In this document: one piece after another, positions 1 through 40,422 of the stretch
Layout: the number at the start of each line of letters is the position of its first letter
How positions within the stretch are numbered: position 1 is the stretch's first letter
NCBI GenBank assembly: GCA_934555895.1
Contig: CAKTFH010000021.1
Span: forward strand, 1 to 40,422
Origin: an uncultured Muribaculaceae bacterium
Lineage (GTDB): Bacteria > Bacteroidota > Bacteroidia > Bacteroidales > Muribaculaceae
DNA: 40,422 nucleotides
Direction: 5' to 3'
Translations under genes and position numbers: made by a program
The notes under the pieces: model-generated
Told to the model about the DNA's origin: nothing
Databases searched by the model: none
Seen by the model: only the letters and a program-made list of their open reading frames with translations

Positions 1-20
1 TTAGGTGTGTTTTTTCTCAT
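1..20 (-). CDS. Start of a leftward gene, 5' end only
   Basis: An ATG on the minus strand at 20-18 opens a frame whose six visible codons read M-R-K-N-T-P before the window ends. An AAGGAG sequence on the minus strand (37-32) lies 11 nt upstream, and two good leftward promoters lie further upstream (129-184). The basic, polar N-terminus would fit many proteins, so no function can be given. It is called a gene because promoter, ribosome binding site and start codon line up. Confidence 0.4.
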
Positions 21-128
21 TACACTTAACACTCCTTATTGTATTTTGTATGTTTAAAATAAGTCAAGATGACTTCACACTCTTAGTTTTAAGGATAAAG
101 AGGGCGCTCTGTGCGCCAAGGTTTTTCG

Positions 129-160
129 CAAATGTACATATTCATTTTTTGTTTTGCAAA
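129..160 (-). promoter_or_regulatory. Leftward promoter, proximal copy
   Basis: Read on the minus strand there is a -33 TTTG (160-157), a 20-bp spacer and a -7 TACATTTG (136-129). This matches the known Bacteroidota primary-sigma consensus TTTG-N19-21-TAnnTTTG. It points at the leftward gene starting at 20 and would give a leader of about 100 nt. Confidence 0.6.
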
Positions 161-184
161 GATAATTTATTGTTTTTTTGCAAA
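157..184 (-). promoter_or_regulatory. Leftward promoter, distal overlapping copy
   Basis: Minus-strand TATCTTTG (164-157) matches TAnnTTTG exactly. A TTTG (184-181) lies upstream, but the spacer is only 16 bp, shorter than the usual 19-21. The last four bases of this -7 box are the -33 TTTG of the proximal promoter, so the two overlap and probably compete for polymerase. Confidence 0.4.
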
Positions 185-219
185 TTGAAGCGAATTGCCG
201 GAAGAGGGCGTCGCCCGGG

Positions 220-250
220 TTGCATATCTGCGGGGGATGCGCTACTTTTG
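220..250 (+). promoter_or_regulatory. Promoter of the prolyl-tRNA deacylase gene
   Basis: TTG (220-222), a 20-bp spacer and TACTTTTG (243-250) match the Bacteroidota consensus. The -7 box ends only four bases before the ATG at 255, so transcription should begin at or within a base or two of the start codon. The mRNA would then be leaderless or nearly so. Confidence 0.6.
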
Positions 251-254
251 CATT

Positions 255-806
255 ATGGAATTTGATGTAAAGCACTATCACGGGCGCCCTGACGGCGAGG
301 CCCGCAGTGAAGCCGAGCTCGCCGTATATGATTTCCTTGATGATCTTGGTATAGATTACGAGACTCTCTGCCATCCGGCGGCTTTCACAATGGAGGAGTG
401 CGAGGCTGTGAGAAGCCGGGCCGGAGCCCCGGTGTTTAAAAACCTTTTCCTAACCAACAGGCAGCAGACGCAGTTTTATCTGCTGATGATTCCTGCCGAC
501 AAACCCTTCAAGACTAAATATCTCAGTTCTCAGCTGGGGTGTGCGAGGCTGTCGTTTGCCGACGAACGGCACATGGCCGAATATCTCCACATCCGTCCCG
601 GCGCCGTTTCTCCCATGGGCCTCATTCACGACAAGGAGCGGAAGGTGAGGCTGATTATCGATCGCGACCTCAGCGACAGTGTGAGGTATGCCTGTCACCC
701 GTGTGTCAACACCGCGAGTATTGTGCTCTCACTCTCTGATCTGCTCACTAAAATCATCCCCGCAACAAATCATGATTATACCTGGGTGACTCTCAAACCG
801 GAATAA
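255..806 (+). CDS. Prolyl-tRNA deacylase (YbaK/ProX family)
   Basis: A 183-aa stand-alone editing-domain protein of the YbaK/ProX superfamily. Such proteins hydrolyse mischarged Ala-tRNA(Pro) in trans, protecting translation fidelity in the cytoplasm. The middle (about residues 60-130) carries family-like stretches: KNLFLTN, FYLLMIPADKPFKTKYL and a GAVSPMGL segment, and the length fits the ProX subfamily. The ATG at 255 was preferred to the in-frame ATG at 195 because the latter lies upstream of the promoter's -7 box and the family homology begins after 255. It is a single gene with its own promoter, running towards the leftward sigma-factor operon; no clear terminator is seen in the 47-bp gap. 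Exact tRNA specificity is inferred from family, not visible. Confidence 0.9.
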   Translation: MEFDVKHYHGRPDGEARSEAELAVYDFLDDLGIDYETLCHPAAFTMEECEAVRSRAGAPVFKNLFLTNRQQTQFYLLMIPADKPFKTKYLSSQLGCARLSFADERHMAEYLHIRPGAVSPMGLIHDKERKVRLIIDRDLSDSVRYACHPCVNTASIVLSLSDLLTKIIPATNHDYTWVTLKPE

Positions 807-853
807 GGAGAGAGGGAGAGGGGAAGAGAGGGTGTAAGGCTTGTGCGGCACAG

Positions 854-1240
854 TTATTTGAGCCTGACTATAATGGTGGTTTCCGACCTCGGGTATGTTT
901 TCTCGTTTTCAATTCGAAGCATATAGATGCGGTTGGTCTTATCGTTTTGCGTGGTAAGAATAATGGTCCGCACGCCATCCTCCAATTTCTCGGTGAATGA
1001 TCCGGAGTGTTTCTCGGCCTCAAAAGCCCTGCGCAACTCGTGTGACTTGTTCCCTTCCAGGGTGAGCTTCTTTACCACTTTCTTTATACGCCGTGTATCG
1101 GTGTCGCGCTCCACGGCTGAGGTGAAGGTGCTTTTGCCGACCGACGAGAAGTTTTCCACCAGTTCGTCAATATGGTTTTGCGCGACAGAGGTGGCAACGA
1201 TTGCCACAAGCATGCATAATATCGATATCAGTCGTTTCAT
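854..1240 (-). CDS. Small secreted protein, DUF5024-like
   Basis: A 128-aa protein with a Sec signal peptide (hydrophobic residues 4-18, likely cleavage after S-V-A at 20) and a soluble basic domain of about 108 residues. It resembles the small exported Bacteroidales proteins grouped as DUF5024, whose function is unknown. That assignment rests on overall pattern, not a diagnostic motif. It is the last gene of the leftward GIN-domain/sigma/anti-sigma operon and starts five bases after the anti-sigma gene, so it is probably co-regulated by that sigma factor and acts in the periplasm or outer envelope. No cysteines remain after the signal peptide. Confidence 0.8.
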   Translation of the reverse strand: MKRLISILCMLVAIVATSVAQNHIDELVENFSSVGKSTFTSAVERDTDTRRIKKVVKKLTLEGNKSHELRRAFEAEKHSGSFTEKLEDGVRTIILTTQNDKTNRIYMLRIENEKTYPRSETTIIVRLK

Positions 1241-1244
1241 ATTT

Positions 1245-1742
1245 TCAGTTCAGGAGTTTTTTGATGCGGGCGAGTTCGTCGGCATCGGTGATATTATCCA
1301 TGAGTTCCTGCTCGATGTCGGCAGCCGAAGGCTGTGCCGCCGCGATATGCTCGATGTCGCGGGCATCGGACAGCGTGCTCTCGATATGTGATTTTATTTT
1401 CCGCAGGTTGTCGCTGCGTTTGCCATCCACTATCATGTAGCTGCCGCCATAGCTCATGTAGAGCATATGATTCTCGTAGGCATTCCATGCCGTATAGCTC
1501 CCCAACAGCAGCGCCAGCGACGCGGCGACGCCGACAATGCGGCGCACAATATTGCGGCGGCGCTCCGGCTTGTGCTTTGTTTCCGGCAGCATCGCGAAGC
1601 CGACGAATAACCGGCGATACTGTTTCAGGTCGTCGGCGACATCACCGCTTGTGAAATAGTCATATAGCTGCTGCTCTTCCGACAGCGTGGTGGTGCCGTC
1701 GAAAAACCGGTCTATCAGCCTGTGTATGTCATTGACTTTCAT
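1245..1742 (-). CDS. Probable membrane anti-sigma factor
   Basis: A 165-aa protein with a cytoplasmic N-terminal part (residues 1-62), one predicted transmembrane helix (about 69-88, after the basic stretch E-R-R-R-N-I-V-R-R) and a periplasmic C-terminal region of about 75 residues. This layout, and a start codon overlapping the stop of the ECF sigma gene (ATGA, 4 bp), are typical of anti-sigma factors that hold a sigma factor at the inner membrane. No zinc-binding HxxxCxxC motif is present, so it is not a classical ZAS protein. The start at 1742 was chosen because of the overlap; the frame stays open upstream only as a shadow of the sigma gene. The role is inferred mainly from context. Confidence 0.7.
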   Translation of the reverse strand: MKVNDIHRLIDRFFDGTTTLSEEQQLYDYFTSGDVADDLKQYRRLFVGFAMLPETKHKPERRRNIVRRIVGVAASLALLLGSYTAWNAYENHMLYMSYGGSYMIVDGKRSDNLRKIKSHIESTLSDARDIEHIAAAQPSAADIEQELMDNITDADELARIKKLLN

Positions 1743-2218
1743 TTTTTCTCTTCCTCCCAATATTGGTTTCTTATCGTCTGCCGGGCGCGGCTCACGGCCT
1801 TGCGCACGGCCACCTCGGTGCTGCACGTAATCCGGGCTATCGAGGAATATTCCATGCCGTCGATGTGGCGCAGCCTTATCACCAGCTGATGGAATGCCGG
1901 CAATGCGTCGATGCAACGCATGATATGCTCAAACTGCTGTTCGTCGGCCTGGTCGCCGTCTTCGCTTCCTATCTCCATGCCGGTGATGTCGCACACGGCA
2001 TGCCGTCGACGCAGATGTGAGCGCGCCATGTTGCGTGTCACCACCGAGGCAAGCGTGTCGACGGGTGTGCGCAGCTGCGGACATAATGTCCACAGCTTAA
2101 GCAGAACATCCTGCACGATGTCCTCAGCTTCGTCGCGGTCGCCCACAACACCGGTGGCGATGACGAGGAGAATCGGCCTCAGGCGTTTTGCCTCTTTGGG
2201 AAAGTCCTCTGATTTCAA
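1739..2218 (-). CDS. ECF-type RNA polymerase sigma factor
   Basis: A 159-aa sigma-70 family protein of the extracytoplasmic-function group. Region 2 is seen at about residues 22-45 with the typical DEAEDIVQDVLLKLW core, and region 4 at about 98-152 with the L-P-x-x-x-x-x-V-I-x-L-R helix and the recognition helix around 128-147. It directs polymerase to envelope-stress or specialised promoters. The only plausible start is a TTG at 2218 that overlaps the stop of the upstream GIN-domain gene (TTTTGA), so translation is probably coupled and weak. It lies between its putative signal gene upstream and anti-sigma gene downstream. Its target promoters are not identifiable here. Confidence 0.9.
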   Translation of the reverse strand: MKSEDFPKEAKRLRPILLVIATGVVGDRDEAEDIVQDVLLKLWTLCPQLRTPVDTLASVVTRNMARSHLRRRHAVCDITGMEIGSEDGDQADEQQFEHIMRCIDALPAFHQLVIRLRHIDGMEYSSIARITCSTEVAVRKAVSRARQTIRNQYWEEEKK

Positions 2219-3120
2219 AACCGGTTGAGATTGCTGCTGTCGATAGTGCTTATGCCTGATGAATCAAATTGAGTGTCATCGGCCGTTCCCTTTATGGTGA
2301 GTTTTGACACTCCCGAGCTCTCGGCTTTAAGGGTCTTGCAGTCTACCTGCAGTTCCACATTTACCGAGCCATTGTTCTTGATGTTCATCTTATCGCCGTT
2401 GAAACATATCTTCTGCTTTCCGGCGCCGTCGTTGTTGAGCGTCACAGTGGTTGCAAGCAGCGTCATTTCACCGTTAAAAGCGCCCTCGTTTTCGATCTTG
2501 ATGTTTTTGCCGGTCACTTTTATGTCGCCGTTCAAAGCCCCTTGGTTGTTGATTTCGAAAATATTGTTGTCGCCTACAGTGAGCTGGTTTTTCAGGCTGC
2601 CGTCGTTGTCGATATACACCTCCTTGCAGTCAATACCGAGGGTGTCGGTCAGCGCACCGTCGTTGGTGCATGTCAAAGTCTCGAAGTGAAGTCTGTCGGC
2701 TTTCAGTGTCATGGCGCCGTCGTTGTCGATATTCAGCTTTTTGCCATTGAAATTGCGTGCATCGATATGGATTGCCCCATCGTTGTTTATGGACTTCAGC
2801 GACGGCATTGTTATCCACACTTCGGCATAGTTGTTCTGTTGCCGGGAAGGTTTCTCCGTTTCAAGTCTAAGAGTATTGCCGCGCACCGATAGCTTCAGAC
2901 GCCATCCGGCGGCATGCCTTACTTTGACACTGCGGCTATTGCCTTGTGTGATATAGAGTCTTACTGCACTTTCGTTATCAATGGCGTCGAAAGCGGGGAG
3001 CGATATGCTTTGCACTTCAGCTCCGGCGGCACGGTCGGTTTCTTTTTGCGCTCTGCAGGCTATGGCCACCAACATCAGCAGGGCGATTGAGGTCAATCTG
3101 ATGATTTTGTTACTTTTCAT
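2215..3120 (-). CDS. Secreted GIN-domain (DUF2807) envelope protein
   Basis: A 301-aa exported protein with an N-terminal signal peptide (hydrophobic 9-21). Cleavage could be at the Ala-Cys near residue 22, as a lipoprotein, or after R-A at 24. From about residue 37 it has the DUF2807 'putative auto-transporter adhesin head GIN' pattern: a right-handed beta-helix of repeated N-D-G-A / N-x-G-A turns (INNDGA, IDNDGA, TNDGAL, IDNDGS, INNQGA, IENEGA, LNNDGA, IKNNGS), about 20-24 residues per rung. It is first in the operon with the ECF sigma and anti-sigma genes. The molecular role is unknown; surface structure or stress-sensing is plausible. The strict N-D-G repetition makes this assignment secure. 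Confidence 0.9.
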   Translation of the reverse strand: MKSNKIIRLTSIALLMLVAIACRAQKETDRAAGAEVQSISLPAFDAIDNESAVRLYITQGNSRSVKVRHAAGWRLKLSVRGNTLRLETEKPSRQQNNYAEVWITMPSLKSINNDGAIHIDARNFNGKKLNIDNDGAMTLKADRLHFETLTCTNDGALTDTLGIDCKEVYIDNDGSLKNQLTVGDNNIFEINNQGALNGDIKVTGKNIKIENEGAFNGEMTLLATTVTLNNDGAGKQKICFNGDKMNIKNNGSVNVELQVDCKTLKAESSGVSKLTIKGTADDTQFDSSGISTIDSSNLNRF

Positions 3121-3255
3121 CTTATATGCGTTTGTGATGATTTCTATTTAGAGTACGCCTGTCGTCTCCGTTTGTGACAGGCTGCAAAGAAAATAATTTA
3201 GACATGTCTGTAATTTTCCGGACTTTCAGGGCGAGGCTTATGACGATGGGCACCA

Positions 3256-3263
3256 TACCTTTG
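3256..3263 (+). promoter_or_regulatory. -7 box upstream of the 823-aa orphan gene
   Basis: TACCTTTG fits TAnnTTTG exactly. It lies 28 bp upstream of the ATG at 3292, giving a leader of roughly 20 nt. No convincing TTTG is seen at the -33 position, so the promoter may be weak or activator-dependent. Confidence 0.4.
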
Positions 3264-3291
3264 CGGCCGAAACATTCAAAAAATTTTGGAT

Positions 3292-5763
3292 ATGGAAGGT
3301 AAGTGCAGTAAAAGACAGAGAGAGGAGAGAAGAGGCGGCAGCGTAGCTTTCGGAGCGGTGGAGGCGACAGCACTCACGGGTGGACGCTTCATGACAGGCA
3401 CGAACGTGCGGCGCCACGAGGTGGAGCGGGATGTGTGGGTCAGCGCCGGGATGCCGGCCGCGGTGAGGGCCGACGGGTGGCTGCCGTGGGGTGTGACGGT
3501 GCTGAGGGGTACCTCTGGCAAGCAGGCAGTATGGTTTGTGCGCGGTAACTCCATGGCGGTGAGTGTGACCGAAGCGGGAGCCGAGGTGAACCCCGCCGCC
3601 ATCGTTACGGCGTTGGGAACGCTCAACGGCGCTCCGGTGGCTGTGGAGGTGGTAGAAGAGGGTACACTGCGCATAGCGGTGGAGGGCGCACGGGCGGTGT
3701 ATGCCACCTACACCCGTCAGGGAGCCGTGACGCTTCACGGCGAGATGCCGCAGTTGCCGCAACTGCGCCTCGAGGCCACTCCCGGGAGGGCTGTGACGGT
3801 GGCTGTGGGGCGTGTGGCGCTGTCGGGCGACAGCGATGCAATGGGAGCCACGCTTGCCGATGCCGATGTGCAGAAGGTGACGGCTGCGCTCATGGCTGCC
3901 TATGGACGCCTGAAGTCGCTTGTGGCGGGCATGGGCGGCTTCATGCAGCCGGTGGTGGCACGCTGGCGTCTGCTCGACGGCAGGGGGAGCACGGTAGCGA
4001 TGGGCGCTCCGGTGCTGCTTGGCCAGAAAGAGGGGGTGCAATGTTCGGGCGAGGTGACGATGCCCGCCGAGGGGAGCGACCTCGGGGCGCTCGCCGCCGG
4101 GTCGCTGTCGGGTAGGAGTTTCAGCATCAGTCTGGGAGGCATGCGGGCCATCCCCGCTCCGTGGAGCCGCATAGTGCGCAGGGCGGTGGTGGAGATAAGC
4201 GACGCCATCGACCCCGTGGCCGCTGAATCGCAGGCCCTGTGCCGTGTGGTCAACGACGGTCACGGCCCCACGGTGTATGCGCGGCTGCCGATTGCCGGCG
4301 AGGCGATGCTCCGGAGCAAAGTCACAGCGGCACTTATGGGCGAAGGGTTCAGGGTGCATGCTGTTGTTGACGAGCCTTTCGGCGAAAATGCTTCTACGGA
4401 AGTATCGGTGGGGAACCGCCCGCTGTGGACAGACCCCCGTGCGCCGCGACTGCCGTGGAGCCATCTGCACCGCGATGCCGTGAGCTACACCATGATGACC
4501 CGGGCCGGAGAGCGTGCGGTGGCTGCAGGCCGCAGCGAGGAGGTGTTTGCCGGCTACGGCGTGCAGGATTATGCCACAGCGACATCTGAGGGTGCGTGGA
4601 GGGCGCAGGCCGAGATGCTGCTGGTGTATCCCGACGGCTCGGAACGGCGCAGGGTGAGTGTGTCGTCGGGCACCGGACATGCGCCGCAACTCGTCTCGGG
4701 ACTAATTGTGGTGCCCGATGTGAACGCACGCCGGCTGCGTCTCACTGTCTCGACAGGCGGCAAGATACTCACCGCCATCTACGACCTGCAGCCCGTGCCT
4801 GAGGCCGCATGCGCCTGCTGTCTGCAGCCGGGACTAAAGGGAACATTTCCCGACAAGGAGCTCGCTGCGATGCCAGCCGTGGACGACTGGGAGGAGCAAG
4901 GTATGCGCCGCACCGAGCCGGGATATGTGGGGATATTCGACAGCGATGCCCTGGCGGTGGAACTCGCCCGAACCTCGATGCCCGGCAAGGTGGTATATGC
5001 CGGCATGATGCCACGCAACAACGGCGCGTGGGATTTCTCGCGGCTGCGTCTGCTGCTCATGGGCGCGTTCGGCACCTACCGTGCCACAGTCGACGCGCAG
5101 GGAGCGTTCCACAGCATGGCTCCAATGGACCTCCGGCCGGTGCTCTCGCGGCATGCCGTGTGCGAGGCTCCCGGCGATAAGGGCCTCACTCTCTATGCTG
5201 TGGCCGGAGGCGACCTTGTGGAGGCCGGGAGCGGTGCAGTGACCACTTTGCTGCCGCATTGCGGAGCAGTGACGGCGGGATGGTGCGGGCGCTACGGAGA
5301 GCTGTGGCTCGCCGGTGCCAAAGGGCGCATGAGGCGGCTGGCGCCCTCACATCCGCAGGAGATTGTAGATGTAAGGCTGCCAGGACTTAGCGGCGGCGTG
5401 CAGTTCAGTCAAAGCGGTGCTGGGCTGCTCATGGCCGCCGGTGACTCCGGCCTCATACTCGACCCTTCGGAGGAGAGCGATGCCGCGCTGCCTGTGGCGC
5501 TGAGGCTGCGCTACCGCAATCCGTGGCCCGGGGGAGATGCCCGACGGCTGCATACTCTGGTTGTGCCGGTTACGGCAGCCTCGTTCGCCGGTACCATCGC
5601 TCTCTACGGCGACTGTGGCACGACCGTGCCATGCGAACTGTGCACAATCAGGATCGACGGCGCCGTCAATGCACCGGTGCCGCTCACCCCGCTGGCTCCG
5701 TGGCGCCCGTGGCTCGAGTTATGCATCACGGCCGATGCCGCATGTTCATTCATTTGCCGTTAA
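3292..5763 (+). CDS. Large GC-rich protein of unknown function (823 aa)
   Basis: I do not recognise this family. The protein has no signal peptide and no membrane helix. It is rich in Ala, Gly, Arg and Val, looks mostly beta (many alternating short hydrophobic stretches), and has a Cys cluster A-C-A-C-C near residue 506. The C-terminal third (about 620-720) has short repeats of the type 'GELWLAGAKGRMRRL', 'LYAVAGGDLVEA' and 'LLMAAGDSGLIL', which suggest propeller-like blades. The tone resembles large structural proteins of Bacteroidota prophages, but no diagnostic motif proves it. It is an isolated cistron with its own -7 box and terminator, and is noticeably more GC-rich than its neighbours. 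The ATG at 3292 was preferred to a TTG six bases upstream. Confidence 0.8.
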   Translation: MEGKCSKRQREERRGGSVAFGAVEATALTGGRFMTGTNVRRHEVERDVWVSAGMPAAVRADGWLPWGVTVLRGTSGKQAVWFVRGNSMAVSVTEAGAEVNPAAIVTALGTLNGAPVAVEVVEEGTLRIAVEGARAVYATYTRQGAVTLHGEMPQLPQLRLEATPGRAVTVAVGRVALSGDSDAMGATLADADVQKVTAALMAAYGRLKSLVAGMGGFMQPVVARWRLLDGRGSTVAMGAPVLLGQKEGVQCSGEVTMPAEGSDLGALAAGSLSGRSFSISLGGMRAIPAPWSRIVRRAVVEISDAIDPVAAESQALCRVVNDGHGPTVYARLPIAGEAMLRSKVTAALMGEGFRVHAVVDEPFGENASTEVSVGNRPLWTDPRAPRLPWSHLHRDAVSYTMMTRAGERAVAAGRSEEVFAGYGVQDYATATSEGAWRAQAEMLLVYPDGSERRRVSVSSGTGHAPQLVSGLIVVPDVNARRLRLTVSTGGKILTAIYDLQPVPEAACACCLQPGLKGTFPDKELAAMPAVDDWEEQGMRRTEPGYVGIFDSDALAVELARTSMPGKVVYAGMMPRNNGAWDFSRLRLLLMGAFGTYRATVDAQGAFHSMAPMDLRPVLSRHAVCEAPGDKGLTLYAVAGGDLVEAGSGAVTTLLPHCGAVTAGWCGRYGELWLAGAKGRMRRLAPSHPQEIVDVRLPGLSGGVQFSQSGAGLLMAAGDSGLILDPSEESDAALPVALRLRYRNPWPGGDARRLHTLVVPVTAASFAGTIALYGDCGTTVPCELCTIRIDGAVNAPVPLTPLAPWRPWLELCITADAACSFICR

Positions 5764-5768
5764 TTAAG

Positions 5769-5818
5769 ATAAGTTGGTCATCAAAATTCATTTAATGACC
5801 AACTTATTTTGTAATTTT
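5769..5818 (+). terminator. Terminator after the 823-aa gene, overlapping the argS promoter
   Basis: A perfect 13-bp stem (5769-5781 with 5795-5807) and a 13-nt loop are followed by a T-rich run. The stem is AT-rich, so termination may be partial. Its tail contains the argS -7 box. Confidence 0.65.
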
Positions 5819-5819
5819 G
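5812..5819 (+). promoter_or_regulatory. argS promoter -7 box
   Basis: TAATTTTG matches TAnnTTTG and lies 50 bp upstream of the argS ATG. The -33 region overlaps the terminator stem and has no clear TTTG. The leader would be about 45 nt. Confidence 0.45.
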
Positions 5820-5869
5820 TGTCGGTAAATCAAGAAACAAAATCACAAAAACAGAAATAACGAAAGAAT

Positions 5870-7660
5870 ATGTCAATCGACCAGATTATTGCTCAGGGTG
5901 TGGCCAAGGCCGTGAAAGCACTCTACGGGGTGGACACTCCGGCCGACAAAATAGCGCCGCAAACCACTCGCAAGGAGTTTGAAGGCAATCTTACCGTGGT
6001 GGTTTTCCCATGGGTGAAGGCCGCCCATAAATCGCCTGAGCAGGTGGGAACCGAAATCGGCGACTGGCTGGTGGAGAACGAGCCCGCAGTCGACCGTTTC
6101 AATGTGGTGAAGGGATTTCTCAACATCGTCATCGAGCCCACCTTCTGGTGCTCGGTGCTCGAGCATATCGAGTCGACCCCCTCGTTCGGCATCGAGGCTG
6201 CCACCGAGACATCGCCGCTGGTGATGGTGGAATACAGCTCGCCCAACACCAACAAACCCCTGCACCTGGGCCACGTGCGCAACAACCTGCTGGGCTATTC
6301 GCTGGCCGAGATACTTAAGGCATGCGGCAACCGTGTGGTGAAGACCAACATAGTGAACGACCGCGGCATCCACATCTGCAAGTCGATGCTCGCATGGCAG
6401 AAATGGGGCGACGGCGCCACTCCGGAGAATACCGGCAAGAAAGGCGACCACCTCATTGGTGACTTCTATGTGCTCTTCGACAAGCACTACCGCGCCGAGG
6501 TGAAGGAGCTTATGGAGACCAAGGGGCTCAGCGAGGACGACGCCAAGGCTCAGAGTCCCCTCATGGCCGAGGCCCGCGCCATGCTGCGCAAATGGGAGGA
6601 AAAAGACCCCGAGGTGCGCAAACTCTGGGAGATGATGAACTCGTGGGTGTATGCCGGTTTCGACGAGACATACCGCCGTCTGGGCGTGGATTTCGATAAA
6701 ATCTACTATGAGAGCCAGACCTACCTCGAGGGTAAGGAAAAAGTGCTCGAAGGGCTCGAGAAGGGCATAATGACCCGCGACGCCGACGGTTCGGTGTGGG
6801 CCGACCTCACCGACGCGGGCCTCGACCGCAAGCTGCTGCTGCGCTCCGACGGCACATCGGTGTACATGACCCAGGACATAGGCACCGCCAAGCTCCGCTT
6901 CCAGGATTTCCCCATCGACAAGATGATTTACGTGGTGGGCAACGAGCAGAACTACCACTTCCAGGTGCTCTCTATACTTCTCGACCGCCTCGGCTTCAAG
7001 TGGGGCAAAGATCTCGTGCACTTCTCCTACGGCATGGTGGAGCTCCCCGAAGGCAAGATGAAGAGCCGCGAGGGCACGGTGGTCGACGCCGACGACCTCA
7101 TGGAGGAGATGGTGAGCTCGGCACGCGAGGTGTCGCGCGAGCTCGGCAAGCTCGACGGCCTCACCGAGGCCGAGACCGAAGAAATTTCGGAAGTCGTGGG
7201 CCTCGGGGCGCTGAAATATTTCCTGCTCAAGGTCGACCCCCGCAAGAACATGCTCTTCAACCCCAAGGAGAGCATCGACTTCAACGGCAACACCGGTCCC
7301 TTCATCCAGTACACCTACGCCCGCATCCGCTCGGTGCTCCGCAAGGCACAGGAGCAGGCGCTCACCGTGGCTCCCTATAGTGCCGTGCAGCCCAACGAGA
7401 AGGAGATTGCACTCATACAGACTCTGGCCGACTTCCCCGCCACAGTGCAGGAGGCTGGACGCAGCTATTCGCCCGCCGTCATCGCCAACTATGTGTATGA
7501 ACTCGTGAAGCAGTTCAACCAGTTCTACCACGATTATTCCATCCTCAAGGAGGAGGATGTGGCAGTGCGCTCGCTGCGCCTGGCGCTGTGCGACGCCACA
7601 TCGCGCGTGGTGGCCACCGGCATGGGTCTCCTCGGCATCCGCGTGCCCGAGAGAATGTAA
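5870..7660 (+). CDS. argS: Arginyl-tRNA synthetase
   Basis: A 596-aa class I aminoacyl-tRNA synthetase that charges tRNA(Arg) with arginine in the cytoplasm. Visible features are the N-terminal Arg-tRNA-synthetase additional domain (about 1-90), the HIGH-type motif HLGH at residues 132-135 in the context S-P-N-T-N-K-P-L-H-L-G-H, and the KMSKS-equivalent G-K-M-K-S-R-E-G-T at about 395-403. The C-terminal DALR anticodon-binding domain ends with the typical V-x-x-x-G-M-x-x-L-G-I-R-V-P-E-R-M. Length and motifs are normal for the family. It appears to be monocistronic with its own promoter; the next gene follows after 69 bp without a clear terminator. Confidence 0.98.
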   Translation: MSIDQIIAQGVAKAVKALYGVDTPADKIAPQTTRKEFEGNLTVVVFPWVKAAHKSPEQVGTEIGDWLVENEPAVDRFNVVKGFLNIVIEPTFWCSVLEHIESTPSFGIEAATETSPLVMVEYSSPNTNKPLHLGHVRNNLLGYSLAEILKACGNRVVKTNIVNDRGIHICKSMLAWQKWGDGATPENTGKKGDHLIGDFYVLFDKHYRAEVKELMETKGLSEDDAKAQSPLMAEARAMLRKWEEKDPEVRKLWEMMNSWVYAGFDETYRRLGVDFDKIYYESQTYLEGKEKVLEGLEKGIMTRDADGSVWADLTDAGLDRKLLLRSDGTSVYMTQDIGTAKLRFQDFPIDKMIYVVGNEQNYHFQVLSILLDRLGFKWGKDLVHFSYGMVELPEGKMKSREGTVVDADDLMEEMVSSAREVSRELGKLDGLTEAETEEISEVVGLGALKYFLLKVDPRKNMLFNPKESIDFNGNTGPFIQYTYARIRSVLRKAQEQALTVAPYSAVQPNEKEIALIQTLADFPATVQEAGRSYSPAVIANYVYELVKQFNQFYHDYSILKEEDVAVRSLRLALCDATSRVVATGMGLLGIRVPERM

Positions 7661-7729
7661 AAGCGCGATGACTTAAACCTTTCGGGCTGCCGGAGCGTCT
7701 AATAGAAAAAAGAATTTAACACTGAATCA

Positions 7730-8467
7730 ATGAACAACTACAACAACAACCCCTGGGGAGGCAACAATTCCTGGGGCAACGACTCGATTGCTTTGGAAAA
7801 CAAAGTGTCGGCAGTGATGAAAAGCGTGTACCTGAAGATGTTTCTCGGGCTGCTCGTCACCGCTCTCACCGCATGGCTGGTGGCCTCTACCGCTACCTCC
7901 GACCAGAGCCTGCTCTATCAGATAGCCGCCAATTCGTGGATTTATTGGGGACTCGCCATCGTTGAGATTGGCCTGGTGCTGTGGATTTCGGCCCGTCTGC
8001 AGAAGATGAGTTCGGGCATGGCCACAGGCCTGTTTTTCCTCTTCGCGGTGGTCAACGGCCTCACGCTGTCGCTCATATTTGTGGTCTACACCATGTCGTC
8101 GATAGCCAAGACCTTCTTCATCACCGCCGGAGTGTTTGGCGCGATGAGCGTCTACGGCTATTTCACCACACGCTCGCTCGCCAAGATAGGCTCCTATCTC
8201 TACATGGCCCTCTTCGGTCTGCTTATCCTGATGGTGGTGAACATCTTCACCCATAGCTCCACCCTCGACTGGATTGTGAGCTGCGTAGGAGTGCTCCTTT
8301 TTATCGGCCTCACCGCCTGGGACACCCAGCAGATACGCCAGATGGCCGAGATGAATCCCTCGATGGCCGACGGCCGCCTCGCCACCCTCGGCGCCCTGAC
8401 GCTCTACCTCGACTTCATCAACCTCTTCATCTACCTCCTCCGCTTCTTCGGCAACAGCAATGATTGA
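7730..8467 (+). CDS. Bax inhibitor-1 / YccA family membrane protein
   Basis: A 245-aa inner-membrane protein with about seven transmembrane helices after an Asn/Gly-rich cytoplasmic N-terminus (residues 1-20). It has the UPF0005/BI-1 pattern: a first helix near 40-58, a hinge segment T-F-F-I-T-A-G-V-F-G-A-M-S around residue 125, and the signature stretch F-I-G-L-T-A-W-D-T-Q-Q-I near 195, followed by the Y-L-D-F-I-N-L-F helix. Bacterial members are calcium-leak channels or partners of the FtsH protease; which applies here is unknown. It lies 69 bp after argS in the same direction with no strong promoter visible, so read-through from argS is possible. Confidence 0.93.
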   Translation: MNNYNNNPWGGNNSWGNDSIALENKVSAVMKSVYLKMFLGLLVTALTAWLVASTATSDQSLLYQIAANSWIYWGLAIVEIGLVLWISARLQKMSSGMATGLFFLFAVVNGLTLSLIFVVYTMSSIAKTFFITAGVFGAMSVYGYFTTRSLAKIGSYLYMALFGLLILMVVNIFTHSSTLDWIVSCVGVLLFIGLTAWDTQQIRQMAEMNPSMADGRLATLGALTLYLDFINLFIYLLRFFGNSND

Positions 8468-8702
8468 GAGTGTGTTTGAATTTAAATGATTTTATCTCAA
8501 AGAGGAATTTTTGAGTGATTTTGACAATTTGAAGAGGGAGCGATGCGGGCATCGTGACCGATGAAAGAGGGCAAAAGCGCCAAAAATTACCTTTCTGATG
8601 AAATCAAGAATCAATGTTTTTTCTTTAATAAGTTAAATTCGGTTTAAATCCCAAAACACTCCGACACCCTTCGGGCCGTGCGCCCGTCTTTGAATAACCC
8701 AT

Positions 8703-8744
8703 ATCGGCGGCATGTCAAATCCAGAAATTTGATGTGCCGCCGAT
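8703..8744. repeat. Large hairpin, copy 1 of a two-copy element
   Basis: An 18-bp stem (8703-8720 with 8727-8744) encloses a 6-nt loop CCAGAA. The only imperfections are two adjacent positions that form G-U wobbles in RNA. Nearly the same sequence occurs at 11072-11107 with loop CCGGAA. There is no T-run after this copy, so it is not a simple terminator. Confidence 0.85.
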
Positions 8745-8753
8745 GTTATATAT

Positions 8754-8768
8754 ACTCGAATTTCGAGT
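8754..8768. promoter_or_regulatory. 15-nt palindrome, possible operator
   Basis: A perfect palindrome with 7-bp arms (ACTCGAA and TTCGAGT) around one base lies 78 bp upstream of the -33 box of the protease promoter. The position and symmetry fit a dimeric regulator site, but no regulator gene is nearby. Confidence 0.35.
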
Positions 8769-8845
8769 GAAAATTCGGGCGTATTGGCTTAGAATACAGC
8801 AAATAATCGACACTGGGTTAAATAGAGTTAAAATTTATTTCAAAT

Positions 8846-8877
8846 TTTGAAATATGAATTAAAAAAGAGTATATTTG
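8846..8877 (+). promoter_or_regulatory. Promoter of the C10 protease gene
   Basis: TTTG (8846-8849), a 20-bp spacer and TATATTTG (8870-8877) form an essentially perfect Bacteroidota promoter. It predicts a short leader of about 25 nt before the GTG at 8908. Strong expression of the island is expected unless repressed. Confidence 0.75.
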
Positions 8878-8907
8878 CCGCACCTCCTTAAATCAATTCA
8901 TTTTATC

Positions 8908-10215
8908 GTGAAAATCAGAAACTTATTGTTCGCTGCGGCAACTCTGCTGCTTGGCAGCTGCTCCACCGAGGAGCCGCTACAGGCGTCAAGTGACAATCCT
9001 GTTGCCGGCTATGGCGATGCCAGATTGAGGACCCCCGAGGAAATACTTGGGCTTGCTTCTGATGCGATAAATATCCTTTCGCCTCAGGGAGGCGGTGAAA
9101 ATCTTGGCCGTGGATTGGGAAGGTCTGTTGATTACAAGTCGCAACTGATTCCGATTGGAGCTACAAAATCACGTTCCGGAGTGAGCGAGCCGCTGATGTA
9201 TGCGGTCAATTACACCGACGACAATGGATATGCTCTAATTTCCGCTCACCGTAATGCGCCTGATGTTCTTGCGGTAACTGAACGGGGAAATTTCGATGCG
9301 CAGGAAACATCTCAAATCGAAGGTCTGCAATTATGGCTGGATGATATGATGCAGTATCTGGAAGAGGCCGCCTCTGTTGAATCTCCATATGATGCACTCT
9401 CTTCCGAAACTTTGGTTAAAACGGTTGTAGATACGATCTGGATGAAGAATGTAGCTCCGAGAGTAAAAGTCTTGTGGGGACAGAGGGATGATAAAACATA
9501 TCCAGGTGCCTGCGAAGGAGCTTATGCTCCAAATGGTATAGCCGGGTGTAGCCCCGTAGCGATAGGCATGGTGATGTCATATCTGGAAATGCCTGCACAA
9601 CTTAATCTAACATGGCGTAAAGATGGTTCAAAAATTCAACTTAAATGGAATGAATTGAAAAAATATCTTTCGACGGATGATAATCCACCTAAAATAAATC
9701 CAGAACCTTCTGAACAGAATAAAAATTACAACATAAGGGGAAATATATCTCAGCTATTAAGAGAAATAGGGCATAGAGAAAATGCCGACTACCATTCAGA
9801 AGGCACAGCTGTTTCGAGCTCGAAAACATTTGAAGTCGTGAGAAATTTATCATTGACATCCAGCAATGGTTGGGAAAAAGGAGCAGGTCTGCAAGCATAT
9901 GAAATGATGTTCTATAACAGTGATGGAATTCTTATAATGAGAGGCGAGGATCCTAATATGACGGCTGGTCATCAGTGGATTTGTGATGGTGTTCAATCAT
10001 TTTCGGTTCATCGAAGTGTTTATGAAAGTGAAGACGATGGTAAAAATTGGGACCTTATAATAGAACATTCAGAGTCTGAATCATGTATGATTCATCAAAA
10101 TTGGGGATGGCATGGGAATGGTAATGGGTATTATCTATACAATGTCACGACTCCATATGTGGCAGATAGTATAGATTTTACAAATTCAAGGGAAATTCTA
10201 AGAATTCTTAGATGA
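8908..10215 (+). CDS. Lipoprotein C10-family (streptopain-like) cysteine protease
   Basis: A 435-aa secreted papain-fold protease of MEROPS family C10, like SpeB of Streptococcus and Bfp proteases of Bacteroides. A lipoprotein signal (residues 1-18, lipobox L-L-G-S-C, Cys18) suggests outer-membrane anchoring. A Spi-type propeptide spans about 85-160 with the segment Y-A-L-I-S-A-H-R-N-A-P-D-V-L-A. Catalytic Cys214 lies in G-C-S-P-V-A-I-G-M-V-M-S-Y and catalytic His355 in A-G-H-Q-W-I-C-D-G. The conserved N398-W-G-W401 near the end is followed by G-N-G-Y-Y. All key residues are present, so it should be active after propeptide removal. GTG at 8908 is taken as start because it opens the signal peptide; a TTG at 8875 sits inside the promoter's -7 box. 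Its stop overlaps the next gene by 4 bp. The gene is AT-richer than the flanking core, which fits transfer. Confidence 0.9.
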   Translation: MKIRNLLFAAATLLLGSCSTEEPLQASSDNPVAGYGDARLRTPEEILGLASDAINILSPQGGGENLGRGLGRSVDYKSQLIPIGATKSRSGVSEPLMYAVNYTDDNGYALISAHRNAPDVLAVTERGNFDAQETSQIEGLQLWLDDMMQYLEEAASVESPYDALSSETLVKTVVDTIWMKNVAPRVKVLWGQRDDKTYPGACEGAYAPNGIAGCSPVAIGMVMSYLEMPAQLNLTWRKDGSKIQLKWNELKKYLSTDDNPPKINPEPSEQNKNYNIRGNISQLLREIGHRENADYHSEGTAVSSSKTFEVVRNLSLTSSNGWEKGAGLQAYEMMFYNSDGILIMRGEDPNMTAGHQWICDGVQSFSVHRSVYESEDDGKNWDLIIEHSESESCMIHQNWGWHGNGNGYYLYNVTTPYVADSIDFTNSREILRILR

Positions 10216-11054
10216 AAAATTTATGTGTCATACTACCATTTGCGATTTTCTTTAGTTTAAGTAGTAATGCTTCAAAGGTATTATTGCAAGATGAAAGCGT
10301 GATATCAAACGCCATGTTGTCAAATGACGGTAATTCCAAAGACGGTTCGGAAGTAATAAAAGACAGCGGCTCCTTTACAAATGCCAAATCGGACCATCTT
10401 TTCAAATATACCGACCCCAACATCAATGTTTCGGCCGACGGGACCACTTTGGTGCTTCCCTATGAGCCGGTGAATGCGATATCTTTTCATTACTTGATTT
10501 GTAAGGACATGCTCGCAACTTACGGTGACTATGCTGTCCAGTATACATACGATAATGAATGGTACCTTTATGGAATAAATAAACTGGCCTTTTATGAAAT
10601 TCTATGTAAAGAAGTCCTTACAAAGCTTGGATATGATGTGGGTTATCCGACGAAATGTTCAGATTGGAGAAACAATGAAATCAGGGGTATAAAGAAGAAG
10701 CTTCATTATTATTTCAAGCCTGTGAGAAATCTGGCTTGCTTTTCTCCGTATGATGTTGCGGGTGTGAATCTTTCTAACCCAATTGAGGTAAAAAATTTTG
10801 TTATGGATAATATACGTTGTGTCGATCGTGGCATTGGTATTCAAGAAAATACTACATCTATTGAGATAAAGGCCGGGAGAGACGACTGGGTAATAGCCAC
10901 TATTGACCGGAAGAAATATATCTTGACATTTCAGATAAAACCCAATAAGACGGGTAAAACTCGGTGCTTCACATTCGTAATGGGTGGCGTATATCATATT
11001 CCGCCTTCTTCGTTTATAGACAACGGTGTGATAGTGCATCAGGCTGCCCGCTGA
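10212..11054 (+). CDS. Exported protein of unknown family, paralog A, coupled to the C10 protease
   Basis: A 280-aa protein with a Sec signal peptide (hydrophobic 4-16, likely cleavage after S-S-N-A near 20). The mature part has six cysteines and shares about two thirds of its residues with paralog B (11154-11984). I do not recognise the family. The first strand-like segment (I-N-V-S-A-D-G-T-T-L-V-L-P-Y) and the C-terminal end (D-W-x-x-A-T-I-D-R-K, N-K-T-G-K-x-R-C, G-V-I-V-H-Q) resemble the first and last strands of BACON-type beta-sandwich domains, with about 130 extra residues between. It starts inside the protease stop codon (ATGA), so the two are made together. By analogy with C10 protease/inhibitor pairs in Bacteroides and streptococci it could be an inhibitor, chaperone or substrate; that is inference. 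Confidence 0.85.
   Translation: MKNLCVILPFAIFFSLSSNASKVLLQDESVISNAMLSNDGNSKDGSEVIKDSGSFTNAKSDHLFKYTDPNINVSADGTTLVLPYEPVNAISFHYLICKDMLATYGDYAVQYTYDNEWYLYGINKLAFYEILCKEVLTKLGYDVGYPTKCSDWRNNEIRGIKKKLHYYFKPVRNLACFSPYDVAGVNLSNPIEVKNFVMDNIRCVDRGIGIQENTTSIEIKAGRDDWVIATIDRKKYILTFQIKPNKTGKTRCFTFVMGGVYHIPPSSFIDNGVIVHQAAR
10355..10472 (+). repeat. 118-bp perfectly repeated segment, copy in paralog A
   Basis: Identical base for base with 11285-11402, exactly 930 bp away. It encodes the start of the mature domain (from D-S-G-S-F-T-N-A-K through to L-P-Y-E-P-V). Flanking sequence in the two genes has diverged at many silent and coding positions, so the block looks like recent gene conversion. Confidence 0.95.
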
Positions 11055-11071
11055 ACTGACGGTATAAAATA

Positions 11072-11107
11072 GGCGGCATGTCAAATCCGGAAATTTGATG
11101 TGCCGCC
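11072..11107. repeat. Large hairpin, copy 2, between the paralogs
   Basis: A 15-bp stem (11072-11086 with 11093-11107) encloses loop CCGGAA. It is the same element as 8703-8744 with one loop change and shorter base pairing at the foot. Here the downstream arm is followed by GATGTTTTTC, so it may act as a partial terminator that lowers expression of paralog B relative to the protease and paralog A. No promoter box is visible between this hairpin and the next ATG. Confidence 0.85.
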
Positions 11108-11153
11108 GATGTTTTTCTCCTCAGTGTAAATCATCAAATAACATGATACGCTT

Positions 11154-11984
11154 ATGAAGGCAGGAATCCTGTTGCCTTTCGCTTTGGCGCTGCTGTTGCC
11201 CGGAAACGGCGCGGCAAAGGAGTTGTCGCAAGGTGTGTCACCTGATTGTGCGGTGTCACATGAAGTCAAAGATGGTTCGGAAGAAATAAAAGACAGCGGC
11301 TCCTTTACAAATGCCAAATCGGACCATCTTTTCAAATATACCGACCCCAACATCAATGTTTCGGCCGACGGGACCACTTTGGTGCTTCCCTATGAGCCGG
11401 TGGATGTAATAATGTTTCACTATCTGATTTGCAAGGATATGCTTGCAACTTACGGTGACTACGCTGTAAGGTACAGATATGATGACGAGTGGTATCATTA
11501 TGGAATAAATAAAAGGATGTTTTTCACGCTGCTTTGTAAGGATGTTCTCACACAGTTGGGATATGATGTGAAATCTCATACTGACCGTTTCGACTGGAGA
11601 AACAATGAGACCAGAGGTATAAAGAAGAAACTCCATTATTATTTCGAGCCTATTACCAATCTGGCTTGTTTCTCGCCGGGTGATGTTGTGGGAGTGGATA
11701 TATCCAAGGAAGTGGTGGTGAAAAATTATATTATGGACAATGTGCGGTGTGCCGATTACCTTATTGGTCTTCGGAGCAAAACTACCTCTCTGGAGATGAA
11801 GGCCGGGAAGGACGACTGGGTAACGGCCACTATTGACCGGAAGGTATATACTGTGGCATTTCAGATAAAACCCAATAAGACGGGTAAGCCGCGCTGTTTC
11901 ACTTTCGCTATGGGCGGGTACTACCATACCCCTCCCTCTTCGTTTCTCGACAACGGTGTGATAGTGCATCAGGCAGCCCGTTGA
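11154..11984 (+). CDS. Exported protein of unknown family, paralog B
   Basis: A 276-aa tandem paralog of the preceding gene. It has its own signal peptide (hydrophobic 4-15, cleavage near G-N-G-A-A-K) with different sequence, five cysteines in the mature part, the same lysine-rich centre (R-G-I-K-K-K-L-H-Y-Y-F) and the same C-terminal BACON-like ending (N-G-V-I-V-H-Q-A-A-R). Paralog A's T-K-C-S-D cysteine is replaced by T-D-R-F-D. The gene follows the hairpin at 11072-11107 by 46 bp and has no separate promoter box, so it is probably read from the protease promoter through or past that hairpin. A terminator follows. Function is unknown; the pair may bind two targets or two forms of the neighbouring protease. 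Confidence 0.85.
   Translation: MKAGILLPFALALLLPGNGAAKELSQGVSPDCAVSHEVKDGSEEIKDSGSFTNAKSDHLFKYTDPNINVSADGTTLVLPYEPVDVIMFHYLICKDMLATYGDYAVRYRYDDEWYHYGINKRMFFTLLCKDVLTQLGYDVKSHTDRFDWRNNETRGIKKKLHYYFEPITNLACFSPGDVVGVDISKEVVVKNYIMDNVRCADYLIGLRSKTTSLEMKAGKDDWVTATIDRKVYTVAFQIKPNKTGKPRCFTFAMGGYYHTPPSSFLDNGVIVHQAAR
11285..11402 (+). repeat. 118-bp perfectly repeated segment, copy in paralog B
   Basis: Second copy of the block at 10355-10472, without a mismatch. It ends at the codon after P-V, where the two genes diverge at once (AATGCG versus GATGTA). Confidence 0.95.
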
Positions 11985-12012
11985 ACTGACAAGAAATAAA
12001 TGAAATAACATA

Positions 12013-12058
12013 CGCGATGGCATCGCCGGAATGGGCATGCCATCGCGTTTGTTGTTTT
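12013..12058 (+). terminator. Terminator of the protease island
   Basis: A perfect 10-bp stem CGCGATGGCA/TGCCATCGCG (12013-12022 with 12038-12047) is followed by TTTGTTGTTTT. It closes the rightward island before the convergent GH109 gene. Confidence 0.8.
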
Positions 12059-12085
12059 CTCATATCTGCTGGGGAGATGAGGGGT

Positions 12086-13717
12086 TCAGCGGTTGACTTC
12101 AGTGGCACGGTCGGCGGCGGTGCGGGCCTTGCGGTAGGCTTTGGCGGCACGGGCGCGCTCGCGGGGAGTGGAGGCGTGGCACCAGGCGTCGTAGAGGGGC
12201 CAGAGCTGATGGGCGGCGGTGGCTTTGCGGCGGGCGGTGGTGTAGGCGCGTGCGGCGGCTTCGGAGGCTGCCTCCTCAGCGGCGGGTGCATATGCGTGGG
12301 AGTAACCTTGGCGGTCGGTCCAGTGGCCGCGGGTGAAGTCGGGGAACTCCACTGGAGCGCTGTTGTGATCCATCGATAAGGCTCCGAGCTCGCCTAGCGA
12401 GCACCATTCGGCCAGATCGTAGACATCCATGTCGAGGGGCAAGCCGTTGCGCAGGCAGTAGACGAGGCGTGAATCCATCATGAAGTCCATGCCTCCGTGG
12501 CCCATCTCCCGACCGAGCTCGCCGTAGCGGGTGATGATGGGGTGGCGGTAGCGGGCCACGAGCGAGTCGTATTCGGCCTGCGGGAGGAATGTGTGGTAGC
12601 TGATGTCGGCCGACACCGGCTCAACTCCGGCGGCACGCAGCTGCTCGGCGCTGAGCGAGATTTTTTCTTCGGGATATTTGGTAGCGTAGCCCTTGGTGCC
12701 GGTGAGTTTGAAAAGGCGGTTGTAAGGCTGCGGATTCATCACGTTGTGTTGTATCTCCACCACTTTGCCGTTGGCGGTGCGCATGAGGGTGGTGGTGTGG
12801 TCGCCGTTTCTGAACTTAGCAGCAGGCTTACCGGTGATGCCGCTCACATACTCCGGGCCGTGCACCGGCTTGGTGTCCATGGCCACGAGGGTGGTGAATC
12901 GGTCGCCGCGGTGTATGTCCATGCACTGTGCCACGGGGCCGAGGCCGTGGGTGGCGTAGAGGTCGCCTCGGTTCTCCATGTTGTATTTCATGCGCCATCC
13001 GAGGCCGTCGGGGTCGGCGGCGGTGTTTTTCCAGTATTCATTCCAGTAGGGGTCGAGGTCGTGGATGTAGGCGCCTTCGGCGCGCAGGATTTCGCCGAAC
13101 ACTCCGGCCTGCTTCATGGCCATGGCGTTGAGCTCGTAGTAGTCGTAGCAGCAGTTCTCCAGTATCATGCAGTGGAGGCGTGTGCGCTCGGCCAGGTCGA
13201 TGAGCGCCCAGCATTGCGAGAGGTTCATGGCCGACGGCACCTCCACGGCGGTGTGCTTGCCGTGGGTGAGGGCCTCATATGCCACGGGGAAGTGGTGCTC
13301 CCAGTCGGTGGCCACATATACGATGTCGATATCGGGGCGTGCGCATAGCTCCTTGTAGCCGGATGGGCCGAAGTAGATGTCGGCCGGCGGCAGTCCGGCC
13401 TGACGCAGAATCTCCTGCGGGGCTGCGGCATGCACCGAGTCGTGGTCGCACAGCGCCACGATTTCCACTCCGGGGATGTGTGCCCAGCGGTTCACGGCTC
13501 CGGGGCCTCGCATGCCGAGCCCTACGAAGCCTACGCGTACCACGGGGAGCGGCTTGGCCGCCATGCCCACGGCATGCTGCTGCGAAGGTGCACGCACGGG
13601 TGTTTCGGTAACTATGGTGCCCTGTTCGAAATGCCAGGGTGTGGAGAGCGACTGTGCCCGTGCTCCGAAAATGACGGCCGATACGCACAGAAGCGTTGCT
13701 ATAAGCTGGGTTCTCAT
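12086..13717 (-). CDS. Exported Gfo/Idh/MocA-type glycosidase, GH109 family
   Basis: A 543-aa secreted NAD-dependent hydrolase. It has a signal peptide (1-22, cleavage after A-R-A), a Rossmann motif V-R-V-G-F-V-G-L-G-M-R-G (about 60-71) and the catalytic-region sequence E-G-A-Y-I-H (Tyr217, His219). The conserved GHGGMDF (about 404-410) precedes R-L-V-Y-C-L-R-N-G-L-P-L-D-M-D-V-Y, which is characteristic of GH109. GH109 enzymes cleave alpha-N-acetylgalactosaminides by an NAD-assisted mechanism, often on mucin or blood-group glycans, in the periplasm. The substrate here is inferred. After the usual family end (about residue 475) there is an extra tail of roughly 65 Ala/Arg/Lys-rich residues, probably helical. 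Start at 13717 was chosen for the signal peptide. Confidence 0.9.
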   Translation of the reverse strand: MRTQLIATLLCVSAVIFGARAQSLSTPWHFEQGTIVTETPVRAPSQQHAVGMAAKPLPVVRVGFVGLGMRGPGAVNRWAHIPGVEIVALCDHDSVHAAAPQEILRQAGLPPADIYFGPSGYKELCARPDIDIVYVATDWEHHFPVAYEALTHGKHTAVEVPSAMNLSQCWALIDLAERTRLHCMILENCCYDYYELNAMAMKQAGVFGEILRAEGAYIHDLDPYWNEYWKNTAADPDGLGWRMKYNMENRGDLYATHGLGPVAQCMDIHRGDRFTTLVAMDTKPVHGPEYVSGITGKPAAKFRNGDHTTTLMRTANGKVVEIQHNVMNPQPYNRLFKLTGTKGYATKYPEEKISLSAEQLRAAGVEPVSADISYHTFLPQAEYDSLVARYRHPIITRYGELGREMGHGGMDFMMDSRLVYCLRNGLPLDMDVYDLAEWCSLGELGALSMDHNSAPVEFPDFTRGHWTDRQGYSHAYAPAAEEAASEAAARAYTTARRKATAAHQLWPLYDAWCHASTPRERARAAKAYRKARTAADRATEVNR

Positions 13718-13756
13718 GGTGTGAATGATTGGAATATAAAAGCCAGTTGTGTGGAT

Positions 13757-13800
13757 AAAAAACAAGCGGGGCCGGAGCCACACAGCGGCTTCGGCCCCGC
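13757..13800 (-). terminator. Terminator of the pyruvate oxidoreductase gene
   Basis: Read leftward, a 13-bp GC-rich stem (13800-13788 with 13778-13766, one G-U pair) is followed by TTGTTTTTT. It lies 17 bp past the stop of the PFOR gene. Confidence 0.85.
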
Positions 13801-13817
13801 GTCGGGAAATCTATGCT

Positions 13818-16800
13818 TTAGTCTTTGACTTCAGCTTCTGCGGGAGCTATGCCCCACTGGCACTGGGCCAGGCGGCGGTAGTTGTTGTAGCGCCACTGGG
13901 CGTTGGCTTTTGCTGCTGCGAAGAGCTCGGCTGCCTCGGCGGGATACTGCTTGAGCACCGATGCATAGCGCACCTCACCCTTGAGGAACTCCTCGAAGGC
14001 ATCCCAGTCGGGTTCCTTGCTGTCGAGAGTGAAGGGGTTCTTGCCCTCGTTCTCGAGCGCGGGGTTGTAGCGCCAGAGCTGCCAGTAGCCGCAAGCCACG
14101 GCACGCTCTTCCTCTTTCTGCGAGTGACCCATACCGGCCTTGAGGCCGTGGTTGATACAGGGAGCGTAGGCTATGATGATCGAAGGACCGTCATAAGCCT
14201 CGGCCTCGCGGATAGCCTTGAGGGTCTGTGCGTTGTCGGCGCCCATGGCAACCTGTGCGGCGTAAACGTAGCCGTAGGTGGTGGCGATGAGGCCGAGGTC
14301 TTTCTTGCGCACGCGCTTGCCTGCGGCGGCGAACTTGGCGATGGCGCCGATAGGTGTGGCCTTCGATGCCTGGCCGCCGGTGTTGGAGTAAACCTCGGTG
14401 TCGACAACGAGCACATTCACGTTCTTACCCGAAGCGAGCACGTGGTCGAGACCGCCGAAGCCTATGTCGTAGGCGGCGCCGTCGCCGGCGATGATCCACT
14501 GCGAACGTTTCACGATGAAGTTTTTCAGAGCCACGATGCCTTTGCAGATGTCGCACGAGCAAGCTTCGCAGAGGGGCACGATGGTTTCGAAAACTTCGCG
14601 GGTGGCGGTGGCGTCGGCGCGGTTGTCGAGCCACTTCTGAGCCTGTGCCTTGATTTCATCCGAGCAGCAGTCGCACTTGGTGGCCTGCTCCATGAGGGCT
14701 GCGAGGCGCAGCTGCATCTTCTCGTTGGCGATGGTCATGCCGAGACCGAACTCGGCGAAGTCCTCGAAGAGCGAGTTGGCCCATGCGGGGCCGTGACCGC
14801 GGAAGTTGGTGGTATAGGGTGTCGAGGGCACCGAACCCGAGTAGATCGAGGAGCAGCCTGTGGCGTTGGCCACCATCTCGTGGTCGCCGAAGAGCTGCGA
14901 GATAAGTTTCACGTAGGGAGTCTCGCCGCAGCCCGAGCATGCGCCTGAGAACTCGAAGAGCGGTGTGGCGAACTGGCTGTTCTTCACGTTGGCGGCCACA
15001 TCCACGAGGTCCTGCTTCGAGGCCACGCTGGCCACGCAGTAGTCCCACTCTTTCTGCACATTGAGCTGAGTCTCGAGAGGCTTCATTTCGAGAGCCTTCA
15101 CGCCCTTCTTGCCGGGGCATACATCCACGCAGTTGCCGCAGCCGAGGCAGTCGAGCACATCGACCGACTGGATGAAGCGCATGCCGGCGAACTGCTTGCC
15201 GAGTGCGGGTATGGTGTCGCCTTCTGCGAAAGGAGCGGCCTTCATCTCGTCGGCGTCGAGCACGAACGGACGGATGGCAGCGTGAGGGCAGACATATGCG
15301 CACTTGTTGCACTGGATACAGTTTTCTTCAAGCCACTGGGGCACGAAGGCTGCCACACCACGCTTTTCGTAGGCTGCGGTGCCGTTCTCCCATGTGCCGT
15401 CGGGACGGTCGATGAAGTCGCTGACCTTGAGGAGGTCGCCGTCCTGAGCGTTGATGGGGCGCACAATCTTGTTGATGAATTCGGGAGCGTCGTCGGCTGT
15501 GGTGTCCTCTATGGTGAGTGACGACCATGCGGGGTCGACATCAAGCTGCTTGTATTCGCCTCCGCGGTCTACGGCGGCGTAGTTCTTGTCGACTACATCC
15601 TGACCCTTCTTGCCGTAGCTCTTGACGATGAATTTTTTCATCTGCTCCACGGCGAGGTCCACGGGGATAACCTCGGTGATGCGGAAGAATGCGCTCTGGA
15701 GGATGGTGTTGGTGCGGTTGCCCAGACCGATTTCCTGAGCTATCTTGGTGGCGTTGATGTAATATACGGTGATGTTGTGGTCGGCGAAATATTTCTTCAC
15801 CTTGTTGGGAAGGTTCTTGGCAAGCTCCTCGCCCTCCCAGATGGTGTTGAGCAGGAAGGTGCCGTTGTCGCGCAGGCCGCGGGTGACATCATACATGTGG
15901 AGGTAAGCCTGCACATGGCATGCCACGAAGTTGGGGGTGTTCACCAGATAGGTGGAGCGGATGGGCGCGTCGCCGAAGCGGAGGTGCGAGCATGTGAAGC
16001 CGCCCGATTTCTTCGAGTCGTAGGCGAAATATGCCTGGCAGTATTTGCTGGTGTTGTCGCCGATGATCTTGATGGAGTTCTTGTTGGCTCCCACGGTGCC
16101 GTCGGCGCCGAGGCCGTAGAACTTGGCCTCATATGTGCTCTTGTCGCCGAGGGCCACCTCTTCGGGCAGGGGCAGCGATGTGAATGTCACATCGTCGACG
16201 ATGCCTACTGTGAAGTGGTCTTTGGGCATTGGGAGAGCGAGATTCTCGAACACGCCGATGATCTGCGCGGGTGTGGTGTCTTTCGAGGCCAGACCGTAGC
16301 GGCCGCCCACGATGAGGGGAGCGTTCTCCTTGCCGTAGAAGCACTCCTTGACATCGAGCAGCAGGGGCTCGCCGTTGGCGCCGGGCTCCTTGGTGCGGTC
16401 GAGCACAGCGATGCGCTTGCAGGTTGCGGGCACGGCTGCGAGGAAATGCTTGGCCGAGAAGGGACGGTAGAGGTGCACGGCCACGAGGCCCACCTTCTCG
16501 CCTTTCTCTACGAGTGCGTCGATGGCCTCCTGGGCTGCCTGTGTGACGGAGCCCATGGCGATAATCACACGCTCTGCGTCGGGAGCGCCGTAGTAGTTGA
16601 ACAGACCGTATTTGCGGCCGGTGATTTCCGAAATCTTGTTCATGTATTCCTCCACAACTTCGGGCACTGCGTCGTAGGCCTTGTTGCAGGCCTCGCGGTG
16701 CTGGAAGAATACATCGCCGTTCTCGGCCATGCCGCGGCTCACGGGAGCCTGGGGCGAAAGGCCGCGCTGGCGGAAGCGGGCCAGAGCCTCGCGGTCGAGC

Positions 16801-17387
16801 AGGGGAGCGATCTCCTCCTGGTCGATAGCCTCGATTTTCTGAATCTCATGCGATGTGCGGAAGCCGTCGAAGAAGTTCACGAAGGGAACCGACGACTTGA
16901 TGGAAGCCAGATGAGCCACACCGGCGAGGTCCATAACCTCCTGCACAGAGCCTTCGCAGAGCATTGCGAAACCTGTCTGGCGCACCGACATCACATCCTG
17001 ATGGTCGCCGAAGATGCTTAGCGCGTGGGAGGCAAGTGTGCGTGCCGAAACATGGAAAACGCAGGGGAGTTGCTCGCCTGCGATTTTGTACATGTTGGGT
17101 ATCATCAGAAGCAGACCCTGCGATGCGGTATAGGTGGTGGTGAGGGCACCTGCCTGCAGCGAGCCGTGAACGGCGCCGGCGGCGCCACCCTCGCTCTGCA
17201 TCTCCTGCACGAGCACGGTCTCGCCGAAAATGTTCTTGCGCCCTGCAGCGGCCCACTCGTCAACGTATTCGGCCATTGTGGACGACGGTGTGATGGGGTA
17301 AATAGCCGCCACCTCGCTGAACATATACGAGATGTGTGCGGCGGCCTGGTTACCGTCACATGTCAGAAATTTTTTTTCTTTGCTCAT
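13818..17387 (-). CDS. nifJ: Pyruvate:ferredoxin (flavodoxin) oxidoreductase
   Basis: A 1189-aa single-chain enzyme of anaerobic metabolism: pyruvate + CoA + oxidised ferredoxin to acetyl-CoA + CO2 + reduced ferredoxin, in the cytoplasm. Domain order is normal. The pyruvate-binding N-terminal domain has Y-P-I-T-P-S-S-T-M-A near residues 32-41. A gamma/EKR region follows, then two 4Fe-4S clusters, C-I-Q-C-N-K-C-A-Y-V-C-P at about 690 and C-L-G-C-G-N-C-V-D-V-C-P at about 745. The TPP domain has G-A-C-S-G-C-G-E-T at about 812 and the G-D-G-A-A-Y-D-I-G-F-G-G-L-D-H segment near 965. Further Cys pairs lie at about 905-950. The ATG at 17387 is the family start. A minus-strand TAACTTCG (17483-17476, one mismatch to TAnnTTTG) may be its promoter, giving a leader of about 85 nt. 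It is divergent from phoH. Confidence 0.97.
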   Translation of the reverse strand: MSKEKKFLTCDGNQAAAHISYMFSEVAAIYPITPSSTMAEYVDEWAAAGRKNIFGETVLVQEMQSEGGAAGAVHGSLQAGALTTTYTASQGLLLMIPNMYKIAGEQLPCVFHVSARTLASHALSIFGDHQDVMSVRQTGFAMLCEGSVQEVMDLAGVAHLASIKSSVPFVNFFDGFRTSHEIQKIEAIDQEEIAPLLDREALARFRQRGLSPQAPVSRGMAENGDVFFQHREACNKAYDAVPEVVEEYMNKISEITGRKYGLFNYYGAPDAERVIIAMGSVTQAAQEAIDALVEKGEKVGLVAVHLYRPFSAKHFLAAVPATCKRIAVLDRTKEPGANGEPLLLDVKECFYGKENAPLIVGGRYGLASKDTTPAQIIGVFENLALPMPKDHFTVGIVDDVTFTSLPLPEEVALGDKSTYEAKFYGLGADGTVGANKNSIKIIGDNTSKYCQAYFAYDSKKSGGFTCSHLRFGDAPIRSTYLVNTPNFVACHVQAYLHMYDVTRGLRDNGTFLLNTIWEGEELAKNLPNKVKKYFADHNITVYYINATKIAQEIGLGNRTNTILQSAFFRITEVIPVDLAVEQMKKFIVKSYGKKGQDVVDKNYAAVDRGGEYKQLDVDPAWSSLTIEDTTADDAPEFINKIVRPINAQDGDLLKVSDFIDRPDGTWENGTAAYEKRGVAAFVPQWLEENCIQCNKCAYVCPHAAIRPFVLDADEMKAAPFAEGDTIPALGKQFAGMRFIQSVDVLDCLGCGNCVDVCPGKKGVKALEMKPLETQLNVQKEWDYCVASVASKQDLVDVAANVKNSQFATPLFEFSGACSGCGETPYVKLISQLFGDHEMVANATGCSSIYSGSVPSTPYTTNFRGHGPAWANSLFEDFAEFGLGMTIANEKMQLRLAALMEQATKCDCCSDEIKAQAQKWLDNRADATATREVFETIVPLCEACSCDICKGIVALKNFIVKRSQWIIAGDGAAYDIGFGGLDHVLASGKNVNVLVVDTEVYSNTGGQASKATPIGAIAKFAAAGKRVRKKDLGLIATTYGYVYAAQVAMGADNAQTLKAIREAEAYDGPSIIIAYAPCINHGLKAGMGHSQKEEERAVACGYWQLWRYNPALENEGKNPFTLDSKEPDWDAFEEFLKGEVRYASVLKQYPAEAAELFAAAKANAQWRYNNYRRLAQCQWGIAPAEAEVKD

Positions 17388-17620
17388 AACTATGAATTTA
17401 TGTTTTAGTTTCTGATTCAGCGTAAGCCTGAGCGATATGTCGCGGCGCCACAGGAGCGCACACATATCCAATTCGCGAAGTTACTCATTTTTTTGCGCAT
17501 AAATCTCGTTTTTCCGCTGAAATTTTCGCTACCCGCCCCGCTTTAAGTCTATTTAGTGAAGCGGAACCTTCGTTCACACACAAGCGTTATATAAATAGAA
17601 TATATCTTGAGAAAATTTGC

Positions 17621-17628
17621 TAACTTTG
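17621..17628 (+). promoter_or_regulatory. phoH-purC-menG promoter -7 box
   Basis: TAACTTTG matches TAnnTTTG and lies 36 bp upstream of the phoH ATG. No TTTG is found at the -33 distance. It would serve the three-gene rightward operon. Confidence 0.5.
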
Positions 17629-17664
17629 CATCGCGCTACAGCGCATCTGCACCAACGACATCGC

Positions 17665-18651
17665 ATGATAGAACGTATAGTGATTATCGACAGCGCCGAC
17701 CCGGTAAGTTTCTACGGCGTGAACAACTCCAATATGCAGCTCATACGCAATCTTTTCCCGAAATTGCGCATGACCGCAAGGGGCTCTGTGATAAAGGTGA
17801 TAGGTGACGATGAGGAAACCTCCGAGTTCGAGAAGAAAATCAAGGAGCTCGAGGCCTACACCGCCCGTTACAACAAGCTCACCGAGGATGTGATCCTCGA
17901 CATTATAAAGGGCCGCAAGCCGGCCGACCCGCACACCGACGATGTGATAATCTATGGCGTGAACGGCAAGCCTATCTCGGCACGTACCCCCAACCAGTAC
18001 AAGCTTGTGGAGGCCTTCCGCACCAACGACCTTACCTTCGCGCTCGGCCCTGCCGGAACCGGCAAGACCTATGTGGCCATAGCCCTGGCGGTGAAGGCGC
18101 TGAAAAACCGCGAGGTGAAGAAAATCATACTCTCACGCCCTGCGGTGGAGGCGGGTGAGAAGCTCGGCTTCCTTCCCGGTGACATGAAAGACAAGATAGA
18201 CCCATATCTCCAGCCGCTCTACGATGCTCTGGAAGATATGATTCCGGCTGTCAAGCTCAAGGAGTACATGGAGAGCAAGGTGATACAGATAGCGCCGCTG
18301 GCCTTCATGCGCGGCCGCACGCTCAACGACGCAGTGATAGTGCTCGACGAGGCGCAGAACACCACCACCCATCAGATAAAGATGTTCCTCACCCGACTGG
18401 GCATGAACGCCAAGATGATAATCACCGGCGACGCCACGCAGATAGACCTTCCACGAACAGTCACCTCGGGCCTGATGCAGGCCCTGCGCATCCTCAAGGA
18501 TGTGCCGGGCATAGGGCGCGTGGAGTTCGGCAAGAAGGATATCGTGCGCCATCAGCTCGTGCAGCGCATAGTGGAGGCCTATCAGGCTTTCGACGAGGAG
18601 CAGAAACTCATCCATGCCATGGAGGGCGGCGCAGAGCGGCAATCCGACTGA
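17665..18651 (+). CDS. PhoH-family ATPase / RNA helicase-like protein
   Basis: A 328-aa cytoplasmic P-loop ATPase of the PhoH (PhoH-like, YbeZ) family. The Walker A motif G-P-A-G-T-G-K-T is at residues 128-135 and the Walker B motif V-I-V-L-D-E-A-Q-N near 229-237, with S-R-P-A-V-E-A-G-E-K-L-G-F-L-P-G-D between them; an N-terminal KH-like region precedes the ATPase core. Family members act with the YbeY ribonuclease in ribosome or RNA metabolism; ybeY is not in this window. Start at 17665 is chosen because the -7 box at 17621-17628 places transcription start after the earlier in-frame start. purC follows after 47 bp in the same direction. Confidence 0.93.
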   Translation: MIERIVIIDSADPVSFYGVNNSNMQLIRNLFPKLRMTARGSVIKVIGDDEETSEFEKKIKELEAYTARYNKLTEDVILDIIKGRKPADPHTDDVIIYGVNGKPISARTPNQYKLVEAFRTNDLTFALGPAGTGKTYVAIALAVKALKNREVKKIILSRPAVEAGEKLGFLPGDMKDKIDPYLQPLYDALEDMIPAVKLKEYMESKVIQIAPLAFMRGRTLNDAVIVLDEAQNTTTHQIKMFLTRLGMNAKMIITGDATQIDLPRTVTSGLMQALRILKDVPGIGRVEFGKKDIVRHQLVQRIVEAYQAFDEEQKLIHAMEGGAERQSD

Positions 18652-18698
18652 CCGCCGGCATATACTCTACACAATAACCATATCACATATACCTTACA

Positions 18699-19649
18699 AT
18701 GGCAACCTTAACAAAGACCGACTTCAAATTTCCGGGCCAGACCGCAGTGTATCACGGTAAAGTGCGCGATGTCTACACCATCGACAACAACCTCATGGTG
18801 ATGGTGGCCACCGACCGCATTTCGGCTTTCGATGTGATTCTTCCCGAGGGCATCCCCTACAAGGGCCAGGTGCTAAACCAGATCGCCTCGCACTTTCTTG
18901 AGGCCACGGCTGATATTGTGCCCAACTGGCGCCTGTCGAGCCCCGATCCTATGGTGACTGTGGGCTACCGCTGCGAGGGTTTCCCCGTGGAGATGATTAT
19001 CCGCGGCTACCTCACCGGCAGCGCCTGGCGCGAGTATGCCGCAGGAGCCCGCGAGCTCTGCGGTGTGAAGCTGCCCGACGGCATGCGCGAGAACGAGCGC
19101 TTCCCCGAGCCTATCATCACCCCCACCACCAAGGCCGCAGAGGGTCACGACGAGAACATCTCGCGTGAGGAAATCATCGCCCAGGGCCTGGTGAGCGAGA
19201 AAGACTACGAGCAGATGGAGGCCTACACCCGCGCCCTCTTCGCACGCGGCACCGACATGGCCGCCGAGAAGGGCCTTATACTGGTCGACACCAAATATGA
19301 GTTCGGCAAGCGCGACGGCAAGGTGATTCTTATCGACGAAATCCACACTCCCGACTCGTCGCGCTATTTCTACGCCGACGGCTACAAGGAGCGTTTCGAG
19401 GCCGGCGAGCCCCAGCGTCAGCTCTCCAAGGAGTTCGTGCGCCAGTGGCTCATCGACCATGGCTTCATGGGCAAGGCAGGCCAGAAGGTGCCCGAGATGA
19501 CTCCCGCGTTCTGCGAGGAGGTGTCGGAGCGCTACATCGAGCTCTATGAGCACATCACCGGCAAGCGTTTCGTGAAAGCTCCCGAGGAGCACCTCGAGGA
19601 GCGCATCGCCTCGAATGTGCTTTCATGCCTCGACACCCTGAAAGCATGA
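18699..19649 (+). CDS. purC: SAICAR synthetase (purine biosynthesis)
   Basis: A 316-aa phosphoribosylaminoimidazole-succinocarboxamide synthase, which joins CAIR and aspartate with ATP to form SAICAR in de novo purine synthesis. Family features are the N-terminal K-V-R-D-V-Y glycine-loop equivalent (about 21-26), [11 protein letters not shown] (about 37-47), [12 protein letters not shown] (about 99-110) and the metal/ATP-site L-V-D-T-K-Y-E-F-G near 197-205, followed by [12 protein letters not shown]. Length matches the long form common in Bacteroidota. It lies in an operon between phoH and menG and its stop overlaps the menG start by 4 bp. Confidence 0.97.
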
Positions 19650-20395
19650 GCACTCAGTCGCCCGAACAGATAAAACCTTACAGCTCCACCGGCTCGAAGA
19701 CCGAGCAGGTGGAGCTTATGTTCGACAACATAGCCCCGGCTTACGATTTCATGAACCGCGCCATGACGCTCGGCATCGACCGCATGTGGCGTGCCAGGGC
19801 CGTCGGCATGATCGCCGCGCGGCAGCCGGCGGCGATTCTTGATGTCGCCACCGGCACCGGCGACCTCGCCATAGCCATGGCGCGCCGCATGCCGGATGTG
19901 CACATTACCGGCATAGACCTCTCCGGGCAGATGCTTGAGGTGGGACGCCGCAAGGTGGAGAAAGCCGGACTCGCCGGTCGCGTAGAATTCAGCCGAGCCG
20001 ACTGTCTGCATCTGCCGTTTGCCGATGGTGCGTTCTCGTGCGTGAGCGTGGCCTACGGGGTGCGTAATTTCGAGAATCTGCTTGCCGGTTATCGTGAGAT
20101 GGCGCGTGTGCTCGCTCCCGGCGGCATGCTCTGTGTGGTGGAGCTTTCAGTGCCGCAAGGGCGCTTCACAAAGCCGCTTTATAACCTCTATACACGCACG
20201 CTGATTCCTGCGGTGGGGCGTATGATTTCTTCCGATTCGCGGGCCTATAGCTATCTGCCAGAGTCGGTGGCTGCCATGCCGCAGGGGCCGCGCATGCTCG
20301 CTCTTATGGAGGAAGCCGGGCTCGAACAGCCGTCGTTGCAGCGCCTCACTTTCGGCGCCTGCACTATCTATACGGCATTGCGCCCGGCGCGCTGA
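19646..20395 (+). CDS. menG: Demethylmenaquinone methyltransferase
   Basis: A 249-aa SAM-dependent methyltransferase (UbiE/MenG family) that methylates demethylmenaquinone in the last step of menaquinone synthesis; it acts at the inner membrane surface. Visible features are family signature 1 ([13 protein letters not shown], about 32-44), SAM motif I ([10 protein letters not shown], about 66-75) and signature 2 ([14 protein letters not shown], about 154-167). The start at 19646 overlaps the purC stop (ATGA), which implies coupling; an upstream ATG at 19625 inside purC is less likely. An anaerobe using menaquinone would need this for fumarate respiration. No ubiquinone genes are seen, so the menG reading is preferred to ubiE. 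Confidence 0.93.
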
Positions 20396-20532
20396 CTCTA
20401 TCGGACACCGAAGGAGCAATTTATATTGGTCGATTCCGGCATTTTTTCACCTTTTTTGCAAGTGGAAGGCGCCAGAGGGAATGAAAAGCGACAAAATTTT
20501 GTTAAAACATGTTAAATAGGGGGGGGTATTTC

Positions 20533-20563
20533 TTGTGTATATTAACAAAAAATCGTTCCTTTG
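20533..20563 (+). promoter_or_regulatory. Promoter of the candidate small RNA
   Basis: TTG (20533-20535), a 20-bp spacer and TTCCTTTG (20556-20563) differ from the Bacteroidota consensus by one base in the -7 box. The spacing is ideal. Transcription would start near 20570. Confidence 0.45.
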
Positions 20564-20569
20564 TATGTG

Positions 20570-20640
20570 TGTTTTTCATAGTATTAGATTAAGATAAAGG
20601 TTTAAAGGAGTGAGGCCGTCGTGAGACGGCCTCATTTTTT
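20570..20640 (+). ncRNA. Candidate short RNA, about 70 nt
   Basis: A promoter-like pair lies just upstream and a 10-bp, T-tailed terminator hairpin forms its 3' end. The body (TAGTATTAGATTAAGATAAA region, 20580-20600) is AT-rich and unpaired, followed by the hairpin. A ten-codon frame, M-C-V-F-H-S-I-R-L-R, begins at 20565 but lies at or before the predicted start site. No known RNA family could be assigned by eye. Confidence 0.4.
20611..20640 (+). terminator. Intrinsic terminator 1
   Basis: A perfect 10-bp stem TGAGGCCGTC/GACGGCCTCA (20611-20620 with 20625-20634) with tetraloop GTGA is followed by six T. It may end the candidate small RNA and any menG read-through. Confidence 0.9.
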
Positions 20641-20659
20641 GTATCATTTCATGTCATAA

Positions 20660-20691
20660 CCCCCTGCTGTAGAAAGCATGGGGGCTTTTTT
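20660..20691 (+). terminator. Intrinsic terminator 2
   Basis: A nine-pair stem, CCCCC+TGCT with AGCA+GGGGG and one bulged T (20660-20668 with 20675-20684), is followed by C and six T. This second terminator lies only 19 bp after the first. Confidence 0.8.
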
Positions 20692-20700
20692 ATGCATACT

Positions 20701-21087
20701 CTAAATGCCTAGAAGGTTGCGGACCACGGTCCAGACGATTATGAGGGAAAGGATGGTCCATATGGCGGCGGGGGAGGTGAGGCGCCGGTGCAGGGTGCCG
20801 AGCCTCCGTGAGGCGGGAAATATCCAGTGCGCAAGCAACAGCAGCAGATATGCCACCACAAAGGGAAGGAAGAGGTTGTAGCTCCAGGCTTCAAGGGGAT
20901 GCCCGTCGAGCAGGGCGTGCAGCGCGCGCTGGCTGCCGCAGCCCGGGCAGTCGAAGCCTGTGAGGCGTTTCATCACACATCGGGGCATGGCGCCGAATAG
21001 GTGCGTGAGCGCTGTGTAAATTGCAATGAGGGCAGCAGTCGCTGTGATGGCGGCCGCTGCCCTCAGTATGGGTGAGGTTGTGCGCAT
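20701..21087 (-). CDS. DUF2752 membrane protein
   Basis: A 128-aa membrane protein with about three hydrophobic helices (roughly 8-30, 65-85 and 103-122). The centre has the DUF2752 signature D-C-P-G-C-G-S-Q-R-A-L-H-A-L-L-D-G (about 44-60), with two cysteines in a C-x-x-C arrangement. The family is common in Bacteroidota and its function is unknown. It is the last gene of the deoC / GYF-CD225 / DUF2752 leftward unit and starts five bases past the stop of the GYF-CD225 gene. Start at 21087 was chosen because upstream sequence in this frame is a shadow of the neighbouring gene. Confidence 0.85.
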   Translation of the reverse strand: MRTTSPILRAAAAITATAALIAIYTALTHLFGAMPRCVMKRLTGFDCPGCGSQRALHALLDGHPLEAWSYNLFLPFVVAYLLLLLAHWIFPASRRLGTLHRRLTSPAAIWTILSLIIVWTVVRNLLGI

Positions 21088-21092
21088 GCGGG

Positions 21093-21674
21093 TCAGAGGG
21101 TGAGCGCGAGCTGGAAGGGCCAGCAGACCACGCCCAGCGTTATGGCCAGTATGATGAACCACTGCGCGAGATTGCTGTAGCGGCGCGCTTTGGCGATTTC
21201 GCCGCGGTAGTAGGCGCTCTTCACCATCGCCGAGAATATGATGGCGGGTATTCCCAGAGGGATGCAGCAGAGGATGGTGGCGGCCACGCTCCAGCCCACA
21301 TAGGTGGGCGGACATGGTTCCTCAGGCTGACGGCCGATGGAGGGTGCGCCGTATGCGATGCCGGGTGCCGGGTGTGCATAGCCGGGAGGGGTCTGCTGTG
21401 CGGCTGGTCCGCATGGGGCGGGCTCGGGTTCGGAGATTATGTTTGTCTCGGTCTCCGTCACCACAGTTTCGTCAGGCTCTTCGGGAGTGCCGGCGGCTGT
21501 GGTGCCGTCGCGCTCGGCTATGAGGCGCGCGAGCTCTTCCACCTGGCTTGCGGGTACCCATTCCGAGAGGCCTTCGCGCCATACGAGGGTATCGGGAGTC
21601 ATGCCTGCGGCCACGAGCTGGGCGGCGCTGTAGGGCCCTGCATGGCGTCCGTCGACTATTATCCAGTATTCCAT
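21093..21674 (-). CDS. GYF_2 plus CD225/dispanin membrane protein
   Basis: A 193-aa protein built of three parts. Residues 1-50 are a GYF_2-type domain (Y-W-I-I-V-D-G-R-H-A-G-P-Y-S at 3-16, then T-L-V-W-R-E-G-L-S-E-W-V-P at 29-41). Residues 55-125 are a Pro/Glu-rich linker. Residues 127-193 are a CD225 (dispanin) domain with two hydrophobic segments around a conserved loop (S-A-Y-Y-R-G-E-I-A-K-A). Dispanins include the eukaryotic IFITM proteins; bacterial ones are uncharacterised membrane proteins. The GYF part probably binds a peptide, perhaps a proline-rich one. It lies 16 bp after deoC and just before the DUF2752 gene, so the two membrane proteins probably act together. Confidence 0.88.
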   Translation of the reverse strand: MEYWIIVDGRHAGPYSAAQLVAAGMTPDTLVWREGLSEWVPASQVEELARLIAERDGTTAAGTPEEPDETVVTETETNIISEPEPAPCGPAAQQTPPGYAHPAPGIAYGAPSIGRQPEEPCPPTYVGWSVAATILCCIPLGIPAIIFSAMVKSAYYRGEIAKARRYSNLAQWFIILAITLGVVCWPFQLALTL

Positions 21675-21690
21675 GATGCGACTGTGCTTA

Positions 21691-22578
21691 TCAGAAATAT
21701 TTGGTCTCGGTGCCGAGAATCTCGGTGAGGAGATTGTTGGCCAGACCGCTGGCTCCGATGCGGAAATATTCGTTGGTGAGCCACTGCTCGCCGAGCACTT
21801 CCTTCACGATAGTGTAGTAGGAAGCGGCGTCTTTGGCACTGCGCACTCCTCCGGCAGGCTTGAAGCCCACCATGCGGCCTGTGCGCTCGTGGTATTCCTT
21901 GATGCACTGGCACATCACGTAGGCTGCCTCGAGCGAGGCTCCGGGATATTCCTTGCCTGTGGAAGTTTTGATGAAGTCAGCTCCCGAATACATGGCGAGC
22001 ACCGATGCTGCCTTAATGTTGGCTGCGGTCTTGAGGGCGCCAGTCTCGAGAATCACTTTCAGACGGGCTTCGCGGCATGAGTGCTTGAGTTCGGAGATTT
22101 CGTCGCACACCTCCTCATAGTCGCCGTCGAGGAAGTTGCCGAGGTTGAGCACGATGTCGATTTCGTCGGCACCCCCTTCCACAGCCAGTGCGGTCTCGGC
22201 TACTTTGACCTCGATGAAGCTCTGCGATGAGGGGAAGCAGCCTGCCACGCAGGCTATCTCTACATCGCTCACCTCGAGCACCGAGCGCACCACTTGCGAG
22301 AAGTTGGGATACACGCATATGGCGGCCACATTGGGAAGCTCGGGATGGTCGGTCTCGAACGAGTTCACTCTCTCGGTGAAGTCGGCCACGGAGCGGGGAG
22401 AGTCGGTGCTGCGCAGAGTGGTGAGGTCTATGCAGTTGAAGAGAAAGCGATACACTTCTTTGTTCATGTTCTCGGCGAGATGCTCGTCCAGAATTTTTTC
22501 CGTTGCGGCTTTCACGGCTGCATCGTCGGCCACGACATTTGAGTCGATGATTGCCTGATGATATTTGTCTTCTGCCAT
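21691..22578 (-). CDS. deoC: Deoxyribose-phosphate aldolase
   Basis: A 295-aa class I (Schiff-base) aldolase that splits 2-deoxyribose-5-phosphate into glyceraldehyde-3-phosphate and acetaldehyde during deoxynucleoside breakdown. The catalytic lysine is Lys204 in F-I-K-T-S-T-G-K, and the second active-site lysine lies in G-F-K-P-A-G-G-V-R further on. Early parts show V-C-V-Y-P-N-F and E-I-D-I-V-L-N-L-G, both family-typical. It is longer than the E. coli enzyme owing to an N-terminal extension of about 40 residues, which is seen in other Bacteroidota. It is the first gene of the leftward unit with two membrane proteins; their link to deoC may be positional only. Confidence 0.95.
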   Translation of the reverse strand: MAEDKYHQAIIDSNVVADDAAVKAATEKILDEHLAENMNKEVYRFLFNCIDLTTLRSTDSPRSVADFTERVNSFETDHPELPNVAAICVYPNFSQVVRSVLEVSDVEIACVAGCFPSSQSFIEVKVAETALAVEGGADEIDIVLNLGNFLDGDYEEVCDEISELKHSCREARLKVILETGALKTAANIKAASVLAMYSGADFIKTSTGKEYPGASLEAAYVMCQCIKEYHERTGRMVGFKPAGGVRSAKDAASYYTIVKEVLGEQWLTNEYFRIGASGLANNLLTEILGTETKYF

Positions 22579-22639
22579 AGTGGTTGCGTGTTAATGTTTG
22601 TATTGTTTGATCCGTGTGATATACACGGGGTTGTCTCTG

Positions 22640-23890
22640 TCATTTGAGCTCTTCGGGGCGCACATGCTCCACTTCGAGTTCGGCGCCTATCACTTCGTGC
22701 CAGGGGAGACCCTGCACGGCGAGCTGCGCCAGGAAGGGATCGGGGTCGAATTCCTCCACGTTGTGCACGCCTTGCATTACCCACTTGCCGGTGAGGAACA
22801 TCATGGCGCCGGTCATGGCGGGCACACCGGTGGTGTAGCTCACGGCCTGCATGCCTGTCTCCAGATATGCCTCGTGGTGCGAACAGTTGTTGTAGATGTA
22901 GTAGGTGAGCGGCTTGCCCTCTTTGTCTTTACCGGAGATGCGACATCCTATGGAGGTCTCGCCGGTGTAGTTCTCGCCGAGCTCCTGAGGGTCGGGGAGC
23001 ACGGCCTTGAGGAACTGCAGCGGCACTATTTTCTGGCCGTTGTAGTCTATCTCGTCGATGCGTGCCATGCCTATGTCCTGGATTACGCGCAGATGGGTGA
23101 GATATTCCTGACCGAAGGTCATCCAGAAACGGGCGCGTTTTATTGTGGGATAGTTCAGCACCAGGCTCTCGAGCTCCTCGTGATAGAGGAGGTAGCTGTC
23201 GCGCGGGCCGATGTTGGGATAGTTGAGCGAGGTGTGCACCTCCAGGGGGCCGGTGGTCACCCATTTGCCGTCGAGATAATAGCGGCCGTTCTGGGTGATT
23301 TCGCGGATGTTGATTTCGGGGTTGAAGTTGGTGGCGAAAGCCTTGCCGTGATTACCGGCGTTGCAGTCCACTATGTCGAGAGTCTCCATGGCCGAGAAGT
23401 AATGCTTTGCGGCGTAGGCGGTGAACACTCCCGACACTCCCGGGTCGAACCCGCAGCCGAGTATGGCCGTGAGGCCGGCCTTTTCGAAACGCTCGCGGTA
23501 GGCCCACTGCCACGAATATTCGAAGTGGGCTTCGTCGCGCGGCTCATAGTTGGCCGTGTCGAGATAGTTGACGCCGCACTCGAGGCAAGCGTCCATTATG
23601 GTGAGGTCCTGATAGGGGAGCGCCACGTTGATTACCATCTTGGGCTGGTGGCGACGGAAAAGCTCGCAGAGCTGCTCCACGCTGTCGGCGTCGACAGCGT
23701 CGGTGGTGATTACAGGCAGTTTGCGGCCGGTTTTGGCAGCCGATGCCTTGATGGCCTCGGCCAAGGCGTCGCATTTGCGGCGGGTGCGCGAGGCTATCAC
23801 TATCTCGGTGAACACTTCGGGATTCTGTGCGCACTTATGGGCTACCACGCTGCCCACGCCACCGGCGCCGATGATGATGACTTTTGCCAT
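22640..23890 (-). CDS. Carboxynorspermidine synthase (saccharopine dehydrogenase family)
   Basis: A 416-aa NAD(P)-dependent enzyme of the saccharopine dehydrogenase-like family. The N-terminal Rossmann motif is V-I-I-I-G-A-G-G-V-G-S-V (residues 4-15). Other conserved segments are Y-L-D-T-A-N-Y-E-P, I-L-G-C-G-F-D-P-G-V-S-G-V-F and D-C-N-A-G-N-H-G. This pattern is that of carboxynorspermidine (or carboxyspermidine) dehydrogenase, which condenses aspartate semialdehyde with a diamine in the alternative polyamine pathway of Bacteroidota. The decarboxylase partner is not adjacent. Start at 23890 removes a 23-residue frame extension that carries no homology. It has its own strong promoter, divergent from uvrC. 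Confidence 0.87.
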   Translation of the reverse strand: MAKVIIIGAGGVGSVVAHKCAQNPEVFTEIVIASRTRRKCDALAEAIKASAAKTGRKLPVITTDAVDADSVEQLCELFRRHQPKMVINVALPYQDLTIMDACLECGVNYLDTANYEPRDEAHFEYSWQWAYRERFEKAGLTAILGCGFDPGVSGVFTAYAAKHYFSAMETLDIVDCNAGNHGKAFATNFNPEINIREITQNGRYYLDGKWVTTGPLEVHTSLNYPNIGPRDSYLLYHEELESLVLNYPTIKRARFWMTFGQEYLTHLRVIQDIGMARIDEIDYNGQKIVPLQFLKAVLPDPQELGENYTGETSIGCRISGKDKEGKPLTYYIYNNCSHHEAYLETGMQAVSYTTGVPAMTGAMMFLTGKWVMQGVHNVEEFDPDPFLAQLAVQGLPWHEVIGAELEVEHVRPEELK

Positions 23891-24012
23891 TTTCTTTTTA
23901 GGGTCTAAAAGAGAGGAAAAGCGCCCTCGCCGCATGCGGCAGGGGGTGGGAATCCTCATGATAAAAAACGGTTTTTGGCAGCGGGCAGTTGGCGCCGCCG
24001 CCTATCAATCTG

Positions 24013-24042
24013 CAAATTTAATGATTTTTTGGGATTAAACAA
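24013..24042 (-). promoter_or_regulatory. Promoter of carboxynorspermidine synthase
   Basis: On the minus strand, TTG (24042-24040), a 19-bp spacer and TAAATTTG (24020-24013) match the Bacteroidota consensus. The predicted start near 24007 gives a leader of about 115 nt. Confidence 0.6.
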
Positions 24043-24100
24043 GCTCTTGGATGATTTCATCGCGCTCTAAGCTATTAATGCCATAGCCGGAGGAAATGTT

Positions 24101-24108
24101 TAACTTTG
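24101..24108 (+). promoter_or_regulatory. uvrC promoter -7 box
   Basis: TAACTTTG matches TAnnTTTG and lies 61 bp upstream of the uvrC ATG. The -33 element is weak (TTAATG region). It is divergent from the promoter at 24013-24042. Confidence 0.5.
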
Positions 24109-24169
24109 TGGATATCCTGAAATATATCGGATGCCAAACCGTTAGATTATAGAAAGGGAATCGATTTTT

Positions 24170-25990
24170 ATGGGAAAACATAGCAAAGACAAGTCGCCGG
24201 AGCTGCAGCATAAGCTATCGATACTCCCGGAAACACCGGGAGTGTATATGTATTTCGACTCCGAGGGCACTGTGATATATGTGGGCAAGGCCAAGAATCT
24301 CAAGCGTCGTGTCACATCTTATTTCAACCGCACTCACGATGTGATGCGCACCAACCTATTGGTGCGAGCCATAGCCGATATGCGATACATAGTGGTGCCT
24401 ACCGAGCAGGATGCCCTTAATCTCGAAAATTCGATGATAAAGGAGTATAAGCCGCGCTACAATGTGCTGCTGAAGGATGACAAGTCGTATCCTCTTATTT
24501 GCATTACCAAGGAGTTGTATCCCAGGGTGTTTCTTACCCGACAGAAGTTGAAGGACGGTTCGAAATATTTCGGGCCCTATACGGAGGTGGGCTCGGCGCG
24601 TGCGGTGCTCGAACTTGCCAGGCAGCTCTACCCCATACGCACATGCCGCACGCCCATCACGGCGGCCACTCAGCAGCGGAAAAATGCCCGCGTGTGTCTT
24701 GAATATCATCTGGGCCGCTGTCGCGGATGCTGCACGGCGCAAATTTCGCCAGAAGAATATGGCGAATACATAGAGCGGATACGCCAGATATTGCGTGGCG
24801 AGACCGGCGAGCTGCTCGCCTATCTCAGAAGCGAGATGGAGCGTCTCGCCTCGGAGATGCGTTTCGAGGAGGCGCATGCGCTGAAACAGAAATACCTGAT
24901 GCTCGAACGCTACAGGGCCAAGAGCGTGATAGTGAGTCAGACGGTCGACAATGTGGATGTGTTCGGCATCGACGATGATGGCGGAAGCGATGTGTACATC
25001 AATTATATGCATGTGCGCCATGGGGCGGTGGTGCGCAGCATGACCCTGCGCTACAAGCGGCGCATGAGCGAAGACCGGGCAACACTTCTGGCATATGCAA
25101 TGGATGAAATACACACCCGTTTCGCTCAGGAATATGGTGAGGTGATTGTGCCTCTGCTGCCCGACACAGAGATGCCGGGAGTGAATTTCAACGTGCCTCA
25201 GCGCGGCGACAAGGCCAAGCTGCTCGAAGTGAGCGCCCACAATGCCCGTCAGACAAAAATAGACGACCTGAAGCAACTCGAGTGGACCGACCCGGAGAAG
25301 CGTGCCGAGAAAACTCTCGAACGCATGAAGGCCGACTTCCGCCTTAGCGAACTGCCCCGGCACATAGAGTGTTTCGACAACTCCAACATCCAGGGTACCA
25401 ATCCGGTGGCATCGTGTGTGGTGTTTCGCGACGCCAAGCCGTCGAAGAAAGACTACCGGCATTTCAATATCAAGACAGTGGAGGGCCCCGACGATTTCGC
25501 CTCGATGAAGGAGGTGCTCACACGCCGCTATACGCGCCTGATGGAGGAGGCTCCCGATGACCTCCCGCAGCTCATAGTGGTGGATGGCGGCAAAGGGCAA
25601 CTCAGTGCCGCCGTGGAGGCCCTCGACGAGATAGGGCTGCGCGGCACTATAGCCGTGGTGGGCATAGCCAAGCGCCTGGAGGAGATATATTTCCCCGGCG
25701 ACAGCGTGCCGCTCTATATCGACAAGAACTCCGAGTCGCTGCGCGTGGTGCAGCAGTTGCGCGACGAGGCTCATCGATTCGGCATAACCCATCACCGCAA
25801 CCGCCGCTCTAAAAGCGCCATCGTGAGCGAACTGTCGACCGTGAAAGGCATAGGGCCCGCCACCGAGCAGACCCTGCTGCAGCATTTCAAGAGTGTGAAG
25901 CGCATACGCGAGGCGTCGCTCGACGCACTTGCCGATGTGATAGGGCCGGCTAAGGCACGCTTGTTGCGCGACCATTTCGCACAAAAATGA
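24170..25990 (+). CDS. uvrC: Excinuclease ABC subunit C
   Basis: A 606-aa DNA-repair nuclease that makes both incisions around bulky lesions in nucleotide excision repair with UvrA and UvrB. Domains in order are GIY-YIG endonuclease (about 17-95: P-G-V-Y-M-Y-F, V-I-Y-V-G-K-A-K-N-L-K-R-R), a Cys-containing region with H-L-G-R-C-R-G-C-C (about 181-189), a UVR UvrB-contact helix (about 222-256), the RNase H-like C-terminal nuclease (E-C-F-D-N-S-N-I-Q-G-T near 401-411, V-V-D-G-G-K-G-Q-L near 470-478) and tandem HhH motifs (V-K-G-I-G-P-A-T-E near 560; V-I-G-P-A-K-A near 592). Length is normal. It is a single gene with its own -7 box. Confidence 0.98.
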   Translation: MGKHSKDKSPELQHKLSILPETPGVYMYFDSEGTVIYVGKAKNLKRRVTSYFNRTHDVMRTNLLVRAIADMRYIVVPTEQDALNLENSMIKEYKPRYNVLLKDDKSYPLICITKELYPRVFLTRQKLKDGSKYFGPYTEVGSARAVLELARQLYPIRTCRTPITAATQQRKNARVCLEYHLGRCRGCCTAQISPEEYGEYIERIRQILRGETGELLAYLRSEMERLASEMRFEEAHALKQKYLMLERYRAKSVIVSQTVDNVDVFGIDDDGGSDVYINYMHVRHGAVVRSMTLRYKRRMSEDRATLLAYAMDEIHTRFAQEYGEVIVPLLPDTEMPGVNFNVPQRGDKAKLLEVSAHNARQTKIDDLKQLEWTDPEKRAEKTLERMKADFRLSELPRHIECFDNSNIQGTNPVASCVVFRDAKPSKKDYRHFNIKTVEGPDDFASMKEVLTRRYTRLMEEAPDDLPQLIVVDGGKGQLSAAVEALDEIGLRGTIAVVGIAKRLEEIYFPGDSVPLYIDKNSESLRVVQQLRDEAHRFGITHHRNRRSKSAIVSELSTVKGIGPATEQTLLQHFKSVKRIREASLDALADVIGPAKARLLRDHFAQK

Positions 25991-26033
25991 CATCCGGCCA
26001 CAGCAGCGTTTCAGAGGTTGCAATGACCGGATG
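25991..26033 (-). terminator. Terminator between convergent uvrC and cupin gene
   Basis: A 10-bp stem (25991-26000 with 26024-26033, one wobble) has a partly paired 23-nt loop. Read leftward it is followed by TCATTTTTG, read rightward by CGATGCTTTTC. It probably stops the cupin transcript and may also serve uvrC. Confidence 0.55.
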
Positions 26034-26069
26034 CGATGCTTTTCAGCGTCGGCTAAAGATGAGGGGGCT

Positions 26070-26396
26070 TCAGGCGTTGATGCGGCATAAGAGCACGCGT
26101 GAGCTGTCGAGACCAAGCACGGTGTGAGGCGTGTCGGCAGGAAGCACTATGGCGTCGCCCTTTACGAGTTTGTAACGGGTGTCGTCGATTTCAAATTCCA
26201 CTTCACCTTCAATTACATAAGCGAGCACATCGGCTGCCACCTGATGGCGGGCGAACATTGCGCCGCGGGCAAATGCCACAACGTTGATATTGCCGTTGGC
26301 ATTGGAGATGATTTCGTGAACAGATACTTCACCGTTTTTCTCACGGGCTTTGTCGGTGAGGCGGAAAGGCGTTTTGATTTCTACGTTGGTCTTCAT
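26070..26396 (-). CDS. Small cupin-domain protein
   Basis: A 108-aa single-domain cupin. Motif 1 is partly recognisable (A-M-F-A-R-H-Q-V-A-A-D-V-L-A-Y-V-I-E-G-E-V-E-F, about 46-68) and motif 2 is K-G-D-A-I-V-L-P-A-D-T-P-H-T-V (about 79-93). His51 and His92 are possible metal ligands; the usual second His of motif 1 is replaced by Asp, so metal binding may be altered. Stand-alone cupins of this type act in sensing, detoxification or as small enzymes; no specific role can be given. It is a single gene, convergent with uvrC, and GH125 lies upstream in the same direction behind its own terminator. Confidence 0.88.
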   Translation of the reverse strand: MKTNVEIKTPFRLTDKAREKNGEVSVHEIISNANGNINVVAFARGAMFARHQVAADVLAYVIEGEVEFEIDDTRYKLVKGDAIVLPADTPHTVLGLDSSRVLLCRINA

Positions 26397-26504
26397 AGTT
26401 GAAATAGTTTATATCGTTGTTAAATTGTTCTGATTTGCATGAGTAAAACGTTTCACTGTGGTGTGAGGTTTGTGTGGCCGTTCTATTTAACACGTTTTTT
26501 GCAT

Positions 26505-26562
26505 AAAAAGCAGCGGCGGCACGCATTGCGGAATGAAATTGTTCCGCAGTGCGTGCCGCCGC
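26505..26562 (-). terminator. Strong terminator of the GH125 gene
   Basis: A 21-bp stem (26562-26542 with 26533-26513, a single mismatched or wobble pair) with an 8-nt loop is read leftward and followed by TGCTTTTT. It lies 24 bp past the GH125 stop. Confidence 0.9.
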
Positions 26563-26586
26563 AGTGTGTGGTATGCTTTCAGGCGA

Positions 26587-28050
26587 TTATATCTCGATGG
26601 AGTTGAGCAGGTCGAGCTTGCCCTCGTTCACGAGCTTGGTGATGAGTTCGCCGAAGAGTGTGTTCTGCCATGCGAACCAGGGTCGGGTGAAGTGGTCGGG
26701 GTCGTTCACATCGAACGACTCGTGGATGAATCCCTTGCCGGCGTCGGTGTTGAGCAGCATGGTGATGCAGTCGCGTATCTCATTGTCGTCTGTCGAGGTG
26801 AAGGCCTTCATCATGATGCTCATGGGCCATGCCATGTCGTAGCCGATGTGGGGGCCTCCGATGCCCTCGCCCTTCGAGCCGCGGAAGAAGTAGGGGTTGT
26901 TCTCGCTCCACACGAAGCGACGGGTGTTCTGATAGATGGGGTCGTTGGGGTCCATGCCGTCGAGATATGGCATGGCCAGCAGCGAAGGCACATTGGCGTC
27001 GTCCATCAGCAAGTGGTTGCCGAAGCCATCGACCTCGAAGGCATACATCTTGCCGAACTCGGGATGGTCGTAGACAGCATATTTTTTAAGTGCGGCATCC
27101 ACCTCGTTGGCCAGTGCGGTGCATTTGGCAGCCATCTCCTTGTTGTGGTTCACCTCGGTGAGGATTTCGGCGGCCTTGCGCAGCGAAGCCACGGCGAAGA
27201 AGTTGGAGGGAACGAGGAACTGCAGCGTGGTGGCGTCGTCGGAGGGGCGGAAGCTCGACACGATGAGGCCAACGGGTTTCACCGGAGCTCCCCACCCGTC
27301 GTTGTTGAGGGTGTCGAGGGCACGCTCGGTCTTGCGCTGGAAGCGGTAGGGGCCACGGCCTTCCTTTCGCTGCTGCTCTACGAATGTGGCGTAGATTTTT
27401 TCTATAGCCTGAAGCCACTCGTCGTCGAAGATGGAGTCGTCGCCGGTCACCTTCCAGTATTCGTATGCCAGACGGATGGGATAGCAGAGCGAGTCGATTT
27501 CCCATTTGCGCTCGTGAAGATCAGGCTTCATGTCGGTGAGGTCGGTCATCCATTCACCTCCGGTGGGACCGTCGTTGAATGCGTTGGCATAGGGGTCGAT
27601 GTTGATAAGCTTGAACTGCTGGCGGATGGTGCCCTGCACCATGTCTTTCAGCTCCTTATCGTCGTTGGCCAGAGCAATGTAGGGATATACCTGTGCTCCG
27701 GAGTCGCGCAGCCACATGGCGTGGATGTCGCCGGTGTAGACAAAAGTCTCGTTCTTGCCTTCGGCATCCTTTCGGAAGTGCACTGTGGTGTCGATGGTGT
27801 TGGGGAAGCAGTTCTCGAACATCCATGCCAGTTTGGGGTTCTTGAGCTGTTTCTTGATTTTCTGTATATGCTTCTCCACCGCTTTAGAGTGGAAGAGGCG
27901 TTCGGCCTTGGGAGGACGCAGGGTGCGGGTGTAGTCGGGCAGGGCCACCGCGGTGGCGTCGGAGGCACATTCGGCCTTTGGGGCTGCATAGGCCGGTGCT
28001 GCCATCGCAAGCGAGGCAGCGGCGGCGAGAGCCAGAGTGATGTGTTTCAT
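26587..28050 (-). CDS. Exported exo-alpha-1,6-mannosidase, GH125
   Basis: A 487-aa secreted glycosidase of family GH125, which removes alpha-1,6-linked mannose from yeast mannan or N-glycan cores by an inverting, metal-independent mechanism. It has a signal peptide (1-22, cleavage after A-Y-A) and a single (alpha/alpha)6 catalytic domain. Family segments are T-G-D-I-H-A-M-W-L-R-D-S-G-A-Q-V (about 107-122), N-D-G-P-T-G-G-E-W-M-T-D, E-I-D-S-L-C-Y-P-I-R-L-A and the C-terminal F-I-H-E-S-F-D-V-N-D-P-D-H-F-T-R-P-W-F. No polysaccharide-utilisation genes flank it here, so it is an orphan glycosidase probably acting in the periplasm. It has its own strong promoter and terminator. Confidence 0.95.
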   Translation of the reverse strand: MKHITLALAAAASLAMAAPAYAAPKAECASDATAVALPDYTRTLRPPKAERLFHSKAVEKHIQKIKKQLKNPKLAWMFENCFPNTIDTTVHFRKDAEGKNETFVYTGDIHAMWLRDSGAQVYPYIALANDDKELKDMVQGTIRQQFKLINIDPYANAFNDGPTGGEWMTDLTDMKPDLHERKWEIDSLCYPIRLAYEYWKVTGDDSIFDDEWLQAIEKIYATFVEQQRKEGRGPYRFQRKTERALDTLNNDGWGAPVKPVGLIVSSFRPSDDATTLQFLVPSNFFAVASLRKAAEILTEVNHNKEMAAKCTALANEVDAALKKYAVYDHPEFGKMYAFEVDGFGNHLLMDDANVPSLLAMPYLDGMDPNDPIYQNTRRFVWSENNPYFFRGSKGEGIGGPHIGYDMAWPMSIMMKAFTSTDDNEIRDCITMLLNTDAGKGFIHESFDVNDPDHFTRPWFAWQNTLFGELITKLVNEGKLDLLNSIEI

Positions 28051-28125
28051 GCGAAGTGTGGCGATGATCGGTTATGATGTTTGTGTTTATTATGCGAAAT
28101 AAGGAAATATCCGCATCTGTGTGTG

Positions 28126-28158
28126 CAAAGATACATATTTTAGAATAAATATTGCAAA
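28126..28158 (-). promoter_or_regulatory. GH125 promoter
   Basis: On the minus strand, TTTG (28158-28155), a 21-bp spacer and TATCTTTG (28133-28126) are a full consensus match. It gives a leader of about 70 nt and is divergent from the sdaA promoter. Confidence 0.7.
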
Positions 28159-28196
28159 ATGTGAGGCCATTTCGGATGTTATAGCAGGAGATTTGC

Positions 28197-28204
28197 TATC
28201 TTTG
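28197..28204 (+). promoter_or_regulatory. sdaA promoter -7 box
   Basis: TATCTTTG matches TAnnTTTG and lies 17 bp upstream of the ATG at 28222, giving a leader of roughly 10 nt. The -33 region (TTTCGG) is a partial match. Confidence 0.55.
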
Positions 28205-28221
28205 TGGGATAATAGCCGGAT

Positions 28222-29418
28222 ATGGAATCGATAAAGCAGATATACAAGATAGGGCTCGGACCGAGCTCGTCGCACACCATGGGCCCGCGTAAGGCCGCTG
28301 AGGATTTTGCCGCCGCCAACAGCGGCGCGGCAAGGTTTGTAGTGACGCTCTATGGCGCGCTTGCCGCCACAGGGCGCGGTCACCTCACCGACAAGGCCAT
28401 CCTGTCAGTGCTTGAGCCGGCGGCTCCCACCGAAATAGAGTGGCAGCCCGAGGTGTTTCTGCCCTTCCATCCCAACGCAATGCGGTTCCGTGCTTTCGAT
28501 GCTGCCGGAAATGTGACGGCCGATATCACCCGCTACTCTATCGGAGGCGGCGATGTGGTGGCCGAGGGCGAGGACCGAAGCGCCGGAGAACAGGTCTATT
28601 CAATGAACACTATGGCCGAGATACTGAAATGGTGCGACACCACCGGCCATAGTTTCTGGGAATATGTGGACATGTGCGAGGGTCCGGCCATATGGGAGCA
28701 TCTCGCCCGGGTGTGGGATGTGATGAAGCGTGCTGTAGAGCGCGGCATTGAGGCCGAGGGAGTGCTCCCCGGCGGTTTGGGTGTGTCACGTAAAGCCACA
28801 AGCTACTATGTGCATGCAGCCGGATATGCATCGTCGCTCAAGTCGCGCGGACTGGTCTATGCCTATGCTCTTGCTGTGAGCGAGGAGAATGCCGCCGGCG
28901 GTGAGATTGTCACCGCTCCCACCTGCGGTTCGTGCGGCATAGTGCCGGCGGTGCTTTATCATCTGCACACTTCCAAGGGATTTTCCGAGCAGCGCATTCT
29001 GCGTGCTCTGGCCACAGCCGGACTTTTCGGCAGTGTGGTGAAACACAATGCTTCGGTGAGCGGCGCCGAGGTGGGATGCCAGGGTGAGGTGGGCGTGGCC
29101 TGCGCTATGGCAGCAGCTGCGGCAAGCCAGCTTTTCGGCGGTACTCCCCGACAGATTGAATATTCGGCTGAGATGGGTCTCGAGCACCACTTGGGCCTCA
29201 CATGCGACCCTGTGTGCGGCCTGGTGCAGATACCGTGCATAGAGCGCAATGCCTATGCCGCCGCCCGCGCTCTCGACGCCAACCTCTACGCCGCCTTCTC
29301 CGACGGCCGCCATTCGGTGAGCTTCGACCGCATAGTGGAGGTGATGAAGCAGACCGGTCACGACCTGCCGTCGCTGTATAAGGAGACTGCTCAGGGTGGT
29401 CTGGCCAAAGTGAAATGA
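28222..29418 (+). CDS. sdaA: L-serine ammonia-lyase (iron-sulfur)
   Basis: A 398-aa iron-sulfur L-serine dehydratase, converting L-serine to pyruvate and ammonia in the cytoplasm. It is the single-chain form with beta and alpha domains fused. Near the N-terminus G-L-G-P-S-S-S-H-T-M-G-P (11-22) is the serine-binding signature. The alpha domain has A-P-T-C-G-S-C-G-I-V-P (about 232-242). The cluster ligands can be placed at Cys286, Cys328 and Cys339, with the C-x41-C-x10-C spacing known for this family. The enzyme fits amino-acid fermentation feeding the nearby pyruvate oxidoreductase. It has its own -7 box; an acyltransferase gene follows after 49 bp in the same direction. Confidence 0.95.
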   Translation: MESIKQIYKIGLGPSSSHTMGPRKAAEDFAAANSGAARFVVTLYGALAATGRGHLTDKAILSVLEPAAPTEIEWQPEVFLPFHPNAMRFRAFDAAGNVTADITRYSIGGGDVVAEGEDRSAGEQVYSMNTMAEILKWCDTTGHSFWEYVDMCEGPAIWEHLARVWDVMKRAVERGIEAEGVLPGGLGVSRKATSYYVHAAGYASSLKSRGLVYAYALAVSEENAAGGEIVTAPTCGSCGIVPAVLYHLHTSKGFSEQRILRALATAGLFGSVVKHNASVSGAEVGCQGEVGVACAMAAAAASQLFGGTPRQIEYSAEMGLEHHLGLTCDPVCGLVQIPCIERNAYAAARALDANLYAAFSDGRHSVSFDRIVEVMKQTGHDLPSLYKETAQGGLAKVK

Positions 29419-29467
29419 ACATAAACCAACATCACATAACCAAATAACAAGTACTGACAAACCAATC

Positions 29468-30616
29468 ATGAAACAACGAATTGTTTATCTCGACTATCTG
29501 CGTGTGTTCGCGTGCTTTCTTGTAATGCTCGTGCATGCGGCTGAAAATTTCTATGGTGCCGGAGGCGAATCAGACATGGCCGGCCCTGTGTCGATGCTGC
29601 AGAATGAGGGCGACCGCCTGTGGGTGTCGCTCTACGACGGCATCTCGCGCATATCCGTGCCGCTGTTTTTCATAGTGTCGGCATTCCTGCTGGCTCCGAT
29701 GCCTGCAGGCATGACCACGGGACAGTTCTACCGTCGCCGCTTCACACATATTCTGCCGCCGTTCTTCGTATTTATCCTGCTCTACAGCACACTGCCCGTG
29801 CTCTGGGGACAGACAACCACCGACATAATGTTTACCGACCTGAGTCGTGTGCTGCTCAACTTCCCTACGGCGGCCGGCCACCTGTGGTTCATGTACCCGC
29901 TCATCAGCATCTATCTGTTCATCCCTATAGTGTCTCCGTGGCTTGAGAAGGCTACCGCCAAGGAGGAGCGCTGGTTCATCCTGCTGTTTCTCATCAGCAC
30001 CTGCATGCCTTACCTCAACCGCTTCTGCGGCGAGGTGTGGGGCGAATGCTTCTGGAACGGATACCATCTGTTGTGGTACTTCTCTGGCTATCTCGGCTAT
30101 CTGGTGCTTGCACACTACATCAGGGTGCATCTCGACTGGAGCCGTTCTCGCCGTCTGGCGTGGGGCTGGCCTCTGTTTATCGTAGGTTCGGCCTTCACCA
30201 TATGGAGCTTCTACACCCAGGCTGTGCCCGGTGTGCTTCTCGAGACACCGGTGCTCGAAGTCGGATGGGCTTTCTGTACGCTCAATTGTGTGGTGGCCAC
30301 CACAGGCTGCTTCCTGCTGTTCACCTGCATTGAAAAGAAATCGGCTCCGGCCATCATCACCCGCACCTCCAAGCTCAGCTACGGCATGTATCTGATGCAT
30401 ATCTTCTGGCTCGGTTTCTGGGTGGGCATCATCAAAGGCACTCTGGCTCTTCCATCTGTGGCTGCTATCCCAGCCATAGCCGGCGCTACTTTTGTTTGTT
30501 GCTATATCACATGTAGAATAATAGCCTTCATACCGGGGGCGAAGTGGATTATCGGGTACGAATATCCGAGAACATCAGCTCAGCTGCCTCCGGCTGTAAA
30601 CACTGCTGAATCATGA
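29468..30616 (+). CDS. Acyltransferase 3 family membrane protein
   Basis: A 382-aa integral membrane acyltransferase (AT3, OafA/OatA-like) with about ten transmembrane helices. Members transfer acetyl or succinyl groups to sugars of the cell surface. The N-terminus has the family pattern Y-L-D-Y-L-R-V-F-A-C-F-L-V-M-L-V-H (residues 7-23) with His23 in the catalytic position, then F-F-I-V-S-A-F-L-L (about 68-76) and the R-R-R-F segment (about 89-92). There is no extra SGNH domain. Its stop overlaps the start of the CobW-like gene by 4 bp, an odd pairing in function. It could modify the polysaccharide made by the locus from 31887 onward; that is inference. Confidence 0.9.
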   Translation: MKQRIVYLDYLRVFACFLVMLVHAAENFYGAGGESDMAGPVSMLQNEGDRLWVSLYDGISRISVPLFFIVSAFLLAPMPAGMTTGQFYRRRFTHILPPFFVFILLYSTLPVLWGQTTTDIMFTDLSRVLLNFPTAAGHLWFMYPLISIYLFIPIVSPWLEKATAKEERWFILLFLISTCMPYLNRFCGEVWGECFWNGYHLLWYFSGYLGYLVLAHYIRVHLDWSRSRRLAWGWPLFIVGSAFTIWSFYTQAVPGVLLETPVLEVGWAFCTLNCVVATTGCFLLFTCIEKKSAPAIITRTSKLSYGMYLMHIFWLGFWVGIIKGTLALPSVAAIPAIAGATFVCCYITCRIIAFIPGAKWIIGYEYPRTSAQLPPAVNTAES

Positions 30617-31860
30617 AACTGAAAAATGAAATACCCGTGCTGCTGCTCACCGGATATCTGGGCAGCGGCAAAACCACTCTCCTCAACCGCATCCTCACCA
30701 ACGAGCGCGGCATACGATTCGCCGTGATAGTAAACGACATAGGCGAGGTGAATATCGATGCCTCCCTCATACAGAAAGGTGGCGTAGTTGGGCAGGATGC
30801 CTCAAGTCAGGACCTCGTGGCTCTGCAGAACGGCTGCATATGCTGCACTCTGAAAATGGACCTCGTGAAGCAGCTCGCCGATCTGGCAGAGTCAGGTAAG
30901 TTCGACTATATAGTAATAGAGGCCAGCGGCATATGCGAGCCCGCACCTATAGCTCAGACCATTTGCGCCATATCCCAGATGGCTCCTCAGGGCATTCAGG
31001 AGGCTCTGCCCCGTCTCGACTGCATAGCGACAGTGGTCGACGCCCTGCGCATGCAGAGCGAGTTTGCCTGCGGCGAACGCCTCACTGCCGGCAAGCCTGC
31101 CGAAGAGGATATCGAGAGTCTGGTGATAGAGCAGATAGAATTCTGCAACGTGATTGTGCTCAACAAAATCTCGGAGGTGACTCCCGAACAGGCCGGCCGC
31201 ATACGCGCCGTGATACGCGCCCTGCAGCCCAAGGCCGAAATAATAGAGTGCGACTACTGTGATTTCGACCTCGACAGAATCCTGAATACCGGAATGTTCG
31301 ATTTCGAGGGCGTGGCCACCTCGGCCACCTGGGTGCACGAGATAGAGGCCCCCATCGACGAGCACGACCATGACGACGATGACGACGATGAACATGACCA
31401 TGACGGCCCCCACCGCCATCACCACGACCACGAGGAAGAAAAGGAGCACCATCACCACCATCATCACCATCATGACGGCGAAGGTGAGGTAGAGGAATAC
31501 GGCATCCAGACCATGGTGTATTTCAACCGCCGCCCGCTCGACCTGGCGAAATTCGACCGTTTTGTGGCCACACAGTGGCCCAAGGAGGTGATACGCGCCA
31601 AAGGCGTGATATATTTCAGCAACAATACCGACATGTCGTATCTCTTCGAGCAGGCCGGAGTGCAGAAGAAGCTCACCGAGGCCGGCTTGTGGTTCGCCAC
31701 AGCCCCCGCCGAGGAACTTGAGCGCATGATGGCCATGGAGCCCCAGCTGCGCCGCGACTGGGACGAGACCTACGGCGACCGTATGCTCAAGGTGGTGTTC
31801 ATCGGGCAGCACCTCGACAAGGCTGCCCTCACCGCCGCCCTCGACGCCTGCCTCGCCTGA
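30613..31860 (+). CDS. CobW/COG0523-family GTPase, zinc metallochaperone-like
   Basis: A 415-aa GTPase of the G3E/COG0523 family, whose members deliver or sense metals (zinc, cobalt). Walker A is G-Y-L-G-S-G-K-T-T-L (14-23). The metal-binding G-C-I-C-C-T (Cys75, Cys77, Cys78) follows, and V-L-N-K-I-S-E is the base-recognition site. The CobW C-terminal domain begins near 300. Between the two domains (about 248-285) lies an insert very rich in His, Asp and Glu, including a run of nine His, expected to bind several metal ions. The gene starts inside the stop of the acyltransferase (ATGA) and is followed after 26 bp by the fucosyltransferase. Which metal is handled is not visible; no zinc-uptake site was found upstream. 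Confidence 0.93.
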   Translation: MKLKNEIPVLLLTGYLGSGKTTLLNRILTNERGIRFAVIVNDIGEVNIDASLIQKGGVVGQDASSQDLVALQNGCICCTLKMDLVKQLADLAESGKFDYIVIEASGICEPAPIAQTICAISQMAPQGIQEALPRLDCIATVVDALRMQSEFACGERLTAGKPAEEDIESLVIEQIEFCNVIVLNKISEVTPEQAGRIRAVIRALQPKAEIIECDYCDFDLDRILNTGMFDFEGVATSATWVHEIEAPIDEHDHDDDDDDEHDHDGPHRHHHDHEEEKEHHHHHHHHHDGEGEVEEYGIQTMVYFNRRPLDLAKFDRFVATQWPKEVIRAKGVIYFSNNTDMSYLFEQAGVQKKLTEAGLWFATAPAEELERMMAMEPQLRRDWDETYGDRMLKVVFIGQHLDKAALTAALDACLA

Positions 31861-31886
31861 GGCCTAACCAAGCTGATGAACCGAAT

Positions 31887-32867
31887 ATGGCTACGGTAAC
31901 GGTAAAATTCGTGGAATTCTGGCCTACTTTCGATGTGGAGCATAATCCCATAACGCAGGCCCTGCGGGTGAAACATGATGTGACGGTGCTCCCTACCGAA
32001 GGGGAGGAGGTGCCGGATGTGCTGTTTTATTCGCGCTGCGGCCACGGCGAGCACCTGCGTTACGGCGACTGCATCAAGGTGTATTACACCGGCGAGAACG
32101 ACTGCCCGAATTTCAACGAGGCCGACTATGCCCTTTCGTTCCAGACACTGGAGTTCGGCGACCGCCACATGCGGCTACCGCTCTACCTGTTTTATGAATA
32201 TGACTGGCTCGGAACCGTGCCGAAGATGACCGACTCCGAGGCTCTCGGACGCGGTTTCTGCTCGGTGGTGATGCGCAACAGCAGCAACTGCCATCCGCAG
32301 AGGCTCGCCATCATCGACGCCATGGAGAGCTACCGCCCGCTTGCCTACGGCGGCCCCTACCGCAACAACACCGGAGGTCCTGTAGATGAGAAAATTCCGT
32401 TCATAGCGGGTTATAAGTTCAACCTTGCTCTTGAAAACAGCGTGGTCGACGGCTATGTGACCGAGAAGATTGTGGAGCCTCTTGCCGCGGGCACAGTGCC
32501 GATTTACTGGGGTAGCGAGGCAGTGAAAAGCGATTTCAATCCCGAGTCATTTATCTTCGCCGGCGATTACGATACCATGGACGGCCTGATTGAAGCAGTA
32601 TGCCGTATCGACACCGACGCGGAAAAATATCTGGCCATGCTGCGCGCGCCGCGCTTCAGGGCCGACAGCCGGGTGGACTTTCTTGCGCGTCTGGCCGACT
32701 TTCTCGACCGGATTGTGACCACCCGAAAGCGCTATGTGACGCCTTACGGTGAGATAGCCACCTTGAGGCGCCGCTCGCTTCTTTCAGCCGAACTCACAGC
32801 CCGGCCGTGGGTCAATACAGTACTCTCGCGGGTGTTTGATATTGAAAAAAAGCTGCGCAGGCAATAA
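31887..32867 (+). CDS. GT10 alpha-fucosyltransferase
   Basis: A 326-aa glycosyltransferase of family GT10, which transfers fucose from GDP-fucose to GlcNAc or galactose-type acceptors, as in Lewis antigens. The C-terminal donor-binding half has the strong family motif Y-K-F-N-L-A-L-E-N-S with D-G-Y-V-T-E-K and P-L-A-A-G-T-V-P-I-Y-W-G (about 171-213). There is no signal peptide, so it works on the cytoplasmic face, adding fucose to lipid-linked glycans. The basic C-terminal tail (R-R-R-S near 290; K-K-L-R-R at the end) is typical for membrane association of bacterial GT10. It is the first gene of the surface-polysaccharide locus and the only glycosyltransferase in it. Confidence 0.93.
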   Translation: MATVTVKFVEFWPTFDVEHNPITQALRVKHDVTVLPTEGEEVPDVLFYSRCGHGEHLRYGDCIKVYYTGENDCPNFNEADYALSFQTLEFGDRHMRLPLYLFYEYDWLGTVPKMTDSEALGRGFCSVVMRNSSNCHPQRLAIIDAMESYRPLAYGGPYRNNTGGPVDEKIPFIAGYKFNLALENSVVDGYVTEKIVEPLAAGTVPIYWGSEAVKSDFNPESFIFAGDYDTMDGLIEAVCRIDTDAEKYLAMLRAPRFRADSRVDFLARLADFLDRIVTTRKRYVTPYGEIATLRRRSLLSAELTARPWVNTVLSRVFDIEKKLRRQ

Positions 32868-32900
32868 AGATGTTAACAGTCCGTTACATATTAAGGAATG

Positions 32901-32936
32901 AAGGCGCCTGGCCGCATGTGCCGGGTTGCCTTGTTT
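32901..32936 (+). terminator. Possible terminator after the fucosyltransferase
   Basis: A stem of about 12 pairs with one bulge and wobbles (32901-32912 with 32920-32932) is followed by GTTTTG. It could end or attenuate transcription before the Wza-like gene. It is imperfect, hence the low score. Confidence 0.4.
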
Positions 32937-32959
32937 TGCCAATCATATAAGCAATCATT

Positions 32960-33775
32960 ATGCTCAATTGCATGAAATCGAAAATAATACTTGCCATGGT
33001 GGCCTGCATGGCCCTGTTCACATCCTGCAACTCGTCGAAGACGGTGCTCCCTTATTTTACCGATATAGCCGAAGTAGCCGAAGGCTCGATGCCTAAAGGC
33101 GATTACATGCCGGTGATAGAGCCCGACGACGAACTGTTCATCACAGTCAATTCAAGTGAGCCCATGGCTACGGCGCATTTCAACCTTCCGCAGTCAAACC
33201 CCGCCACCCTTTCCGAACTCACCTCGGTCACCAATCCCCAGCAGCAGACCTATATGGTGGATACCAAGGGTGATATTAATTTCCCCGTCCTCGGCAAAAT
33301 ACATGTGGCCGGTATGACCACCGAGCAACTTCAGGCCAAACTCACCGAAATGATAAGCAAGGAGGTGGAGAAGCCCGAGGTGCGTGTGGAGCTCGTGAAC
33401 TTCACTGTGGTGGTGGCAGGCGAGGTGCTCCAGCCGCAGACCGTGAAGGTGAACCGCTACCGCTTCAGCGTGCTCGACGCTCTTTCGGCCGCCGGCGACC
33501 TCACACCTTACGGCGAGCGCTCCAATGTGCTTCTGATTCGCGAGGAGGGAGGAGAGCGCAAGTTCGTGCATCTCGATCTCAACTCGTCGGAGCTTCTCAA
33601 GTCGCCCTATTTCTATCTGAAACAGAACGACTACATATATGTGGAGCCCAACAAGGTGCGTCAGGCCAACTCCCGCTTCAATCAGGATAACAGCTACAAG
33701 CTGTCGATGACCTCAACCATCGTGAGCGCAGCCTCGGTTATCGCCTCGCTGGTTATCGCTCTTACCGTGAAATAA
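32960..33775 (+). CDS. Polysaccharide export lipoprotein (Wza-like)
   Basis: A 271-aa outer-membrane exporter subunit. A lipoprotein signal with lipobox L-F-T-S-C (Cys23) is followed by the Poly_export domain (about 50-145; E-P-D-D-E-L-F-I-T-V-N then G-D-I-N-F-P-V-L-G-K-I-H-V-A-G) and one SLBB domain (about 150-225; V-V-A-G-E-V-L-Q-P-Q-T then N-R-Y-R-F-S-V-L-D-A-L-S-A-A-G-D-L). A C-terminal hydrophobic helix (about 250-270) fits the pore helix through the outer membrane. It forms the channel for exopolysaccharide with the Wzc-like protein encoded 42 bp downstream. A second ATG 12 bp further in is an alternative start that also keeps the signal peptide. Confidence 0.93.
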   Translation: MLNCMKSKIILAMVACMALFTSCNSSKTVLPYFTDIAEVAEGSMPKGDYMPVIEPDDELFITVNSSEPMATAHFNLPQSNPATLSELTSVTNPQQQTYMVDTKGDINFPVLGKIHVAGMTTEQLQAKLTEMISKEVEKPEVRVELVNFTVVVAGEVLQPQTVKVNRYRFSVLDALSAAGDLTPYGERSNVLLIREEGGERKFVHLDLNSSELLKSPYFYLKQNDYIYVEPNKVRQANSRFNQDNSYKLSMTSTIVSAASVIASLVIALTVK

Positions 33776-33816
33776 TTCATTTTCTTGACCAATTTGTCCC
33801 ATTCATCGAAAATATC

Positions 33817-36096
33817 ATGTCGGAAAACAAGGCATCAGATCTGATAGATGTGTCGGCGCTTCTCAAGCAGTACCTCAGCAAATGGTATCTTTTTGTGATA
33901 TCGGTGTGCGTGTGCTGTTTGCTGGCGCTTTTTGTGATAAAAGTGCGTAAACCCACTTATGGCGTGCGTGCCAATGTGCTCATTCAGGTAGACAGCACCA
34001 ACCCTCTGTCGTCGATGGGCGCTATCGGCGAGCTCATGGGCTCTAAAGGCAATGTTGACGACGAGGTGTATGTGATATCATCACACTCGCTGCTCCGCGA
34101 CGCTGTAAAAGCGCTTGGCATCAACCAGACCGACTATGTGCGCCATGGTTTTCTCAATGTCACCGACGACTATCCCGACAATCCGCTCCACATATCCACT
34201 CCCGAAGGTGTGGCCGACACCCTGAGCGTGGCTCTCACATTCAAAGTGAAGGTTAACAAGGAGGGCCTTGCCGACATCAAGGTGAAGAAAGGGCGTTTCC
34301 GCACGCTTGCCAAGGTGAAGAAGGTCACCCTTCCCACCACAATCGAGACACCCTACGGTCCCTTCACGGTGAGTGCCACAAAATTCTTCCCCAAGGGTGA
34401 CACTTTCAAGGGCGATGTAGTGTTCATGGGCTACCACCCAGCCGCCGAGGAACTGGCCGAGAATATTTCGATGCAGATAGCCTCGAAGAAGAGCAACGCC
34501 ATCGAGCTTGCCTACGACACCAAAAACGAGGAGCTGGGCCGCGATGTGCTCAACGAAATCATCAAGCTTTACAACGAGCGTGGCATACGCGAGAAGAACC
34601 TTCAGGGTGAGAAGACCGCCGAGTTCATCAAGAAGCGTCTTGAAATACTCGGTGTGGACCTCTCCGATGCTGAGCTCGCCATAGAGCATTACAAGCAGAA
34701 CCACAAGCTTACCGACATCGAGGTGGAGACCGGCTACCAGATTACCAAAAAAGGGCAACTGGAGCAGAAACTCATCCAGGCCGAGACCAACTATGAGATT
34801 CTGAAGCTCACTTATGATTTCCTTAAGAATCCAGAAAACGCATATTCGATGGTGCCGTTCTCAAATACGGCTCCGAGCGACGCTATCTTAGCTTACAACG
34901 AGCTGGTGCTTAAACGCATGCAGCTCCAGGCATCGGCCAAGGCCGACAATGCCATGCTGAAGATAGTGAGCGATCAGATTGACTCGATGCGCAGCAACAT
35001 CATTACTTCGGTGCAGAAGCAGCTCGACGCCGCTGGTGTTACCGTGAAGGAGCTCCGCAACGAGCGTGCGAGCGCCGACAGCCGACTCGGCGCAGTTCCC
35101 ACACAGGAGCGCGAATTCCTGAACCTGAAGCGCGATCAGCTCGTAAAGCAAAACATCTATACCTTCCTCCTGCAGCGCAACGAGGAGACAGCCCTGCTGC
35201 TTGCCAACTCGGTGCCCAAGGGCATAATCGTCGACGAGGCTTACTCGCTCAGTGAGCCTATTGGTCTGAGCAAGAAGGCAATCCTGTTGCTTGGTTTCGT
35301 GTTCGGCCTCATCCTGCCGCCGGTCTACCTCTCTCTGCGCAAGATTATCCTCAACCGCTACGACAGCCGCGAGGAGATGGAGCGCGAGCTTGTGGCTCCT
35401 GTGCTCGGCGAGATGTGCAAGTCGAAAGAGGGTTCGTCGCTCGTGGTAGGTCCCGGCAAGACATCGTCGGCTACCGAACTATTCAAGCTTATGCGAGCCA
35501 ACCTCCTCTTCATGCTCAACGGCGAGAACGACAAGGTGGTGCTTCTCACATCGTCGCGTTCGGGCGAGGGTAAGTCGTTCATTTCGCTCAACCTCGCCGC
35601 ATCGCTCGCGCAGCTGCAGGACCGCAGCGTGCTCCTCGTGGGCATGGATATCCGCAAGCCTCAACTCGCCAACTACCTCGGCATCGCGCCCACTCCGGGC
35701 CTCACCGAGTATCTGGCAGGCTCTATAACCAGCCTCGACGCTATAATCCGTCATGATGCTACTCCGCTGAGCAATCTCGATGTGATTGTGGCAGGTCCCG
35801 TACCTCCCAATCCTGCCGAACTTCTGTCGACCAAACGTGTCGACGCTTTATTCCAGGACCTCCGCAAGCGCTACGATTTCATCATCATCGACTCCGCTCC
35901 CGTGGGCATGGTGAGCGATACATTCTCGCTCAACCGTCTGGCCGACGCTACCGTATATGTGACACGCGTGAACTACTCGCATATCGCCGACCTCAACTTC
36001 GCCAACCGCATCTACCGCGAGAAGCGCCTGAAGAACATGTCGGTGGTAATCAACGGCACTACCTCGAAACAGGGCTACGGTTACGGCTACAAATAA
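33817..36096 (+). CDS. Wzc-like polysaccharide copolymerase and tyrosine autokinase
   Basis: A 759-aa inner-membrane protein controlling polysaccharide polymerisation and export. It has an N-terminal Wzz domain with helix 1 (about 23-45), a large periplasmic coiled-coil region (about 230-440) with a GNVR-type end (A-V-P-T-Q-E-R-E-F-L near 425-435), helix 2 (about 488-508), and a cytoplasmic BY-kinase domain. In that domain Walker A is S-R-S-G-E-G-K-S (about 580-587), Walker A' is L-L-V-G-M-D-I-R-K-P (about 607-616) and Walker B is F-I-I-I-D-S-A-P-V (about 688-696). The C-terminus ends in a small tyrosine cluster G-Y-G-Y-G-Y-K, the autophosphorylation site. It is fused like E. coli Wzc rather than split. 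It lies between the Wza-like and flippase genes. Confidence 0.95.
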   Translation: MSENKASDLIDVSALLKQYLSKWYLFVISVCVCCLLALFVIKVRKPTYGVRANVLIQVDSTNPLSSMGAIGELMGSKGNVDDEVYVISSHSLLRDAVKALGINQTDYVRHGFLNVTDDYPDNPLHISTPEGVADTLSVALTFKVKVNKEGLADIKVKKGRFRTLAKVKKVTLPTTIETPYGPFTVSATKFFPKGDTFKGDVVFMGYHPAAEELAENISMQIASKKSNAIELAYDTKNEELGRDVLNEIIKLYNERGIREKNLQGEKTAEFIKKRLEILGVDLSDAELAIEHYKQNHKLTDIEVETGYQITKKGQLEQKLIQAETNYEILKLTYDFLKNPENAYSMVPFSNTAPSDAILAYNELVLKRMQLQASAKADNAMLKIVSDQIDSMRSNIITSVQKQLDAAGVTVKELRNERASADSRLGAVPTQEREFLNLKRDQLVKQNIYTFLLQRNEETALLLANSVPKGIIVDEAYSLSEPIGLSKKAILLLGFVFGLILPPVYLSLRKIILNRYDSREEMERELVAPVLGEMCKSKEGSSLVVGPGKTSSATELFKLMRANLLFMLNGENDKVVLLTSSRSGEGKSFISLNLAASLAQLQDRSVLLVGMDIRKPQLANYLGIAPTPGLTEYLAGSITSLDAIIRHDATPLSNLDVIVAGPVPPNPAELLSTKRVDALFQDLRKRYDFIIIDSAPVGMVSDTFSLNRLADATVYVTRVNYSHIADLNFANRIYREKRLKNMSVVINGTTSKQGYGYGYK

Positions 36097-36123
36097 GCCG
36101 CTTACATTCTCCATCCTCGATAT

Positions 36124-37587
36124 ATGACATCCTCCGGAAAAGCATACGCCTGGGGCACGACCGACCGTGTGGTGACATCAGTGATTACCACAGTGGGCAA
36201 CATCGTGCTGGCACGTATGCTCACCACTGCCGATTTCGGTCTGGTGGCGATGGTGGGGATTTTCATAGCCATCGGCTACAATCTGAGCAACTGCGGTATG
36301 ATCGACGGTATCATACGCAAGGAGCGTCCCACGGCTTCCGACTACTCCACTATGATGCTTTTCAATATGGCCATGGGAGTGGTGTTCTGCGGCACTTTTA
36401 TCGGTCTTGCAGCCCCGGTGGCAAGCTATCTGGGCCATGAGGAGCTGAAAGGCATCATGTATGCCATAGGCATCTGCTTTGTGGTTTCCACCATGTCGTT
36501 CTCGCAGGAGGCGCGCCTCCGCAAGGAGCTGCGCATGAAGGAAATCGCTATTGTGCATGTGTCATCTACGGCCTGCGCCGTGACGCTCGGCATCGTGCTG
36601 GCGGCCTGTGGAATGGGATATTGGGCGCTTGTGTCGTGCCGCGTGTTTGTGAATGCTTTCACCACACTGTTTTATCTGCTCGTGACACGCTGGATGCCCC
36701 GCATAGCATTCAGCATGAAATCGTTCCGCGAGCTTTTCGGGTTCGGTATGCACCTTATGCTCGCGTTTCTCTGCCGTCAGGTGGGCACCAATATCAATAC
36801 ATTCTTTTTAGGACAGGTGTCGGCGTCGCAGTCGGGTGTCTATTCGCAGGCGCAGAAGACAGAGGAGGTGCCGTATGCCATAGTTGAAACCTCGTTTGTA
36901 AATACATTCTACGCCGTGTGCTCCAACGAGCTCGACCCTGAACGCCGTCGTGTGCTCGGGCTCGACATGCTCCGGAGCATGATGTTCGTGGGAGTGGCCA
37001 TTGCAGCGCTGCTCATGGTGGTATGCCGCCCGATGGTGGTGGGTGTGTATGGCTGGCAGTGGGAGGGCGCGGCTCCCATAATCCGCGTACTGGTGGTATA
37101 CGGCGTGATAATGCTCATAAAGATGAGCGCCCAGCAGGTGCTCAAGGTGCACGGCATGTCGAAACTGATACGCAACTACACTGTGGCCGAGACCGTGCTT
37201 CAGGTGTGCATACTTCTGGCCGTGTGGCGCCGCGGGGTGCTCTGGATAGCATGGAGCCAGGTGGTACCCATTGCGATTTTCACGGTGCTTTATCTGCGCC
37301 GGTATGCCATGGCCGAGGGGGTGAAGGCAATGCCGATCGTGAGGCATCTTGTGGAGGGCGCCGTGCTCCCGATAGTGACCGGTGTTGTGTGCGGCGGCGT
37401 GTATCTGGCGCTGAACGCGCTTATGGTCGGTTGCAATGCGTTGCTCACGGTGTGGGTGACATTCCTCGTGTCTTCGGCCGTTTATGCGCTGGTGCTCGTT
37501 GCGCTCTGCGAGCGTCAGAAACCGCCTTACTATATGCCGGTGCGTGCAATGGCGCTGAAAGCGTTCGGCCGCAAGAAAAAAGTGTGA
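36124..37587 (+). CDS. Polysaccharide flippase (Wzx/PST family)
   Basis: A 487-aa integral membrane protein with about 12-14 transmembrane helices, of the MOP superfamily (PST subfamily). It moves undecaprenyl-linked oligosaccharide units across the inner membrane. The N-terminus has the family stretch V-L-A-R-M-L-T-T-A-D-F-G-L-V-A-M-V (about 30-46), followed by N-C-G-M-I-D-G-I-I-R-K. There is no signal peptide. It follows the Wzc gene by 27 bp and precedes the polymerase-like gene by 22 bp, the expected place in a Wzy-dependent locus. The substrate cannot be told from sequence. Confidence 0.9.
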   Translation: MTSSGKAYAWGTTDRVVTSVITTVGNIVLARMLTTADFGLVAMVGIFIAIGYNLSNCGMIDGIIRKERPTASDYSTMMLFNMAMGVVFCGTFIGLAAPVASYLGHEELKGIMYAIGICFVVSTMSFSQEARLRKELRMKEIAIVHVSSTACAVTLGIVLAACGMGYWALVSCRVFVNAFTTLFYLLVTRWMPRIAFSMKSFRELFGFGMHLMLAFLCRQVGTNINTFFLGQVSASQSGVYSQAQKTEEVPYAIVETSFVNTFYAVCSNELDPERRRVLGLDMLRSMMFVGVAIAALLMVVCRPMVVGVYGWQWEGAAPIIRVLVVYGVIMLIKMSAQQVLKVHGMSKLIRNYTVAETVLQVCILLAVWRRGVLWIAWSQVVPIAIFTVLYLRRYAMAEGVKAMPIVRHLVEGAVLPIVTGVVCGGVYLALNALMVGCNALLTVWVTFLVSSAVYALVLVALCERQKPPYYMPVRAMALKAFGRKKKV

Positions 37588-37609
37588 ATTGATAAAAACA
37601 ATCGTTCAG

Positions 37610-39133
37610 ATGACTATAGCCGAAAGAATCAACAATATAAAGGCCGACAACAGCACAAAGGAGGCTTTCAAGGCCACACGGCGCGAGTGGCTGAGAGGCA
37701 CGCTGGCGCTGCTGAGTTTCAGTCTGCTCGGCCTGTCGTTTCCTCCGGCCTATCTTTTTGTGGCTCTGGTGCTATTCGAGAGCTTCCGCAAAGACCGCTA
37801 TGACTTCCTCATACAGTGCTTCTATTTTTTCGGCGGCTTCGCGTTCTTTCGCGTCAACGAGCTGCCTGTAGGTCCTCCCGACATAGCGCTCGGTCTGTCG
37901 TTCCTATTCATGATTCTTTATCGGCGCCGCGGTGTGGTGAACCGTCTGACGATAGGCACCATGCTGTATATCATCTTCCTGGTGTTCATGGCCACCCTGA
38001 GCGAGGAGACCATGAGCATACAGTTCCGCAAGATGCGCGGATACTTCATGATGGTGTGCTTCATACTGCCGCTTGCCATGTTCTCAGGCCGAGACTTCGA
38101 CATAAAAGAGTTCTTCCGCAAGCTCATCATGTATCAGCTCATTATAGCGGCGTTCTATGTCATAGACTGCTATGTGCTCAACGGCCATGTGCTGCTGCCG
38201 GCTATTCTGGCTGGTAGAGACTGGGGCCAGGTGGCGTCGACATGGACGCAACTCGACATGTACCCTCTGTCGTTCTATCTGCCTCGCATATATCCGCAGA
38301 GCCTGTTTTTCATGGCGTTGGCGGTGTATCCGCTCATGCGCTATTACCGGCTCAACAAGTGGCAGTGGCTCCTCATTCTGCTCGCTTTCGCTGCCTGCCG
38401 CACTATGACGGTGATTGCCGGCGTAATCGCCGCGTGGCTGCTATTTCAGGGCAGGATAATGCGTGTGATACGCTACACTTTTTTTGCGGTGATATGCCTG
38501 GTGGGCATATATTTTGTAGATGTGGCTTTGGGAGGCTTCCTACGTGTGGAGAGCACCGTCAACCAGTTTGTGAGCCTCGACGAGGGGATGGATGAGGAGG
38601 ATCTCGCTGAGTTCGGCACAGGCCGTATGGCGCAGATTATCCCCAAGATGGCCCTTCTCTATGAGCTTGACCGTGAGTGGATTGGCTTTGGCTTCCTGCA
38701 CAAGGAACTCACCACCATGACGAAGTATCAGATTTACAATGAGCTCTATATCAACACTGAGCATGCCGAGGAGGTGGCCACCGATGTGGAGGAGGGCCAG
38801 ATTCAGACCATCCTCGACATAGGCTATATTGGTCTGATAGTGCAGACTTTTTTCTTCGTGTGGATATATTTCGTGATAAAACGCATGCGGTATTCGCTGC
38901 TGTATCTCGGTGTGCTTGTGGCTAATCTGGTATATTCGGTCGGTGGTTTCGCCGGCCTGTATGTGGCGCAGGGGCTGCTGTTGCAGGGGCTTACGCTTGG
39001 TGTGATTCTGCTTGCCAACCGCGAGGGATATCCCTCATCGCCGAAACCAGACGAAGAGGAAACCGACAAGGATTCCGAACCGGTGGCTGACGAGCCGGAG
39101 ATTCTGCCGGAGACATCGTTGACTGCACGCTAA
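37610..39133 (+). CDS. O-antigen/exopolysaccharide polymerase-like (Wzy) membrane protein
   Basis: A 507-aa membrane protein with about ten to twelve predicted helices and a large periplasmic loop (about 310-385, rich in Glu/Asp), the layout of Wzy polymerases and O-antigen ligases. The sequence A-C-R-T-M-T-V-I-A-G-V-I-A-A before a long helix is in the place of the conserved Arg-containing loop of the Wzy_C family. The C-terminal 30 residues are acidic and cytoplasmic. The ATG at 37610 was preferred to a TTG at 37589 next to the preceding stop. Context (flippase upstream, acetyltransferase downstream) supports a polymerase for the surface polysaccharide; sequence alone cannot separate polymerase from ligase. 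Confidence 0.82.
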   Translation: MTIAERINNIKADNSTKEAFKATRREWLRGTLALLSFSLLGLSFPPAYLFVALVLFESFRKDRYDFLIQCFYFFGGFAFFRVNELPVGPPDIALGLSFLFMILYRRRGVVNRLTIGTMLYIIFLVFMATLSEETMSIQFRKMRGYFMMVCFILPLAMFSGRDFDIKEFFRKLIMYQLIIAAFYVIDCYVLNGHVLLPAILAGRDWGQVASTWTQLDMYPLSFYLPRIYPQSLFFMALAVYPLMRYYRLNKWQWLLILLAFAACRTMTVIAGVIAAWLLFQGRIMRVIRYTFFAVICLVGIYFVDVALGGFLRVESTVNQFVSLDEGMDEEDLAEFGTGRMAQIIPKMALLYELDREWIGFGFLHKELTTMTKYQIYNELYINTEHAEEVATDVEEGQIQTILDIGYIGLIVQTFFFVWIYFVIKRMRYSLLYLGVLVANLVYSVGGFAGLYVAQGLLLQGLTLGVILLANREGYPSSPKPDEEETDKDSEPVADEPEILPETSLTAR

Positions 39134-39146
39134 CTTTTTCACCCAT

Positions 39147-39587
39147 ATGCTTAACGCAATATTTTTTTATCGCATGTCGAGATGGTGTTATCTGCACCAC
39201 ATTCCGGTAGTGCCCACACTTATAACACTGCTTATATTTTTAATATATAATTCCAAGGTGCCGCCGGAAGCCGCCATAGGCCGCGGCACACGCCTTAACT
39301 ACGGAGGTCTCGGAGTGGTGATTCACAAACGCTGCACTATTGGCGACAACTGCACCATCGGCCAGCAGGTCACTCTCGGCGGCGGCAACAATCGTTATCC
39401 GGGCGTGCCGCGTCTGGGCAACAATGTGTACGTGGCTAAGGGAGCGGCTATAATCGGCGGTATCGATATCGGCGACAATGTGACTGTGGGCATCAATGCC
39501 GTTGTCACCAAGCCTGTGCCTGCCAATGCCATAGTGGCCGGTGTGCCTGCCCGCGTGCTCCGATTCAAGGAGCCGGGCGAGAAATAA
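39147..39587 (+). CDS. Left-handed beta-helix acetyltransferase (serine acetyltransferase-like)
   Basis: A 146-aa hexapeptide-repeat acyltransferase. After a hydrophobic N-terminal segment (about 20-35) come repeats of the I-G-x-x-x type (A-A-I-G-R-G-T, C-T-I-G-D-N-C-T-I-G-Q-Q-V-T-L-G-G-G, I-I-G-G-I-D-I-G-D-N-V-T-V-G) and the end P-A-N-A-I-V-A-G-V-P-A-R-V. This resembles the C-terminal domain of serine O-acetyltransferase, but it lacks the N-terminal helical domain of CysE, so sugar O-acetylation within the polysaccharide locus is likelier than cysteine synthesis. It starts 13 bp after the polymerase gene and is the last gene of the locus. Confidence 0.9.
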   Translation: MLNAIFFYRMSRWCYLHHIPVVPTLITLLIFLIYNSKVPPEAAIGRGTRLNYGGLGVVIHKRCTIGDNCTIGQQVTLGGGNNRYPGVPRLGNNVYVAKGAAIIGGIDIGDNVTVGINAVVTKPVPANAIVAGVPARVLRFKEPGEK

Positions 39588-39627
39588 CACCTTGAGTCTT
39601 TGGGGGAGAAATAGGGCACCTGCTCCC

Positions 39628-39655
39628 TTTGGCGCCGATATATCTTTGCGCCAAA
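39628..39655 (+). promoter_or_regulatory. Promoter -7 box within an operator-like palindrome
   Basis: TATCTTTG (39641-39648) matches TAnnTTTG and lies 17 bp upstream of the terminase-like ATG. It is framed by a perfect 8-bp inverted repeat TTTGGCGC/GCGCCAAA (39628-39635 with 39648-39655, 12 bp apart). No TTTG is found at -33. The arrangement suggests a repressor site covering the promoter; A-run downstream argues against a terminator for the preceding gene. Confidence 0.5.
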
Positions 39656-39665
39656 AAAAGCAGAG

Positions 39666-40370
39666 ATGGAAGAAAACGGAAAGGAAGGCACTGCTGATGC
39701 CGAAAATGCCGAGATAAAGGCTGTGGAAGCCGAGAATCGGCGGCGTAATCTGTCGCTCGAAGAGAATGACAGGCATTACAATCCACTTACAGGCGAGCGT
39801 TGTGCGGGATGGGGTGCAAAATCGGGCAGCCTCAGGCGTTGGCGCATCAGTCAGAAAGTGCTCACAGGCGGTCGTGTGGAATATATACCTGACGCTATGC
39901 ACCGTTCGGAGGAATATACACGGCTCCTGCAGCTTGAGCGTGCATTGCTCGACGGTAAAGAGGGTGCACCCGATGCCGGTGCGTTGCGCCTGCGGTGGCA
40001 GCGCCTACGCTGTCGCGAGGATTTTGAATATTGGGCTGCCACATGTGTAAAAATCAAGGACAAACGCTCTCCGCGGCTTGTGCCGTTTGTGCTCAACCGT
40101 CCGCAGCGGCGTGTGCTGGCCATGATGGAAGGGCGTCGTGTCGCCGGCGAGCCGGTGCGCATGATTATGCTGAAGGCGCGCCAGTGGGGCGGCTCAACAT
40201 TGGTGCAGATGTATATGGCATGGATTCAGTGCACGCGGCTTCGTAATTGGAATTCGATAATCTGCGCTCAGGTGGCGCGTGCCGCGGCCACCATCCGCGG
40301 TATGTACTCCACCATGCTTGCCAATTATCCGCAGGAACTGTGGGAGAGACTGTCTAACAACCAAAGTTAG
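39666..40370 (+). CDS. Phage terminase large-subunit-like protein, truncated
   Basis: A 234-aa product matching the N-terminal part of a phage DNA-packaging ATPase. After a charged leader come P-F-V-L-N-R-P-Q-R-R-V-L-A-M-M-E (about 139-154) and the Walker A-type segment M-L-K-A-R-Q-W-G-G-S-T-L-V-Q (about 168-181), typical of terminases of Bacteroidota phages. The following motifs (Walker B, C-motif, RNase H-like nuclease) are missing: full-length proteins are usually above 450 residues and this one stops soon after L-W-E-R-L-S-N-N-Q-S, inside a 14-bp inverted repeat. It is therefore either a gene interrupted by an element that continues beyond the window or a prophage relic. It stands directly after the polysaccharide locus, with its own -7 box. 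Confidence 0.7.
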   Translation: MEENGKEGTADAENAEIKAVEAENRRRNLSLEENDRHYNPLTGERCAGWGAKSGSLRRWRISQKVLTGGRVEYIPDAMHRSEEYTRLLQLERALLDGKEGAPDAGALRLRWQRLRCREDFEYWAATCVKIKDKRSPRLVPFVLNRPQRRVLAMMEGRRVAGEPVRMIMLKARQWGGSTLVQMYMAWIQCTRLRNWNSIICAQVARAAATIRGMYSTMLANYPQELWERLSNNQS

Positions 40371-40379
40371 GCAGTCTCT
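40345..40379. repeat. 14-bp inverted repeat at the truncation point
   Basis: Arms 40345-40358 and 40366-40379 pair over 14 bp with one G-U-type mismatch, with a 7-nt loop and ATTTTAT after. The terminase-like frame ends within it and the sequence beyond becomes AT-rich. It could be the subterminal hairpin of an insertion sequence or a terminator; the window ends too soon to tell. Confidence 0.55.
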
Positions 40380-40422
40380 ATTTTATACATAAAATCAGAA
40401 GATTTAGGCTGCATTTGCCACT

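What the first reader, a model, noticed from the sequence alone, without database searches (positions are those of the whole stretch)
8846..12058. Secreted C10 protease coupled to two tandem, unrecognised exported proteins
A lipoprotein C10 protease with all catalytic residues (Cys214, His355, Asn398-Trp) overlaps by 4 bp a signal-peptide protein, and a paralog follows. Established: C10 proteases of Bacteroides and streptococci are often encoded with small dedicated inhibitors. Seen: these partners are about 255 residues mature, far larger than such inhibitors, cysteine-containing and of no family I recognise. Inferred: they could be inhibitors, maturation chaperones, or toxin-like effectors whose release depends on the protease. 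The AT-rich composition marks the unit as an accessory island.
Basis: partly seen in the sequence, partly recalled or inferred. Interest (0 to 1): 0.72.

Follow-up and report, generated by a model that had tools for sequence, protein, structure and literature searches.

The report
Mosaic C10 protease with rare partners
A bacterium, probably one of the Bacteroidales, carries an exported cysteine protease coupled to two related exported proteins of a very rare, unnamed family that most likely restrain or steer the protease; both protease and partners look patched together by recombination.

Summary
A C10 protease (8908-10215; lipobox, I69-type propeptide, intact Cys214/His355/Asn398-Trp399) overlaps partner A (10212-11054) by 4 bp; paralogue B (11154-11984) follows 99 bp on, behind a strong hairpin. 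The partners pass no family threshold. Two searches of 5.8 billion proteins gave 7 relatives in all; 3 of these 7 share an exact longest-contig length with a protease relative (5910, 2430, 190748 bases), so linkage persists where partners are only about 40% identical. Five of 9 members, but neither window partner, match the BACON domain weakly (best E 0.006, below cut-off); low-confidence models show an Ig-like sandwich split by a variable insert. Best reading: dedicated inhibitor or immunity proteins, in the manner of Bfi/Bti inhibitors and potempins but larger and of another family; inhibition is inferred. Added here: the protease clade has a near-constant propeptide (94-99% identical) before a diverged catalytic domain (54-80%, one near-copy pair aside), and four other C10 pairs show similar breaks. 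A and B share an exact 118-bp tract, and near-copies elsewhere share other changes in it. This suggests recombination and concerted evolution of the cassette.

The parts
8703..8747 (+). hairpin, first copy of a 45-bp element (96% identical to 11069-11113), upstream of the protease
   Evidence: 2 matches, 0 expected in shuffles; z -7.0
8846..8877 (+). Bacteroides-type promoter match TTTG-N20-TATATTTG (consensus recalled)
   Evidence: 3 matches in the window, 0.35 expected; this is the only one near the unit
8908..10215 (+). C10 cysteine protease, lipoprotein zymogen, 435 aa from GTG
8908..9351 (+). codons 1-148 of the protease: near-constant leader plus propeptide module, GC 0.505
9478..10212 (+). 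codons 191-435: diverged catalytic domain, GC 0.382
10212..11054 (+). partner A, 280 aa, signal-like N-terminus, 4-bp overlap with the protease
10355..10472 (+). 118-bp tract identical to 11285-11402 in partner B
11069..11113 (+). second copy of the hairpin, followed in the scan by GATGTTTTTC, terminator-like, between A and B
   Evidence: z -5.4
11154..11984 (+). partner B, 276 aa, signal-like N-terminus, paralogue of A
11285..11402 (+). 118-bp tract identical to 10355-10472 in partner A
12013..12047 (+). hairpin followed by a T-rich stretch, likely terminator of the unit
   Evidence: z -8.0

Best explanation
The unit is a protease plus dedicated-partner cassette. The C10 enzyme is exported as a lipid-anchored zymogen; cutting away its propeptide would free the active protease (inferred from the C10 pattern). 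Partner A, whose gene overlaps that of the protease, and its duplicate B are probably exported soluble proteins; short relatives are lipoproteins. They are probably built on an Ig/BACON-like sandwich split by a long variable insert, and most likely bind the protease and keep it from acting on the producer's own envelope (inhibitor or immunity function). Recombination has kept the leader and propeptide of the protease, and part of the partners, uniform while the catalytic domain and the partner insert diverge. Shown: anatomy, linkage in 3 of 7 relatives, mosaic pattern in sequence. Inferred: export route, fold, binding, inhibition, recombination as cause and the reason for the diversity.
For: 4-bp overlap. 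Linkage to C10 genes in 3 of 7 homolog clusters by exact contig length (after 2% jitter of the protease lengths 0 of 20,000 draws gave 3 matches, 1 gave 2, 269 gave 1). The 2430-base contig holds a 430-aa protease and a 250-aa partner, so these must be neighbours. Signal-like N-termini on all three (by eye). Precedent: two inhibitor-like genes flanking one C10 protease (bfi1A-bfp1-bfi1B; PMC2873492, section 6 and passages). Where the three intact linked pairs can be compared, partner and catalytic domain diverge together, a weak point with only three comparisons: P0001/P0013 catalytic 0.72 with partners 0.56-0.59; P0001/P0015 0.54 with 0.42-0.44; P0013/P0015 0.56 with 0.41. Mosaic.
Against: No sequence relation to any known inhibitor family. 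The protease already has its own I69 propeptide. Structure models are poor (mean pLDDT 47 and 52). B has no recognised promoter and lies behind a terminator-like hairpin. BACON domains were proposed as glycan binders, not inhibitors.
Confidence: 0.45

Rival explanations
1. The partners are targeting subunits: BACON-like glycan or mucin-binding proteins that hold the released protease at its substrate.
For: Weak BACON match in 5 of 9 members (19.1-20.4 bits when three C-terminal pieces alone are scanned). BACON was predicted to bind mucin (passages of PMC9853417).
Against: All matches are below Pfam's cut-off of 25 bits, and the window's own A and B give none. The same passages report a BACON domain of BoGH5A that bound none of the substrates tested. 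The domain is interrupted by a long insert and is not fused to the protease.
Confidence: 0.2
2. The partners are folding or maturation factors, or preferred substrates, of the protease.
For: Gene overlap and linkage fit any dedicated partner.
Against: The protease carries its own I69 propeptide, and propeptides of such proteases serve folding and latency (PMC3462683 section 5). P0005 has the same longest-contig length as a truncated protease. Nothing points to a substrate role.
Confidence: 0.12
3. Interbacterial protease-toxin and immunity cassette: near-constant export and propeptide module, variable catalytic domain, downstream immunity genes in tandem.
For: Constant front part with diverged catalytic part in this clade and in four other C10 pairs; tandem partners; an intact partner whose longest contig matches that of a truncated protease; leader shared between P0010 (a partner) and the proteases.
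Against: No delivery module was seen and no toxin family matched; the catalytic domain is always C10 in the clade; all evidence is sequence only.
Confidence: 0.13
4. The partners are unrelated exported accessory proteins that merely ride in the same AT-rich cassette.
For: Low GC; few relatives found; 4 of 7 homolog clusters could not be tied to a C10 gene.
Against: 4-bp overlap, and linkage seen even for a partner only about 40% identical (P0007).
Confidence: 0.1

Closest known systems
Bfi/Bti staphostatin-like inhibitors beside Bacteroides C10 proteases (bfi1A-bfp1-bfi1B, btpA-btiA)
   Same: C10 lipoprotein protease with propeptide next to one or two partner genes predicted to be exported, some as lipoproteins, within 35 bp (PMC2873492, PMC3462683: abstracts, one named section each, passages)
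   Different: Bfi/Bti are 116-138 aa; these partners are 276-280 aa (247-255 aa in short relatives), possibly with a split BACON-like core; no solved chain of any kind matched the family profile by sequence
Potempins of Tannerella forsythia (lipoproteins paired with KLIKK proteases)
   Same: variable protease-partner pairs in a member of the Bacteroidales; inhibition of the paired protease is stated there as data to be published (passages of PMC7296668)
   Different: potempin genes precede their proteases and are called small lipoproteins; here the partners follow and are larger; sequences were not compared
Spi (I69) of streptococci
   Same: gene beside a C10 protease
   Different: Spi is a propeptide analogue; the partners give no I69 match up to E 10
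BACON domain (PF13004)
   Same: W...N.sG..R...Q pattern in the C-terminal half (pattern of BACON recalled; weak Pfam matches); predicted strands compatible with an Ig-like sandwich
   Different: below the curated cut-off; interrupted by a long insert; whole protein built around one domain

Membership tests
Peptidase C10 | C10 domain over curated cut-off | tested here: met
   70.5 bits against 26
Peptidase C10 | catalytic Cys, His and Asn-Trp | tested here: met
   C214, H355, N398, W399 aligned with relatives
Peptidase C10 | N-terminal propeptide of I69 type | tested here: met
   45.9 bits against 25
Peptidase C10 | proteolytic activity | not testable with these tools
   needs an assay
Bfi/Bti staphostatin-like inhibitors | small protein of 116-138 aa | tested here: not met
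   280 and 276 aa
Bfi/Bti staphostatin-like inhibitors | gene within 35 bp of the C10 gene: partner A | tested here: met
   4-bp overlap
Bfi/Bti staphostatin-like inhibitors | gene within 35 bp of the C10 gene: partner B | tested here: not met
   B starts 99 bp after A ends, behind a hairpin
Bfi/Bti staphostatin-like inhibitors | exported | tested here: inconclusive
   signal-like N-termini judged by eye only
Bfi/Bti staphostatin-like inhibitors | mainly beta fold of staphostatin type | tested here: inconclusive
   models of pLDDT 47 and 52; rows shown are immunoglobulin-type chains and 2mw1, none with Foldseek E below 0.001
Bfi/Bti staphostatin-like inhibitors | inhibits the neighbouring protease | not testable with these tools
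   needs an assay
Spi / Inhibitor_I69 | sequence relation to the C10 propeptide | tested here: not met
   no I69 match in any of 9 members up to E 10
BACON (PF13004) | score over curated cut-off of 25 bits | tested here: not met
   best 17.0 bits whole protein, 20.4 for a C-terminal piece; none for window A and B
BACON (PF13004) | Ig-like beta sandwich | tested here: inconclusive
Potempins | small lipoprotein encoded before its protease | tested here: not met
   partners follow the protease and lack a lipobox in this window; short relatives have one (by eye)

The most novel reading that the evidence does not exclude
A recombination-driven surface protease system: one near-constant leader-propeptide module is repeatedly joined to diverging C10 catalytic domains, while tandem BACON-like partners with homogenised flanks and a variable middle insert act as matched immunity or inhibitor proteins, as in polymorphic toxin and immunity cassettes, serving competition between related bacteria or adaptation to host targets.
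Probability: 0.15. Interest if true: 0.8.

Novelty: new variant of a known kind. Interest (0 to 1): 0.5.

Why it matters
Protease plus neighbouring inhibitor-like genes are known in Bacteroides, but this partner family matches no named family and is very rare. The constant-propeptide, diverged-catalytic mosaic, seen in this clade and in four other C10 pairs, suggests that these bacteria diversify secreted proteases by recombination. If so, it gives a natural series of catalytic domains behind one propeptide, in which substrate choice and partner matching can be tested directly.

Tried and rejected
No whole genome is held for the window, so neighbourhood surveys in related genomes could not be run, and the organism was not identified. 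No relative of the partners was found in genome contigs (26 and 73 pattern matches, none confirmed), viral contigs (50, none), phages or plasmids. No C10 relative in plasmids or phages or viral contigs (2, 29 and 29 pattern matches, none confirmed). The contig scans need short conserved words, so they do not prove absence. A search of one Bacteroides plasmid record with PF01640 found nothing, and nothing in the 14 control genomes either, so it tells nothing.

A toxin, phage or defence identity was looked for and not found: PHROGs (best E 0.035), NCBIfam (one match to a superantigen-like model in one member at E 0.053, not significant), PADLOC (none up to E 0.1). The viral structure library gave no match at E 0.001. 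PDB by sequence: none for A or the family profile up to E 10; the C-terminal profile gave only designed repeat proteins and titin at E 0.03 or worse. 2mw1 (Bacteroides thetaiotaomicron NP_809137.1) is a lead only: the accession is in no paper of the library, the string 2mw1 is in 9 papers, 8 listed, none about this protein by title and none opened, and it is not among the 60 of 185 chains shown for a BACON-like query.

Stronger purifying selection on the propeptide was considered as the cause of the mosaic. Against it: outside the clade 383 of 389 pairs do not have propeptide identity more than 0.15 above catalytic identity; the 6 that do are the four pairs named in the report and two low-identity pairs with P0038. 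Of 7 control pairs none shows a conserved front module ending near the propeptide: in P0017/P0018 and P0025/P0027 (each 2 of 2000 permutations) the first 40 residues are the more diverged part; P0019/P0020, P0020/P0021 and P0019/P0022 show no significant break; P0021/P0022 (47 of 2000) and P0030/P0031 (24 of 2000; 0.50 before, 0.67 after) break inside the catalytic domain. Selection is not excluded, since only proteins of the other copies were at hand. Rows left out of the pair counts: P0011 (near copy of P0001) and P0033 (no catalytic Cys). In the listings of 8 paper searches no account of this partner family or mosaic was seen (open-licence library only; four papers were opened in part: PMC2873492, PMC3462683, PMC9853417, PMC7296668).
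Full report
Anatomy. The unit lies at about 8846-12047 between a Bax1-I family membrane protein gene (7730-8467), with argS before it (5870-7660), and, on the other strand, a GH109-like oxidoreductase (12086-13783) and pyruvate:ferredoxin oxidoreductase (13818-17471). Its GC is 36-51% over most stretches against 60% and 63% in the two neighbouring genes measured. A Bacteroides-type promoter match (consensus recalled) lies at 8846-8877, which favours GTG 8908 over TTG 8875 as the protease start. The protease (435 aa) has a lipobox ending LGSC, an I69 propeptide and a C10 domain, the last two over Pfam cut-offs; Cys214, His355, Asn398 and Trp399 align with those of relatives. Partner A overlaps the protease stop by 4 bp. 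A 45-bp hairpin element (11069-11113; 96% identical to one at 8703-8747) separates A from partner B. A second strong hairpin with a T-rich tail closes the unit.

Linkage. Contig names are not shown, but the longest-contig lengths coincide exactly for P0005/P0016 (190748), P0006/P0013 (5910) and P0007/P0015 (2430): 3 of 7 partner clusters. Jittering the 30 protease lengths by 2% gave no draw with three matches in 20,000, one with two and 269 with one. The 2430-base contig leaves room only for direct neighbours. The other 4 clusters (P0004, P0008, P0009, P0010) matched no listed protease length; only the longest contig of each cluster is shown, so this is no evidence of separation.

Mosaic protease. 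In the clade P0001, P0012-P0016 the propeptide (residues 21-148) is 94-99% identical in all 15 pairs, while the catalytic domain is 54-80% identical in 14 of them (P0014/P0016, near copies, 99%); the five pairs with P0016 compare only 74 catalytic residues. The leader (1-20) is 85-90% identical to the window's. Of the 15 clade pairs 6 were tested for a break point: it lies at residues 131-192, with 0 of 2000 permutations reaching it in five and 1 in the sixth. In the window the same gene changes from GC 0.505 in the front module to 0.382 in the catalytic part. Among pairs outside the clade, P0019/P0021 (0.98 and 0.70), P0025/P0026 (0.95 and 0.72), P0020/P0022 (0.88 and 0.70) and P0037/P0039 (0.87 and 0.44) show the same kind of step, at positions 205, 123, 140 and 145 in the window protein's numbering (0 or 1 of 2000 permutations). 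So the break is not at one fixed place: some lie inside the propeptide, one inside the catalytic domain. Two more of the 6 pairs over 0.15 are low-identity pairs with P0038. Seven control pairs do not show a conserved front module (details under tried and rejected). Since 383 of 389 outside pairs do not have a markedly better kept propeptide, episodic recombination explains this better than constant selection. That is an inference from protein sequences; the DNA of the other copies was not available. Within the clade, positions within 5 residues of the three catalytic residues are more often invariant (21 of 33) than the rest of the domain (82 of 212), so activity is probably kept.

Mosaic partners. 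A and B share an exact 118-bp run where 145 of 717 aligned sites differ; the largest run in 10,000 shuffles was 56, and for third positions 44 against 29. Near-copies of B (P0004, 98%) and A (P0005, 97%) from other records share with each other S-for-T and S-for-P changes in this same tract, as expected if A and B are homogenised within a lineage; whether P0004 and P0005 come from one strain is not known. P0010, a partner, has nearly the same leader as the proteases (22 of 24 aligned residues identical to P0001, with one gap).

Function. In B. fragilis two of four, and in B. thetaiotaomicron three of four, C10 genes are transcriptionally coupled to inhibitor-like genes predicted to be exported; the authors note that maturation would free the protease from its lipid anchor and that a role of the inhibitors in protecting the cell has been mooted (PMC2873492 and PMC3462683: abstracts, one named section each, passages). 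Potempins in T. forsythia are described as lipoproteins that inhibit the paired protease, as data to be published there (PMC7296668 passages). By position and likely export, and weakly by co-divergence, the partners fit this role; by size and sequence they are not members of the Bfi/Bti or Spi families. Against a strict match: P0005 is nearly identical to A although a same-length contig holds a protease with a different catalytic part, ending at 265 aa (P0016). This may be a stranded partner after loss of the protease, or a sign that the partner does something else.

Verdict. Observation confirmed; interpretation partly supported. Known kind of arrangement, new partner family, and a mosaic pattern that deserves follow-up.

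Noticed in passing
window 8703-8747 and 11069-11113: A 45-bp hairpin element occurs twice in the window, once before the protease and once between the partners, 96% identical; a terminator, a repeat element or the scar of a duplication.
   Followed up: partly
P0016 (relative of the window protease), 265 aa: Truncated C10 protease lacking the His/Asn part of the catalytic domain; its longest contig has exactly the same length (190748) as that of an intact partner, P0005. A contig end was not excluded as the cause.
   Followed up: partly
P0037/P0039, P0019/P0021, P0025/P0026, P0020/P0022: Well-kept propeptide with diverged catalytic domain recurs in other C10 pairs.
   Followed up: partly
P0033: C10-like protein with T and Q in place of the catalytic Cys and His (compare the Cys-less BtpZ described in PMC3462683): a likely inactive homolog.
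   Followed up: no
window 3286-5763 (+) and 3238-4689 (-): Long overlapping ORFs on opposite strands in GC-rich DNA, neither with a Pfam match at E 0.001.
   Followed up: no
window 26533-28077 (+): 514-aa ORF without a Pfam match at E 0.001.
   Followed up: no
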